Under the pieces are notes generated by a model. That model searched no databases. It had not been told where the DNA came from and saw only the letters and a list, made by a program, of their open reading frames with translations. From Bacteroidia bacterium (lineage in GTDB: Bacteria; Bacteroidota; Bacteroidia; Bacteroidales; UBA932), in contig SABC01000009.1 in NCBI GenBank assembly GCA_009929175.1, forward strand, positions 1 to 56,623: a DNA stretch of 56,623 nt. Reading direction: 5' to 3'. The number at the start of each line of letters is the position of its first letter. Position 1 is the stretch's first letter. Below, piece by piece: positions 1 to 56,623 of the stretch. The translations under genes and the position numbers were made by a program.

Positions 1-170
1 ACCGGTGCCTTTATGACATCGGGATATTTGAATATTGCCGACAAAAAGACCAGCAAAACCACGATGCCGAGCATAACGAAGCTGCCCGACCTTACCATCC
101 AGGAAGGGGTCTTGGTGAGGATATCGTTCACTTCATCGGTCCTCACTTCGAATTTACGCTCCTTAGACAT
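1..170 (-). CDS. HlyD-family secretion adaptor, N-terminus only (partial)
   Basis: Reading leftward from an ATG at 168-170, the frame stays open to the window edge for 56 codons. The protein starts MSKERKFEVRTDEVNDIL, followed by a hydrophobic segment (about residues 27-44) ending in IFKYPDVIKAP. A short cytoplasmic tail followed by one membrane anchor is how membrane-fusion proteins of peptidase-containing ABC exporters begin. Its start overlaps the exporter's stop codon by 8 bases, so the two are translationally linked. I infer that it forms the periplasmic bridge of a type I secretion system for the GG-leader peptide encoded at 2482-2628. The rest lies outside the window, so the lipoyl and barrel domains cannot be checked. 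Confidence 0.75.
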   Translation of the reverse strand, partial: MSKERKFEVRTDEVNDILTKTPSWMVRSGSFVMLGIVVLLVFLSAIFKYPDVIKAP

Positions 171-2355
171 ACAATTGGTTTTTTACCAGTTCGTAATAAA
201 TATTCGCATTGGCCACCAGCTCTTTGTGCGTACCCTGCTCTGCAATCATCCCCTTGTCGAGCACAATTATATTATCTGCATTCTTGACGGTACTAAGGCG
301 GTGCGCAACAACAACAACAGTTTTGCCTTTGAAAAATTGATCGAGGTTTTTCATTATGTCCCTCTCGTTCTTCGCATCAAGAGCATTGGTGGCTTCGTCA
401 AATATTATCAATTGGGGGTCTTTGTAGACCGCCCTTGCTATTAGTATCCTCTGTTTTTGTCCTTGGCTAAGTCCAAGGCCCTCCTGCCCTATCTTGGTGT
501 TGTAGGCCATCGGCAGTGTCTCGACGAACTCCTTGATCTTTGCAATTTCAACGGAATAGAGCAACCTCTCCATATCTATATCCTGGACTCCGGGTGCTAT
601 GTTCCTTGCAATTGTGTCCGAAAATATGAACCCGTCCTGCATCACGACACCGCAGTTTGCCCTCCAAGCCCTCATGCTGAGTGAGTTTAATGAGATCTCG
701 CCGTATTTGATTTCGCCTTCGACAGGTTTGTAAAAACCAAGTAACAGTTTTATCAGGGTAGTTTTCCCGCTCCCGCTCATACCGACTATTGCCGTAACCT
801 TCCCGGGCTGAATTACCATGCTTACCTTTTTTACTACCAATGGAGATCCGGCTCCTTCGTAACGGAAAGAGAGCTCTTCCAGCGTCAAAGGTTTGGATGG
901 CGGGATATCGTGGACAAGCTGCTTTCCCGGTTTCTCCTCCTCCTCTTTTTCATGTACTTCGGAGAGCCTCTCAAGGCTTATACGGGCATCCTGGGCTGTG
1001 CGGATAAAGCCAACGACATTTGCCAGCGGAGAATTCAGCTGTCCTATTATATACTGTACGGAGAGCATCATACCTAGTGTTAGTTCTCCGTTGATGACCG
1101 ATCCTGCAGCCAACAGGGTAATGAATATGTTCTTAATCTGGTTTATAAGGGTTGCTCCGGCTTCCTGGTATTGACCTAGTGCAAGTGACTTTATGTTAAG
1201 TTTGAAAAGCTTTGCCTGTATATGTTCCCACTCCCATCTTTTTTGATCTTCGCAGCCACTCAGCTTAATCTCTTGCATACCGGTAATAAGCTGTATAACC
1301 GAACTTTGATTAGCTGCATTTTGTGTGAAACTACGATTATCCAGCTCTCTCCTTTTTTTCATGAAAAGCAACACCCAAAGGATATACAAAGCAGAGGCGG
1401 TAAAGAATACGGTAAAGATCAACAGATTGTAGTAAAGCAATACAGCTCCGAAAATCAGGATATTGACAGTGGAAAAGAGAACCGCAAGTGACGATCCGGT
1501 CAAAAAACCCTGTATACGTTTGTGGTCGCCGATCCTTTGCAAAAGGTCTCCTGTCATGCGGCTGTCGAAAAATCCAACCGGCAGTTTCATCAACTTACTC
1601 AGGAAATCCGAAATCAGCGAGATATTTATCCTGGTGCCAAGATGCAGTAAGATCCAGCCTCTTATAAAATCGACAGTGGAACTGCTAATCGATAACATCA
1701 ATTGCGCAACCAAAACCAGCCATATAAACTTGATATCGGCAGTACCGATACCTATGTCCACTACACTCTGGGTTAGGAAAGGAAAAATCAACTGTATCAC
1801 ACTCCCGGCAACCAGACCTGCCCCCAACTGTATAGCAAGTTTTTTATGTGGTTTGAGGTATGAGTATAAAAACTTGAACCCCTTGAAATCGGTTGAATCA
1901 CCGACAGCTTCGTAAAACTTGTGGGTAGGTTCCAAAAAGAGTGCTATACCTCGTCCTTCGCCACCCGACACTGTACTGAACCACGATTTGCAAAACTCCC
2001 CCACCCCAAGGGTAACCTTACCGGTGGCCGGGTCTGCAATATATAACTTTGTACCGGCCCCTTTTCCCTTTACACGGTAGAGTACCACAAAATGGTTTTG
2101 GTTCCAGTGCACTATTGCAGGGAGTGTGGCTTTGCAAAGCTCATCAAACGAGAGTCTGGCCCCCAGCGTCCGCAGCCCTATACTTTCGGCAGCTTTGCTG
2201 ATCCCGAGTAAATTTACACCCAACCTTCCCTTCTCGCACCTCTCCCGGAGATTCTCCATGCTGTAGTGCCTGCCATAATGCATTGCAACCATACGCAGCG
2301 CAGCCGGCCCACAGTCCGTGGCATCTATCTGGGCATAATATTTAAAGTTTTTCAA
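163..2355 (-). CDS. Peptidase-containing ABC exporter (C39 leader peptidase, membrane and ATPase domains)
   Basis: This 730-residue protein cleaves double-glycine leaders and exports the mature peptide across the inner membrane. The C39 domain (about 1-140) has Gln9, Cys15 in TDCGPAA, His88 in NHFVVLY and Asp108 in ADPATG, so the whole catalytic set is present. The transmembrane domain spans about 165-450. The ATPase domain (about 490-725) has Walker A GMSGSGKTT, signature LSQGQKQR and Walker B LIIFDEATNALDA. The start is a TTG at 2353-2355, because a TAA lies directly upstream and the peptidase domain begins at once. A -7 box (2391-2398) and phased GCTCA repeats lie upstream. It is cotranscribed with the HlyD adaptor at 1-170. 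The family is certain; the substrate is inferred from the neighbouring peptide gene. Confidence 0.95.
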   Translation of the reverse strand: MKNFKYYAQIDATDCGPAALRMVAMHYGRHYSMENLRERCEKGRLGVNLLGISKAAESIGLRTLGARLSFDELCKATLPAIVHWNQNHFVVLYRVKGKGAGTKLYIADPATGKVTLGVGEFCKSWFSTVSGGEGRGIALFLEPTHKFYEAVGDSTDFKGFKFLYSYLKPHKKLAIQLGAGLVAGSVIQLIFPFLTQSVVDIGIGTADIKFIWLVLVAQLMLSISSSTVDFIRGWILLHLGTRINISLISDFLSKLMKLPVGFFDSRMTGDLLQRIGDHKRIQGFLTGSSLAVLFSTVNILIFGAVLLYYNLLIFTVFFTASALYILWVLLFMKKRRELDNRSFTQNAANQSSVIQLITGMQEIKLSGCEDQKRWEWEHIQAKLFKLNIKSLALGQYQEAGATLINQIKNIFITLLAAGSVINGELTLGMMLSVQYIIGQLNSPLANVVGFIRTAQDARISLERLSEVHEKEEEEKPGKQLVHDIPPSKPLTLEELSFRYEGAGSPLVVKKVSMVIQPGKVTAIVGMSGSGKTTLIKLLLGFYKPVEGEIKYGEISLNSLSMRAWRANCGVVMQDGFIFSDTIARNIAPGVQDIDMERLLYSVEIAKIKEFVETLPMAYNTKIGQEGLGLSQGQKQRILIARAVYKDPQLIIFDEATNALDAKNERDIMKNLDQFFKGKTVVVVAHRLSTVKNADNIIVLDKGMIAEQGTHKELVANANIYYELVKNQLYV

Positions 2356-2390
2356 TTACAGCCGGTTTTTACAAAGTCAGTAATACCTTG

Positions 2391-2422
2391 CAAACATAAT
2401 AAAAAATTATGTTCAAAACAAT
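2391..2422 (-). promoter_or_regulatory. Predicted promoter of the C39 exporter operon
   Basis: On the minus strand the Bacteroidota -7 consensus TAnnTTTG is matched exactly by TATGTTTG (2391-2398). An ATTG (2419-2422) lies 20 bases further upstream, in place of the -33 TTTG. The expected start of transcription is near 2387, giving a leader of about 32 bases to the TTG start. Phased GCTCA repeats lie directly upstream, where an activator would bind. Confidence 0.55.
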
Positions 2423-2427
2423 ACATG

Positions 2428-2456
2428 AAGCTCATTTTGAGCTTTTTATGAGCTTT
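2428..2456 (-). promoter_or_regulatory. Phased GCTCA repeats with an inverted copy, upstream of the exporter promoter
   Basis: On the minus strand AGCTCA occurs at 2449-2454 and again at 2438-2443, exactly 11 bases apart. A third copy in the opposite sense (2429-2434) makes a perfect 7-3-7 inverted repeat, 2428-2444. Direct repeats spaced by one helical turn are the usual binding site of OmpR/PhoB-family regulators, and such a regulator is encoded at 4095-4766. The position just upstream of the -33 region suits activation. The inverted repeat could instead be a hairpin after the peptide gene, but no T-run follows it. Confidence 0.5.
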
Positions 2457-2481
2457 CTCCCGATTTTTACTGAGGAATCTT

Positions 2482-2628
2482 TCAGGGTTGGGGATTCTCA
2501 GGAACCTCCTCTTCCTTCACTATGATGTACCAAACATTTCCATATTTGTCAGTAATCTCTAATACTCTGTCACCGCCTACTACATTGACCATCTCTTGAT
2601 CGTTCAGTTTTTCAAATGTTGTTTCCAT
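2482..2628 (-). CDS. Small double-glycine-leader secreted peptide precursor
   Basis: This 48-residue reading frame has an ATG at 2626-2628 and a TGA at 2482-2484. Its leader METTFEKLNDQEMVNVVGG matches the GG-leader consensus by position: Leu at -12, Glu at -8, Met at -7, Val at -4, Gly at -2 and -1. Cleavage after Gly19 would release a 29-residue core, starting DRVLEITDKYGNVWYIIV and ending with an acidic, proline-rich tail. The core has no Cys and little Ser or Thr, unlike lanthipeptides or pediocin-like bacteriocins, and may form a beta-hairpin around DKYGN. The gene lies 126 bases upstream of the C39 exporter, on the same strand. Role unknown: bacteriocin, pheromone or effector are all open. 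Confidence 0.85.
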   Translation of the reverse strand: METTFEKLNDQEMVNVVGGDRVLEITDKYGNVWYIIVKEEEVPENPQP

Positions 2629-2696
2629 GGCTCTAAAATTAATTGTTGTTAATTGTTGTTGTTGTTTTGCACTACAAATAAATTAAGAATAATTCG

Positions 2697-2704
2697 TAGA
2701 TTTG
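2697..2704 (+). promoter_or_regulatory. Predicted -7 box of the histidine kinase/regulator operon
   Basis: TAGATTTG matches TAnnTTTG exactly. No TTTG is found at the usual 19-21 base distance upstream; the nearest is at 2666-2669, 27 bases away. Without a -33 element this promoter may need an activator. Transcription would begin near 2710, about 34 bases before the ATG at 2744. Confidence 0.45.
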
Positions 2705-2713
2705 CACATGAAA

Positions 2714-2750
2714 TGCTCATAGAATGCTCATGATTTGCTCAAAATGCTCA
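2714..2750 (+). repeat. Four TGCTCA direct repeats at the start of the sensor kinase gene
   Basis: TGCTCA is found at 2714-2719, 2725-2730, 2736-2741 and 2745-2750. The first three are exactly 11 bases apart and the last 9. They share the GCTCA core with the repeats at 2428-2456. They lie between the predicted transcription start and the ATG (the last overlaps it), so binding here could repress the kinase operon. They also lie upstream of the divergent peptide gene, where binding could activate it. The function is inferred from spacing and context only. Confidence 0.5.
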
Positions 2751-4126
2751 ACCGCGCACTAACACTCACCGGAATCGCCATCCTCTTCCTTTTGGGCCTG
2801 CAGGCAGTATGGCTCTTTAGACTCATTGAAGATGAGAAGAATAGGTTTTCTGACGAAATCCAGAAAACCCTTGAGGAATCTATGAGGAAAGAGCTGGACT
2901 GGAGGCTCAGGAACATAAATAAAGGAAAAAATTTTAGTCTTGTTATTGCAAATAAATCAGCTGAACAGGATTATTCCTCCTCCAAGGATCTTGTAAAGGT
3001 GAATATTAAGGAGAATCACGAGCTTTTGACCAAAGTTTCTTTGGAGGAGGCACTACAGGAAATCTATAAAAAAGATTACCCGCTCAACCTGGACACCTTT
3101 GCCCTATACTTCACGCAAGCCCTCGACGAGCTTGGAAAACCGGCCTCATTCATCCTTGACTATGTCTCTCCCGACACGCTTGTCTCCTATAACTCCCCCG
3201 GGAGCCAAAAAGGGCTATTCCTTTTGAAACCCTCCTTCACAACCGAACTTCCCATAACAGTATCCAAAGACCTTGTGATCAAAGCTGAGGTTTTTTACCC
3301 CAAATCGGTTTTCAAAGGAGACCTTTTGGTGATTTTGCTGCTCTCCCTGGCGTTGACAATTTTTATCCTTGTAGCCATTGTCGTACAAACCAGGATGCTG
3401 TATAAACAAGTCTCCCTGGCAAAGGTAAAAGAGAATATTACCCATTTCCTCACTCATGAGTTGCGCTCTCCACTCCAATCTTCAATAACTAACCTGGAGG
3501 TTGGGGAGATGGCAGATGCACAAAACTCCGGTTATTTCCTTTCCAAAGCCAAGGAGCAACTCTATTTCCTCAACTCATTGATAGAAAACATTTTAAATAT
3601 CAACAAATTCGAGAAAAGGCAAGCCCCTTTGAGCATGGCTTACTTTGAAACAGAAGAGGCAATTGAGCCCCATTTGGTAAGGCACAATATCAACAACACA
3701 AAAAAAGTTACAATTACATCCAGCTGCGACCCCTCCTGTTCTCGTTTTTTTGGAGACAAACTACATATAACCAATGCTATCGGCAATTTAATTGACAATG
3801 CGGTCAAATATTCAGGGGATGATGTGGCAATAGATGTCACGGTGAAACCTGCCGGGAAATTTACAGCAATAAGTGTGAAAGACAATGGAATCGGAATTCC
3901 CAAAGAGGAACAATACAAAGTTTTTGAAAAATTCTACAGGATAGGAAAACAGGAACACGCCCAAAAAGGAAAAGGTTTTGGTTTGGGACTGACCTACGTT
4001 CAATGGGTAACCAAGGCACACAGGGGAAAAGTAGAGCTGATCAGCGAAGCCGGGGTTGGAAGTGAATTTATTCTCTATTTAAAAAACAGTGATCATGGCA
4101 CAAAAGATTTTACTGGCAGACGATGA
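2744..4126 (+). CDS. Membrane sensor histidine kinase
   Basis: This is a 460-residue kinase counted from ATG 2744; an in-frame TTG at 2735 would add three residues. It has one membrane segment at about 5-25, an extracytoplasmic sensor region of about 165 residues with no recognised domain, and a second membrane segment at about 190-218. The HisKA box carries His238 in THELRSPLQ. The ATPase domain shows the N box NAIGNLIDNAVKYS, G1 DNGIGIP and G2 GKGFGLGLTY. Its 3' end overlaps the regulator gene by 32 bases. It is divergent from the GG-peptide and exporter genes, so it may sense the peptide or the stress linked to its export; that link is inference. Confidence 0.9.
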   Translation: MLNRALTLTGIAILFLLGLQAVWLFRLIEDEKNRFSDEIQKTLEESMRKELDWRLRNINKGKNFSLVIANKSAEQDYSSSKDLVKVNIKENHELLTKVSLEEALQEIYKKDYPLNLDTFALYFTQALDELGKPASFILDYVSPDTLVSYNSPGSQKGLFLLKPSFTTELPITVSKDLVIKAEVFYPKSVFKGDLLVILLLSLALTIFILVAIVVQTRMLYKQVSLAKVKENITHFLTHELRSPLQSSITNLEVGEMADAQNSGYFLSKAKEQLYFLNSLIENILNINKFEKRQAPLSMAYFETEEAIEPHLVRHNINNTKKVTITSSCDPSCSRFFGDKLHITNAIGNLIDNAVKYSGDDVAIDVTVKPAGKFTAISVKDNGIGIPKEEQYKVFEKFYRIGKQEHAQKGKGFGLGLTYVQWVTKAHRGKVELISEAGVGSEFILYLKNSDHGTKDFTGRR

Positions 4127-4766
4127 GGTAAATTTCGGCTATGCAATGTCCGAATTTTTGAAAATGAGTGGTTATGATGTCACTTTTGTCAACGACGGGA
4201 AGAGTGCATACGAAAAATACCAGCAGATCCGCCCCGACCTGATGTTGTTTGACGTCAACATGCCCGAAATCGACGGATTTGAGCTGGCAGGTATAATAAG
4301 GGCTACAGACAAAAACACACCCATAATCTTTATCACCTCCATCAGTGATGACAGCAGTGTGGCCAACGGTTTCGAAATCGGATGCAATGACTACCTCAAA
4401 AAACCGTTCGGGCTCAAGGAACTCCAGATAAGGGTCCAAAAGTCCCTGCTTATTTCATCCAAAAACTGCGATATCTATACACTTGGCAACCTCACTTACT
4501 CTCCCGAGGTAAGGACTCTCTACAAACAGGATGGCTCATCGGTGAGCCTTTCCGAGATGGAAAACAAACTCCTGGAAATGTTGTGCCGCAACTTCAACCA
4601 AACCTGCAAGAACACCGATATAGCCCCAAATGTGTGGGGAGACAAAGATGTAGATCCCAAACGGTCTATTGAAACCCTTACATCAAACCTGCGCCGCAAA
4701 TTAACCGACACAAACCTTGTGATCGAGAGTGTAAGGGGTGTCGGCTACAGGCTTCGCAAAGGTTAA
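4095..4766 (+). CDS. OmpR-family response regulator
   Basis: This is a 223-residue regulator counted from ATG 4095; an upstream in-frame GTG at 4089 is less likely. The receiver domain (about 1-115) has the acidic pocket DDE near residue 10, phospho-acceptor Asp53 in LFDVNMPEIDG, and the Lys of LKKPFG. The C-terminal winged helix (about 130-220) has SEMENKLLEML and ends VRGVGYRLRKG, typical of OmpR/PhoB proteins. Such proteins bind direct repeats 10-11 bases apart, which are seen at 2438-2454 and 2714-2741. It overlaps the kinase gene and is surely its partner. It ends 35 bases from the convergent RND gene. Confidence 0.93.
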   Translation: MAQKILLADDEVNFGYAMSEFLKMSGYDVTFVNDGKSAYEKYQQIRPDLMLFDVNMPEIDGFELAGIIRATDKNTPIIFITSISDDSSVANGFEIGCNDYLKKPFGLKELQIRVQKSLLISSKNCDIYTLGNLTYSPEVRTLYKQDGSSVSLSEMENKLLEMLCRNFNQTCKNTDIAPNVWGDKDVDPKRSIETLTSNLRRKLTDTNLVIESVRGVGYRLRKG

Positions 4767-4801
4767 CCTATACCAGTCAAACACCCTCCCGTTTCCTATA
4801 A

Positions 4802-7800
4802 TTACCTACCCGACAACACCGGCAAGAAAAGCACAATACCGGCAAGGGAAAACAACAACCCACCCATGGTTCCTACAGCAAACGAGAACCAGAATACCTC
4901 ATTCACACCATCGGTCAGGAACGGGATAAGTCCCAATACAGTGGAAATAATTGTAAGCAGTATGGGAATAATCTTGTGGTTGTAGGCCTTTATATAGAGC
5001 TTTTCAATATTTTGGGAAAGTTTACGCTCGGCATTAAACAGATTGAACTGGTTGAGCAGGTATATTCCGGCATTTACAGATATCCCGCTCAACATTATCA
5101 GGGCTGCAAAACCTCCCTGGTCAAACCGGAATCCGGAAATGGAAAAGGTGAGGAACAAACCGATAAACGAGAAGGGAATCAAAAGGATGATGGATAATGG
5201 CTGAGTAAGTGATTCAAACAATATTGCACATATGAAATAGATCACCGCTATCACTATCAAAAGCAAAAGCACTCCCTGTTTTGCCGGCATATCCCAACCC
5301 CACCTCTGCTGACCTGCTTTGAAACCTACAGGCAGAACCTCATTGTTGAGCCTATCCACCTCACGTTCCATCACTCTTCGGGAAAGCTCGAAAGAACCAA
5401 TGAAATCATATGCGACACTCAGTATATATTGCTGGTTCCTCTTGTATATGTCATTCCCGCTCTTTCTCATATCGATCTTCCCCAACTCCGAAAATTTCAC
5501 CTTTCTGGCACCAATGTCCAAATATTCGTTTTTGAGGTTCCAGATGTCAAAAGTGTGTTTTTCGTCGGAAACAACCTCTGTTTGTATATACTCCTGTTCA
5601 TCCAGCTTAACCGAGGCACCCCCCGAAGAGGATAATTTGCGGTTAAGTGCCCCGTAAACATCCCCGGGGTTGATGTTGAGTTGGGCCATCCTTTCCTTGT
5701 CAAAGTCTATGAAATACTCGTTACGGCCTCCGCCTCTGCCCCAACCCATCGATCCAGTAACATAGGGTTCCTTTACCCTCTGGTTTTGGAGCAAGGCTTC
5801 GGCAGAATTGAGCCCATAGCCGTAGAGCAGGTCATAATTGTAGCCGGTGAGTTCTATCCGGTTGCTTCCTCCGCCCATTGACCCGACGTTGTTGTTGAAG
5901 TATTGGTCGTCAATCCCGGAAACCCTCCAGTTTGCACCCCCGAAATCGATAGCTTTGGAAATCACCTCACTTTTCAACATAAGCGGGAATCCGGTGTTCT
6001 CAACCTCTTTCAGGAACTTAACCCTGATGGAGGCATTGCTGTAGGAGTAGATGTTTGTGTAAAACATCTCTATTTGAGGGAATTGGGAGAGATAGTTCTC
6101 CATGAATTTCACAATCTCGTTCAATTGTGCAATAGTACAACCATCCGGCATGGAGGCATGGATACCAAGTTCGGGTCGGGCAGGATCGCGGTAAAATCCC
6201 CCCCCTAACCCGGCCTTCTTTTGGAAAAGCCTCAAAGAGCCTCCCAGCACCGGCTCTGCATACTTTTTTATCTTGTTCTGGTACAGGTTGCTTCCTATTG
6301 TTTTGTTGTATATCCTTTGGAACCGGTTTTCCTCTTTTTGGTATTTGGAAGGCAATGTATGCAAGGGCAATCCAAACCCCAAAACCACCAGTACTACAAA
6401 CACCCATCGATGCCGGCGTCCAAAAAGGATGTATTGCTCGTAGATATTATTGAATTTAACTATATTACGCGCTCTTTTACGGCTTCTGGAACTGCTTACG
6501 CTGTTAATCGGGAACTCGTCAATAAGGGCAGGTATCAGAATTAATGCTATAACCATGGAGACCGCAAGGTTGACAATAATCACAGCGGCAAATTCCATTA
6601 GCATGTTTTTTTCCTGCTCAGGCATCATGAAAACCACGGTAAGAGCTCCGATTGTAGTCATCAAAGCTGCAAGTATTGCAATGAAGGCCTTCCTGTCCTT
6701 GTAATACCCATAATGGGATATCATGATTATGGATGTATCTATGATTATCCCAAGGGAAACAGTAATCCCTGCCAGGGAATATATATGTATCTCCAGATCA
6801 AAAAGATAGTAAAAGATAAAAGCAATGAAGATATTTGCCAGTAAAGTAACGGCAATAATTGCCAGATACCTGAGGCTGCGACTCACTACATAAACGAATG
6901 CCAGCAAAATGAGCAGGGACAAGATTGTCCTGCGCAATATCTTGTTTATTTCGCTTTTGATTTCGGTTGACTGGTCCTCAACAATGAAAGCGGCAAAATC
7001 GGCGGGGAAACGCTTCGAAAGCAGCTCCATCCTGGCCTTCACCTCTTTGACCAGTTCCAGGTTGTTCACACCCTTTTCGGGTATTATATACAGGTTGATG
7101 GTATTGAGTCCGTTTATCCTGCTGTAACTCCTGGGCAGCTCCTCCTTAACCTCTACCGAAGCAACATCCCCAAGCCTTATAATCCTGCCATCCACGTTTT
7201 TTACAGGTATTGTCTCCAGGTCCAGTGTCCCGGCGTTGCTCCTTACAACAATAGCATTACCATCCTTGTTGCCCAGTATTGTCTCCTTGCCGTTGTTGGC
7301 ATTGATTGCAGCCGAGATATCCTGGGCTGAGATTCCAAGGTTACCGACATACTCGGTATTGTATCTGACTTCGTAAACATATGAGGTAAACCCGCTGAGC
7401 TCAGCACTCCGGAGTCCGGGCACCAGTGACAACTCCTTGACAATGTTGTCTTCGGTATACTCCTTGATCTTAAGGGAAGAGAGTGTTGAGTTGATGGTGT
7501 AGACCAAAACAGGCTTCTCACTCTCCTGGGTATACCCCCCTCTGCCCGAAGAGACTGAAGGGAAAGAGACTCCCTGCGGTAACCGGGGATAAATACGCCT
7601 GAGCACCGAGGAGAGTTCGAACCTTGCGGCATCTATATCGGTACCCTGTTTGAAGGAGACATTAATAACGCCGGTGTTTTTGGAGGAGGTAGAAGAGATC
7701 TCCTTTACCCCTTTGAGCGTCGAGACAACCCCCTCCAGTTTTGAGGTAACCTCAGATTCAATTACCCTTGCAGAGGCCCCGCTCCAGGTAAAGGAGACCG

Positions 7801-7918
7801 ACAGGTTGTATCCCTTTTCGGAAGGCTGGTACTGCAAACTCAGCAGGGGGGCAATACCGGCACCTGCAACAACCAGCACCACAAAAATCAATATTACGGA
7901 AAAGGAGGGTAATCTCAT
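4802..7918 (-). CDS. RND efflux transporter, second of a tandem pair
   Basis: This inner-membrane drug/proton antiporter-like protein has 1038 residues from ATG 7916-7918, whose ATGA overlaps the stop of the upstream RND gene; an ATG at 7930 would add four residues. It has the RND plan of two halves, each with one membrane helix, a large periplasmic region and five to six further helices. It is divergent from AcrB. In helix 4, GIIIDTSIIMI keeps one Asp where AcrB has Asp407 and has Thr in place of Asp408. In helix 10, GISVNAGI has Asn in place of Lys940. It may form a heteromeric pump with the gene at 7915-10941, as MdtB and MdtC do. Substrate unknown. Confidence 0.88.
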   Translation of the reverse strand: MRLPSFSVILIFVVLVVAGAGIAPLLSLQYQPSEKGYNLSVSFTWSGASARVIESEVTSKLEGVVSTLKGVKEISSTSSKNTGVINVSFKQGTDIDAARFELSSVLRRIYPRLPQGVSFPSVSSGRGGYTQESEKPVLVYTINSTLSSLKIKEYTEDNIVKELSLVPGLRSAELSGFTSYVYEVRYNTEYVGNLGISAQDISAAINANNGKETILGNKDGNAIVVRSNAGTLDLETIPVKNVDGRIIRLGDVASVEVKEELPRSYSRINGLNTINLYIIPEKGVNNLELVKEVKARMELLSKRFPADFAAFIVEDQSTEIKSEINKILRRTILSLLILLAFVYVVSRSLRYLAIIAVTLLANIFIAFIFYYLFDLEIHIYSLAGITVSLGIIIDTSIIMISHYGYYKDRKAFIAILAALMTTIGALTVVFMMPEQEKNMLMEFAAVIIVNLAVSMVIALILIPALIDEFPINSVSSSRSRKRARNIVKFNNIYEQYILFGRRHRWVFVVLVVLGFGLPLHTLPSKYQKEENRFQRIYNKTIGSNLYQNKIKKYAEPVLGGSLRLFQKKAGLGGGFYRDPARPELGIHASMPDGCTIAQLNEIVKFMENYLSQFPQIEMFYTNIYSYSNASIRVKFLKEVENTGFPLMLKSEVISKAIDFGGANWRVSGIDDQYFNNNVGSMGGGSNRIELTGYNYDLLYGYGLNSAEALLQNQRVKEPYVTGSMGWGRGGGRNEYFIDFDKERMAQLNINPGDVYGALNRKLSSSGGASVKLDEQEYIQTEVVSDEKHTFDIWNLKNEYLDIGARKVKFSELGKIDMRKSGNDIYKRNQQYILSVAYDFIGSFELSRRVMEREVDRLNNEVLPVGFKAGQQRWGWDMPAKQGVLLLLIVIAVIYFICAILFESLTQPLSIILLIPFSFIGLFLTFSISGFRFDQGGFAALIMLSGISVNAGIYLLNQFNLFNAERKLSQNIEKLYIKAYNHKIIPILLTIISTVLGLIPFLTDGVNEVFWFSFAVGTMGGLLFSLAGIVLFLPVLSGR

Positions 7919-10900
7919 CTCTTGATCCATTTATAAATTGCATAGTAAAAAATGGGAATAAAAAAGATACTCACAATTGTTCCCACAATCATACCTCCAA
8001 TCAGGGCCAACGAAAGCGGATACTGCAGGTCCGACCCCATATCGCCCCTCACCAAAAAAGGAGCTATAGCCAAAATAGTGGTCAAGCTTGTCATGATTAT
8101 CGGTTTGAGTCTCCTTGCCCCGCCCATCAGTATGGACCTTAGCAGAGAGTATCCCTCTTTGCGCAAACGATTGATTGTGTCTACTTTGAGGATCGAGTCG
8201 TTGATTATTATCCCGCACATCACCACTATCCCGATCATGGACATCAGGTTGATTCCCGAACCAAACATCCATAGGAATAAAAAAGCGCCAAAAATATCTA
8301 TGACCACCTCCGAAAGGATTATAACGGGCTGTATTAGTGACTCGAATTGGGCTGCCAGAATAAAAAAGAGAAGCAAGAGGGCCACACTCAGGATAATTAC
8401 AAGTTCCTTTATAAGTTCGAGGTTATCAAAGTAGCTCCCGTCGTAAATCACATCAAAATTACCATTTTCCTTTGCAAGCCTGGAAATTACACCCATTACC
8501 TCATCAATTTTATTCTCGTCCACTACCAAATTTAATGGATAGTAATCGCCCTCCGATCCCGACACCACACTTTTAAAATCCCTTACCCTGCTCTCAGAGA
8601 CAAGGACTCTCAAAGGTATCTCAACGGCATCCCTGTTAACTACAGTAAGTGACTGTATGTCCATGGCCAACTCCCTCTCTTCGCCCAGTTTGACAGGTAT
8701 TGAATAAGTGCCGTGGTTTATTGAAAACAACCGGTTTTCCCTGGCTGCATTCATTACTGAATTATGGATAACGGAATGGTCGACGTTGTAAAGGGAGAGC
8801 ATTTCGGGTTTTGTCACCAGCATTATCTGCTCCTGCCAAAGTACCGGCTCCAGGTAGAGATAGGGCAGCTCTTCCCTTACCATTTCCAGGAAAAGGTTGA
8901 GTTTGTCGGGATCCGGTGGTTTGTTCTCCTTTGACAGGAGCTTGGCAACCAGGTTGTACTCACTGTCCGAAAATATTATGTTGAAGATATTGTCCGACAG
9001 GGAGAATGAAAAAGTAGAAGCAGGGTACCTGTTTTGAATCTCTCGTGACACTATGGACTCTATCTGTTCCAGGTCTCCGGGAGTGTTGGCCTGCATATAC
9101 ACCAGAGCTTCCGAAGCTGTCAGGTCCGGAGTATGTGAAAGAATGTACTGCTGAGAAGCAACGTAGGAGGTCCTGTGAGCTAACAAGTTCGAAACGGACT
9201 TAACCACCTCCTCCACCCTTCTGTCATTCTCTTCGGGTGTGAGAGAAGCATTCCAGTCTATACGTAGTATTGTATCGTCATGGGTTACAGGCGGGAGTTT
9301 GGACTTTTCAATGAATCCATACAGAATGAAAGTGGCAGGTATTACGAGAATCACTACGGCCCATACCAGTTTTTGATGCCGGAACACCCACTTTAGACCA
9401 TTTTCGTACAATCTTTCGTAATCCAAGGGGTGTATCTTTTCCAGATAACGGTTCTTGACAGGTCCGCCGGTTTTCCTGTAAAATAGGTAATAGTATACCG
9501 GAATAACAATTACAGCGACCAGCAATGAGGCAAACAAACCTATCGTAACAGCCATGGCCTGGTCATAAAAAAGAGCTCCTGCTATCCCGCTCAGGAATAT
9601 AAGGGGTACAAACACTGAGCATGTTGTGAGAACCGAGCTTAGCATTGGGGCAAACACCTCGGCAACCCCTTTTATTACAGACTCTCTCAAGTTCTTGCCC
9701 CTCTCCAGCATCTGGGTTATGTTGTCAATGACAATTATGGAGTTGTCCACCATCATACCGATTCCCAGAATCAACCCCGATAAGGATATGATGTTTATGG
9801 AAATCCCGGCCACAAAGAAAAACAGCAAAGAGACTATCAGCGAAAGCGGAATTGTTATTGTAACCAGCATCGGTGATCGGAAATCTCCCATGAACAGGAA
9901 TATGACAAGGCAGGCCAATATGGCCCCTATCAATATATTGTTGCGAAGGTTGGAGATCGAGTAATCCAGTAACTGTGTCTGATCCCTGGTTACCTTGAAT
10001 TTGACAGAGGGGTACTCCTTTTCAAAAAGTTCCACTGACTCCTCTAAAGATCGGCGCAAATCGGCCATACGGGCATCGGATTGTTTGAGTACAGCCATAC
10101 TTACCGCAGGCCGGCCGTCGGAACGCACCATCCCCTTGATTGTAGCGGGCTTTTCTGTGACACTTGCCAGCTCCCCGAATTTGTAGACCCTTCCTCCAAC
10201 GTTGATGTTGATGTTCTCGATGTCTTCCTTTGTCCTGATTTCCGAAATAAACCTTATATCCCACTGGTAGTGTCCATCCTTGATAGATATATTACCCAGG
10301 GTCTGGTTGTTGCTGTTGATTGCCGAAACCAGCATCTGCTCAGTTACCCCGATGGCCCTGTTTTTATCGGAATAAGGGGTAATAAGGAATTCGGGCAACA
10401 ACAAACCACTTACATCTACAAGTGCCACCTCCGGTATCTGTTCGATTCGTTTTGATATCACATCGGAGGCAAAACGGCTCAACTCCATGAATCTCGACAG
10501 GTCATCAGACTCGGTGGTCATGTTTATGAAAAACGAGGGGATATCGGTCGCACTGGCCTTAACCACCTTGGGTCTTTCAATTTCCCTGGGTAAGGAAGAG
10601 GTTGCTTTGTCTATTTTTTCGTTGACATCAATAAAAATATAGTCAATGTCGGCACCGTGTTCAAATTCGAGCCGTATGACACCGGAGTTGTTGCTGGCTT
10701 CGCTGGTCAGGCTTTTAAGAGCCGATAACTGGCGCAACTGGTTTTTAAGCTGTTTGAGAACCGAGTTATCTATCTCCCTTGCCGAGTATCCCGGAGCGTT
10801 AACTTGTACCGTTATCCTGGGGATATCCACCTCCGGCATCAATGAGACCGGTAACATCCCTATGGCAACCATGCCCAAAACCACTACGGCAATAATGGAC

Positions 10901-10941
10901 ATTGTGACGGCAATCGGTCTGTCGATCAGTTTTCCTGTCAT
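7915..10941 (-). CDS. RND efflux transporter, first of a tandem pair
   Basis: This is a 1008-residue inner-membrane pump subunit. The N-terminus LIDRPIAVTMSIIAVVVLG and LPVSLMPEVDIPRI are typical RND landmarks, followed by the periplasmic porter domain and helix 4 GIGMMVDNSIIVIDNI. This keeps the first relay Asp (AcrB Asp407) with Asn in place of Asp408. In helix 10, GIIINDSILKVD has Asn in place of Lys940. It starts 6 bases after the adaptor gene and overlaps the second RND gene by 4 bases, so adaptor and both pumps are translated together. The tandem arrangement and the unlike sequences suggest a mixed trimer. Substrate cannot be read from sequence. Confidence 0.92.
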   Translation of the reverse strand: MTGKLIDRPIAVTMSIIAVVVLGMVAIGMLPVSLMPEVDIPRITVQVNAPGYSAREIDNSVLKQLKNQLRQLSALKSLTSEASNNSGVIRLEFEHGADIDYIFIDVNEKIDKATSSLPREIERPKVVKASATDIPSFFINMTTESDDLSRFMELSRFASDVISKRIEQIPEVALVDVSGLLLPEFLITPYSDKNRAIGVTEQMLVSAINSNNQTLGNISIKDGHYQWDIRFISEIRTKEDIENININVGGRVYKFGELASVTEKPATIKGMVRSDGRPAVSMAVLKQSDARMADLRRSLEESVELFEKEYPSVKFKVTRDQTQLLDYSISNLRNNILIGAILACLVIFLFMGDFRSPMLVTITIPLSLIVSLLFFFVAGISINIISLSGLILGIGMMVDNSIIVIDNITQMLERGKNLRESVIKGVAEVFAPMLSSVLTTCSVFVPLIFLSGIAGALFYDQAMAVTIGLFASLLVAVIVIPVYYYLFYRKTGGPVKNRYLEKIHPLDYERLYENGLKWVFRHQKLVWAVVILVIPATFILYGFIEKSKLPPVTHDDTILRIDWNASLTPEENDRRVEEVVKSVSNLLAHRTSYVASQQYILSHTPDLTASEALVYMQANTPGDLEQIESIVSREIQNRYPASTFSFSLSDNIFNIIFSDSEYNLVAKLLSKENKPPDPDKLNLFLEMVREELPYLYLEPVLWQEQIMLVTKPEMLSLYNVDHSVIHNSVMNAARENRLFSINHGTYSIPVKLGEERELAMDIQSLTVVNRDAVEIPLRVLVSESRVRDFKSVVSGSEGDYYPLNLVVDENKIDEVMGVISRLAKENGNFDVIYDGSYFDNLELIKELVIILSVALLLLFFILAAQFESLIQPVIILSEVVIDIFGAFLFLWMFGSGINLMSMIGIVVMCGIIINDSILKVDTINRLRKEGYSLLRSILMGGARRLKPIIMTSLTTILAIAPFLVRGDMGSDLQYPLSLALIGGMIVGTIVSIFFIPIFYYAIYKWIKR

Positions 10942-10947
10942 AACATG

Positions 10948-12024
10948 CTATTTTTTTACCTCCACGTTGGAGCCGTCGGCAAGGTTTAGGTTACCCGATA
11001 CAATCACCACATCTCCCTCATCCAGCTTTGCATTCTTTTCTTTATTGGCAATCACCGAATGGTATCCGGTATTGGTCATCAAAACCTCTACATAGGTCCA
11101 CATTGCTTTACCCGTGTTAGGGTCAAGCCTGAACAGCACATCAAAGTTATCCCTCATTACCACAGAGCTTTTTGGAACAACCAACTGGTTTTTTACAATG
11201 TTGCGGGCAACCACCTTCACATTCATTCCCTCCATCAGCTTGCCCCTGTTGTTGCTGACTTTGGCCATCACGGTAATCTGCCCCTTTTCGTCTACAACCG
11301 GATTAATCTGAGTAACGTTGCCTTCGTAAAAAACATCGGGTTCACTAAAGGAAGCAACCCTTACCTGGCTGCCTTTGCCAAGGAATGAGAGCTCGGACTC
11401 CAGCAAAGAAAACTCTACTTCAAAGAAAGAATCATCTATCAAAGTGCAAAAAGGTCCCGACGGGCTCTCGTATTCCCTTGCAGAGACATTTGCAACTTTA
11501 CCTCCGAAAGGAGCCCTGAGCGATGCATTTGCCAGCTCTTCGACCGACTTTTTGTAGTCGTGAATCACCTGGTTGTATCCGGACTGAATTTTAATAACCC
11601 TCAGCATATCCGCCGGTACATTTGCTGTATCCCGTCCGTAACCATAACTAATCAGTTTATCTGCAAAATCGAGCTCTGCCTTTTCCCGTCTCTCCTCTGC
11701 CTGCTTCATACGCTGGTAGGCTTCTGAAGTGTCCAATCTTGCTATAACCTGGCCCTCGCCAACATAGTCACCGTTTTTGACAAGTATGGATGCCAGCACA
11801 CCGGTACTCCTGAATGTCAATGAACTCTTACGTAGTGCTCTCAGCTTGCCGTTGGTTACAATTTCCCGGCTAAAATCCATCCTTCGGAGCACCATTGTAT
11901 CAACAAAATTGCTTTCGGCCGAAAATCCGGCCCTGGCTGCCTGTGTTGTGGTCTCTTCCTCTTTTTTGCCAGAACAGGAAAGCATCGAAATTGCAAGGAG
12001 TGCAAGGATTAATTGTTTTGTCAT
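10948..12024 (-). CDS. RND efflux periplasmic adaptor lipoprotein
   Basis: This 358-residue membrane-fusion protein links the inner-membrane pumps to the outer-membrane channel. It starts with a lipoprotein signal (MTKQLILALLAISMLSC, lipidated at Cys17). The lipoyl-like hairpin then appears as LASILVKNGDYVGEGQVIARLD, split by a coiled-coil segment of about 60 residues, with its second half at LRAPFGGKVANVSA. A beta-barrel and membrane-proximal domain follow. It lies 7 bases downstream of the TolC-like gene and 6 bases upstream of the first RND gene, the usual order for a Bacteroidota efflux operon. Confidence 0.92.
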   Translation of the reverse strand: MTKQLILALLAISMLSCSGKKEEETTTQAARAGFSAESNFVDTMVLRRMDFSREIVTNGKLRALRKSSLTFRSTGVLASILVKNGDYVGEGQVIARLDTSEAYQRMKQAEERREKAELDFADKLISYGYGRDTANVPADMLRVIKIQSGYNQVIHDYKKSVEELANASLRAPFGGKVANVSAREYESPSGPFCTLIDDSFFEVEFSLLESELSFLGKGSQVRVASFSEPDVFYEGNVTQINPVVDEKGQITVMAKVSNNRGKLMEGMNVKVVARNIVKNQLVVPKSSVVMRDNFDVLFRLDPNTGKAMWTYVEVLMTNTGYHSVIANKEKNAKLDEGDVVIVSGNLNLADGSNVEVKK

Positions 12025-12031
12025 GATTGGA

Positions 12032-13543
12032 TTAATTTTCTGTTAATAGATCAAAGTTCACATTAACACCCTCGCCTGTAAGGTAATCATAAAGACTCAA
12101 TTTGCGGATGTTGTAATAATTTTTCCAGTAATTGCCCAAATCGGCAATATACCTTGATGCGGCACTGGTCATGTCGTTTTGTGCTGAGTTGAGCTCTATC
12201 ACGGTGATTGTCCCGTTACGGAACCTCTCATTGGCAATGTCAAAGGAGAGCTTTGCTATGGAATCGGCCTGCAATGAGATATTGCACTGGTCGTTTAGTT
12301 TATTGAACTGCATTACCTTTATGAGAACATCCTGTTTGTATTGGGTCATGGATTGCTCTACCTGGGTCCTTATGACCTCTTCCCTGGACCTTGCCAGTTT
12401 GACATTCCCTTTTCCCATTCCCCAGTCAAGTATAGGAAGGGTGAGACTCAGCCCTACCACCTCCTGGTCCATCGGGTTCGAATAGGCCTTGGAGAGGTTC
12501 TCCCCCCTTTGGTTCAAACCAAAATTGGCAAAAAGGTTTGCCTGCAATCCTGTAGAAGATTTTGCCCTCGCCACGGATTGCTCGGCACCAAGCAACAAAA
12601 GTTCGTTTCCCATCACATAAGAGCTGTTCTCGATGGAACGGGAATAGACATCTTCGTAATTCAAGGTTAAATCAGGTGTCTGTTCCGGGGTAATCAATAC
12701 CAATTCCACACTCTCGTTAAAACCAAGGAATGTCCTGAGGTTCAATTTAGACATCTCAAGCTCCAGCTGTTTGTCACCAATATCCAGCCGGGAATTGATC
12801 AGCCTCAGGTTAAGGGTGAGCACATCGTTGCGAGATATGGTGCCAATTTCAAACCTCTCTTTGGCGATATCGAGTGAAAGTTCGGTATTCTCAAGATTTT
12901 TCAAAGCCATGTCGAGGTTGATCTGTGCCGATAAAACTGAGAAAAAAAGAGAGACAGCAGTAATATTGACATCCTCCAACCTCTCCAGGTACTCCCTTTT
13001 GGCTTTCTCAAAGTTCAATGGCTCAATGGTCTTTTCCCACTTCAATGAATTGTATGCCTTTATGGGTTGGCTATAATTGATTTTTACAGGCTGTGAAGTA
13101 TAAGTAACCGGATTTTGTGAAGAAAACTGGTCCAGCCGGCTAAGGCTGGTTATCAGGGAGAGTGTCCCACCCGTCGGGGCTATCGATTGGTTTACCGACA
13201 AAGAGAGGTTGTTGTTCATATTGTTGTTCACGATATAATTGAACTCTCCTGTCTGACTGTTTTGCAGGGCCGTAATAGATCTGTTGTACTGCCCCAGGGA
13301 AGCATTCAGGTTGAGGGATGGGAGTAATTTTGCTTTGTAGGAGCGGAACTGCCAATAGCTTGCCAAAAAGTTATGTTTGGCAATCAGGGATGCCTGGGAC
13401 TGCTCCCTTGCAGTCTCCACCACCTCTTCCAATGTCAATGGAATACGGCGCGTTTGCTGTGACTGGGCAGTAAAAGGGAACAATACCATCATAACCAAGA
13501 GGTTTAGCAACCCCAAGCGGGGTGTTTTCTTGAAACAGTTCAT
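12032..13543 (-). CDS. TolC-family outer-membrane efflux channel
   Basis: This is a 503-residue outer-membrane factor. The signal peptide ends near AQSQQ (about residue 30). Two OEP repeats follow, each with a beta-strand pair and long helices. LTLEEVVETAREQS begins the first helix, and GLSLTLPILDWGMGKGNVKLA is the usual second-repeat motif. It is cotranscribed with the adaptor and pumps (7-base gap) and lies 4 bases after the beta-propeller gene at 13548-14822. It gives the exit duct of the tripartite pump. Confidence 0.92.
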   Translation of the reverse strand: MNCFKKTPRLGLLNLLVMMVLFPFTAQSQQTRRIPLTLEEVVETAREQSQASLIAKHNFLASYWQFRSYKAKLLPSLNLNASLGQYNRSITALQNSQTGEFNYIVNNNMNNNLSLSVNQSIAPTGGTLSLITSLSRLDQFSSQNPVTYTSQPVKINYSQPIKAYNSLKWEKTIEPLNFEKAKREYLERLEDVNITAVSLFFSVLSAQINLDMALKNLENTELSLDIAKERFEIGTISRNDVLTLNLRLINSRLDIGDKQLELEMSKLNLRTFLGFNESVELVLITPEQTPDLTLNYEDVYSRSIENSSYVMGNELLLLGAEQSVARAKSSTGLQANLFANFGLNQRGENLSKAYSNPMDQEVVGLSLTLPILDWGMGKGNVKLARSREEVIRTQVEQSMTQYKQDVLIKVMQFNKLNDQCNISLQADSIAKLSFDIANERFRNGTITVIELNSAQNDMTSAASRYIADLGNYWKNYYNIRKLSLYDYLTGEGVNVNFDLLTEN

Positions 13544-13547
13544 ACTA

Positions 13548-14822
13548 TTATCTTTTTGGTTTTACTATTATGACAACAGGATTATCCTCTTCTTTAAGCA
13601 GTGATGCGAGGCTTTGCAGGCTTCTGCTTGCCTCTCCGGCCTTGCCGGCCGCATCCAGTATCTGGTAAGCATTCTTATAGGAGATAAACTCTCCGCCGGT
13701 ACCTGTATATGAAGGCCAAAAAACGGGACCACCCTCAAGGTCTTCTTTGAATCCGTTCTCTCCCTCTGCAGGTCTTGCAAGTGCCTTTAACTTACCGGTT
13801 CCTTTCTCGGCAATAGCCAGTATATTGGCGTCTACACTCTTGTATTCCATACCATTGATCATGGTTGCAGGCCGTTCTACTTTTTCTGGAGCATATTTAC
13901 CTGCCAAAAAATTGAGCAGCAAATGGTTATTGGTTTCAAAGAAAGGAGTGGCCAATGATATATGGTCTTGCTCGTGGCGGGGTGCAAATGGATCTGAGCC
14001 CTCCTTGATGCCGTAATTTCCGTAATCTATGGCAAAAAATTGTTCAAAACCACCATCTTTGCTGACGTTGAAAACAGTATCCCTGCCAGGGTAATAGAGC
14101 CTGGCATAATCACCAAACCTATTGATATAAAAAGGATCCCAACGTATTGAAATGGCAGAGACCTGCCCACCGCTATGGGTTATCTTCATGGCATTGTGCT
14201 GCTCCCTGACATCACTCATGATAACTCCCAGGGTATCGTCGCAAAAGAAATAGAGGTTTTTTACAGTGGGCTCACTTCCCCTTAGCAACATGGAATATGC
14301 AGTAACCATAATATTGTTGCCGACAAATTCAAACTTATCAAAGGTGACCCTCTCTTCATCTGTTACAATCTTTTTCCTGGAAATGAATTTACCCGACTGG
14401 TCATATTTAAGAAAATCACCTTGCCCGCTCAGGATATACAACTCTCCGGCAGCCGAAGGGGCAAAAGACCTGATTTCGGAGTACTCCTCCGGGCCCCTTC
14501 CTTTACGATTAATTACGTTGATGAACTTTCCTTTGTCGTTAAAAACAAAGATCTTGTCGGTATTATCCCTTACGTAAATCTTACCCGACTGGTAATGTAT
14601 GGAACTGATGTTGGAAACCATCGAACTGTCTGTTGTCTCCAACGGAATGTATGAAATGGATGAGGCTATTTCGCTGAGATTCACTACAGATTGCCCATTC
14701 AGTATCTCATAGGCTTTGACTACAAATTTATCCTGGGATTTGTCACCTGGTGCGTTGCAGCATACCAAACCCATGGATATGCTCAAAACCACCAAAAGCG
14801 TTTGCAAAAACTTCTCTTTCAT
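13548..14822 (-). CDS. 6-bladed beta-propeller lipoprotein (paralogue A)
   Basis: This 424-residue protein carries a lipoprotein signal (lipobox LVCC, Cys22). The body has the NHL-like beta-propeller pattern common in Bacteroidota: VVNLSEIASSISYIPLETT, then repeated blades such as GKIYVRDNTDKIFVFNDKG and the GRGPEEY loop. It is not an enzyme by any visible motif. It is homologous to the gene just upstream (14853-16181), with the same opening block and the same C-terminal ending, DNPVVIIV here and DNPVAVIV there. It lies 4 bases before the TolC-like gene, so it is probably part of the efflux operon. It may bind a ligand or protein at the membrane; function unknown. Confidence 0.82.
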   Translation of the reverse strand: MKEKFLQTLLVVLSISMGLVCCNAPGDKSQDKFVVKAYEILNGQSVVNLSEIASSISYIPLETTDSSMVSNISSIHYQSGKIYVRDNTDKIFVFNDKGKFINVINRKGRGPEEYSEIRSFAPSAAGELYILSGQGDFLKYDQSGKFISRKKIVTDEERVTFDKFEFVGNNIMVTAYSMLLRGSEPTVKNLYFFCDDTLGVIMSDVREQHNAMKITHSGGQVSAISIRWDPFYINRFGDYARLYYPGRDTVFNVSKDGGFEQFFAIDYGNYGIKEGSDPFAPRHEQDHISLATPFFETNNHLLLNFLAGKYAPEKVERPATMINGMEYKSVDANILAIAEKGTGKLKALARPAEGENGFKEDLEGGPVFWPSYTGTGGEFISYKNAYQILDAAGKAGEASRSLQSLASLLKEEDNPVVIIVKPKR

Positions 14823-14852
14823 AAGGTAAATATATAAAAATTAATTGTATGA

Positions 14853-16181
14853 TTATCGTAAAGTTACAATCACAGCCACCGGATTGTCTTCAAATGAAAC
14901 CCTTTTTGCAATCGCGGCAAACCTGGAATCTTCCGGATTGGAATTTACGTACTTCTCTATTGTTTGGGGTGTAACCAAGGCTACCGCATATTTGCCATCA
15001 CTGGAAATATAGGATGGTATGAACGGAGGGCCCCCTGCCAGGTCGTCCCGGAATCCATACATACCTTGTACCGGTTGTTTCATAAAGGTAAACTCTCCAC
15101 TCTCCTTTGAGTAAAGGCCATATGCCGTTGTAAGTTTACGGATAAAACTTCCGTTCTTCAAATTAAGAGTATCAAAATGGTAATCTGACGAGTAGTCGTT
15201 CATAAGCCAGGCCAACAATAAATGTTGGTTCCACTCCTTGTACTCTTTTGGTAAAAGGGAAATATATTTACCTCTGCCATACCCTCCCGTATTCTCCGGT
15301 TTTTCATTTGCAGAGGGAATTGAACCATACCCTATATGGAAAACCGGAACAAACCCGTAGTCGGTATTAATGGTATAGATGGTATCGGCATGCGGAGAAT
15401 AGAGGCGTATAAGTCCCGCCATATCATATATAAAAGGACTTGGGTTCGAGACCAGATTCGGGATATCCCTGTTGTCGCCACTCCGTGGGGAGACCACAAT
15501 ATCCCCTGTTGCCACCCCTCTTTCCCCTATGCTGTATGGAGGCTTCAGACGTGAAATTACATTGGCTTCACTATCCATTACCAAGGCCCAATAATCAACA
15601 CGTTGTTCAGATACTGATGGAGCAGCAACCAGCATGTACCCATTCTCCAGTAAAAATGAAGCTCCGGTCTTTACCGAATCGGGAAACGGGAATGTTTTCC
15701 TGTTAATAAACAGCCCGGTGCTGTCATATACATTCAAGGTGATATTTTCGTTGGAATAAACATCCACAATTAAATTGCCCGTATTGTTCTCCCTGTAAAA
15801 ATCATTTATATATGTGTACTCCCCGGGGCCTCGCCCCGATTTGTCAAATGTCCAAAGGTATTTGCCCACATTGGAAAAGATCTTGAAATTTCTCATGCCG
15901 ATGTAGAGCTTGCCCTCTTCATAAATAATTTGTGAGAAATCCCTCAACAAGGAACTTGCATTGGTCTCCAGTGGAACATAGCGTATATCTGAGGCTATTT
16001 CACTCAAATCGACTACCCTGGCTTCTCCCAGGGCAACTTCTACATCAATTGCGGGAACACTCCCTGTTGACACTGGTGGAGCATTAGTACACGAAACTGA
16101 AACAAAAATGGTTATAAATATAATAAGGGGGAGGACGGACACGAGGAATTTATCCCCGGGAATCTGAGGTGCGTGGTGCAT
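14853..16181 (-). CDS. 6-bladed beta-propeller lipoprotein (paralogue B)
   Basis: This is 442 residues from the ATG at 16179-16181. A TTG at 16256 would add 25 residues ahead of the signal peptide and is unlikely. The signal sequence ends in VSVSC, a good lipobox. The body shares the block VVDLSEIASDIRYVPLET with paralogue A, then blades with GRGPGEY. It lies 30 bases upstream of paralogue A, which suggests a tandem duplication. It heads the minus-strand run that leads into the tripartite pump. No TAnnTTTG box is visible upstream on the minus strand, so its promoter is not located. Role unknown. Confidence 0.8.
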   Translation of the reverse strand: MHHAPQIPGDKFLVSVLPLIIFITIFVSVSCTNAPPVSTGSVPAIDVEVALGEARVVDLSEIASDIRYVPLETNASSLLRDFSQIIYEEGKLYIGMRNFKIFSNVGKYLWTFDKSGRGPGEYTYINDFYRENNTGNLIVDVYSNENITLNVYDSTGLFINRKTFPFPDSVKTGASFLLENGYMLVAAPSVSEQRVDYWALVMDSEANVISRLKPPYSIGERGVATGDIVVSPRSGDNRDIPNLVSNPSPFIYDMAGLIRLYSPHADTIYTINTDYGFVPVFHIGYGSIPSANEKPENTGGYGRGKYISLLPKEYKEWNQHLLLAWLMNDYSSDYHFDTLNLKNGSFIRKLTTAYGLYSKESGEFTFMKQPVQGMYGFRDDLAGGPPFIPSYISSDGKYAVALVTPQTIEKYVNSNPEDSRFAAIAKRVSFEDNPVAVIVTLR

Positions 16182-16327
16182 AGTATAGTATTTTAAAGAA
16201 TAGTCCTTATGCAACAAGCGCCCGCTTCCCATCCATGAAATCCTTGGTGACTGCAATCAATGCATCGTACAGCGCTCAGATTGAGGCTTCAAATATTAAG
16301 CCAAATAGTTAAATCTTTTTAAAAATA

Positions 16328-16358
16328 ATTGATATTACAAATAAATCTCCTAATTTTG
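16328..16358 (+). promoter_or_regulatory. Predicted promoter of sppA
   Basis: TAATTTTG (16351-16358) matches the -7 box TAnnTTTG, with ATTG (16328-16331) 19 bases upstream as the -33 element. Transcription would begin near 16364, about 20 bases before the ATG. The rest of the 202-base spacer 16182-16383 shows no further clear signal. Confidence 0.6.
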
Positions 16359-16383
16359 GTATATCATAATAAAATCATCCACC

Positions 16384-18144
16384 ATGAAAAACTTTTTCAA
16401 AATAGTTTTGGGAACTTTTGTAGGTTCCTTGATAGCCTTGACTGTGGGATTCTTCCTTATGCTGGGATTTATAGGATCCATGGCCAGCTTTTCGGAGACC
16501 AAGCCGGTTGTCCCAAAATCGGCCATATTAAGCATAGATTTCGGAACCAGGATTTCGGAACAGAGCATTGACGACCCTTTCTCTTCCATCAATCCACTCC
16601 AGGGGACATCGGGGAAGACACAGGGCATATACTCATTGATCCGTTCGATTGACAAAGCGGCAACCGATCCTGCTATAAAGTTCATATACATGAACCTCTC
16701 CAGCCTCAACGCCGGGATTACCCATACAGAAGAGTTGAGAAGTGCATTGGAAAGGTTCCGCACTAGCGGCAAGCCTGTGATTGCCTACGCCGATAATTTT
16801 TCACAACCGGCATATTACCTCTCCACAGTTGCCGACAAGATATTCCTTAGCCCCACCGGCATGCTTCCTCTTACCGGTGTAAGCATCAGTACCATATTCT
16901 TCAAGGATTTGCTGGACAAGCTTGGAGTGGAGGTTCAGCTTGTACGCCACGGCAAATTCAAAGCTGCAGCAGAGCAATTTATCAGCAACAAGATGAGTCC
17001 CGAAAACCGTGAACAGCTACAGGCCTATGTCAATGCCGTCTGGAGCACCTGGGCATCCCAGATTGCCTCTGCAAGAGAGATCCCCGTGGAAAAGATCAAC
17101 CTGCTTGCCGACAATCTCTCCCTCTCAACAGCACAGGATGCACTTGAAGCCGGTCTCGTGGACGAACTTCTTTACAAGGACCAGTTGATTGAAAAACTAA
17201 CAACCTTGTTTGGAGTAGAAGATGAGAAGGATCTCAAAATGATCACTACAACAAATTACGATAAAGCAACCCATAAGGTGGATTTCAAGGAGAAGAACAA
17301 GGTTGCCATCATATATGCAAACGGCGATATAATAATGGGCAAGACCGAAAACAATATTGCTTCGGATTCATTTATGGAACATATCTCAAAAGTTCGCAAA
17401 GACAGCACAATCAAAGCAGTTGTCTTTAGGGTCAACTCCCCTGGAGGCTCTGCCCAAAGCTCCGATATAATCGAACGTGAACTTGCGCTTTTGATGGAAA
17501 ACAAACCGGTTGTGGTGAGCATGGGCGATTATGCAGCCTCAGGTGGGTACTGGATTTCGGCCAAAGCAAATAAAATCTTCACTAACAACACCACCCTCAC
17601 AGGTTCAATCGGAGTATTCAGCATGGTGCCCAACTTCCAGAAGGCAATGAACAAACATCTTTCGGTCAATGCAGAGTCTGTTAACTCCAACAAATACAGC
17701 GACCTGATGTCGGGCTACCGTCCTTTGGAAAGTACTGAGAGTGAATTCCTGAGAAGTGCCGTAGAGAAAATCTACACCGATTTCATCAACCTGGTAGCAC
17801 AAGGAAGGAACATGACTCCGGAGAAGGTTGACGAGATTGCCCAAGGAAGGGTATGGGCAGGTAAGGATGCTCTCGGAATCGGACTTGCCGACCAACAGGG
17901 CGGGCTTTATGACGCGCTGCTCTCTGCAGCCTCGATGGCCGGTCTGGAGGGATACAGGATTGTTGAATACCCGGTGCAAAAGAGTGCCATAGACAGATTG
18001 GTGGAGATGCTGTCGGAGAGCAGTGTTGCAGCAGGGAACATGGCAGATCCTTTGGGAATGTTGGAAAACGCATACCAATCTTTGCTCAAGGAGAGAGGTA
18101 TAAGTCACATGGCAAGGTTGCCATACAACATAACCTTCAATTAG
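16384..18144 (+). CDS. sppA: Signal peptide peptidase SppA, long form
   Basis: This 586-residue membrane-bound serine protease degrades cleaved signal peptides. It has an N-terminal membrane anchor (about 5-32) and two ClpP-like S49 domains. The catalytic pair is Lys193 in KFKAAAEQF (first domain) and Ser386 in DYAASGGYWIS (second domain), matching Lys209 and Ser409 of the E. coli enzyme. The length fits the 67-kDa class. It is a single gene with its own promoter and a strong terminator at 18157. Confidence 0.96.
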   Translation: MKNFFKIVLGTFVGSLIALTVGFFLMLGFIGSMASFSETKPVVPKSAILSIDFGTRISEQSIDDPFSSINPLQGTSGKTQGIYSLIRSIDKAATDPAIKFIYMNLSSLNAGITHTEELRSALERFRTSGKPVIAYADNFSQPAYYLSTVADKIFLSPTGMLPLTGVSISTIFFKDLLDKLGVEVQLVRHGKFKAAAEQFISNKMSPENREQLQAYVNAVWSTWASQIASAREIPVEKINLLADNLSLSTAQDALEAGLVDELLYKDQLIEKLTTLFGVEDEKDLKMITTTNYDKATHKVDFKEKNKVAIIYANGDIIMGKTENNIASDSFMEHISKVRKDSTIKAVVFRVNSPGGSAQSSDIIERELALLMENKPVVVSMGDYAASGGYWISAKANKIFTNNTTLTGSIGVFSMVPNFQKAMNKHLSVNAESVNSNKYSDLMSGYRPLESTESEFLRSAVEKIYTDFINLVAQGRNMTPEKVDEIAQGRVWAGKDALGIGLADQQGGLYDALLSAASMAGLEGYRIVEYPVQKSAIDRLVEMLSESSVAAGNMADPLGMLENAYQSLLKERGISHMARLPYNITFN

Positions 18145-18156
18145 ATGAAATGTTTG

Positions 18157-18187
18157 AAACCCCGGCTTGTACGGGGTTTTTTATTAT
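18157..18187 (+). terminator. Intrinsic terminator of sppA
   Basis: An 8-bp perfect stem, AAACCCCG (18157-18164) with CGGGGTTT (18172-18179), has a 7-base loop and is followed by a T-rich run. It lies 12 bases after the sppA stop and just before the end of the convergent tilS. The A-run on the 5' side means it may also stop leftward transcripts. Confidence 0.85.
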
Positions 18188-18188
18188 T

Positions 18189-19682
18189 CTATTTTGAGTG
18201 GATCCTGACCACTTCAATGGTGTAGTTATCAACCTTAAAACGGTCATCGATCCTGTAACCGGGCAAGGCAACAATTTTGTCGCCTGAAACAACCACCGGG
18301 ATATTTGTCTTTGAAACCTTATCCAACTTGATATCTGTCAGGAAATCACTGATCTTTTTGAAACCTTTCATTCCTAAAGGGACAAACTTGTCTCCTTGTT
18401 GCCATCTCCTGACCTTTAAAGGGAATATGAGTTTACCGGCATCGACATATAACTCAGGCTCCGGAGTTTGTGAGAGAACGGAGGTTGTCGCCACAGAAAA
18501 GAGGTCACCTACCATGGAATCTTCAACCCTTCTCTTATGTTTGAATCCATGGGGTTTTGAAAATCTGAAAAATTCCAATCTTCCCCCTCCGGACCAAACC
18601 TCCAGACTTTGGCCAGTCTGAAGGTTATCTATGAGTAATTCTTTATCCCCGGCCGTTTCAGTATCATTCTTTTGTCCATGGCACTGGAGTTGGATTGTTG
18701 TGTCGTCTGATGACTCATTTACCTCTGCTCCTTTCCGGTATATCAAAAGCCACTCCCTGTCTTTTATTAAAAGGTGGCTGTCGGAGTGGAATTCCTTGCC
18801 CGGCTGGCCGTGAAGGGAGGCCAGTATCTGCAGCACCTGATCATAATTGAATCCGTAATCACCTAACAATGTGTACAGCCAGTAATCTGCCCTCTTCTCA
18901 TCCAAAAGTTTTTTGATGGAGATACGTCTGCCCGATTCATCAAAAAGAAAATCTCTTTTAAGGGGCAAAATATCTTCCAGGATTTCCAGGGCAGCCTGAA
19001 CGTTAGCCATATCCCTCTCTACAGTCGTAAGGTATGATTGGTTTATCATTTCAAACTCGGGAAATACCATGTTTCTCAACCTGTTCCTTGAATAATGGCT
19101 TTGTGAATTGGAACTGTCCTCCCTGAAAGGGATATTGTGGAGCTTCACATACTCTGCAATTTCACGACGTGTGATCGATAGCAAAGGGCGGATTATGTTT
19201 CCGTTTCTTTTGCGTATCCCGGTCATTCCTTGCAGTCCGGTGCCTCTGAGAATATTCAGGAAGAAGGTCTCAACAGAATCGTTTAAATTATGGGCTACAG
19301 CCACATAATCGAATCCATGCTCCTTTGTAAGCTCCTCAAACCAGTTGTAACGCAAATCCCTGGCTGCCATTTGGGTGGAGATTCCTTTATCCGAAGCATA
19401 AGCGTGAGTGTCAAATGTGTTCGAAAAGCACCTGATACCTTTTTGCCCCGCCCAGTTTTTGACAAGTTCCTCATCCCCGTCACTCTCTTCTCCCCTAAGT
19501 GAAAAGTTCACGGTGGCAATTGCCATATTGCTGTAAAATATTGACGAAAAAAGATGTGCCATGCACATTGAATCTATTCCGCCACTAACGGCAAGTATAA
19601 CGGAGGGAGCATCGGGAGACGAAAGATGTGTCCCGTCGGTTCCGATGAGACCATACAAAGAATCCCTGAATTTTGATACCAT
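18189..19682 (-). CDS. tilS: tRNA(Ile)-lysidine synthetase
   Basis: This ATP-dependent enzyme puts lysine on C34 of the tRNA-Ile with a CAU anticodon, so that it reads AUA. The PP-loop VSGGIDSMCMAH lies near residue 31, followed by the N-type ATP pyrophosphatase fold with YVAVAHNLNDSVETF and LRGTGLQGMTGI. The C-terminal TilS domain has RRWQQGDKFVPLGMKGFKKISD. At 497 residues it is somewhat long for the family. It is coupled to DUF3078 by a one-base TAATG overlap. It is essential in most bacteria. Confidence 0.95.
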   Translation of the reverse strand: MVSKFRDSLYGLIGTDGTHLSSPDAPSVILAVSGGIDSMCMAHLFSSIFYSNMAIATVNFSLRGEESDGDEELVKNWAGQKGIRCFSNTFDTHAYASDKGISTQMAARDLRYNWFEELTKEHGFDYVAVAHNLNDSVETFFLNILRGTGLQGMTGIRKRNGNIIRPLLSITRREIAEYVKLHNIPFREDSSNSQSHYSRNRLRNMVFPEFEMINQSYLTTVERDMANVQAALEILEDILPLKRDFLFDESGRRISIKKLLDEKRADYWLYTLLGDYGFNYDQVLQILASLHGQPGKEFHSDSHLLIKDREWLLIYRKGAEVNESSDDTTIQLQCHGQKNDTETAGDKELLIDNLQTGQSLEVWSGGGRLEFFRFSKPHGFKHKRRVEDSMVGDLFSVATTSVLSQTPEPELYVDAGKLIFPLKVRRWQQGDKFVPLGMKGFKKISDFLTDIKLDKVSKTNIPVVVSGDKIVALPGYRIDDRFKVDNYTIEVVRIHSK

Positions 19683-20674
19683 TACTTTTTAAAATCGCCG
19701 AATGTATATGAAAAGCCTATTTGTAAAATCTCCTTTAATTGAATCCTGGGAGCCATATGCCCCTCCTTGTCTGCAATCAGGATCTCGTCGTCATATATCA
19801 AGTTTGTCCTGATACTTGCCGAAAAATACTTGTTAATCTTTGAGTCCATTAGCAAATCCCAGTGCACTTTGATGTTTGCCGGTTTTCCCAGATAGTCCGA
19901 GAAGAGGTTGAGCGTCGATGTTATGTTGAGTTTACTGTTTATCTGATGTTTGTAATCAACCTTGAACTGCGCACCCAGTTCAATCTTGGCAGCCTGGTCA
20001 ATTTTGTTTCCATAACGAGTCCTGAGTTCCCGTTTATCTACAATTACAAGATTACCTGTAAGTGGCGAAAAGTTTAAAGACAATGGTTTGACCGGCTTGT
20101 AATCCATACCTATACCCAACGAAAAATAGGCCGGGGCAAAAGGAGAAGAAACAAGCACAGGTTCTTTGTTGGCAGGAAAGGTGAAGCCATTGGTCATTTG
20201 AGTCCGGAAGTTGAATGTTGCAGCAGCAAAAAAATTATTTATAGCGCGGTAGCCCAATTTGCTGTCAAAAATGAATTTATCGTCACTTTTCTTATACCTG
20301 TCACCAAACGACTGAATGAAACCATAAGCTATCTGCAATCGGTTTTCCCAAAACATATCGTCAAGTACTGCATAGTTACGGTAAATATTCACATAGGCAT
20401 TCAATGCTATGTTATCATAACCTCCGGATGCCCAGCTGGATAATGCCAATTGAGAAAAACCCAGCTGCAACAGTGTCCCGCCGGACCATTTGCTGGGCTC
20501 GGGCACCTCCGGCTCTATCCTGGGCAAAGCAATTTTTGATGCAATAATGAGACTCATCTCATGTCCGACACTTAGCTTTTTACCGCCGTCAAGAGTGGTA
20601 TCAACTACCCTCTCCTGTGCCGGCAAGGCAATTGACACAAATAATAGAAAAAAAGAAAAAAACTTCCTGATCAT
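19682..20674 (-). CDS. DUF3078 outer-membrane beta-barrel-like protein
   Basis: This is a 330-residue protein with a signal peptide (cleavage near ALPAQE). It carries the DUF3078 hallmarks: KWSGGTLLQLGFSQ, then SSWASGGYDNIALNAYVN, and regular amphipathic strands ending in an aromatic-rich FSYTFGDFKK. This suggests an outer-membrane barrel. It is common in Bacteroidota and often lies near housekeeping genes; its function is unknown. It lies between a hypothetical gene (33-base gap) and tilS (1-base overlap). Confidence 0.8.
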   Translation of the reverse strand: MIRKFFSFFLLFVSIALPAQERVVDTTLDGGKKLSVGHEMSLIIASKIALPRIEPEVPEPSKWSGGTLLQLGFSQLALSSWASGGYDNIALNAYVNIYRNYAVLDDMFWENRLQIAYGFIQSFGDRYKKSDDKFIFDSKLGYRAINNFFAAATFNFRTQMTNGFTFPANKEPVLVSSPFAPAYFSLGIGMDYKPVKPLSLNFSPLTGNLVIVDKRELRTRYGNKIDQAAKIELGAQFKVDYKHQINSKLNITSTLNLFSDYLGKPANIKVHWDLLMDSKINKYFSASIRTNLIYDDEILIADKEGHMAPRIQLKEILQIGFSYTFGDFKK

Positions 20675-20707
20675 CAGTATTTAACCTCCATTCATTTTCA
20701 AATACAA

Positions 20708-21418
20708 TCAGCCCTCCAAAACATCATCAGAGTTGAACTTGTAACCCATCCTTTTACCGGTCTGGAGTTTGGCACTCTCAATTTTGTCGTTGATCTGCTC
20801 TACGCTTGCAACCTTCACAAGATCGAAAGGGGGGACCAGCAGGTCAAATGAAAGCGTGTAAAGAATTGCAGATTCAACTATCTGCAACATCTCTTCCCTG
20901 CCCAGCTTTTTTTTACCGAAAGTACTTACAACATTATTTATTTGCCTCTTTCCTTCGGCTAAAAAGCACTTGTCTTTGTTTACGAATATGCGGGCTACCA
21001 AGTAACCCAAATCTTCGGGACGGTTGTACTTGAGCGAGTCCGATAAAAAATTATATATGCTGATCACACCGCTGTAGCCGTTGCTTGAATCATTTTTCAC
21101 ATAATCGCTTTTCCAGACAGGATGGTCCCTGTCAAAAATAAAGACATCCGAGTGCATACTGAAGATCAGAACATCATCAGCAAACTTGAGTTCTGCCTCA
21201 AACTTTCCCCTGTCCCTGTACTCCAGCCTGCGGAGCTTCCTGTCATTCGGATCGTTTGTTTCCAGCAAGTCATTGAGATCGTTGCTCATCTCGTTGAGGA
21301 TCTCTTTGAGCTGGTTGAAAACCTCCATTGTCTGGTTGAAAACCTGGAGTTTGATCTGTGATTTGAAATTGAAGCCGGCGAGTATCTCCTTTTGCCGGGA
21401 AGGTAAGTCTGCAGCCAT
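20708..21418 (-). CDS. Conserved hypothetical cytoplasmic protein
   Basis: I do not recognise this 236-residue protein beyond a likely Bacteroidota conserved hypothetical. It has no signal peptide or membrane segment. The N-terminal third (about 18-65) is helical and probably coiled-coil, rich in Asn, Leu and Glu. The middle alternates strand-like stretches (DDVLIFSMHSDVFIFD) and the C-terminus is helical. It lies 39 bases after proS and 33 bases before DUF3078 on the same strand, so it is probably in one operon with them. No function can be assigned. Confidence 0.75.
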   Translation of the reverse strand: MAADLPSRQKEILAGFNFKSQIKLQVFNQTMEVFNQLKEILNEMSNDLNDLLETNDPNDRKLRRLEYRDRGKFEAELKFADDVLIFSMHSDVFIFDRDHPVWKSDYVKNDSSNGYSGVISIYNFLSDSLKYNRPEDLGYLVARIFVNKDKCFLAEGKRQINNVVSTFGKKKLGREEMLQIVESAILYTLSFDLLVPPFDLVKVASVEQINDKIESAKLQTGKRMGYKFNSDDVLEG

Positions 21419-21457
21419 TGCTAAAGTGTTTTGTCTTCTGTAAAAATAATCAATAAA

Positions 21458-22933
21458 TTAATATGAACGTGCAAAAATAACCCTGCGGGCAGAGGGCTTC
21501 CCACTGTACATACATATACCCGGCTCTGCATCAGAGCTATCCAGTGGAATGCATCGTATCGTTGCTTTGGTCTCTTCCTTGATCCTTTCTTCAGTTTCGG
21601 CAGTTCCGTCCCAATGGCAAAGCAGGAAGCCTCCCTCTTCTATTTTTTGCCGGAAAGTTTCGTAATCATCCACCTTCACAGTGCTCCTTTCCCGGAAATC
21701 CAGTGCCTTTTGGTATATGTTATCCTGAATTTCGTCCATCAGGGCCACAATATAATCCTCAATACCGTCACAACTTCTCGACTCTTTGGTAAGGGTATCC
21801 CTGCGCGCAACCTCAACGGTATTACCCTCCATATCCCTTGGACCAATCGCCAGGCGGACAGGCACACCCTTGAGTTCCCATTCGGCAAATTTGAAACCCG
21901 AACGGTAATTATCCCTGTCATCAATTTTGACAGTCAGCCCTTTCGACTGAAGTGTACGTTTGATTCCATCCATTTTTTCCAAAATGGTGTTCAACTCCTC
22001 CTCTCCTTTGTAGATAGGCACCATCACAACATGAATGGGGGCAAGTTTCGGAGGAAGGACCAGGCCGTTGTTATCGCTGTGTGCCATGATAAGGGCACCC
22101 ATCAACCGTGTTGAGACTCCCCATGATGTTGCCCAAACGTAATCCAGTTTACCCTCCTTGTTTGTGAACTGCACATCGAATGCCTTGGCAAAGTTTTGCC
22201 CGAGGAAGTGTGATGTACCGGCTTGCAGTGCTTTACCATCCTGCATCAGGGCCTCAATGCATAGTGTGTCCAATGCCCCGGCAAACCTCTCGCTCTCGGA
22301 CTTTCGCCCTACAATCACAGGCAGAGCCATATATTCCCGTGCAAAGTTTTCGTAAACATGGACCATCCTTTCTGTCTCTTCAATTGCCTCTTCCATAGTT
22401 GAGTGTGCTGTATGACCCTCCTGCCATAAAAACTCGGCGGTCCTGAGGAACAACCTTGTCCGCATCTCCCATCTCACTACATTTGCCCACTGGTTTACAA
22501 GAAGGGGCAGGTCTCGGTAAGATTTTATCCAGTTTTTGTAAGTATTCCAAATGATTGTCTCCGAAGTTGGTCTTACTATCAACTCCTCCTCCAGCTTGGC
22601 GTCCGGATCCACAACAACTCCTGGTCCATCTGGGTTGGTCATCAGACGATGATGGGTGACCACGGCACACTCCTTTGCAAACCCCTCCACGTGTTCGGCC
22701 TCCTTGCTAAGGAATGATTTTGGTATGAATAAAGGAAAGTAAGCATTGACATGCCCTGTCTCTTTGAACATTTTGTCCAGCTGTGCCTGGATCTTTTCCC
22801 ATATTGCATATCCGTAAGGTTTGATAACCATGCATCCTCTTACTGCAGAATTTTCTGCAAGATCGGCTTTGGTTACCAGGTTGTTGTACCAAAGGGAGTA
22901 GTTTTCTTCCCGATTGACAATCTCTTTTGCCAT
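21458..22933 (-). CDS. proS: Prolyl-tRNA synthetase, archaeal/eukaryotic type
   Basis: This 491-residue class II synthetase charges tRNA-Pro. The class II motif 2 region is [20 protein letters not shown], preceded by the PTSETIIW segment, and the [13 protein letters not shown] loop lies in the catalytic core. It then has an anticodon-binding domain ([20 protein letters not shown]) and a C-terminal domain ending FARSY. It lacks the large insertion of the bacterial-type enzyme, so it is the short ProS type 3 usual in Bacteroidota. It heads a minus-strand group with a predicted -7 box at 23031. Confidence 0.97.
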
Positions 22934-23030
22934 TTTATTGTTAATTTTGTTTTTAGCTCGGTTAATTATTCACATATATTTTAATCCCAAAGGATTTGGA
23001 ATGATTTTTGTGCTCATTCTTTCAAAGGCA

Positions 23031-23038
23031 CAAAAGTA
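23031..23038 (-). promoter_or_regulatory. Predicted -7 box of the proS operon
   Basis: On the minus strand TACTTTTG matches TAnnTTTG exactly. No good -33 element is seen. The transcript would start near 23027, leaving a leader of about 93 bases. That leader can form two small hairpins, one of them an AATCC/GGATT pair around 22982-22997. Confidence 0.45.
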
Positions 23039-23057
23039 CAAAATAATTTAAACACAC

Positions 23058-23063
23058 AGGAGG
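23058..23063 (+). promoter_or_regulatory. Strong Shine-Dalgarno site before the repeat lipoprotein
   Basis: AGGAGG lies 6 bases before the ATG at 23070. Canonical ribosome-binding sites are rare elsewhere in this window (infB is another case, GGGAGG at 32966-32971), so this fixes the start and suggests high expression. Confidence 0.75.
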
Positions 23064-23069
23064 TGCAAG

Positions 23070-24491
23070 ATGAAAAATACATTTTTAATACTAGTTTTTC
23101 TAGGGTTCATTCTTAGCTCTTGTGCTACTACAAACCGGTATGCGTCAAACACGTTCGAAGATGCAATCTACCAGAGTCCCGGCAGCGGACCCACAATTGT
23201 AGTTAACACAGACATCGAAAAAGAGGTTGAGGCCCTGAGGGGCAAAACCCGTGAATCCAACAGGGTAATCATCGATGGTCGCGTTATCGAGGGTGTATAT
23301 GCCGATGAGTATGGCAACGTGGACGTGGACATTGATGCCGATTCCGATAAAACCTACATAATTCTCAACCCTGGTGAGACCTTCGAAGAGAGACTTGCCA
23401 AATTTGAGAACCCGACCTACACAATAAACATTAATTACGATTACTGGAACTTTTCCAATCCTTGGTATTGGGATATCTATTACAATCCTTACAACCGTTA
23501 CTGGAGGCGCCAATGGTATGCAGGATGGTCTCCTTACCACTGGAACTACATGTATCCCAGCTGGGATTACTATTGGTTTTCGCCATTCACACATTACGAT
23601 CCGTTCCTGTGGGGTTACCCGTACAACTCACCTTACATGGGGTATAACCCATGGTACTTCCACAATCCCTACCATAGTTGGGGCAACGGGTGGTATTCTC
23701 CCGGATATGCTCATAACGGAGGTAACTACAGGGATCGCTACTACGGCCGCAGGGAGAGTCCAAGAGAGCAGTACAGCCAGTCGGGCAGAGGTGCCTCATC
23801 GGAGGGTTCTTTTATCAGGAGGGATGTACGGACCAGCCAGGTTAGGGGGAGTTCTGTAACAAACAACCCTAATGAGCTCACAAAGAGGTACTCCGAAAGC
23901 ATCTACAGGCGCGACAGCAGGAGCTCTAACACCTCAGACCCCAGAATCAACGAAACCGGCCAAGCTTCGCGCAGGGGTGCAATAACCAGGACAAGCTCTT
24001 CAGCTACTCAGCATAACAGCTCCGGTGGCAATGTTACCCGCAGGGAAAGTTCTTCAACCGAAACCATGCGCCAGTCAACCGGAACAACCAGGCAATCCAC
24101 CGGCACTGTTCGCCAGTCAACCGGAACAACCAGGCAATCCACCGGCACTGTACGCCAGTCAACCGGAACAACCAGGCAATCCACCGGCACTGTACGCCAG
24201 TCAACCGGCAGGACCAGGCAGCCTTACAGCAGCAATTCAAGGTCAAACATTTACTCCACACAATACCGCCAACCGGCACGTACTACCAGTACTGTAACCA
24301 ACACAACGCAGAGAAGTTCCGGCAACAACACAGGCAATACCAGTTACCAGAGGAATACCTCTGCCCCTACAAGAAGCTACAACCCTCCACCTGCATCGTC
24401 CTCCTCCAGCGGAAGCACATCCAGATCTGCAGAAACCTCAAGTTCTTCCAGGTCATCCAGCAGTTCGTCGGGTTCCGGTTACAGAAGATAA
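23070..24491 (+). CDS. Repeat-rich lipoprotein with a Trp/Tyr-rich middle and Ser/Thr-rich tail
   Basis: This 473-residue protein has a lipoprotein signal (lipobox LSSC, Cys18). Residues about 20-120 form a globular, acidic part. Residues about 120-220 are extremely rich in Trp, Tyr, Asn and Pro, with blocks such as NPWYWDIYYNPYNRYWRR. The rest is a low-complexity Ser/Thr/Arg/Gln tail that contains tandem TGTVRQSTGTTRQ units. No catalytic motif is visible. The sequence suggests a surface or envelope protein with an extended, possibly glycosylated or cell-wall-contacting tail. It lies 12 bases upstream of the porin gene and is likely cotranscribed. Function unknown. Confidence 0.8.
   Translation: MKNTFLILVFLGFILSSCATTNRYASNTFEDAIYQSPGSGPTIVVNTDIEKEVEALRGKTRESNRVIIDGRVIEGVYADEYGNVDVDIDADSDKTYIILNPGETFEERLAKFENPTYTININYDYWNFSNPWYWDIYYNPYNRYWRRQWYAGWSPYHWNYMYPSWDYYWFSPFTHYDPFLWGYPYNSPYMGYNPWYFHNPYHSWGNGWYSPGYAHNGGNYRDRYYGRRESPREQYSQSGRGASSEGSFIRRDVRTSQVRGSSVTNNPNELTKRYSESIYRRDSRSSNTSDPRINETGQASRRGAITRTSSSATQHNSSGGNVTRRESSSTETMRQSTGTTRQSTGTVRQSTGTTRQSTGTVRQSTGTTRQSTGTVRQSTGRTRQPYSSNSRSNIYSTQYRQPARTTSTVTNTTQRSSGNNTGNTSYQRNTSAPTRSYNPPPASSSSSGSTSRSAETSSSSRSSSSSSGSGYRR
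24069..24209 (+). repeat. 42-bp in-frame tandem repeat
   Basis: Three 42-base units (24069-24110, 24111-24152, 24153-24194) are followed by a partial one. They are almost identical at the DNA level; the only difference I see is the last base of the first unit. Each encodes a 14-residue unit, RQSTGTTRQSTGTV, itself an internal duplication of a 7-residue motif. Such near-identity points to recent expansion and likely copy-number variation, always in frame. Confidence 0.93.
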
Positions 24492-24503
24492 ATTGTTATT
24501 AAC

Positions 24504-26030
24504 ATGAAAAAGATTACATTGATTATAATATCGCTGACCCTTTCAGTTGCGGTATTTGGGCAAGGTGCATTTGATGCTTTGAGGTTCTCACAATACCGTT
24601 ACGAGGGTACAGCACGAAGTATGGCCATGGGTAACGCCTTTGTATCATTGGGAGCAGACAGTTACTCAATGAGTATCAATCCGGCTGCCTCAGCAATTTA
24701 CAAATACTCCGAATTTACCTTTACCCCTTCATTGCTCAACACCAAAATAAATTCGGAATACCTTGGCAATAATGATACGGAGAATTGGACAAGGGCCGGG
24801 GTTTCTAACCTTGGATTCGTGACACCTTTTGTTGTCAGCAATACCGGTTATGGTCTCAAGTCCCTGACTTTTGGAATTGCCATAAACAAACTCAACAACT
24901 TCTCTTCCCGCTCCTATTCTTTTGGGGTCAATGAATCTTCGAGCTGGCTTTCGGCAGTTGCTGACGGACTGTACGGAGTGAACAATGCCAACCTGGATAT
25001 CACAAATGACTGGAATCCCTTTTACGATTTCCCTGAGGCTACATGGAGGGAGATTCTTGCCTGGAATTCCAATTTGCTTGATCCTCTTTCCCAGAATGAA
25101 TACATCTCGGCAACGGAGAACATCCAGGGCGACATGATTGTCCATGCAGGAGCGCTTGGACAGGAGTTTTTCCGCGAACAAAAAGGTTCACTTTCGGAAG
25201 TTCTTTTCAATGTTGGGGCCAATATTTCGGACAAGTTGTTCCTGGGTGCAAATCTTGGAGTTCAGTCTCTGGAATTCAATGACTATCAGAGATATTCCGA
25301 ATCTGCTCAAAATCCCGCACTGTTTGACTCCAAATTCTCCGGCTTCACACATCTTTTCCGTCAGACATCCAGTGGTGTAGGTCTCAATTTCAAACTAGGA
25401 GTTATAGCAATACCCTTCGAAGGGTTCAGGTTGGGAGCCAGTATAGCAACACCAACATGGCTTTTCCTCAAGGATACCTGGGACGAAACCATAGATGCCC
25501 GTTACTCCGACGGTTACAAAAGTGAAATTCTTTCTCCGATCGGTGAATACAATTACAGGGTAAATACACCTTTACGCTGGAACATCGGAGCATCATATGT
25601 TTTTGGTAAAATTGGATTATTGAGCGTTGACTACGAAGGAGCAGACTACTCAACTGTTAAAATGTTGTCCGAAGATGGTGACGACAGGGATTTCCGTGCA
25701 ACAAACAACTATATTTCGGGTAACTTCCGGTCGGCCTATACCCTTCGTGCAGGAGCCGAAGTTCGGCCAATACCCGGATTCGCACTTAGGGCCGGCTATA
25801 CAAAATATGGAAATCCCGAAAAAACACTGGGGTATGAAAGTGAATACATCTCAGGAGGCTTGGGTTTCTCAAGCAGTGCAGGCATATTCCTGGATGTGGC
25901 ATTCCAGCAAAGGCTCAAAGACACTGAGTATTTTTCACTATACCAGGATTACACTAACCACACGGCCCCGGTTGGCAGCTATGAGACCTCCGGATGGAAA
26001 TTGCTCCTCACTTTAGGCTTTAGATTCTAA
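24504..26030 (+). CDS. FadL/OmpP1-like outer-membrane transport protein
   Basis: This is a 508-residue outer-membrane barrel with a signal peptide ending near AVFGQ. The N-terminal plug-like motif SQYRYEGTARSMAMGNAFVS, followed by LGADSYSMSINPAA, is typical of the FadL/OmpP1/TodX group in Bacteroidota. Many strands alternate aromatic residues, and the C-terminus LLLTLGFRF ends in the usual aromatic residue. It probably admits hydrophobic compounds; the substrate is unknown. It overlaps the convergent wbqC-like gene by 4 bases. Confidence 0.85.
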   Translation: MKKITLIIISLTLSVAVFGQGAFDALRFSQYRYEGTARSMAMGNAFVSLGADSYSMSINPAASAIYKYSEFTFTPSLLNTKINSEYLGNNDTENWTRAGVSNLGFVTPFVVSNTGYGLKSLTFGIAINKLNNFSSRSYSFGVNESSSWLSAVADGLYGVNNANLDITNDWNPFYDFPEATWREILAWNSNLLDPLSQNEYISATENIQGDMIVHAGALGQEFFREQKGSLSEVLFNVGANISDKLFLGANLGVQSLEFNDYQRYSESAQNPALFDSKFSGFTHLFRQTSSGVGLNFKLGVIAIPFEGFRLGASIATPTWLFLKDTWDETIDARYSDGYKSEILSPIGEYNYRVNTPLRWNIGASYVFGKIGLLSVDYEGADYSTVKMLSEDGDDRDFRATNNYISGNFRSAYTLRAGAEVRPIPGFALRAGYTKYGNPEKTLGYESEYISGGLGFSSSAGIFLDVAFQQRLKDTEYFSLYQDYTNHTAPVGSYETSGWKLLLTLGFRF

Positions 26031-26650
26031 AGATAATCCAATGACTCTGGTCCTTCGTTAAAGAGGAGATCAATGACAGACAGATTCGGGATAAACCCCG
26101 ATTTGAGGGCGAATACCTGGTGGTATCGCCCTTTTTGATTATTGGGATAGATCAGCGGCGATTCCTTTTTAGGGTGTACCAATTCCCGGAAATCCCCATA
26201 TTCATAAGATTTGAATGAATCGGTAAAACGGATCTCTGCAGGCAAGCCTAAAAGTTCAAGCAACACCTTGAGAAGAGAGGTATTGAACTCAAACAATGAT
26301 TCATATTTTTGGTGATAAAACCCATGAAGGTCATCCTTGAAATAATCAAAGAAAGGGGAAGAATTGTAGGCAGATACAATTGCTCTCCAATGCTTTATCT
26401 GCCAATTGTCGCTATTATCTATTTTAACCTCCCCAATTTCACGTGAATACCCCTTTGCCCTGCAAACCGGGATATATAAAGGCAAAAGACCGTTGGCACC
26501 ATAAATGTGACAACGGTTTCTGTAGCTTTGTTTGCAATAGGAGCCAAACCGCTCAAGTTTCCATTCCGGATCATTTTTGATTATTCCGAAGTATTTTACC
26601 GGTGGAAGGTATGCTGTAGTTAAAACGCTATTTTTTAATATACTACTCAT
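26027..26650 (-). CDS. WbqC-family protein
   Basis: This is 207 residues from ATG 26648-26650; longer starts only add residues inside lpxA. The N-terminal TAYLPPVKYFGIIKN and the later NRCHIYGANGLLPLYIPV are characteristic of the WbqC family. Family members are often found with polysaccharide or lipid A genes, and their biochemical role is not settled. It overlaps lpxA by 8 bases and is the last gene of the lpx group. Confidence 0.85.
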   Translation of the reverse strand: MSSILKNSVLTTAYLPPVKYFGIIKNDPEWKLERFGSYCKQSYRNRCHIYGANGLLPLYIPVCRAKGYSREIGEVKIDNSDNWQIKHWRAIVSAYNSSPFFDYFKDDLHGFYHQKYESLFEFNTSLLKVLLELLGLPAEIRFTDSFKSYEYGDFRELVHPKKESPLIYPNNQKGRYHQVFALKSGFIPNLSVIDLLFNEGPESLDYL

Positions 26651-27434
26651 CAATTGAATCAACCACACCTCTGATTACACCTCTTTTGGAGGATCGTATA
26701 AAATCTACAATCTGTCTCTTTTCGGGTGTTTCCGGAAAACTCTCCTCAACTTTTTGACAAGCATCCGAAGTGTTGAGTCCACTGTGGTAGACTACCTTGT
26801 ATATTTCCCTGATCAGGTCTATCTTTTCATTTGAAAACCCTCTTCGCCTGAGTCCGATTATATTGACTCCTCCAAAAGAGAGTGGTCTGCGCCCCGCAAC
26901 TATGAAAGGCGGAACATCCTTGCCAACCATTGAACCTCCCGAGAGCATAGAATGTGCTCCAATCCTGGTGAACTGGTGGGCGGCCGAGTGACCTCCTATG
27001 ATTGCATACTCCTCCACATCCGTAACACCTGCAAGGCCCACATAACTTACCAACACTACATTGTCTGCAATATTGCAATCATGTGCGATATGGGTATAGG
27101 ACATTATCATACACCCATTGCCAACTTTTGTAGTCCCCCTGCCACTTTTAAGGGTACCCCTGTTGACAGTAACATACTCCCTTATTATGGTGTTATCGCC
27201 AATCTCCACAAAGGTTACCTCTCCCGAAAACTTGTAATCCTGCGGCTCTCCCCCGATTATTGCCCCAGGGTAGATCCTGCAGTTCTTGCCGATTTTGACG
27301 TTGTCCATTATGGTTGCGTGTGGGCCGATCCAAGTACCTTCGCCAATTTCAACTTTGGCTGCAATATAGGAAAAAGGCTCTATTACAACATTTTTGCCAA
27401 TTACGGCGTCCGGATGAATGTATGATTGATGCAT
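26643..27434 (-). CDS. lpxA: UDP-N-acetylglucosamine acyltransferase
   Basis: This 263-residue enzyme carries out the first step of lipid A synthesis, moving a 3-hydroxyacyl chain from ACP to UDP-GlcNAc. The N-terminal two thirds is a left-handed beta-helix of hexapeptide repeats (VIGKNVVIEPFSYIAAKV onward). The catalytic His lies in MSYTHIAHDCNIADNVVL. The C-terminal helical part has REIYKVVYHSGLNTSDAC. It follows lpxC-fabZ by 5 bases. Confidence 0.97.
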   Translation of the reverse strand: MHQSYIHPDAVIGKNVVIEPFSYIAAKVEIGEGTWIGPHATIMDNVKIGKNCRIYPGAIIGGEPQDYKFSGEVTFVEIGDNTIIREYVTVNRGTLKSGRGTTKVGNGCMIMSYTHIAHDCNIADNVVLVSYVGLAGVTDVEEYAIIGGHSAAHQFTRIGAHSMLSGGSMVGKDVPPFIVAGRRPLSFGGVNIIGLRRRGFSNEKIDLIREIYKVVYHSGLNTSDACQKVEESFPETPEKRQIVDFIRSSKRGVIRGVVDSIDE

Positions 27435-27439
27435 AAATA

Positions 27440-28834
27440 TTACTTATTCTTAATTACTTGCGCCATAAGATCGGCTTCGCAGGCAAGGGTATTTCCAATG
27501 TAAACCTCTCCTTTCATGCAAACTATAGATCTTCTCAACGGGATAGTTACATGGAGCTTGATCACCATAACGTCACCCGGAACGACTTTCCTTTTGAATT
27601 TTGCATTGTCTATTTTTGCAAAGTAAGTTGAATATTTCTCAGGTTCCTCCAAGTCGGCGAGTACCAAGATTCCTCCTACCTGTGCCATTGCTTCAATAAT
27701 GAGTACTCCGGGCATCACAGGCTCATCAGGGAAATGGCCAATAAAAAAACCTTCATTAACACCAATAGTCTTGATTCCAACCACAGTCTCTTTTTCCATT
27801 GAGATTATCCTGTCCACCATCAAAAAAGGGGGTCTGTGAGGCAGAAGCTTCTTTATGCCGTTAATATCAATTACTGGTTCTGCATTTGGGTCAAAAACCG
27901 GGATCCCTTCTGTTTCTTTTCTCTCTTTTGCCATTTTTATCAAAATTTTTGCTGTTTCTGTATTGATTCTGTGACCCGGCCTGTGTGCAACCACCCTACC
28001 TCTTATCCTTTTACCGCAGAGGGCAAGGTCTCCGATAAGGTCAAGCAACTTGTGTCGGGCACATTCATTATTGAATTTTAGTTTGTCAATATTAATGTAA
28101 CCTTTTTCAATAAAGCCGTCCCGGCTTTTTCCGAAAACCGCCTCCAGCTTTTCCAGTTCATCACCACTGATTTCATTCTCTGCAATCACTATCGCATTAT
28201 CCAGGTCACCTCCTTTGATTAGGTTTGCATTGATTAGCGGAACCAGATCATGAACAAAAACAAAGGTCCTGCAAGGGGCTATTTCGACTGAATAATCGGT
28301 ATTTTGGTTATAAACAGCAAACTGGCTGCCAAGAACATCTGAATCAAAGTCTATCATAACCTCTGCAGAGAACCGGTTATCTGGATAGATCGAAATGGAA
28401 GAGCCACTCTTCTCGTCTTTGTAATGTACCGCCTCGCGTACTTCAATGAACTCCTTAGGTTTGTCTTGAGTTTCAAGAGGCTCAGATCCAAAAAGCTGTG
28501 AGTAGCGGGCACCGCTTCCATCCAGAATCGGCACCTCAGGTCCGTCTATTTCTATCATCACGTTGTCTATCCCGAACGCATAAAGAGAGGATAGCAAGTG
28601 TTCAACTGTCGAAACAGATGCATCTCCTTTTGCAATCACGGTACCTCTCTGTGTCTGTTTCACATTTGTAGCCAAAGCTTCAATCTTAGGAGTAGATGGG
28701 AGGTCTGTCCTGGTGAATATTACACCATGACCTGCCGGTGCAGGCATTATCTTCATTGTAACGCTGGCTCCTGTGTGCAAACCTTTGCCCTCAACTGTAT
28801 ATATACGTTTGATTGTCTGTTGATACTCAATCAT
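27440..28834 (-). CDS. lpxC-fabZ: Bifunctional LpxC deacetylase / FabZ 3-hydroxyacyl-ACP dehydratase
   Basis: This is a 464-residue fusion. Residues about 1-305 are LpxC, the zinc deacetylase that commits UDP-acyl-GlcNAc to lipid A: zinc ligands lie in STVEHLLSSLYA and HKLLDLIGDLAL, with the IDGPEVPILDGSG loop. Residues about 320-464 are FabZ: LLPHRPPFLMVDRI, then the catalytic GHFPDEPVMPGVLIIEAMAQ. The fusion is characteristic of Bacteroidota and puts lipid A and fatty acid synthesis in one protein. A -7 box lies at 28862, so it can be transcribed apart from lpxD. Confidence 0.97.
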   Translation of the reverse strand: MIEYQQTIKRIYTVEGKGLHTGASVTMKIMPAPAGHGVIFTRTDLPSTPKIEALATNVKQTQRGTVIAKGDASVSTVEHLLSSLYAFGIDNVMIEIDGPEVPILDGSGARYSQLFGSEPLETQDKPKEFIEVREAVHYKDEKSGSSISIYPDNRFSAEVMIDFDSDVLGSQFAVYNQNTDYSVEIAPCRTFVFVHDLVPLINANLIKGGDLDNAIVIAENEISGDELEKLEAVFGKSRDGFIEKGYINIDKLKFNNECARHKLLDLIGDLALCGKRIRGRVVAHRPGHRINTETAKILIKMAKERKETEGIPVFDPNAEPVIDINGIKKLLPHRPPFLMVDRIISMEKETVVGIKTIGVNEGFFIGHFPDEPVMPGVLIIEAMAQVGGILVLADLEEPEKYSTYFAKIDNAKFKRKVVPGDVMVIKLHVTIPLRRSIVCMKGEVYIGNTLACEADLMAQVIKNK

Positions 28835-28861
28835 AAATCGATCTTAACCCGGTTCAAACTA

Positions 28862-28869
28862 CAAAGCTA
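28862..28869 (-). promoter_or_regulatory. Predicted -7 box of lpxC-fabZ
   Basis: On the minus strand TAGCTTTG matches TAnnTTTG in the 46-base gap after lpxD. It predicts a start near 28856 and a leader of about 22 bases. The -33 element would lie inside lpxD; only a weak TTG is seen there. Confidence 0.45.
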
Positions 28870-28880
28870 CAAAATTTCAC

Positions 28881-29870
28881 CTATCTTTTATGCAACTTCC
28901 GGAATATTGAATAGGCTTTTAGATACTCTTTTGCATCCATTGCCGGGCTGCCAAGAAGCGACCTCCCCTCTTCCTTGATTGAAGAGAGGATTCCTGCCTG
29001 TGCACCGATGGAGGTGTTGTCGGCTATGGTTATATGACCGGCAAAACCTACCTGGCCACCGACCATGCAATCACGGCCCATCCTGACCGATCCGGAAAGT
29101 CCGGATTGTGCTGCTATCACAGTGTTGGCTCCAATTTCGCAGTTGTGGGCAACCTGTATAAGGTTGTCCAGCTTTACACCCTTGCGGATAATTGTGGAGC
29201 CCATTGATGCCCTGTCAATTGTGGTATTTGCACCAATTTCGCAATCATCTTCTATGACCACATTGCCAGTCTGGGGTATCTTTTTATACGAGCCATCTGC
29301 TATTTTTGCAAAGCCAAATCCATCTGCACCGATTACTGCATTGGAATGGATGATGCAATTTGATCCAATCACGCAACCATTGTAGATTTTTGCTCCAGAA
29401 TAGATGATGGTGTTGTCTCCTATTTTGACATCTTCTCCTATATAGACCTGAGGATAAATTTGGGAACCTTTCCCTATTTTTGCACCTTTCTCAATTACAG
29501 TACCTTTCCCAACATAACAACCTCTGCCCATTGTCGCCCTCCAGGAGATGTGGGAAAAGAGGGAACGCCCCCTCCTGCGTGAAGATTTAAAGGAGGCAAA
29601 CAGTTCCAGCATGGATGCAATTGCCTGGTAAGCGTCATCAACCTTAACCATTGTGGCATTAACCTCTTTGGATGGCACAAAAGACCTATTTACAAGCACT
29701 ATTGATGCCTTTGTAGTGTAAAGGTAACTCTCATACTTAAGGTTACCCAAAAAAGCCAGGGTACCTGGTTTTGCGCTCTCTATCCTGGCTGCAGATTTCA
29801 CTTTTACACCGGCATCGCCAACCACCTCACCATTAAGGTATTCAGCTATATATTTTGCATCTATTTCCAT
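28881..29870 (-). CDS. lpxD: UDP-3-O-(3-hydroxyacyl)glucosamine N-acyltransferase
   Basis: This 329-residue enzyme adds the second acyl chain in lipid A synthesis. An N-terminal uridine-binding domain (about 1-100) is followed by hexapeptide repeats forming a left-handed beta-helix; the catalytic His lies in [20 protein letters not shown] short helical tail ([18 protein letters not shown]) completes it. Its start overlaps the HD hydrolase gene by 10 bases. Confidence 0.97.
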
Positions 29871-31102
29871 TCTTTTTTATTTATTACGGCTGTGCAAAGA
29901 AAATATTTTTTTGTGATTTGGGAAAAAGCCCTGGCCGACAACATATCCGAAATACCGTAGACATCGTTTAGCATACCATCCTTTGAAAGGATCAGTATCT
30001 CACCCTCATCGGCATCGTATCCCTTATTGAGAACCTTCCCGGTTTTGACAAAAAAGGAGAGATCCAAACCAACTGCTCCATCCAAGCTCCTCCTCAATTC
30101 GTCTTCTTTCAACTTGACAAGATCATTTGAAGGGAGCTCTTTACAAAACTCAATTTTTGGCAATTTGCGCTCTGTCAGCATTTTACAAAGCATAGAAAGT
30201 GTGGAATCATCACAAAACTGCCATTGTTTGATGGCCGACATCACATCTGTGTCGTCAAGCCTTGTAAACATCTCTATTGCATCGCCTTTCAAAAAGCTTT
30301 GGGAAGTGAGATTTTGAGAGAGGAAATACCTTAATGCCGGAGAACCTTCGAGAGGGTACCCTTTTGTACCCAACTCCCTTGCCCTGGAGAAAATAGAAAT
30401 AATCATTTGCTCAGCTGCTACCACTGTTTTGTGGAGGTAAACCTGCCAATACATCAATCTGCGGGATATCAGGAATTTTTCGACAGAATATATGCCCTTT
30501 TCTTCTACCACCAAGATATTATCCCTTACTGTCAACATTTTGATTATTCTTTCAAGTCCTATCATACCTTCAGCAACTCCCGAAAAAAAGCTGTCTCTTT
30601 TCAAGTAGTCCAGTCTGTCAGTATCCAGTTGACCCGAAACCAGTTGGTGCAAAAATTTTTTCGGGTACCTGGCATGGAAAATCGAGACAGCCATATCCAG
30701 AGCACCTCCAAACTCCACATTCATCCGTTCCATCATGGCCAGTGATATCTCTTCGTGTGACACACCACATACTATCTTGTTTTCCAACGCATGGCTGAAA
30801 GGTCCATGACCAACATCATGCAGCAACATGGCTGCCGAAGCAGCCTCCTCTTCTTGAAATGTTACCTCCACCCCTTTTTTTCTGAGAACAGCAATCGATT
30901 CTCTCATAAGGTGCATTGCTCCAAGAGCATGTGAAAGGCGGGAATGGACAGCACCAGGATAAACAAGGTTTGTAAGTCCAAGCTGTTTGATATCCCTCAG
31001 CCTTTGGAACCATGGATGTTCAATTATCCTTGAAATCAATCCGGAAGGAATATTGATAAAGCCATGCACCGGATCGTTGATGATTTTATAATTATCTACC
31101 AT
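29861..31102 (-). CDS. HD-domain phosphohydrolase (dGTPase-like)
   Basis: This is a 413-residue metal-dependent phosphohydrolase. The HD signature is complete: His in [12 protein letters not shown], His-Asp in [16 protein letters not shown] and a later Asp in [15 protein letters not shown]. The family resembles SAMHD1 and dGTP triphosphohydrolases (opening [14 protein letters not shown]), so deoxynucleotide cleavage is possible, but the substrate is not shown. It is the first gene of the lpx group, overlapping lpxD, an arrangement I know from other Bacteroidota. Confidence 0.88.
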
Positions 31103-31130
31103 TAAGTAAAGGTACGATATTTTAATTTTT

Positions 31131-31162
31131 TTTGCACCTTTTTAAATTTTTTGATATATTTG
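31131..31162 (+). promoter_or_regulatory. Promoter of rimP-nusA-infB
   Basis: TTTG (31131-31134) and TATATTTG (31155-31162) are separated by 20 bases, an essentially perfect Bacteroidota promoter (TTTG, 19-21 bases, TAnnTTTG). Transcription would begin near 31168, about 60 bases before the rimP ATG. It is the best promoter match in the window. Confidence 0.8.
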
Positions 31163-31185
31163 CGGCGGTTTAGAGCATCAGAGAG

Positions 31186-31211
31186 ATAAGGGGACACGGA
31201 TGTCCCCTTAT
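31186..31211 (+). promoter_or_regulatory. Leader hairpin before rimP
   Basis: A perfect 11-bp stem (31186-31196 with 31201-31211) has a 4-base loop, CGGA. It lies about 18 bases after the predicted transcription start and 18 bases before the rimP ATG, and is followed by an A/T-rich stretch with broken T-runs. It could act as a transcription attenuator, a protein-binding site or an mRNA-stabilising 5' hairpin. The stem is plain to see; its role is inference. Confidence 0.6.
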
Positions 31212-31229
31212 TTATTAAATTTATTTCAG

Positions 31230-31697
31230 ATGATAGCAAAGGAGACAATATCATTACTTACAGGGGAGTATCTGGATAAAGAGTCGCTGTTCCTTGTGGA
31301 TGTCGAGGTTAGCAGCGATAACGACATAGTAGTCACAATCGAATCCCCGGACAATGTGGATATACGCCACTGTGCCGAGCTCAGCAGGATAATTGAGCAG
31401 GGACTCGACCGGGAGAAGGAGGATTTTTCACTTACCGTGACCTCTGCAGGGTTGGATATGCCGTTCAAAGTTCTAAAACAGTACCATAAATTTTTAGGTG
31501 AAGAGGTGGAGATCATCCTCAAAAAAGGGTCCAAATTCACTGCAAAATTAATCGCAGCCGACGAAACTTCCATTAAAGTATCCAGGACTGTGAAAGTCAA
31601 GGAGGAGGGAGTGAAAAAAGCTGTCACTAAGGAAATCACCGAAATTTTTAATCTAAGTGATCTAAAAAGCACAAAACCGTTTATCAAATTCAAATAA
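31230..31697 (+). CDS. rimP: Ribosome maturation factor RimP
   Basis: This is 155 residues from ATG 31230. An ATG at 31200 lies inside the leader hairpin and would add ten non-conserved residues. The protein helps assemble the 30S subunit. The N-terminal domain (about 1-75) has DVEVSSDNDIVVTIES and the family hallmark VTSAGLDMPFK. The C-terminal Sm-like barrel has KLIAADETSIKV. It is the first gene of the conserved rimP-nusA-infB operon. Confidence 0.95.
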   Translation: MIAKETISLLTGEYLDKESLFLVDVEVSSDNDIVVTIESPDNVDIRHCAELSRIIEQGLDREKEDFSLTVTSAGLDMPFKVLKQYHKFLGEEVEIILKKGSKFTAKLIAADETSIKVSRTVKVKEEGVKKAVTKEITEIFNLSDLKSTKPFIKFK

Positions 31698-31720
31698 TAT
31701 TTAAAGAAATTTACCTAGAT

Positions 31721-32950
31721 ATGGAAGGGTTAAATTTAATCAGCACATTTGCTGAATTCAAGGAACTAAAGAACATTGACCGCCCTACAATGATGAGCGT
31801 ACTGGAAGATGTATTCAAGAACCAGCTTATCAAAATGTACGGAACTGCAGACAATTTCGATATCATCATCAATATAGACAAGGGTGACTTTGAAATATGG
31901 CGCAACAGAGAGGTTGTGGAGGTTGTAGAAGATCCCAACACCCAGATTTCCATAGATGAGGTCTCAAAAATAGATGATTCCTACGAAATCGGGGAGGAGT
32001 TTGTAGAAGAGGTTAAACTCTCCAGTTTTGGCCGCAGGGGTATTCTCAACCTCAGGCAAAATCTTTCGGGTAGAATAATGGACATAGAAAAAGCCAACCT
32101 CTACACCAAATACAAAGAAAAAGTGGGAGACATTGTTGTCGGCGAGGTATATCAAGTATGGAAAAAAGAGGTACTGGTACTGGATGAAGACGAAAACGAA
32201 CTCATCCTTCCCAAAACTGAGCAGATTCCCAATGATTTTTTCAAAAAAGGGGATACTGTCAGGGCTATTGTCTCTTCCGTAGAGATGAAAAACAACAACC
32301 CCATGATAATCCTTTCCAGGACCTCTTCGGTATTTTTGGAAAGGCTTTTTGAACAAGAAGTTCCCGAAATTTTCGATGGTTTGATCACAATCAAAAAAAT
32401 TGTTAGAATCCCGGGAGAAAGGGCTAAAGTTGCAGTTGAATCCTACGATGAAAGGATTGACCCGGTAGGTGCATGTGTCGGAGTGAAAGGATCCCGGATT
32501 CATGGTATTGTCAGGGAGTTGAGAAACGAAAACATAGATATCATCAACTGGACATCCAATCTCCAATTGCTTATCCAAAGGGCATTGAGTCCTGCCAAAA
32601 TAGTATCAGTAAGGATTAACGAGGCCGAAAAAAGGGTCGGGGTATACCTTAAACCAGGAGATGTATCCCTGGCCATTGGTAAAGGGGGCAGCAACATCAA
32701 GCTTGCAGGCATGCTGGTTGACATGGAAATTGACGTTTTCAGGGATATCGAAGAAGAAGAAGAAGATGTGCTTTTGAGTGAATTTAGCGACGAGATTGAC
32801 GAATGGGTTATCGAATCCCTGCGCTCTATTGGTTGCGACACGGCAAAAAGTGTTCTGGCACTTCCTGTATCAGAAATAGTAAGGCGGGCTGACCTCGAAG
32901 AGGAGACAGTATTGGAGATTCAGCGGATTCTAAGAGAGGAATTCGAATAG
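31721..32950 (+). CDS. nusA: Transcription termination/antitermination factor NusA
   Basis: This 409-residue protein binds RNA polymerase and modulates pausing, termination and antitermination. The NusA N-terminal domain (about 1-125) is followed by an S1 domain (VGDIVVGEVYQVWKKEVLV), KH1 (DPVGACVGVKGSRIHGIV), KH2 (VSLAIGKGGSNIKLAGML) and a short helical C-terminal segment. The start is 23 bases after rimP. NusA could act on the rimP leader hairpin, which would give feedback control; this is speculation. Confidence 0.97.
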   Translation: MEGLNLISTFAEFKELKNIDRPTMMSVLEDVFKNQLIKMYGTADNFDIIINIDKGDFEIWRNREVVEVVEDPNTQISIDEVSKIDDSYEIGEEFVEEVKLSSFGRRGILNLRQNLSGRIMDIEKANLYTKYKEKVGDIVVGEVYQVWKKEVLVLDEDENELILPKTEQIPNDFFKKGDTVRAIVSSVEMKNNNPMIILSRTSSVFLERLFEQEVPEIFDGLITIKKIVRIPGERAKVAVESYDERIDPVGACVGVKGSRIHGIVRELRNENIDIINWTSNLQLLIQRALSPAKIVSVRINEAEKRVGVYLKPGDVSLAIGKGGSNIKLAGMLVDMEIDVFRDIEEEEEDVLLSEFSDEIDEWVIESLRSIGCDTAKSVLALPVSEIVRRADLEEETVLEIQRILREEFE

Positions 32951-32977
32951 TTTAAAAATTAAAACGGGAGGCAAAAT

Positions 32978-35900
32978 ATGGCAGTTAACGAAAACATAAG
33001 AGTAGGAAAAGTACTTAAGGAGTTCAACATTGGGCTGGGCACCCTTGTGGATTTCCTTAAAAGTAAAAAAATCGAGGTAGAACCCTCTCCAGGGACAAAG
33101 ATTTCATCTGATGCATATGAACTTGTTAAGAAAGAGTTTGGCAAAGAACAGATTTTGAAAGAACAATCCAAGAAAGTTGCCATAAAGGTCAAGGAGATAA
33201 CCGAAAAAGCCGAAATTGAAAAACAGGATGACAGCGAGGACGAATTACCTATAAAAGAGGTCTTTATCAAAACCACTATAGCGGAACATCCCTCTCCTAA
33301 AATAATCGGGAAAATTGACATTGATAAGATAAACAAGCCCTCCAGACCAGAGGTTAAACCCGAAACAGCAACAAAGGAGGAGCTGCCAGTCCACGAGGCA
33401 CCTCAATCTGTCATACCATCTGAGGAAAAACCTGCCAAAGAGATTTCTTCCCAAATTGAACCTGTAGAGGTGGTACCCGTTGAGGTAGTACCCGTTGAGG
33501 TGGTACCCGTTGAGGTGGCACCTGTTGAGTTGGTACCTGCTGAGGTAATACCTGTTCAAGGAGTACCTGCTCAAGCAGTACCAACACAAGAAGAAACCCA
33601 TAAATTTGAGACTGCTGATAAAGAGACTACCCAAGTCAAGCCAGCCACAGAGCCAAACCAATCAGGTCCGGAACCTACTCCCGCTCCTGTAATTGAAAAG
33701 CCGGTCTCCCAAAAACAAGAGATATCTGCACCTATAAAAGAGAGTAAATCCGCACAGTTTACAGATAACCGTCAAAAATTCACAGATACCCGTCAAAAAA
33801 ACGAAATTAAACCAAAACCAAAGGAGTCGGAACCAATTAAAAAAGTATTCGATAATAAAGATACCCAAAAAGAAGAAAGCACAACGCCTGTGATAGAACA
33901 CATAGAAACAAAATTTGAGAAGCTTGCCGGGCCCAAGATCAGCGGAACAATAGACCTGTCTCAATTCGAAAAGAAAAAAACTGAAAATAAACCTTCAAGG
34001 GATGGCAACAAAGGAAAAAGGGAGCGCATACGCAAACCAAACAAAGAGAAGGTAGATGTTGCCAAAGAGGGCAAGGATGCTCCTTTCCGTGGTCCCGCAA
34101 AACCTGGGAATGCCAACAAAGGCAAAAGGAATGACCAAAAACCTGCAGGAAAGGATAAATTCAAACCAGTCAGGAATGAGGTTGACGAAGATGCCGTACA
34201 AAGGCAAATCAAGGAGACCTACCTCCGGATGGTAGAAGGCAAAGGTAAAACCAAAGGTTCTAAATACAGGAAAGACAAACGTGACCATGCATCCCAAAAG
34301 ATGCAGGAAGAGCACGAAATGGAGCAAATTTCAAGCACAACACTAAAGGTAACCGAATTTGTAACGGTCAATGACCTGGCAGTAATGATGGATGTTCCTG
34401 TAACCAAAGTTATTGAGGCTTGTATGAACCTTGGACTTATGGTATCCATCAACCAAAGGCTTGATGCCGAAGCCATGGTACTTGTAGCCGAGGAATTCGG
34501 ATTTGGGGTAGAGTTTGTAACTGCCGACATTCAAGGATCAGTCCTGGAAGAGGAAGACAACGAAGAAGACATGGTAAGCCGCCCTCCTATTGTTACAGTG
34601 ATGGGGCACGTCGATCACGGGAAAACATCGCTACTGGACTATGTCAGGAAAGCCAATGTTATTGCCGGAGAAGCTGGAGGTATAACCCAACATATCGGGG
34701 CATACAATGTTAAGCTCCCTTCCGGGCAGAGGATTACCTTCCTGGACACTCCGGGTCACGAAGCATTTACTGCCATGAGGGCAAGGGGTGCCAAAATCAC
34801 CGATATTGCGATTATCATTATTGCAGCCGACGACGCTGTGATGCCCCAGACAAAAGAGGCAATCAATCACGCTCAGGCAGCAGGTGTCCCGATGATATTT
34901 GCAATCAACAAGGTTGACAAGCCCTCTGCGAACAGTGAAAGGATACGTGAACAATTGGCCAACATGAATTTGCTGGTCGAAGATTGGGGCGGGAAATACC
35001 AATGCCAGGAGATCTCTGCAAAGCAAGGTCTCAATGTGGACAAATTGCTCGAAAAGGTTTTGCTCGAGGCCGAACTCCTAAACCTTACAGCCAGCCCAAA
35101 AAAGAGGGCCAAAGGCTCTGTTATTGAATCATCCCTGGACAAAGGACGGGGGTTTGTCGCAACAATTCTGGTACAAAGCGGTACGCTCCGCGTTGGAGAC
35201 ATAATCCTTAGCGGGAGCCACACGGGACGTATAAAAGCTATGCACAACGAAAGGGGGCAAAAAATAACCGAAGCTGGTCCATCCACCCCGGTTTCCATAC
35301 TAGGACTCAACGGAGCTCCTGCTGCCGGTGAGTTGTTCAATGTTATGGAAGACGAAAAAGAGGCCAGGGACATTGCCAACAAACGAGAGCAACTGATAAG
35401 GATTCAAGGGCTCAAGACCCAAAAACACATAACACTGGAAGAGATTGGCCGTCGTATTGCAATCGGTAACTTCCAGGAACTTAACGTTATTGTCAAAGGA
35501 GACGTGGATGGTTCCATTGAGGCTCTATCCGACTCACTTATCAAGTTGTCCAACGAAGAGGTTCATGTTAACGTAATACACAAAGCTGTAGGAGCAATCT
35601 CGGAGTCAGATGTTCTGCTTGCCGCAGCTTCCAATGCCATTATCATCGGATTCCAGGTACGGCCATCTGTTAATGCTCGTAAACTAGCCGAAAAAGAAGA
35701 GATTGAGATTCGACTCTACTCTGTAATTTACGATGCCATAAACGAGGTTAAGGATGGTATTGAAGGGATGCTTGCTCCCGAGCAAAAAGAGGAGATAACA
35801 GCTACTGCAGAGGTCAGGGAGGTATTCAAGATATCCAAGGTAGGAACTATCGCCGGCTGTATGGTAAAAGAGGGCAAACTCAACAGGAATGCCAAAGTAA

Positions 35901-36085
35901 GGATTATCCGTGACGGAATTGTTGTTTACACAGGATCATTGGGATCCCTCAAACGCTTCAAGGATGACGTCAAGGAGGTAGCGTCGGGTTACGACTGTGG
36001 CCTCAACATTGACGGATACAACGACATCAAGGTCGGAGACTTGGTAGAATCCTATACAATAGTGGAAATCAAGAGGAAGCTATAA
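32978..36085 (+). CDS. infB: Translation initiation factor IF-2
   Basis: This 1035-residue GTPase brings initiator tRNA to the ribosome. An N-terminal domain (about 1-55) is followed by a long charged, Pro/Glu/Lys-rich linker (about 60-430) with eight 5-residue repeats, an IF2_N domain ([16 protein letters not shown]), and the G domain with [17 protein letters not shown] and NKVDK. IF-2 domains II-IV end the protein. A good Shine-Dalgarno, GGGAGG, lies 6 bases before the ATG. Its last 17 bases overlap the convergent murB, and its terminator lies inside murB. Confidence 0.98.
33461..33580 (+). repeat. 15-bp in-frame repeat array in the IF-2 linker
   Basis: Eight 15-base units encode PVEVV-like pentapeptides (residues about 162-201), the central three to four almost identical, the outer ones diverged. 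The array lies in the disordered linker, so copy-number change should be tolerated. The strand bias makes the antisense frames look repetitive too, but they are not genes. Confidence 0.9.
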
Positions 36086-37091
36086 TATTCACCTCTGGAA
36101 AGATATCTATGTCAAAGCGGTCTTTTACGGACCGCTTTATTTTTTGGGCCCAATCAAGAAGTTCCTTACCGCTTGCACCTTCGTAGGCCAAAAGCACAAG
36201 TGCTTGTTTATGGTGAACACCTACATTGCCTTCCCGCTTACCTTTGAACCCACATTTTTCAATCAGCCAACCGGCTGGAATCTTTACCATACCCTCTCCC
36301 GCCGGATAGGGTTTGAGATCGGGATATTCCCGGACTATCCTGTCTGCAACGGAAACCGGAACAACCGGATTCTTGAAGAAACTCCCGGCATTCCCGATTT
36401 CTTTGGGATCAGGGAGCTTGGCTTCCCTTATTTCCAGTATTGCATTCCTTACATCACCAATCGAGGGATTGCTGTTGTCTGCCAATTTTGCTGCTACATC
36501 TGCATAAGATCTGTTTGGTACTGGATGCAAAGAGAGCCTGAAGGTTACATATGTTATAACTGTTGCCTGCTTTAGATTGTTTTTAAAAATACTGTCCCTG
36601 TAACCAAACCTGCACTCTTCACCTTTAAGCCTCTTTTCGGTGGCATCATCAATCATGACCAGCTCTACCTCATGAATGACATCCCCTGCTTCTGTACCGT
36701 ATGCACCAATGTTTTGAACAGGAGATGCTCCAACACAACCGGGTATCCCCGAAAGATTCTCCACTCCTCCCCATCCCCGGCTCACACACCATTCCACAAA
36801 ATCATCCCAATCAACACCTGCTCCTGCCCTTACATAGACATAACCTCCATCAAGGTTTGTTATTGAAATATCTTTCATTTGCGGATGCAAGACCAAACCA
36901 TCGTAATCTCCGGCATAGAGAATATTTGAACCCGAACCAGTTACAAGAATATTCCCTTTTAAAAACGGTTTATCCATTAAAAGTTGCCTTAGCTCTCCTA
37001 CTGTTGCGGGGGAGGCAAAAAAACCTGCATTCACGTTTAATCCAAGGGTATTGTAGTCCTTAAGGTTCTTGTTCTTTTCCAGTTTCATCAT
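36069..37091 (-). CDS. murB: UDP-N-acetylenolpyruvoylglucosamine reductase
   Basis: This 340-residue FAD enzyme makes UDP-MurNAc for peptidoglycan. The FAD-binding domain shows [17 protein letters not shown] and [20 protein letters not shown]. The C-terminal domain has [10 protein letters not shown] with the catalytic Ser, and [12 protein letters not shown]. It is the last gene of tmk-doxX-murB and overlaps its upstream neighbour by 32 bases. Its final codons overlap infB and carry the infB terminator on the opposite strand. Confidence 0.97.
36114..36145 (+). terminator. Intrinsic terminator of rimP-nusA-infB, inside murB codons
   Basis: A perfect 9-bp stem, AAAGCGGTC (36114-36122) with GACCGCTTT (36130-36138), has a 7-base loop and is followed by ATTTTTT. 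It lies 29 bases after the infB stop. On the minus strand the same bases encode the KRSVKDRFD part of the MurB C-terminus, so one sequence serves as protein code and as terminator. Confidence 0.85.
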
Positions 37092-38325
37092 TTTTATGTT
37101 TGTAGAAAATCCTTAAAAAACAGCGCATGGCTGCAATAATGACCAGCAAAGCAAAAGCGGTGAATTCGACAGCGAGATGCTCCCTGATTCGCCTTTTTGC
37201 AGCAAGCAACTCCGGATCTTCAAGCAGCAAACCATCAAGCTCCCGGAAAGGTATCCCAGATGTTGACCATTTTGAAACAACCACCGCATCGTAAAGATAC
37301 ACGACACCACCATAGGAGCGGTTGATTGTGTAGATGGTTTTTTTGTCTGTATGGTATATGGCAGGCTTTAGTCCAAACCCACTTTTCAAAGCAATATTTT
37401 CCTGATGTCCGGATCCACTCAGCAAGATCATAGGTATATCCTTAGACAAAAGAGTATCGTACAGACTGTTCAGACGAGCTATCCGCCTCTTTCCCAAAAA
37501 ATCCGAATATGGTGTAGTGGCTATAAAAAGGGGCCCGGAAATTGAAAGTAGTGAATCGGTTATGTAGTCTCCTGCAGAGTCAGATACTGCAAAATCGATA
37601 TAGGAAAGGGATCTGCGACCACCAACCTCACGGGTCCTGGAGTCTTTGAATGTATACGAAGAATCCGGAAGGTTATCCATTGAAAACTGATACTCCTTCC
37701 CATCCTTTGTGTATATAAGGAGTGTTTCAAAACGGGGGGTATCTTTATCAAAAGAATAACTTAACCTCTCCCTTATGTTGGTACCAGTCCGGAATTCCAT
37801 GAGATCTACCATTGGAAGGTTCCGGTACGAGTAAACCGACAACAATGCCAACAAAAGAGCAAAAAAAGCAGTGAAACCCCACTCCCAATGGCTGGGTGCA
37901 ACAGGAATAAACCTGTTTGACTGGTAATTCAATAATATTGCAAATGGTAACAATACCAGATTTTTAAAAAAAGTTTCCCAATTGGTGAGCTTGATCGCCT
38001 CTCCAAAACAACCACAGTCGGCCACAGGATCAAATATTGCCAGCAATAGAGTCAGAATAGTGAAAAACAAGAGAAAAACAAATGCAACCCTGCAAAAAAA
38101 CTTCATCTTCAGTCCTACCAGGACTGCTATCCCAGTGAGCAGCTCGGCTATTGATAAAAAGGCACCGGCTACTATGAAGAGATTGTGCCATCCGTCAATT
38201 CCAACGATTTTGAAGTACTCTTCCATCATCAGACCTCCACCGACAGGGTCAATGACCTTAACATACCCCGAAAAGAGGAACAGCAAACCTATTATAACCC
38301 TCGATATTGCCCTTAATAATCCCAT
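37060..38325 (-). CDS. BT_3928-like DoxX/MauE-type membrane protein
   Basis: This is a 421-residue membrane protein. The N-terminal 150 residues hold four hydrophobic helices of DoxX/MauE type (ISRVIIGLLFLFSGYVKVID), with a Cys pair in VADCGCFGEAIKLTNWETFF, the usual redox-linked loop of the family. A soluble region of about 200 residues follows, then a C-terminal membrane helix. The start overlaps the tmk stop by one base (TAATG) and the end overlaps murB by 32 bases. A link to quinones or disulfides is known for relatives, not shown here. Confidence 0.78.
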   Translation of the reverse strand: MGLLRAISRVIIGLLFLFSGYVKVIDPVGGGLMMEEYFKIVGIDGWHNLFIVAGAFLSIAELLTGIAVLVGLKMKFFCRVAFVFLLFFTILTLLLAIFDPVADCGCFGEAIKLTNWETFFKNLVLLPFAILLNYQSNRFIPVAPSHWEWGFTAFFALLLALLSVYSYRNLPMVDLMEFRTGTNIRERLSYSFDKDTPRFETLLIYTKDGKEYQFSMDNLPDSSYTFKDSRTREVGGRRSLSYIDFAVSDSAGDYITDSLLSISGPLFIATTPYSDFLGKRRIARLNSLYDTLLSKDIPMILLSGSGHQENIALKSGFGLKPAIYHTDKKTIYTINRSYGGVVYLYDAVVVSKWSTSGIPFRELDGLLLEDPELLAAKRRIREHLAVEFTAFALLVIIAAMRCFLRIFYKHKNDETGKEQEP

Positions 38326-38999
38326 TATGTGGTTTTAAACAGATTTAGAATTTTTTTGAATATTTCTCCGGGGGGCAGCATGGAGCCGTCGACGGCAGCA
38401 CAGTCAACCCTTACAAGACCCTCGCCCTTTTCACACTCTTCAATGTATATCTCCCTTACGCTTTGCTGGAACAACATATCAGCTTCGTGGATATCCCTCT
38501 TACCCTTTAAATACTCCCTCTGCTCTCCATCCCTGGACTCGCTGAGTTTTTCCCCTACAAACCCCAATGGAACATCCAGGAAAAGGTTAAGTGAGGGCAC
38601 AGGAATTTTGTACTTTTCAAATTCAAGGTCAAATATCCAGTTCCTCAACTCTTTGGCCAAGGATTTATCCTTGATTTTGGCACATTGGAAAGCAATGTTG
38701 GAATAAATGTACCTGTCAAGTATAACAACCCTTCCACTCTCCAACCACTCTCGCAGTAACCTGGATGCATCCCTCCTGTCCTCTGCAAACAATAATGCTA
38801 CCAACATTGGATGGACACTTTCAATAGAGCCCAGGTCTCCCCTTAGGAACCTGGCAATCATATCCCCGTATACAGGAGCTTCAAATCTTGGAAAATGAAG
38901 ATATTCCACTTCTAGTCCAAGTGTTGCAAAGTGCTCCTTGAGCAAAGATATCTGCGTGGACTTTCCCGCTCCGTCCAAACCCTCCAGTACAATTAACAT
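38325..38999 (-). CDS. tmk: Thymidylate kinase
   Basis: This 224-residue kinase phosphorylates dTMP to dTDP. The P-loop is VLEGLDGAGKSTQ at the N-terminus, the DRY-like motif is VILDRYIYSNIAFQ, and the lid region lies around LSESRDGEQREYLKG. It heads the group tmk-doxX-murB, with a -7 box at 39028-39035 in the 44-base divergent spacer shared with folP. Confidence 0.95.
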   Translation of the reverse strand: MLIVLEGLDGAGKSTQISLLKEHFATLGLEVEYLHFPRFEAPVYGDMIARFLRGDLGSIESVHPMLVALLFAEDRRDASRLLREWLESGRVVILDRYIYSNIAFQCAKIKDKSLAKELRNWIFDLEFEKYKIPVPSLNLFLDVPLGFVGEKLSESRDGEQREYLKGKRDIHEADMLFQQSVREIYIEECEKGEGLVRVDCAAVDGSMLPPGEIFKKILNLFKTT

Positions 39000-39009
39000 A
39001 ATAAAATCT

Positions 39010-39017
39010 TATATTTG
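39010..39017 (+). promoter_or_regulatory. Predicted -7 box of folP
   Basis: TATATTTG matches TAnnTTTG. It lies in the 44-base spacer between tmk and folP, 11 bases from the oppositely oriented tmk box. Its -33 element would fall inside tmk, where no TTTG is seen at the usual distance. Confidence 0.5.
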
Positions 39018-39027
39018 TGAGCTAAAG

Positions 39028-39035
39028 CAAAGTTA
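39028..39035 (-). promoter_or_regulatory. Predicted -7 box of tmk
   Basis: On the minus strand TAACTTTG matches TAnnTTTG. It faces away from the folP box, with predicted start points a few bases apart, so polymerase binding at one promoter would block the other. Confidence 0.45.
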
Positions 39036-39043
39036 GGTATTTT

Positions 39044-39877
39044 ATGACAAATATTATTAACCAACCCTATCCTTTGGTGATGGGAATCGTGAACATGAGT
39101 CCCGATTCTTTCTACGAAGGCAGCAGGTGCATTGGTGGCGATGAATTCGAAATCAGGACACAACAACTTATTGAGGAAGGAGCTTCAATTATTGACATAG
39201 GAGCCTGCTCCACACGCCCTGGATCCAAATATATACCCCAAGAGGAGGAGTGGGAACTTCTAAAGCCGGCATTGAAAAAGGTTCTTAGGGTATTCCCTCA
39301 GATTACCATCTCTGTTGATACTTTCCGCTCACAAATAATCGAAAGGGCTTTCGATTTTGTAGGGGACTTGATAATCAATGACATCTCTGCAGGAGAAGAA
39401 GACCCCTTTATGCTGGAGACAGCAGCAAGGCTTCAACTACCCTATATTGCAATGCATAAGAGAGGTACACCAGAAACCATGCAACAAAATTGCACTTACA
39501 GCAATGTGGTGGCGGAGGTGAGGGAATACCTTGCGGATTTCGTGAACAGGGCAACTGAAGCAGGTATCCGCGAAATAATAGTGGATCCTGGTTTTGGCTT
39601 TGCCAAGGATAATGACCAAAATTATAAAATGCTCCACAATCTCGAACAGTTCAAAATCGACATCCCAAACGGCAAACAGACACCGCTTATGGTCGGTTTA
39701 TCCCGGAAAAGCATGATATACAAAACTCTGAAAATTGATCCTAAGGATGCACTTTCGGCAACAAGTGCCATCCATATGGCTGCATTGCTTGGTGGAGCCG
39801 ATATCCTGAGGGTCCACGACGTAAAGGAAGCAGTCCAAGTAGTTAAACTATACCAAAAACTATCTCAAAACCAATAA
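39044..39877 (+). CDS. folP: Dihydropteroate synthase
   Basis: This 277-residue folate enzyme joins p-aminobenzoate to the pterin pyrophosphate; it is the sulfonamide target. The motifs are MGIVNMSPDSFYEG, DIGACSTRPGS, SVDTFRSQ, INDISAG and DPGFGFAKDNDQNY, in order along a TIM barrel. The length is normal. It starts the plus-strand group folP-purB-M64-HAD, only 5 bases before purB. Confidence 0.96.
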   Translation: MTNIINQPYPLVMGIVNMSPDSFYEGSRCIGGDEFEIRTQQLIEEGASIIDIGACSTRPGSKYIPQEEEWELLKPALKKVLRVFPQITISVDTFRSQIIERAFDFVGDLIINDISAGEEDPFMLETAARLQLPYIAMHKRGTPETMQQNCTYSNVVAEVREYLADFVNRATEAGIREIIVDPGFGFAKDNDQNYKMLHNLEQFKIDIPNGKQTPLMVGLSRKSMIYKTLKIDPKDALSATSAIHMAALLGGADILRVHDVKEAVQVVKLYQKLSQNQ

Positions 39878-39882
39878 TCCCG

Positions 39883-41226
39883 ATGAATATTTTTTCTTTA
39901 GAAGCTATATCCCCCATAGACGGCAGATACCATAGCCAAACCAGTGATCTTTCTCTCTATTTTTCCGAAAAAGCCCTCATTCAGTACCGAGTGCTTGTAG
40001 AGGTAGAGTATTTTATTGCACTTTGCGAGATTCCTTTGCCCCAGCTCCAAAATACCGATCCTTCAATATTCGGGAAGTTACGAGACTTTTACAAAAAATT
40101 TTCAAATGAAGATGCTCTTGAGGTAAAGGAGATCGAAAAAACCACGAATCACGATGTAAAAGCGGTTGAATACTTTCTCAAACGGAGGTTTGAAGCCTTG
40201 GGAATTAATGAATATTCTGAGTTCATCCATTTTGGACTCACCTCGCAGGATATTAATAATACTGCGGTTCCTCTCTCGTTACTGGAAGGTATATCAGAAA
40301 TCTATGTTCCTCACCTTGGTAAGGTAATGAATTCCCTAATCATAATGGCTTCTGAATGGAACGAAACAACAATGCTGGCCAGGACACACGGCCAACCGGC
40401 ATCTCCCACAAAACTGGGCAAAGAGATCAATGTTTTTGTCACCCGCCTCAGGGAACAGCTCGAAATGCTTGAAAACATTAAGTTCACTGCAAAATTTGGG
40501 GGAGCAACCGGTAATTTCAACGCACATCATGCAGCCTATCCTGCAATTGATTGGGTAGATTTTGCCAACAGGTTCACCGAAGAGAAGCTGGGGTTAAAAC
40601 GCTCACACCCTACCACTCAAATCGAGCACTACGACCATCTGGCCGCCCTCTTCGATAATCTCAAACGAATAAACACAATTTTGATTGATTTGTGCAGGGA
40701 TTTCTGGAGTTACATATCAATGGAGTATTTCCGTCAAAAAATCAAGGATGGAGAGGTTGGTTCTTCGGCAATGCCGCATAAAGTAAATCCTATTGATTTT
40801 GAAAATGCAGAAGGTAATCTTGGGGTTGCCAATGCAATTTACGAACATCTCTCGGCAAAACTGCCTATATCGAGGCTTCAAAGGGATCTCACGGACTCTA
40901 CCGTGTTGCGTAACGTAGGAGTTCCTTTGGCTCACACCCTCATAGCGCTCAAATCCTTGGACAAGGGGTTGAGTAAAATCATCCTTAACAAAGAGGCACT
41001 TGCACGTGACCTTGAAAACAACTGGGCTGTTGTAGCAGAGGGCATTCAGACAATCTTGCGCAGGGAGGGATATCCGAAACCATACGAAGCACTCAAAGCA
41101 TTGACTCGCACCAATAAACCAATCGACCGCGAAGCTATCAAAGAGTTTATCATCAACCTCGATGTAAACAACAAAGTCAAAGAGGAGCTCCTGCAACTTT
41201 CACCTGAGACATATACAGGAATATAG
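39883..41226 (+). CDS. purB: Adenylosuccinate lyase
   Basis: This 447-residue enzyme carries out two steps of purine synthesis: it splits SAICAR, and adenylosuccinate to AMP. The signature loop GSSAMPHKVNPIDFENAEGN is clear, with TSQDINNTA and RTHGQPASPTKLGKE upstream. Length and the N-terminal SLEAISPIDGRYHSQT are of the E. coli type. It lies between folP (5 bases) and the M64 peptidase (17 bases). Confidence 0.97.
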   Translation: MNIFSLEAISPIDGRYHSQTSDLSLYFSEKALIQYRVLVEVEYFIALCEIPLPQLQNTDPSIFGKLRDFYKKFSNEDALEVKEIEKTTNHDVKAVEYFLKRRFEALGINEYSEFIHFGLTSQDINNTAVPLSLLEGISEIYVPHLGKVMNSLIIMASEWNETTMLARTHGQPASPTKLGKEINVFVTRLREQLEMLENIKFTAKFGGATGNFNAHHAAYPAIDWVDFANRFTEEKLGLKRSHPTTQIEHYDHLAALFDNLKRINTILIDLCRDFWSYISMEYFRQKIKDGEVGSSAMPHKVNPIDFENAEGNLGVANAIYEHLSAKLPISRLQRDLTDSTVLRNVGVPLAHTLIALKSLDKGLSKIILNKEALARDLENNWAVVAEGIQTILRREGYPKPYEALKALTRTNKPIDREAIKEFIINLDVNNKVKEELLQLSPETYTGI

Positions 41227-41243
41227 TATTTAATCCTAAGTCA

Positions 41244-42494
41244 ATGAACAAACTTAAATCCATAATTATTTATTTGGTAATCAATACCATTACTGTAATC
41301 TCATTTTCCCAGGACAAATCCTTTGACAGCTATTTTACAAGAGAGCGTCTACGGCTGGACATCATATTTGCAGGAGACCAATCAAACCAACACTGTTTTT
41401 TGGAAGCAATGTACCGGGAGCCTGAATGGGGTGGATCGACAACCAATCTGGTAGAGGAGTTCGGTTATGGCGAATATAATTACCGGGTAGAAGACAAAAA
41501 TGGTAACATAATATTTTCCAAGGGCTTCAACAGCCTTTTCCAAGAGTGGAGGACAACTCCCGAAGCCAAAACACTAAAAAGGGCCATGAAAGGTTCGTAT
41601 GTAATCCCTTTCCCGAAGGCTGGTGTCAATGTGATATTTTCGGAGCGGAACAAGGCTGACGGATTATTCAGGGATATTGCGTCATTCCCGGTTGACCCCA
41701 ATGACAATTCCATCTCTGCCGGAAAAACTCACGATTTTGCCAGCAGTTTGCTTTACGAAGGAGGTAAGCCTTACCAAAAAGTAGATTTGGTATTTATTGC
41801 TGAGGGCTATACATCGGAACAAATGTCTAAGTTCCGGGAAGATTCCAAACGCTTTGCCGGATACCTTTTCGAAATGGAACCCTACAAGTCACGCAAGTCA
41901 GACTTCAATATTTGGATTGTAGAGTCGGTTTCTGACGAGTCGGGAACAGACATCCCCCACCAGGATACCTGGGCCAGGACAGCCCTTTCATCCACTTTTT
42001 ACACTTTTGGCATCGACCGGTACCTTACGGCCCCCGACCAGAGCAAAGTTGCCGCAGCTGCCTCCCAGGTGCCCTATGACGCACTCTACGTTATCGTTAA
42101 TACCGAAAAATACGGAGGGGGAGGAATCTATAATTTTTACGGACTTAGCATGTCCGATCACAAGCTCTCTGCCGAGGTGTTCGTTCATGAACTGGGGCAT
42201 AGTTTTGCAGGTCTGGGAGATGAGTACTTTTCTTCCGAAGTTGCGTACGAAGATTTCTACGACTTGAACCGTGAGCCATGGGAGCCCAACCTTACCACCA
42301 AGATTGATTTCCGCTCCAAATGGGAAGACCTTTTCAAAAAAGGGGAGGCCGGGTTGTTCGAAGGAGGCGGATATATGTCCAAAGGAATATTCCGCCCTGC
42401 AGCCGACTGCCGGATGAAAAGCAATACATCTTCCGGTTTTTGTCCTGTTTGCACAAGAGCAATAAACATTATGATTGACAATTACATTAAATAA
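41244..42494 (+). CDS. Secreted M64-family metallopeptidase
   Basis: This is a 416-residue protein with a signal peptide (about 1-24, ending ISFSQ). The zinc motif VHELGHSFAGLGDEY lies in the second half, as in IgA-peptidase M64 proteins, together with the upstream YKSRKSDFNIWIVESVSDES block. A Cys pair near the end (CRMKSNTSSGFCPVC) may bind metal or form a disulfide. It is probably periplasmic or exported. It lies in an operon with purB (17-base gap) and a HAD gene (6-base gap); the link seems to be expression only. Confidence 0.88.
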   Translation: MNKLKSIIIYLVINTITVISFSQDKSFDSYFTRERLRLDIIFAGDQSNQHCFLEAMYREPEWGGSTTNLVEEFGYGEYNYRVEDKNGNIIFSKGFNSLFQEWRTTPEAKTLKRAMKGSYVIPFPKAGVNVIFSERNKADGLFRDIASFPVDPNDNSISAGKTHDFASSLLYEGGKPYQKVDLVFIAEGYTSEQMSKFREDSKRFAGYLFEMEPYKSRKSDFNIWIVESVSDESGTDIPHQDTWARTALSSTFYTFGIDRYLTAPDQSKVAAAASQVPYDALYVIVNTEKYGGGGIYNFYGLSMSDHKLSAEVFVHELGHSFAGLGDEYFSSEVAYEDFYDLNREPWEPNLTTKIDFRSKWEDLFKKGEAGLFEGGGYMSKGIFRPAADCRMKSNTSSGFCPVCTRAINIMIDNYIK

Positions 42495-42500
42495 GAATTA

Positions 42501-43229
42501 ATGCTCAAGAAAAAATACCGGTATTTACTGTTTGACCTGGACCGCACATTGTGGGACTTTGATACCAATTCCCGCAACAACATCTACAACTTGCTGGACG
42601 ATTTTGGTTTTTCCGACATAGACAAGGGAGGGTTCTTTGAGCTTTATGACAAGATTAACCATAGATTATGGGGGCTTTACGAAACCGGAAAACTCACAAA
42701 AGAGGAGCTCCGCTGGAAAAGGTTCATGGACACTTTTGCCGGTTATGGAGTTGATGACATACAGACAGCAACTGCCTTTGGAAATGCCTATCTGGAAAAG
42801 ATGCCACTGCAGACAGCTTTGATGCCCCACGCCAGGGAGGTGCTGAAGCAGTTGTACAACAATGGCTGCAAAATGGCAATCATATCAAACGGGTTCCGTG
42901 AGGTTCAGTATCGTAAGCTTAATAACACCGGGATAGCCGGATATTTTGATGCTGTCCTGATATCGGAAGAGCAGGGTCTCCACAAGCCCTCTCCTGTTTT
43001 GTTCAAAAGAGCTTTGAAGGCCATTGGTGGAAAAAAAGAGGAGGCTTTGATGGTGGGTGATGATTTTGCAAATGATATAGAGGGTGCGATGATATTTGGC
43101 ATTGACCAGTTCTTCTACAATTACAAACAGATCCCTTGTGACGGAGGCCCTACCTACAACTCCGGAGACCTCAGGGACCTGCTTACCTTCGAGGCTCAAC
43201 AACAAAGAGATCCTCATCATCCTTCTTGA
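42501..43229 (+). CDS. YjjG-family pyrimidine nucleotidase (HAD)
   Basis: This is a 242-residue HAD hydrolase. Motif I is LLFDLDRTLWDFD with the nucleophilic Asp, motif II is AIISNGFREVQ, and motif III/IV are KPSPVLFKRAL and VGDDFANDIEGA. The pattern fits the YjjG group that hydrolyses non-canonical pyrimidine nucleotides (house-cleaning). The last 47 bases overlap the convergent FtsB-like gene. The very C-terminal residues, QQQRDPHHPS, are probably unstructured. Confidence 0.9.
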   Translation: MLKKKYRYLLFDLDRTLWDFDTNSRNNIYNLLDDFGFSDIDKGGFFELYDKINHRLWGLYETGKLTKEELRWKRFMDTFAGYGVDDIQTATAFGNAYLEKMPLQTALMPHAREVLKQLYNNGCKMAIISNGFREVQYRKLNNTGIAGYFDAVLISEEQGLHKPSPVLFKRALKAIGGKKEEALMVGDDFANDIEGAMIFGIDQFFYNYKQIPCDGGPTYNSGDLRDLLTFEAQQQRDPHHPS

Positions 43230-43506
43230 AAAGGTACTGCTCCCTGGCAAATTTTTCCAGCGAATCACGATTGGAGCTCAACTCGTTTAGTTTTTCCTCA
43301 ATAGACCTGATCTCCTCTCTGTAATACTCTTTCTGGTTTTCCTGTTCCCGGATATTCATCTTGATTCTGGTGCATCTGACCATACTGCTTGAATCTAAAA
43401 AAACTACCCACACAGCAAAGCCCAAGATTGCAACAACATATTTGTTCTTGATTATCCTGAACAATCCAGTTCCGCTAATTTTACCCCAACTCTCCTTTAA
43501 CTTCAA
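43183..43506 (-). CDS. FtsB/DivIC-like septum protein
   Basis: This is about 107 residues if a TTG at 43504-43506 is the start. The frame runs further up, into the neighbouring gene, but a -7 box (43523-43530) lies between, and an AGAAGAA purine run precedes this TTG. It has one membrane helix (YVVAILGFAVWVVFL) and then a coiled coil (about residues 45-85), ending in EKFAREQYLFKKDDEDLFVV, the FtsB/DivIC signature. It is expected to act in cell division with the FtsQ-type complex. It overlaps the convergent HAD gene by 47 bases. Confidence 0.82.
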   Translation of the reverse strand: MKLKESWGKISGTGLFRIIKNKYVVAILGFAVWVVFLDSSSMVRCTRIKMNIREQENQKEYYREEIRSIEEKLNELSSNRDSLEKFAREQYLFKKDDEDLFVVEPRR

Positions 43507-43522
43507 ATTCTTCTGTTTTTTG

Positions 43523-43530
43523 CAAAAATA
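43523..43530 (-). promoter_or_regulatory. Predicted -7 box of the FtsB-like gene
   Basis: On the minus strand TATTTTTG matches TAnnTTTG, with an ATTG 17 bases upstream. Transcription would begin near 43516, about 10 bases before the TTG chosen as start, which rules out any start further upstream for this transcript. Confidence 0.45.
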
Positions 43531-43567
43531 ATAATAATTTTGTTGCTCAATCTTAAATAGAAACAAT

Positions 43568-44476
43568 ATGTCAAAACCAACTCTACTTATCCTTGCAGCC
43601 GGAATGGGAAGCAGGTACGGCGGTCTGAAGCAGCTCGACAAAATGGGACCTTCGGGAGAAACAATAATGGATTATTCGGTTTACGATGCCATCAACGCAG
43701 GTTTTGGCAAGATTGTATTCGTAATTCGTAATTCTTTCCGTAAAGAATTTGAAGAGAGGGTATCTGGCAAATATGGCAATAACATAGAGGTTGCATTTGC
43801 AGCACAGGAATTAGACATGCTCCCGGCAGGGTTCACTCTCAATCCCGAAAGGGTAAAACCCTGGGGTACGGGACATGCTGTAATGGTTGCCAAGGATCAT
43901 GTTAATACCCCCTTTGCCGTGATCAATGCCGATGATTATTACGGGCACAACTCATTCAATATTATTGCCGGCTACCTTAACTCTGTCTCCGGCAAGAATG
44001 GGGCCTTTTCAATGGTTGGTTTCAAAGCCGGGAATACACTTTCGGAATCGGGTACTGTTTCCCGAGGAGTATGTACCACCGATAATCAGGGATACCTGGT
44101 TGGCGTAGAGGAGCACCATAAAATCAAACGGGAGCCCGACGGCAATATTATTGGGGAAAACGGATCGGGAGTGATTGTGAATATTCCCGAAAACTGCTAT
44201 GTTTCTATGAACATGTGGGGCTTTACCCCTGATGTTTTTGAAGAGGGCAACTCTCTTTTCCGTGAATTCATATCCAAAAAAGGGAATGAAATCGGGTCAG
44301 AGTTTTATATACCATACGTAGTCAACAGGTTACTAGAAAATGGATATGCAAAATGCCGTGTACTTGAAACCCCCGACTCTTGGTTTGGAGTGACATACAA
44401 AGAAGACAGGGAAAGCGTTTCCAAAACCATTTTGGGTCTTGTGTCCAACGGAACCTACCCATCTCCATTATTCTAA
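43568..44476 (+). CDS. Sugar-nucleotide-type nucleotidyltransferase
   Basis: This is a 302-residue Rossmann-type transferase. The signature LILAAGMGSRYGGLKQLDKMG is the nucleotide-binding loop of the NTP-transferase family; VINADDYYG binds metal. The middle HVNTPFAVINADD and GSGVIVNIPENCYVSMNMWG resemble sugar-1-phosphate nucleotidyltransferases, but no substrate-specific motif lets me name the sugar. It lies 10 bases before the CPBP gene and close to manA, suggesting a sugar link. Confidence 0.85.
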   Translation: MSKPTLLILAAGMGSRYGGLKQLDKMGPSGETIMDYSVYDAINAGFGKIVFVIRNSFRKEFEERVSGKYGNNIEVAFAAQELDMLPAGFTLNPERVKPWGTGHAVMVAKDHVNTPFAVINADDYYGHNSFNIIAGYLNSVSGKNGAFSMVGFKAGNTLSESGTVSRGVCTTDNQGYLVGVEEHHKIKREPDGNIIGENGSGVIVNIPENCYVSMNMWGFTPDVFEEGNSLFREFISKKGNEIGSEFYIPYVVNRLLENGYAKCRVLETPDSWFGVTYKEDRESVSKTILGLVSNGTYPSPLF

Positions 44477-44486
44477 ATTTTTTACC

Positions 44487-45317
44487 ATGAATCAGAGATT
44501 ACAAAGATACTTGCCAGGATTGGCTGATAGCTGGAATTTGGTATTACTTATGATCTTTGCGGGAAGTATCCTGGCATATGTAACCAATTTTGCCATTGGT
44601 CTTATCTTTCCGCAATCCAAAGGCTGGGTAGAAATGTTAACATACCCTCTTATATTTGTACCACCATTGCTTTTGATTCTGCACTCCACGAAACAATCTT
44701 TGGCCGGGCACATTACCCCGGTACCGGTTAATGAACCCCATTTTGGCTCAATCGGAACTTTTTTGAGCTTCACTTTGATTTTACCACTTGTTTTTGCATT
44801 AAATTATATAACTGAACCCCTCACAATGTGGATGGGGGTACCGGAGTTCATAGAGGTTTTCATGAGGCAAATCCATGAAAACAAAATAAGCAGCCTATTA
44901 TCAGTTGTTATTATGGCACCTCTGTTGGAAGAACTCTTTTGCCGGGGAATCATCCTAAGGGGACTGTTAACCCATACCACGCCTTTAAAGGCAATCCTTT
45001 GGTCTTCTTTTATTTTTGGAATAATGCACCTGAATCCCTGGCAAGCAATCCCAGCCTTTTTATTAGGGTTGTTTATGGGCTGGATCTATTGGAAAACACA
45101 TTCCTTATGGAGTGTTATTTACATACACTTCATCAACAATGGCTTTTCTTACCTGATAACCATACTTTATCCAGAGCTGCCTGCCAACACAGGGTTTTAT
45201 GATATTGTACCGGGAAATCTCTACTATATGCTGTTTGCAATTGCCTTAATTTATTCAGTTACCGTAATCTATACAATGCACAAATCTTATGACCACACTA
45301 TATCCGCTAAAATTTGA
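44487..45317 (+). CDS. CPBP-family intramembrane metalloprotease
   Basis: This is 276 residues from ATG 44487; a GTG- or TTG-type start further up would reach into the upstream gene. It has about eight membrane segments. The Abi/CPBP motifs are complete: LLEELFCRGIILRG (EExxxR), FGIMHLNPWQ and YIHFINNGF (HxxxN). Family members cleave CAAX-like or other membrane substrates; the substrate here is unknown. It overlaps manA by 29 bases. Confidence 0.92.
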   Translation: MNQRLQRYLPGLADSWNLVLLMIFAGSILAYVTNFAIGLIFPQSKGWVEMLTYPLIFVPPLLLILHSTKQSLAGHITPVPVNEPHFGSIGTFLSFTLILPLVFALNYITEPLTMWMGVPEFIEVFMRQIHENKISSLLSVVIMAPLLEELFCRGIILRGLLTHTTPLKAILWSSFIFGIMHLNPWQAIPAFLLGLFMGWIYWKTHSLWSVIYIHFINNGFSYLITILYPELPANTGFYDIVPGNLYYMLFAIALIYSVTVIYTMHKSYDHTISAKI

Positions 45318-46245
45318 CCCTATCCTCAAGGAGAGGGTTTGGGGAGGAGAAAAGATCCAAAAATTCTCCGGAAAAAATCTTGGTTTCAAATCAAATGTAG
45401 GGGAAAGCTGGGAACTAAGCGGAGTACAGGAAGATATCTCTGTCGTATCCAACGGATTCCTAAAAGGAAATGAAATAAACGACCTTATTGAAACCTATTT
45501 GGGGGAGTTGGTCGGGGACTCTGTATATGAGCGTTACGGGAATGAACTCCCATTGCTGATAAAGATCCTGGACATAGACGGGCCTCTTTCCCTTCAAATC
45601 CATCCCGACGACAACACAGCAATGGAGAGACACAACTCGTACGGCAAAACAGAGTGTTGGTACATAATGGAAGCCGAACCCTCTGCCCGGATTTACCTTG
45701 GTCTCAACAGAACCCTTACAGCACAGGAGTTTTACGATATGTGCAAAAACAACACAATTGAACGGGCTCTTAATGTTATTACCCCAAAAAAGGGTGATCT
45801 TATCCATATAGCGCCTGGCACCCTGCATGCTGCAAAGGGTGGGATCCTTGTTGCCGAAATCCAGCAAGTGTCAGATGTCACTTACAGGGTGTACGACTGG
45901 GGGAGAGAGCATGATCCATCCACTGCAAGGGAGATGCATATGGACCTTGCAATCGACTGTATTGATTATAACTTATTAGTACCAGAAAGTTTGTTGCGTC
46001 TGGAAGGGTTTTGTGAAACTCCCTACTTCAAAATCCAGGAACAGGAGATCATTGAACCTTTGGTAAAAAACAGCCATTTCCACGACGGGTTTACACTCTA
46101 CTTTGTCACGGAAGGTTCTGTAGAAGTATTTACCGGCAAAACAATGGAAAAGATAGGCAGAGGAGAAGTGGTAATGATTCCGGCATCACTTGGTGAGTAC
46201 AAGATTGTCGGCAAAGGCAAAGTGCTGGAAATTAGCTGCATCTGA
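45289..46245 (+). CDS. manA: Mannose-6-phosphate isomerase, type I
   Basis: This 318-residue zinc enzyme interconverts mannose-6-phosphate and fructose-6-phosphate. The cupin motif has LQIHPDDNTA (zinc His), KTECWYIMEA (zinc Glu) and HIAPGTLHAAKGG (zinc His). Length matches the short bacterial type I enzyme. It overlaps the CPBP gene by 29 bases, and ends 8 bases before the convergent S4 gene. Confidence 0.95.
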   Translation: MTTLYPLKFDPILKERVWGGEKIQKFSGKNLGFKSNVGESWELSGVQEDISVVSNGFLKGNEINDLIETYLGELVGDSVYERYGNELPLLIKILDIDGPLSLQIHPDDNTAMERHNSYGKTECWYIMEAEPSARIYLGLNRTLTAQEFYDMCKNNTIERALNVITPKKGDLIHIAPGTLHAAKGGILVAEIQQVSDVTYRVYDWGREHDPSTAREMHMDLAIDCIDYNLLVPESLLRLEGFCETPYFKIQEQEIIEPLVKNSHFHDGFTLYFVTEGSVEVFTGKTMEKIGRGEVVMIPASLGEYKIVGKGKVLEISCI

Positions 46246-46253
46246 CTGGAATA

Positions 46254-46622
46254 TCAAAAATCCAAGAGATCATCCAGCAATCTTCTTTCTTTTTTGGTCG
46301 GTCTTCCACTTCCTTTGTCCCTGGATATAAACAAAGACTCTTTTGGCACGTTAAGTTTTGCCAACTCCTCCTCCGGAGTGAGGTCATGAATGAATTCCGG
46401 CACAAGCTTGGCAGGTAAACGATTTTCGGTCAATGCAACAACCCGGTATTTGTAGTTGACGTTAACTTTCCGGACTTCAAACTCCTCACCTACCTTGATT
46501 TCCCTGGAAGGCTTTGCTTCGACATTCATAATCTTTACCTTTCCCGACCTGCAGGCATCCGCAGCATCGCTCCGTGTCTTGTAAATCCTTACAGACCACA
46601 AGAATTTGTCCAGTCTGCTCAT
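46254..46622 (-). CDS. S4-domain RNA-binding protein (Hsp15-like)
   Basis: This 122-residue protein has an S4 domain at its N-terminus (SRLDKFLWSVRIYKTRSDAA, GKVKIMNVEA) and a basic tail (KGSGRPTKKERRLL). It resembles Hsp15, which binds stalled 50S subunits with attached peptidyl-tRNA. That fits its neighbour pth, which releases peptidyl-tRNA. It is the last gene of rplY-pth-S4, 10 bases after pth. Confidence 0.9.
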   Translation of the reverse strand: MSRLDKFLWSVRIYKTRSDAADACRSGKVKIMNVEAKPSREIKVGEEFEVRKVNVNYKYRVVALTENRLPAKLVPEFIHDLTPEEELAKLNVPKESLFISRDKGSGRPTKKERRLLDDLLDF

Positions 46623-46632
46623 AATTTTCTTA

Positions 46633-47193
46633 TCAGGTGTTGAACATGTTCATTGTCCTGTCCGGACCTATAGCCACAAAAGATTTGGATGCATCAGCTG
46701 CTTTGATCAGCAAATCGGGAAGAATTTTCCTCTCCTCGTCACTCCATGAGCCCAACACATAGTCAATCTGGCGACCTTTGGAAAAATTATCACCAATACC
46801 CATCCTGAGCCTGGAATATGCGGTTGTTCCCAATGTTCCCGCAATATCTTTAAGGCCATTGTGTCCTCCGTCACTGCCTTGCTTTCGCATTCTTAATGTA
46901 CCCAGAGGGAGGGCAAGATCATCCACGATAACCAGTAAATTCTCAATTGGAATCTTCTCCTTCTGCATCCAGTAATTTACTGCCTTTCCACTAAGATTCA
47001 TGTAGGTAGAGGGTTTTAACAGCAACACCTTTTTACCCCTGTGCCTTGTTTCGGCAACGGATCCAAGCCTGCCCGAAACAAAAAAGATACCGGATGCCTG
47101 AGCCCAGGCATCCAGTACCATAAATCCTATATTATGGCGGGTATCAGCGTATTCTATTCCGATATTTCCTAAACCGACAATAAGATAGCTCAT
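46633..47193 (-). CDS. pth: Peptidyl-tRNA hydrolase
   Basis: This 186-residue enzyme recycles peptidyl-tRNA. The active-site motif is LGNIGIEYADTRHNIGFMVL (catalytic His in TRHN), with Ile where most have Pro in GNPG. Later motifs are STYMNLSGKAV and DDLALPLGTLRMRKQGSDGG and GLKDI. It lies 11 bases after rplY. Length is normal. Confidence 0.96.
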   Translation of the reverse strand: MSYLIVGLGNIGIEYADTRHNIGFMVLDAWAQASGIFFVSGRLGSVAETRHRGKKVLLLKPSTYMNLSGKAVNYWMQKEKIPIENLLVIVDDLALPLGTLRMRKQGSDGGHNGLKDIAGTLGTTAYSRLRMGIGDNFSKGRQIDYVLGSWSDEERKILPDLLIKAADASKSFVAIGPDRTMNMFNT

Positions 47194-47204
47194 CCCTCAT
47201 GGAA

Positions 47205-47798
47205 TTACTTCTTGGCGGCGGCAGCAGCAGCAGCAGCGGCAGCACCAATTGCGGCACGTGTCATCTTGACAGTGCATATTATTGTTGAGGCAGGAGTTAT
47301 GACCTGAACTCCATCTATATTGATATCTCCCGCAAAAATTGATTTGCCTATGTTTAGGTTGCTAATATCCACGGTAATGTCATCTGGAAGCTTATCTATA
47401 GGAGCAGAAATCTTAACCTTACGTGTGGTCAGGATTAGTTTACCCCCTTGGCGGACTCCTTCGGAGTTGCCAGTGATAACCACAGGAACGCTTATAACAA
47501 CCGGTTTGGTCTCTGTAACAGACAAAAAGTCAATATGCAGGGGCTCGTCAGTAACCGGATGGTACTGGGCTGAGTGAAAAACAGCCTTATGGGTTTTGCC
47601 ATCAACATCCAACTCTACAATGTATGAGTTGGGAGTATTCAGGATTTGAAGCAGCTCACGCTCTTCTACTGAAAAGTGGAGGTTTTCTACGTTATGTCCG
47701 TACAAGACACAAGGAATCTGACCCTCTCTTCTCATTGCTTTTAGCATGCTTTTTTTTGTAATCTCCCTGGTTTTACCAGATAATTTGATAGATTTCAT
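47205..47798 (-). CDS. rplY: 50S ribosomal protein L25/CTC
   Basis: This 197-residue CTC-form of L25 binds 5S rRNA. The N-terminal L25 domain (about 1-95) has PCVLYGHNVENLHFSV, and the C-terminal TL5 domain (about 100-185) has KVKISAPIDKLPDDITVDIS. It ends in a run of alanines, coded by GCx repeats at about 47214-47240, followed by KK. Its leader (47799-47883) has two inverted repeats and a predicted promoter. Confidence 0.96.
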   Translation of the reverse strand: MKSIKLSGKTREITKKSMLKAMRREGQIPCVLYGHNVENLHFSVEERELLQILNTPNSYIVELDVDGKTHKAVFHSAQYHPVTDEPLHIDFLSVTETKPVVISVPVVITGNSEGVRQGGKLILTTRKVKISAPIDKLPDDITVDISNLNIGKSIFAGDINIDGVQVITPASTIICTVKMTRAAIGAAAAAAAAAAKK

Positions 47799-47825
47799 TG
47801 AATAAAAGTTAAAAATGTGTTACTT

Positions 47826-47846
47826 AATCCGGATCCTTTCCGGATT
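47826..47846 (-). promoter_or_regulatory. Leader inverted repeat of rplY
   Basis: A perfect 7-bp inverted repeat, AATCCGG with CCGGATT, and a 7-base loop lie about 28 bases before the rplY start. A second repeat (AAAAAAG with CTTTTTT, about 47857-47874) lies just upstream. L25 genes are autoregulated by leader RNAs in gammaproteobacteria; a similar role here is only inference. Confidence 0.45.
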
Positions 47847-47883
47847 CCATTGCACCAAAAAAGATTTCTTTTTTAGGGGCCGG

Positions 47884-47914
47884 CAAAGATATAAATAATT
47901 TGACAATTCTGAAA
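47884..47914 (-). promoter_or_regulatory. Predicted promoter of rplY-pth-S4
   Basis: On the minus strand TATCTTTG (47884-47891) matches the -7 box, and TTTC (47911-47914) lies 19 bases upstream as -33. Transcription would begin near 47878, leaving an 80-base leader. Confidence 0.6.
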
Positions 47915-47916
47915 CA

Positions 47917-49077
47917 TCATTTTATCATCCCTGTTTGAACATTCCAGCCAAAATCCTTGTAAAAATTATCCAGGTAGGAATTCTTGGGACTCTGAACATA
48001 TGTACTTAATCCCGAAAAGGTATTGATCTCAATATCCAGGAAATTGGGAGTGTTCCATTTTCCGATTACAACCTGGTTCAAGGCATTGTCAAATTGCTCC
48101 CGCTCCTGCGGAGTTGCAATGGAGTGGATGAAATCCGATAAGTCCCAATACCACCTTTTGTTCAAACGGAAATAGGGTTGGAGGCCATCTGTCGTTACCG
48201 TCTCCAAAGCTTCCCTGTGGTTGTCAAAAATAGATTTGCAAACCACTGACAATTGTTCCACCTTATTGGTTTTATACAATGCAATCGTTGCAGATTTATT
48301 AACTCCAAACTGGGAATCATAGTATTGGTAAAATAGTTCGCAAGCACGGTCAAGCTGGATCCTGGGTTTGAAAAGAGGTTCCATAACCACTCTGTAAGGG
48401 AAACCGTTGGCAAGAATCTCAGAGGGCGAAGCAATTATATAATCGGCCTTATCCTTAAGTTCATACAAAGTTTCGACCCCCCCCATAAGGCAGCAATCAA
48501 ATATTATAAACGAAAAACGGAATGGTAGCGCATCCTTTAATTCCTTGATTTCCATTTCAATACCACGATCTTCCCCAAAACTTTTTACTATCTCCTTGTA
48601 GGGGTCTTCAAAAAAAGCTGCATGTTGGACAGAGTTATAATACCCTTGTGGCAGCCAGCCTGTAGCGTGTGACCATAAGATCAGTCCATACTCCTTTGAA
48701 GGAAAAACTGCCTTCATTTTACCCAGCACTACCCTAAGCACATCTCCGGTTGCTGAATTATGGTCATCATATTGGGCCACCACCTCTTCTTTTATTGTGC
48801 CGTCAGTCTCCTTGAACATACGCACTAATTTAGGGTTTTTCCCCTCAAGATGCTGGTAAACAAGAAGAATCTGCCGGCTATCGTCAGAAGGAATATAGCC
48901 TTGAGTAAGGGCTGATAAATTGTACTCCGCATAACTGCTTAGATTGTTGTTGGCTGCCATATACAAAAGGATTACCCGGTCCAGGTCGGGCTCCTTCACA
49001 TCACTCTTTTCACAAGATGACAAAGGAATAACCAAAGCACAAATAACAACAATCCAATAAGAAAAACTCCTCTTCAT
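47917..49077 (-). CDS. Clostripain-related (C11) lipoprotein peptidase
   Basis: This is 386 residues with a lipoprotein signal (lipobox LSSC, Cys22). The C11 dyad is present: His in YGLILWSHATGW and Cys in FIIFDCCLMGGVETLYEL. The family cleaves after basic residues and includes clostripain and Bacteroides fragipain-like enzymes. It is lipid-anchored, so envelope-located. No linked partner gene is seen; it ends only 3 bases from the predicted rplY promoter. Confidence 0.9.
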   Translation of the reverse strand: MKRSFSYWIVVICALVIPLSSCEKSDVKEPDLDRVILLYMAANNNLSSYAEYNLSALTQGYIPSDDSRQILLVYQHLEGKNPKLVRMFKETDGTIKEEVVAQYDDHNSATGDVLRVVLGKMKAVFPSKEYGLILWSHATGWLPQGYYNSVQHAAFFEDPYKEIVKSFGEDRGIEMEIKELKDALPFRFSFIIFDCCLMGGVETLYELKDKADYIIASPSEILANGFPYRVVMEPLFKPRIQLDRACELFYQYYDSQFGVNKSATIALYKTNKVEQLSVVCKSIFDNHREALETVTTDGLQPYFRLNKRWYWDLSDFIHSIATPQEREQFDNALNQVVIGKWNTPNFLDIEINTFSGLSTYVQSPKNSYLDNFYKDFGWNVQTGMIK

Positions 49078-49204
49078 TTCTTAAAAATATTGTCAACAAA
49101 ATTACTCATAATTTCTCAAAACCCTTTAGGCAAATCTTTAAATTATCAACAAAAGGCAAAAGGAGAAAACCAAATGTCCATTTTAATATTTTCCGATTAA
49201 TAAG

Positions 49205-49212
49205 TATATTTG
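49205..49212 (+). promoter_or_regulatory. Predicted -7 box of the TPR regulator
   Basis: TATATTTG matches TAnnTTTG, with a T-rich stretch where the -33 element is expected. Transcription would begin near 49218, leaving a 14-base leader to the ATG at 49232. Confidence 0.5.
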
Positions 49213-49231
49213 CATGGTTTTAAGGTAATAT

Positions 49232-50905
49232 ATGAGAAACTGCACCATACTGATATTTTTTTTCTTATCTCTGTCATGCACTCCGGAAATGACGGATGGT
49301 GCAACAGGAGAACTTGCAAAAGAGCTGACAATCCTTGAAGACCTTGTATATACCAACCCTGCAAAAGCACTGCAAATAATAGACTCCGTAAAAACCAGCA
49401 GTTTGTATATCAATGACAACGAACATGCCGGAGAGAAATATTACGGAGCATACCTTAATCTATGTGAAGCTATTGCAAGTGAACAGAAAAACGGCATGTA
49501 CCAAAATGATTCAGCCATGGCAGTATCATTGGATTGGTTCAGGAAAAAATCCGATCAATACAATATTTGCCGCTCCCTGCTCTACAGGTCAATAGCACTT
49601 TTCCATAAAAATCGTTTTGATTCGACTGCATATGATGCTATCCTTGAATCACAAAACATTTATAACAAAACCGGAGAAAAAGACACCCGCCTTGGGGCAA
49701 AAATCCATTTGTACCTTGGCAAACAATATCGTGCAAATTCAAATGAGGAACTGGCACGTCTTTCCCTCGGAAAAAGCCTGGAGAAAGCAACCCTGGCAGG
49801 GGATAAAAACACTGCATACAGTGCCAGGATTGAACTTTTCAGACTGGATCTGGCCACCAAAAGATACTCCCAGGCTCTTAACAACATCTCCGTTTTTGCA
49901 GACGAAACCGAGCTACCCCCATTTATTGAGTATAACCTCAACATGGCAATGTACTACTACTATTCGGCAAAAAAGGAGAGTAAAATTGCCATAGAATTTC
50001 TAAAAAAAATTCTTGAGCTAAAGCAAACAGAACCTCCGTTGTCAATTAATTACCCGCTGATTTACTACATGCTGAGCTTACAGTACAATCGCCTTGGACA
50101 ACAAGACAGCACCGATTACTATACAAAAGCATCGGTTACGGCAATTAAGGATACCAGCAGGAGTGATTCTCATTTTTATTACAGGTCACTTGCCGATTTG
50201 TATCAAAAACAGGGAAATTTTAAAGAGGCGGCTTCATTATATAAAAAAGCACACTTTTCATATATGCTTGCCCATACCCGTATCAGCAAAAAAAAACTGC
50301 TGGAGCTCGAATCCAAGTTTAATTTTGCCGGCCAGGAAAAAATAATTCAAGAACTCAAATCCAGGGATCATTTCCTTATAAATGTTATATTGATATTGTT
50401 AGCCACTATTGTAATTGGATTTTTTTACTTTACTATCAATCTCTCAAGATTGGAAAAGCGTTCAGCCAAGATAAAAGAACAAAGCAAAAGACAAAAAAAC
50501 GAATCAGACAAGAACTGGCTCCTTTCCCAACTGTTCATACAAACCTCTGGTATTTTGCCCCAGTTCATGGATAATGTTTTTTCAGAAGCAGGCAGGGTCA
50601 GGAAAATATCAGGAGAGACATTTGAAAACCTGAACAAAATAATTGATAATGCAGGTAATGCCAGTCGCAGCTCTTTGCCCGAAATTACATCCAGCGCAAG
50701 ATTCAACGATGCCTTCGGCAATCTGCCATTTATCGGGGAGCTCACGGAATTCGAAAAATTGGTATACGTGCTGGGCGAAGAGGGTTTCTCAATATCCGAA
50801 ATTGCAAAATTTCTCAACAGTTCATACTCCAGTATCCGGACAATTAAGGGCAAAATTACCCGTAAAATCAACAAGTCCGAAGAGGAAATTGGGGCTGATT
50901 TTTGA
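49232..50905 (+). CDS. Membrane-bound TPR protein with a C-terminal helix-turn-helix
   Basis: This 557-residue protein has three parts. It starts with a lipoprotein-like signal (MRNCTILIFFFLSLSC). Residues about 30-370 hold TPR-like helical repeats. A membrane helix (INVILILLATIVIGFFYFT, about 380-400) then leads to a coiled-coil and a terminal helix-turn-helix: GFSISEIAKFLNSSYSSIRT, as in LuxR-type domains. This architecture is known from Bacteroidota regulators (DUF6377/SusR-like TPR types). I infer an extracytoplasmic TPR sensor and a cytoplasmic DNA-binding end. No target genes are adjacent that would tell its signal. Confidence 0.8.
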   Translation: MRNCTILIFFFLSLSCTPEMTDGATGELAKELTILEDLVYTNPAKALQIIDSVKTSSLYINDNEHAGEKYYGAYLNLCEAIASEQKNGMYQNDSAMAVSLDWFRKKSDQYNICRSLLYRSIALFHKNRFDSTAYDAILESQNIYNKTGEKDTRLGAKIHLYLGKQYRANSNEELARLSLGKSLEKATLAGDKNTAYSARIELFRLDLATKRYSQALNNISVFADETELPPFIEYNLNMAMYYYYSAKKESKIAIEFLKKILELKQTEPPLSINYPLIYYMLSLQYNRLGQQDSTDYYTKASVTAIKDTSRSDSHFYYRSLADLYQKQGNFKEAASLYKKAHFSYMLAHTRISKKKLLELESKFNFAGQEKIIQELKSRDHFLINVILILLATIVIGFFYFTINLSRLEKRSAKIKEQSKRQKNESDKNWLLSQLFIQTSGILPQFMDNVFSEAGRVRKISGETFENLNKIIDNAGNASRSSLPEITSSARFNDAFGNLPFIGELTEFEKLVYVLGEEGFSISEIAKFLNSSYSSIRTIKGKITRKINKSEEEIGADF

Positions 50906-50984
50906 AACAGAACGCAACAGCCTTTTTCAAACATCCTTAGATTCTGGATTTTATCCATCGAAAAAGTGAAACAGGACGCAACAG
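50903..50984 (+). repeat. 18-bp direct repeat pair
   Basis: TGAAACAGAACGCAACAG (50903-50920) and TGAAACAGGACGCAACAG (50967-50984) match at 17 of 18 bases, 64 bases apart start to start. The first covers the stop codon of the TPR gene. The copies may be an operator pair or the trace of a small duplication. Confidence 0.7.
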
Positions 50985-51019
50985 ACATTTTGCGTGACAA
51001 TAATTTGGAATAAATGTTT

Positions 51020-51027
51020 TAAGTTTG
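51020..51027 (+). promoter_or_regulatory. Predicted -7 box of a candidate small RNA
   Basis: TAAGTTTG matches TAnnTTTG; no -33 TTTG is found at the usual distance. It points into the structured element 51034-51157, and no open reading frame of note follows it on this strand. Confidence 0.4.
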
Positions 51028-51033
51028 TTTTCC

Positions 51034-51157
51034 GCTAATGTAAAAACAACATCGCAACCCGGAGCAAAGCTGCATCTGAGATTAGTCATGATAAGCATTC
51101 GGGCACCAAGGCAGAAGGCTCTAAACATTCTCGGGTTGCGATGTCGTTTTGAAATTT
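51034..51157 (+). ncRNA. Candidate structured small RNA
   Basis: The arms 51043-51061 and 51132-51150 pair over 18 of 19 bases, with a perfect 13-bp core (ACATCGCAACCCG). Inside this, GAGC (51062-51065) pairs with GCTC (51118-51121), and CTGC (51070-51073) with GCAG (51111-51114), giving a nested, rod-like fold. A -7 box lies just upstream on the plus strand, and a T-rich stretch follows the closing stem. It lies between two convergent genes. It does not show SRP, 6S or tmRNA signature motifs that I could recognise. It could also be an unusual bidirectional terminator. Confidence 0.5.
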
Positions 51158-51163
51158 CAACTT

Positions 51164-54100
51164 TTAATCCATCTCTTTTTTTAACGGACTTTTATCGGGA
51201 AACGCCGGGATAGTATTCGATTTGTACTTATATCCCTTAATTTTTTCCAACGCTGTTTCAATAGCTTTTTCCAATTGTTGATCCAATCCATTGAACTCCT
51301 TGTGCGGGTCATTCTCAAGATCGATATCGGGATATACTCCCTCCCCTTCTATTATCCAACCACTACCGTCTGCTGCAAAAGGAGCATATGAAGGTGTTAC
51401 TATGGAACCTCCGTCCACAACGGGAACAGTTCCACTATAACCCACAACTCCACCCCAGGTCCTTCTGCCAATAACAGTGCCCAGATTGTTATACTTGAAC
51501 CTGTATGGGAAGAGATCTCCGTCCGAAGCAGAGTACTCGTTTACCAATAAAACTTTTGGTCCATCAAACGTACCTACCGGATTCAACGACCCCTCCTGCT
51601 GATTTGTGTGCATTGTAAAATAAGTGATTGTCCTTTGTAGCCGTTCAATTATCATCGGGGATACATTCCCACCGCCGTTGCCCCTGTCATCTATTATCAA
51701 AGCCTTCTTACCAAGCTGAGGGTAATAATGCTTGACAAACTCATTCAAGCCGTCAACACCCATGTCGGGTATGTGTATATAACCCACCTCACCGTTTGTA
51801 GCCTGGTTTACTTTTGCTATGTTATCCTGCACCCAATTGTAGTAGATAAGCTGGGATTCGTCAGCAATAGGTTCGGCAAGCAACTTACGGGCACCCTTTG
51901 TTGTTGCAACATTATTCACCTGTAGTTCTACAATGGTCTCTGCTGTCCCCACCATTAGTTCAGCAAAGTCTTTCACCTCTTTTGTACTTATTCCGTTTAC
52001 CGATAAAATAAATTCTCCCTCCTGTACTTCGGAACCAGGCATTGTTAGTGGTGAGCGAAGTTTGGAATTCCAGTTTGCCCCGCCAAGTACTTTATCTACC
52101 CTAAAGAAACCCGATTTGTCCTTTGAATAACGTATACCAAGCAAACCCATCTTTACCCTGGCAGGCTCTGGCTTCTCTCCGTTTTGAGAGTAAGCATGGC
52201 CAACATTCAGTTCTCCTATCATCTCCCCGATAACATATGTAAGGTCCGAACGATGTGCAACATGGGGAACTAATACCCTATACCTGTCGCGAACAGCATC
52301 CCAGTCAACACCATGCATGTTTTTGGCATAGAAAAAGTCCCTCATCTGCCTCCAGGTTTCGTCGTAAATTTGCATCCACTCCTCCTTGTAATCAATAAGC
52401 TTTCGAACTCCTGAAAGGACAATCGGTTTGCTTATGGTTACCGGGGCACGTGGTATGTCCACTACCTGCATATTCCTTCCTGATATTGCCAAAGCCTTTT
52501 TGTAGCCGTGACCAAACACAATGTTGGCTTGCAGATTTGTCTCTTTCTTGGCATCAATGTCATACATTAAGGTTCCTCTCCTGCTTCCGTAATAAACGCG
52601 ATTATCTATCATATGGATATTTCCGTAGAAAGAAGGTGAGACAGGAAGCTCAACAATCCTGGAAGGAATGTTTTCCAGATCATACTCATTGTTGGTTTTT
52701 TTATCCACCTTTTCGGTAGCTTTGGCAGGTAATGCCGGGGTTTTTAAAGGCACTACAGTGTCATTTTTGGGGGCAAACGGGATTATGGCATCCTTGGTCA
52801 AAGGTAAAACATATATTTTGCTCATATTAGTATAGACATGATTCCACTCAGTACTGCTGTAAGTAGGATTGAATGTCCTGTTCGAAACAAAAAGCAGGTG
52901 CTTGCCATCCTTGCTGAAGTTAGCCGACCCCGAAGTATACCAACCATCCGTGATTTGGGTTTTCAGACCACTTTGAATATCGTACAAAATTACTATGTTG
53001 GCATATTTTCCCGGTAGTGTATAGGCAATGTAACGGCTGTCCGGAGCCCAACTGTAGTCGTTTATGGGGCTGTTTGCGGATTGTTCCAAAACAGTGTTTG
53101 AACCCGTTGCCACATCCAGCAGATTGAGTGAATTTCCCTTTTCGCTCCAAAGTATTTTCTTGGAATCCGGTGACCACTCAAAACCAAATATATACCCCTT
53201 GAAATTTGTCAGTTTTCTCTCATTACCTCCATTATCCCTAAAGTAGATATTGAATTCTCCATCCTTGTCCGAAACAAATGCAAAGCCGCTTCCGTCAGGT
53301 GCCCAATCTGCATTTTTATCGTTGGCATTGCATGAATTGGTCACATTAAACGTTATCCCCGAACCGGAAGGTACGGAAAAAACGTCACCCCTGGCTGTAA
53401 CAAGCAATCTCTCACCGTTTGGAGATACTGAGTATGAACGGACTGCTCCCGAAAGGTCTTTCCATTCGGGTCTTGCATAGGGTGCATCATTTGCAATCCG
53501 TACAGGAATTTTCTCCTGAGTTTTTGTTGCCGGATCAAATTTTATCAAATATCCACCATGCTCAAAAATAATAAGATCACCTCCTGCCGATGGGAATTTT
53601 ATGTCATAATCTTTATAGAAAGTCAATTGCTCTGTTACTTTGGACAGGGCATCCCAGCTGTAAAGGTTCATATGGCTGTCCCTGTCCGAAATGTAGAAAA
53701 TTTTCTTTCCGTCCTTGCTCCACATAGGGGCTATATCCTGATAAATATTGTCAGTTATCCTCTCCGACTTTCCACTCTTGTAGTCAAAAACCCTGATATC
53801 ATCGGCCATACCTCCGGTGTATCGCTTCCATGTCCGGAACTCCCGGAATATATAATTATAAGCCAGCTTCTTGCCATCCGGGGAGAAAGATGCAAACCCC
53901 CCATTTTTAAGAGGTACGGCAACCGGTATCCCTCCCTCTAACGGAACTGTCATTAGCTGTCCGGTAAAATCATTAAAAGTAAAGGACCTGGTACGGAACA
54001 GGATAGATTTGCCGTCGGGAGTCCAGTCCATAACGATGTTGTTCGGGCCCATTCTGTCTCCTACATCATCACGGGAAAGGGTAGGTGTAAAGGTTAGCCT

Positions 54101-54409
54101 TTTTGGCTCCCCACCCTCTGACGGTATCACAAAAACCTCTGTGTTTCCGTCATACTGCCCGGTAAAGGCAATATACCTTCCGTCCGGAGAAAATTTTGCA
54201 AACATCTCGTAACCAGGATGGGATGTCAGCCTCCTGGAGATACCTCCAATTACATCCGAAATATACAGATCCCCTCCGTAAGTAAAGACCACCTTACCCT
54301 CATGAATATCGGGAAATCTTAATAACCTGGCCTCATTTCCATAAGCCGACACAAAACTGGTCCCTCCAAACAACAGGATCAGTACAAAAAGAGTTACTGA
54401 TTTTTTCAT
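51164..54409 (-). CDS. Tricorn-like S41 peptidase with beta-propellers and PDZ domain
   Basis: This is 1081 residues with a signal peptide (ending FVSAYG). The N-terminal 650 residues form two beta-propellers of TolB/PD40-type blades (YISDVIGGISRRLTSHPGYE, FSPDGRYIAFTGQYDG). A helical core, a PDZ domain (about 770-860) and the S41 peptidase domain follow, with the nucleophile Ser in NEYSASDGDLFPYR. The plan is that of tricorn protease; most Bacteroidota homologues are periplasmic. It may degrade peptides fed through the propeller pore. A divergent promoter pair separates it from the cold-shock gene. Confidence 0.92.
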   Translation of the reverse strand: MKKSVTLFVLILLFGGTSFVSAYGNEARLLRFPDIHEGKVVFTYGGDLYISDVIGGISRRLTSHPGYEMFAKFSPDGRYIAFTGQYDGNTEVFVIPSEGGEPKRLTFTPTLSRDDVGDRMGPNNIVMDWTPDGKSILFRTRSFTFNDFTGQLMTVPLEGGIPVAVPLKNGGFASFSPDGKKLAYNYIFREFRTWKRYTGGMADDIRVFDYKSGKSERITDNIYQDIAPMWSKDGKKIFYISDRDSHMNLYSWDALSKVTEQLTFYKDYDIKFPSAGGDLIIFEHGGYLIKFDPATKTQEKIPVRIANDAPYARPEWKDLSGAVRSYSVSPNGERLLVTARGDVFSVPSGSGITFNVTNSCNANDKNADWAPDGSGFAFVSDKDGEFNIYFRDNGGNERKLTNFKGYIFGFEWSPDSKKILWSEKGNSLNLLDVATGSNTVLEQSANSPINDYSWAPDSRYIAYTLPGKYANIVILYDIQSGLKTQITDGWYTSGSANFSKDGKHLLFVSNRTFNPTYSSTEWNHVYTNMSKIYVLPLTKDAIIPFAPKNDTVVPLKTPALPAKATEKVDKKTNNEYDLENIPSRIVELPVSPSFYGNIHMIDNRVYYGSRRGTLMYDIDAKKETNLQANIVFGHGYKKALAISGRNMQVVDIPRAPVTISKPIVLSGVRKLIDYKEEWMQIYDETWRQMRDFFYAKNMHGVDWDAVRDRYRVLVPHVAHRSDLTYVIGEMIGELNVGHAYSQNGEKPEPARVKMGLLGIRYSKDKSGFFRVDKVLGGANWNSKLRSPLTMPGSEVQEGEFILSVNGISTKEVKDFAELMVGTAETIVELQVNNVATTKGARKLLAEPIADESQLIYYNWVQDNIAKVNQATNGEVGYIHIPDMGVDGLNEFVKHYYPQLGKKALIIDDRGNGGGNVSPMIIERLQRTITYFTMHTNQQEGSLNPVGTFDGPKVLLVNEYSASDGDLFPYRFKYNNLGTVIGRRTWGGVVGYSGTVPVVDGGSIVTPSYAPFAADGSGWIIEGEGVYPDIDLENDPHKEFNGLDQQLEKAIETALEKIKGYKYKSNTIPAFPDKSPLKKEMD

Positions 54410-54448
54410 AAAATTTATGATTTTGAATTAATATACGAGTACAACAAA

Positions 54449-54482
54449 CAAATTTAACTAAATAATTTATTATCTTTGCAAA
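54449..54482 (-). promoter_or_regulatory. Predicted promoter of the tricorn-like protease
   Basis: On the minus strand TAAATTTG (54449-54456) matches the -7 box, with TTTG (54479-54482) 22 bases upstream. The leader would be about 35 bases. Confidence 0.5.
54471..54478 (+). promoter_or_regulatory. Predicted -7 box of the cold-shock gene
   Basis: TATCTTTG matches TAnnTTTG. Transcription would begin near 54485, giving a leader of about 96 bases that contains the hairpin at 54538-54559. No -33 TTTG is seen. Confidence 0.5.
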
Positions 54483-54537
54483 ACGGAATTCGAACTAATA
54501 CACATTCAATTAACGGATCGGGTATTTTCAATAGCCG

Positions 54538-54559
54538 GGAGTGCATTTTTGACCACTCC
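54538..54559 (+). promoter_or_regulatory. Leader hairpin before the cold-shock gene
   Basis: GGAGTG (54538-54543) pairs with CACTCC (54554-54559) across a 10-base loop, followed by TTAATTTTTT. It looks like a weak terminator or attenuator 21 bases before the ATG. Cold-shock genes often have regulatory leaders; the role here is inference. Confidence 0.5.
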
Positions 54560-54580
54560 TTAATTTTTTATTAACACTAT

Positions 54581-55033
54581 ATGGCAAAATCGCAAGTAAC
54601 ATTCAACAAAAGAGAAAAAGAGAAGAAAAGACTCAGCAAAAGGCTGGAAAAACAACTTAAGAAGGAGGACAGGAAAGCTAACTCATCCGGCGGAGGGCTG
54701 GAAAACATGCTTGCTTTCGTAGACGAAAACGGGGTGATATCCGACACTCCCCAGGATCCTTCTACCAAAATAAAAATCAAGGCCGAGAACATCGAAGTAT
54801 CGGTCCCCAAAAAGGAGCGTGAAGAGGTACCTGAGTTCCACAAAGGAAAGGTAGAGTTTTACAATGACTCCAAAGGCTTTGGTTTTATCAAGGAAAACGG
54901 AACCCAGGAAAAATACTTTTTCCATGTAAACGGGCTGATAGAAGAGGTTTACGAAAATGATCAGGTAGAATTCATGGTCGAGAGAGGCCTTCGTGGCTTG
55001 AATGCAGTCAACGTAAAGAAGTACAAGGCTTGA
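54581..55033 (+). CDS. Cold-shock-domain RNA-binding protein with a basic N-terminal extension
   Basis: This is 150 residues. The C-terminal 65 residues are a cold-shock domain: HKGKVEFYNDSKGFGFIKEN (RNP1 KGFGFI) and KYFFHVNGL (RNP2-like). The N-terminal 30 residues are strongly basic (REKEKKRLSKRLEKQLKKED), followed by an acidic linker. The extension more than doubles the usual 70-residue length and is a form seen in Bacteroidota. It is expected to bind RNA or single-stranded DNA. The leader has a hairpin at 54538. Confidence 0.9.
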   Translation: MAKSQVTFNKREKEKKRLSKRLEKQLKKEDRKANSSGGGLENMLAFVDENGVISDTPQDPSTKIKIKAENIEVSVPKKEREEVPEFHKGKVEFYNDSKGFGFIKENGTQEKYFFHVNGLIEEVYENDQVEFMVERGLRGLNAVNVKKYKA

Positions 55034-55053
55034 CATTTGGCTGCCTGCCATTA

Positions 55054-55566
55054 TCAGCCGATAATCCCGAGAATAAAGTAAAACAAGATCACCATCGAGA
55101 GCAAAAGTTTCATACCTGTTCCGGCTATAAAACCAACAAATGATCCAATACCGCTTTTGATGGCATCTTCAATGCTCTTTACTGAGAGGAGTTCTCCAAT
55201 AACAGCACCAATAAAAGGACCGGCAATAATCCCCAAAGGTCCGAAAAAGAGACCGGCAAATGTACCCGTCAAAGCCCCTCTCCTTCCCAGCCGGCTTCCG
55301 CCGAACCTTCCTGTTGTCCATGCCGGAATATAAAAGTCCAACATTACAACAATCAGGGATATGATTGCCATAATTATCAAAAAAGTGGCACTAAAAGTGG
55401 CATAACCCGAGAAACTAAGCACTAATAAAGCCAAATAACTTAATGGAGGGCCCGGCAGAATCGGAAGCAACGACCCTGCAATACCGGCAACAAGAAGAGT
55501 GATGGCAAAAATCAAAAGAAACAGTTCCATTCCGCTTTCTTTTAAATAATCGCTAAATTTACTCAA
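55054..55566 (-). CDS. DUF456 membrane protein
   Basis: This 170-residue protein has four to five hydrophobic segments with glycine-rich loops: GSLLPILPGPPLSYLALLVL, then TGTFAGLFFGPLGIIAGPFI, typical of DUF456. Its function is unknown. It is convergent with the cold-shock gene (20-base gap) and divergent from the GNAT gene (11-base gap). Confidence 0.88.
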   Translation of the reverse strand: MSKFSDYLKESGMELFLLIFAITLLVAGIAGSLLPILPGPPLSYLALLVLSFSGYATFSATFLIIMAIISLIVVMLDFYIPAWTTGRFGGSRLGRRGALTGTFAGLFFGPLGIIAGPFIGAVIGELLSVKSIEDAIKSGIGSFVGFIAGTGMKLLLSMVILFYFILGIIG

Positions 55567-55577
55567 AAATAGCAGAA

Positions 55578-56087
55578 ATGAACAATATCAGGATAGCCGG
55601 AAAAGAAGATTTCCCGATAATTCAGGATATAGCAGCTCAAGCGTGGCCCGAGGCTTTCAAGGATATTCTCTCATATGATCAGATAGAATATATGATGGAG
55701 ATGATGTACAGCAATTCATCCCTGGAAAAACAGATTACGGAGCAAAACCATCTTTTTCTTCTATCGTACTCACAAGTAGGAGAGAAAGTCTTATATACCG
55801 GATATGCCTCGTATGAGGTAAACTACAACAGATCAAACTTGACTAAACTCCATAAACTGTACCTGTTGCCACAATTCAAGGGTAAGGGTATAGCAAAAAT
55901 GATTCTTTCTCAAGTAAAGTCAATAGCATTTGGAGAAAGCAACAGAGGAGTTGTCCTTAACGTGAACCGCAACAATCCGGCCATCTCCTTTTACAATTCA
56001 CAGGGTTTTAAAATCACTGGGTCCGTTGACATTCCTATCGGAAATGGTTTCTACATGGAGGATTACATAATGGAGTATTTGTTTTAG
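55578..56087 (+). CDS. GNAT-family N-acetyltransferase
   Basis: This 169-residue acetyltransferase has the acetyl-CoA motif LYLLPQFKGKGIAKMIL and the following VVLNVNRNNPAISFYNSQGF, which are GNAT motifs A and B. The substrate is unknown. It lies 18 bases upstream of the cobalamin-binding gene on the same strand, so they may share a transcript. Confidence 0.9.
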   Translation: MNNIRIAGKEDFPIIQDIAAQAWPEAFKDILSYDQIEYMMEMMYSNSSLEKQITEQNHLFLLSYSQVGEKVLYTGYASYEVNYNRSNLTKLHKLYLLPQFKGKGIAKMILSQVKSIAFGESNRGVVLNVNRNNPAISFYNSQGFKITGSVDIPIGNGFYMEDYIMEYLF

Positions 56088-56105
56088 TAAAAAAGGGCTA
56101 TCTTT

Positions 56106-56623
56106 ATGTACATACTATACCACCCGAAAATGGAGTTTGACAGCGTTCATAAGTTATTTCTCAAAGCTATCCTGGAAGGCGACAGGGTCATGGCTTCTGA
56201 TATTATTTCCAACCTTACGGAGAATAACAATGCTATAAATGATATTTATGAGCATATCATAAGGAGAGCATTGTATGATGTAGGAATTTTATGGGAAGAG
56301 GGGAAAATTTCGGTTGCAACAGAACATCTCTCCTCGGCAATCGTGGAATCCATACTCAATGAACTCTACTCTAAAATCATCTCCCGATACAGGACGGACA
56401 AGATAGTTGTAGCAGCCTCTGTTGAGAAAGAGGTACACCAAATTGGGATCAAAATGGTGTCTGATGTTTTTGAAATGAATGGCTGGAATGTCCACTTCCT
56501 TGGTGCCGATACTCCATCAAAAGACCTGCTCAAGTTCATCGACACTGTCAATCCAGGGATTGTCGCCCTTTCGGTAAGCATCTATTTCCATTACCCCGAA
56601 CTGCTTAAAATCATCGAAACCAT
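56106..56623 (+). CDS. Cobalamin-binding protein with a CarH-like cap (partial)
   Basis: The frame is open from ATG 56106 to the window edge (172 codons); ATG 56130 is a plausible alternative start. Residues about 10-95 form the helical cap of B12 photoreceptors and methionine synthases, with Trp63 and Glu73-His74 fitting the Wx9EH pattern. Residues from about 97 form the B12 Rossmann fold, with EVHQIG (His111) as an ExHxxG version of the DxHxxG lower-ligand motif, followed by GWNVHFLGADTP. No DNA-binding domain precedes the cap, unlike CarH. The residue after Trp63 is Glu, where CarH has His132. The C-terminus is not seen, so an output domain could lie beyond the edge. Confidence 0.8.
   Translation, partial: MYILYHPKMEFDSVHKLFLKAILEGDRVMASDIISNLTENNNAINDIYEHIIRRALYDVGILWEEGKISVATEHLSSAIVESILNELYSKIISRYRTDKIVVAASVEKEVHQIGIKMVSDVFEMNGWNVHFLGADTPSKDLLKFIDTVNPGIVALSVSIYFHYPELLKIIET

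What the first reader, a model, noticed from the sequence alone, without database searches (positions are those of the whole stretch)
2482..2628. Unlisted 48-residue GG-leader peptide next to a C39 exporter
Sequence: a complete small frame whose leader matches the double-glycine consensus at -12, -8, -7, -4, -2 and -1. Knowledge: C39 ABC exporters cleave exactly such leaders. Inference: this is the native cargo. The 29-residue acidic core, with no Cys and few Ser/Thr, does not look like a lanthipeptide, pediocin-like or microcin core, so its activity may be new.
Basis: partly seen in the sequence, partly recalled or inferred. Interest (0 to 1): 0.85.

Follow-up and report, generated by a model that had tools for sequence, protein, structure and literature searches.

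The report
Exported hairpin peptide with sensor kinase
An uncultured lineage of Bacteroidales bacteria carries a real, conserved gene for a tiny exported peptide wired together with its own exporter and a sensor-kinase switch, which makes it a good candidate for a self-made peptide signal, though no activity has been shown.

Summary
The peptide lies just upstream of the exporter in 23 of 25 genomes of the genus; of the other two, one has no exporter hit and one is cut by a contig end there. It evolves under purifying selection (pooled dN/dS 0.23; leader 0.06). The core is Cys-free, acidic, a predicted beta-hairpin. Their shared intergenic region holds repeats at 11-bp spacing whose letters change between clades together with the regulator's DNA-reading helix; a second site of the same form precedes the exporter in 9 of 16 loci. 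The core covaries with the kinase's periplasmic domain. The peptide was not found in other genera among 199 family genomes, nor the sensor domain among 295 order genomes. Best reading: a peptide/exporter/kinase/regulator circuit, most likely an autoinducing signal (0.45); secreted effector or bacteriocin are rivals. New variant of a known kind.

The parts
2482..2628 (-). 48-residue precursor: 19-residue double-glycine leader plus 29-residue acidic core, predicted beta-hairpin
   Evidence: frame; orthologues; dN/dS; AlphaFold2 strands 21-26 and 32-37, block pLDDT 87 and 82, whole model only 66.7
163..2355 (-). C39-peptidase ABC exporter (730 aa), likely processes and exports the peptide
   Evidence: Pfam Peptidase_C39, ABC_membrane, ABC_tran; matches of 61-82% identity in 22 other genus genomes
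3..170 (-). start of HlyD-type adaptor, cut by the contig end; the rest appears to be on contig C112 of the same genome
   Evidence: homologous stretch 2.2 kb after the exporter start in relatives; L191; HlyD_3 hit for the L112 homologue
2744..4126 (+). histidine kinase (460 aa) with a periplasmic domain of about 165 residues between two membrane helices (helices by reading)
   Evidence: HATPase_c above cut-off, HisKA 23.4 against 26.9; divergent homologues beside the peptide; sensor half not found outside the genus in 295 order genomes
4095..4766 (+). OmpR-family response regulator
   Evidence: Response_reg plus Trans_reg_C
2703..2742 (.). four direct repeats at 11-bp spacing (three TGAGCA, one TGTGCA), putative response-regulator site between HK and peptide
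2675..2682 (-). TTTATTTG, one mismatch to the Bacteroidota -7 element TAnnTTTG (consensus recalled), upstream of the peptide
   Evidence: ATTTG(T/C) upstream of the peptide in the 20 loci printed
2427..2453 (.). second putative regulator site in reverse orientation (half-site pair TGAGC n6 TGAGC at 2438-2453) between peptide and exporter
   Evidence: 2 mismatches to the triple pattern; half-site pairs of the same general form in 9 of 16 loci against 0.04 expected
2391..2398 (-). TATGTTTG, exact match to the recalled -7 element, 43 bp upstream of the exporter start

Best explanation
The locus is a self-contained peptide circuit. The 48-residue precursor is cut after Gly-Gly by the C39 domain of the adjacent exporter and leaves the cytoplasm as a 29-residue acidic beta-hairpin, helped by a HlyD adaptor (inferred from family knowledge). 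The divergent OmpR-type response regulator binds the 11-bp-spaced repeats in the shared intergenic region and drives the peptide, and in close relatives also the exporter through a second site; the kinase in the inner membrane controls the regulator (site and pairing supported by comparison, binding not shown). The kinase's periplasmic domain most likely senses the peptide itself, so that the system autoinduces: a ComC/ComAB/ComDE-like layout built from other parts in a diderm (inferred). Steps: real gene and C39 cargo about 0.95; control by the adjacent kinase/regulator about 0.9; peptide as ligand of the kinase about 0.45, which is the confidence given.
For: Peptide in 23 of 25 genus genomes: 20 loci, G020 and G024, G014 cut at a contig end. 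Divergent HK in 22 of 22 of these with that side visible, RR in 21 of 21 (L116's is beyond the contig end). dN/dS over 10 near loci 0.226 whole, 0.056 leader, 0.249 core; core dS near saturation. Mean identity at lag 11 in the 48 bp next to HK 0.62 over 20 loci, 0.287 in shuffles, maximum of 500 shuffled sets 0.327; other lags 5-17 give 0.18-0.32. Repeat letters go with the RR recognition helix (helix place recalled): TLTSN/ATTSN with TGAGC (window, L112), ALASH with TCAG(C/T) (11 loci), ALVLN with ATAGGT (L131), VLVHK/VLVYK/VLLHK with TAAG(G/T) (L130, L135, L136). Half-site pair before the exporter in 9 of 16 near-plus-mid loci, 0.04 expected. Peptide core covaries with the HK sensor given exporter and kinase domain: partial r 0.41 (19 loci; L116 dropped, kinase incomplete) and 0.47 (15 loci), 0 of 2000 permutations each. 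Sensor identity to the window 26-55%, kinase domain 44-74%.
Against: No ligand binding, cleavage or activity is shown. Covariation could reflect shared ancestry: the permutation test does not model the tree, rows are related (L113 and L114 peptides are identical), and the core is short. Fast sensor domains are common in kinases (recalled). The kinase would see the periplasm whereas a C39/HlyD system with an outer-membrane channel would release the peptide outside; how it would return is open. L120 (TCAGC, then TGAGC twice, helix TLASH) does not fit the helix/letter rule cleanly, and L117-L119 have TATGC as third repeat. 7 of 16 near-plus-mid loci and all 4 deep or L131 loci lack the second site. 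In 6 of the 9 the pair is TCAGC plus TAAGC, not two identical half-sites. The own-genome second target (GLPGLI gene) shows no repeats in five relatives (by eye). The sensor model is weak (pLDDT 69.7) and has no PDB match at E 0.001.
Confidence: 0.45

Rival explanations
1. Secreted effector with a structural or biofilm/envelope role, like cyanobacterial EbfG peptides: the kinase senses something else (envelope state, metal) and switches the peptide on.
For: Acidic hairpin core under purifying selection; EbfG1-4 are GG peptides whose secretion needs a C39 transporter and which enable biofilm (PMC4997328, passages); in 10 of the 13 loci listed HYC_CC_PP-like, TonB-receptor and HMA genes follow HlyD (families from L112).
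Against: Kinase sensor and peptide core covary beyond exporter and kinase domain; the metal-type genes are not adjacent in the deep loci L130, L135, L136.
Confidence: 0.27
2. Bacteriocin (microcin-like) whose production is regulated by a two-component system.
For: GG leader and C39 export are a usual bacteriocin route, also in Bacteroidales (PMC6671954, passages); core more variable than leader.
Against: No small immunity-like gene constantly beside the peptide was noticed (not searched systematically); the 111-142 aa protein after HlyD occurs in only some loci; one copy in the own genome; acidic core without Cys; core under purifying, not diversifying, selection on the whole.
Confidence: 0.2
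3. Ribosomal metal-binding peptide taken up again with a metal through the downstream TonB receptor.
For: TonB receptor with plug domain and HMA protein follow HlyD in the own genome and in near and mid relatives; acidic tail.
Against: No Cys or His in the window core; module detached in the deep clade, which keeps peptide, exporter, HK and RR; binding not tested.
Confidence: 0.06
4. Chance or non-coding frame.
For: Short frame, no family hit at cut-off.
Against: Conservation, dN/dS, ATG start and GG kept in 20 loci (GS in L131).
Confidence: 0.02

Closest known systems
Streptococcal ComC/ComAB/ComDE pheromone circuit (recalled; review PMC8895600, passages)
   Same: GG-leader peptide, C39 exporter, accessory protein, histidine kinase and response regulator encoded together
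   Different: Regulator is OmpR family, not LytTR; kinase has a periplasmic domain, not a polytopic sensor; host is a diderm; peptide is an acidic hairpin; genes are divergent; sensing not shown
Bacteroidetocins (PMC6671954, passages)
   Same: Bacteroidales, small GG-leader peptide beside a C39-type ABC transporter
   Different: Those have at least two Cys, a TM protein gene and mostly a thiol oxidoreductase; no Cys here and neither gene noticed; the terms two-component and histidine kinase do not occur in that paper's text
Bacteroidales PCAT/GG RiPP clusters, TIGR04149 type (PMC10352776, abstract and passages)
   Same: GG precursors next to C39 exporters; of the nine clusters analysed there one (BGC5) is said to have a kinase/regulator pair, but that one has no C39 transporter
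   Different: No modifying enzyme noticed beside the peptide, no Cys in the core; TIGR04149 score 13.4 against cut-off 25
EbfG1-4/PteB of Synechococcus elongatus (PMC4997328, passages)
   Same: GG peptides of a diderm whose secretion needs a C39 transporter, with a biofilm role
   Different: Other sequences; the term two-component does not occur in that paper's text

Membership tests
Double-glycine-leader peptides exported by C39 transporters | Leader with hydrophobic -12, -7, -4, acidic -8, GG/GA/GS at -2/-1 | tested here: met
Double-glycine-leader peptides exported by C39 transporters | Neighbouring ABC exporter with C39 peptidase domain and HlyD adaptor | tested here: met
Double-glycine-leader peptides exported by C39 transporters | Cleavage after GG and release | not testable with these tools
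   needs mass spectrometry or a C39 assay
Com-type autoinducing peptide circuit | Peptide, C39 exporter, kinase and regulator kept together | tested here: met
   HK in 22 of 22 and RR in 21 of 21 peptide loci with that side visible
Com-type autoinducing peptide circuit | LytTR regulator and polytopic kinase (features recalled) | tested here: not met
   Trans_reg_C regulator; kinase with two membrane helices by reading
Com-type autoinducing peptide circuit | Regulator binds the peptide promoter | tested here: inconclusive
   11-bp repeats and helix covariation fit, binding not shown
Com-type autoinducing peptide circuit | Mature peptide activates the kinase | not testable with these tools
   covariation only
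Bacteroidetocins | At least two Cys in the mature peptide | tested here: not met
   no Cys in the 19 mature cores aligned (two leaders carry one Cys)
Bacteroidetocins | TM protein and, mostly, thiol oxidoreductase genes beside the peptide | tested here: inconclusive
   not among the neighbours read; no dedicated search
TIGR04149 rSAM-modified RiPP / TIGR01847 bacteriocin | Score at or above curated cut-off | tested here: not met
   13.4 against 25, 13.2 against 15.7
Class IIa bacteriocins | YGNGVxC motif | tested here: not met
   window has KYGNVW without Cys; that Tyr occurs only in the window and L112 of the 19 aligned

The most novel reading that the evidence does not exclude
A Bacteroidota peptide pheromone system: a ribosomal, unmodified beta-hairpin peptide exported by a C39 transporter and sensed by the periplasmic domain of a co-encoded kinase whose OmpR-type regulator switches on peptide, exporter and, in the window species, an outer-membrane-type GLPGLI/barrel pair. 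Sensor and peptide diverge together, giving species-specific signals within one genus.
Probability: 0.38. Interest if true: 0.85.

Novelty: new variant of a known kind. Interest (0 to 1): 0.6.

Why it matters
Peptide autoinducers read by histidine kinases are described as the Gram-positive way, with small molecules in Gram-negatives (PMC8895600, passages). A compact peptide/exporter/kinase/regulator unit in Bacteroidales, with a predicted binding site and a defined 29-residue ligand candidate, makes peptide signalling in this phylum directly testable with a synthetic peptide and a reporter. In the listings I saw no such system described for Bacteroidota; that covers only a held open-access library, and only the passages named here were read.

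Tried and rejected
Metallophore idea: considered because TonB-receptor and HMA genes follow HlyD; demoted because the deep clade keeps the circuit without them nearby. GLPGLI/barrel pair as a conserved regulon member: an exact four-repeat site precedes it in the window genome, but five relatives' homologues (L169-L173, 43-45% identity) show no repeats in the 170 bp printed upstream (by eye), so it is not claimed as conserved. Statement that distant (about 60%) exporters lack GG peptides: rejected as made with too strict a motif; one search finds Cys-bearing or other GG frames in some, and L052 and L071 carry GG frames that the motif missed. Outside the genus the fetched exporter loci show no hit to this peptide; an HK hit at 24% occurs in L080 and RR hits at 29% in L072, L074, L078, L111, that is, other two-component genes. 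HK sensor fold: Foldseek against PDB gave nothing at E 0.001. A hit in G003 (L128, 52% over core residues 25-45) lies in a frame without the leader; not counted. Rows dropped: L130, L131, L135, L136 from the dN/dS pools and from the 16-locus count of second sites (where they have none); L116 from the covariation test. No family trees were built.

Full report
What is there. The reported frame exists as described. It is followed on the same strand, 126 bp on, by a 730-residue ABC exporter with an N-terminal C39 peptidase domain and by the start of a HlyD-type adaptor that runs off the contig. A small contig of the same genome (C112, L191) begins inside an adaptor whose first 32 residues are identical to the window fragment's last 32, and continues with a 142-residue protein, an HYC_CC_PP-like protein, a TonB-type receptor and an HMA-domain protein (families judged on the L112 homologues; HYC_CC_PP below its cut-off, 20.4 against 28). 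On the other strand, back to back with the peptide, lie a histidine kinase and an OmpR-type response regulator. Contigs of the same length and content as some genus members carry record titles such as Bacteroidales bacterium and Rikenellaceae bacterium, hence the order named here.

Chance and selection. A strict GG-leader frame is found once in the window and 0.05 times on average in 60 simulations. The window peptide has matches at E up to 1 in 37 of 99 genomes (own included); 16 other same-genus genomes have E below 1e-7. Matches in other genera are weak (best E 0.002), mostly in long unrelated frames, and were not followed up. With a 19-row profile, 19 of 199 family genomes match at E 0.01, all in one genus of 25 sampled. 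Putting together, 23 of the 25 genus genomes hold the peptide just upstream of the exporter. G014's copy is cut by a contig end; G020's and G024's were read. The two others are G003, without an exporter hit, and G022, whose exporter is cut by a contig end. One search lists an exporter match at E 1e-60 in 24 of 25 genomes; in 23 of them (own included) the best match is at the orthologue level (61% or more), while for G020 the large match is a distant homologue and only the first 28 codons of its true neighbour are seen at a contig end. Nei-Gojobori counts pooled over the pairs of 10 near loci give dN/dS 0.226 (leader 0.056, core 0.249), and 0.158 over 6 mid loci; core synonymous change is near saturation (beyond it in the mid loci), and pairs are not independent. 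Four divergent loci were left out of these pools.

Constant partners. In 20 of 20 loci that carry the peptide and enough upstream sequence, plus G020 and G024, the HK is divergent from the peptide; the RR follows in 21 of 21, L116's being beyond the contig end. Exporter homologues without these kinases (in the genus L132, L133, L137, L138; outside it for example L040) show no such peptide within 1 kb upstream by motif. The kinase's sensor half was searched in 295 genomes of the order: only the own genome and one same-genus genome matched at E 1e-6.

Regulatory sites. The HK/peptide intergenic region carries three to four repeats at 11 bp, the spacing typical of OmpR-family sites (recalled). 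The letters differ by clade and go with the RR recognition helix (helix place recalled): this is the strongest sign that the encoded RR is the one that binds. L115 (TGAG(C/T)-type, helix ALTVY at a contig end) shares the Thr of the window and L112; L120 is mixed; L117-L119 have a divergent third repeat; L116's RR is not available. A second site of the same general form in reverse orientation lies between peptide and exporter in 9 of 16 near-plus-mid loci: TGAGC twice in the window, L112 and L115, TCAGC plus TAAGC in six others. The window also has TATGTTTG 43 bp before the exporter. In the own genome the triple repeat occurs without mismatch at two places: here and upstream of a GLPGLI gene (TIGR01200, 149 bits against 50) followed by an 805-residue barrel-like protein with only sub-cut-off Pfam hits. 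Only two other RR homologues at E 1e-15 were found in the own genome (26 and 31% identity). GLPGLI genes also appear among genes changed in regulator mutants of Riemerella and Porphyromonas (PMC9603813, PMC8757827, passages), so this link is plausible but may be general.

The peptide. Across 19 aligned sequences M1, E12, M13, G18, D27 and G30 are invariant. AlphaFold2 on 8 sequences gives a short leader helix and two strands around the D..GN turn (blocks 87 and 82 pLDDT, overall 66.7); the C-terminal acidic tail varies in length and sequence.

Signal or effector. Over 19 loci the peptide-core distance follows the HK-sensor distance (r 0.84) better than the kinase domain (0.80) or the exporter (0.74); partial correlation 0.41, and 0.47 in the 15 near-plus-mid loci, 0 of 2000 permutations each. 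This favours ligand and receptor but does not prove it, because the test ignores the tree. The periplasmic place of the sensor and the unknown outer-membrane exit leave the route of sensing open.

Against known systems. It works like a Com-type circuit in layout but fails two of its family features (regulator and kinase type), so I do not file it there. By leader and exporter it belongs to the broad class of GG-leader, C39-exported peptides, with cleavage untested. It is not a bacteroidetocin (no Cys), class IIa bacteriocin or TIGR04149 RiPP by the tests above.

Verdict. Observation confirmed; cargo inference supported; function best read as an autoinducing signal with modest confidence.

Noticed in passing
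window 4802-13543: Two RND-type pumps, an adaptor and an outer-membrane factor in a row (named by reading), convergent with the HK/RR genes; pump homologues lie beside the locus in near relatives and L131 but were not found in the fetched flanks of mid or deep loci.
   Followed up: partly
L166 5840-6664 and 3249-5666 (own genome contig C177): GLPGLI gene and barrel-like gene downstream of a repeat site with the same letters as the peptide promoter.
   Followed up: partly
L132 (G024), 3.6 kb upstream of a C39 exporter: A GLPGLI-type gene and an 889-residue outer-membrane-type protein (by reading) sit directly upstream of another C39 exporter, hinting that such pairs belong to GG-peptide systems more widely.
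   Followed up: no
L137 (G001), about 9000-15883: Another exporter locus with two radical-SAM-like genes and a LanC-like gene (by reading) and TAAGG repeats at 11 bp: possibly a further regulated peptide cluster in the genus.
   Followed up: no
L052 at -1434 and L071 at -1546 and -3447 relative to the exporter: Bacteroides and Dysgonomonas exporters about 60% identical carry other GG-leader frames beside secreted-looking proteins of about 400 residues.
   Followed up: no
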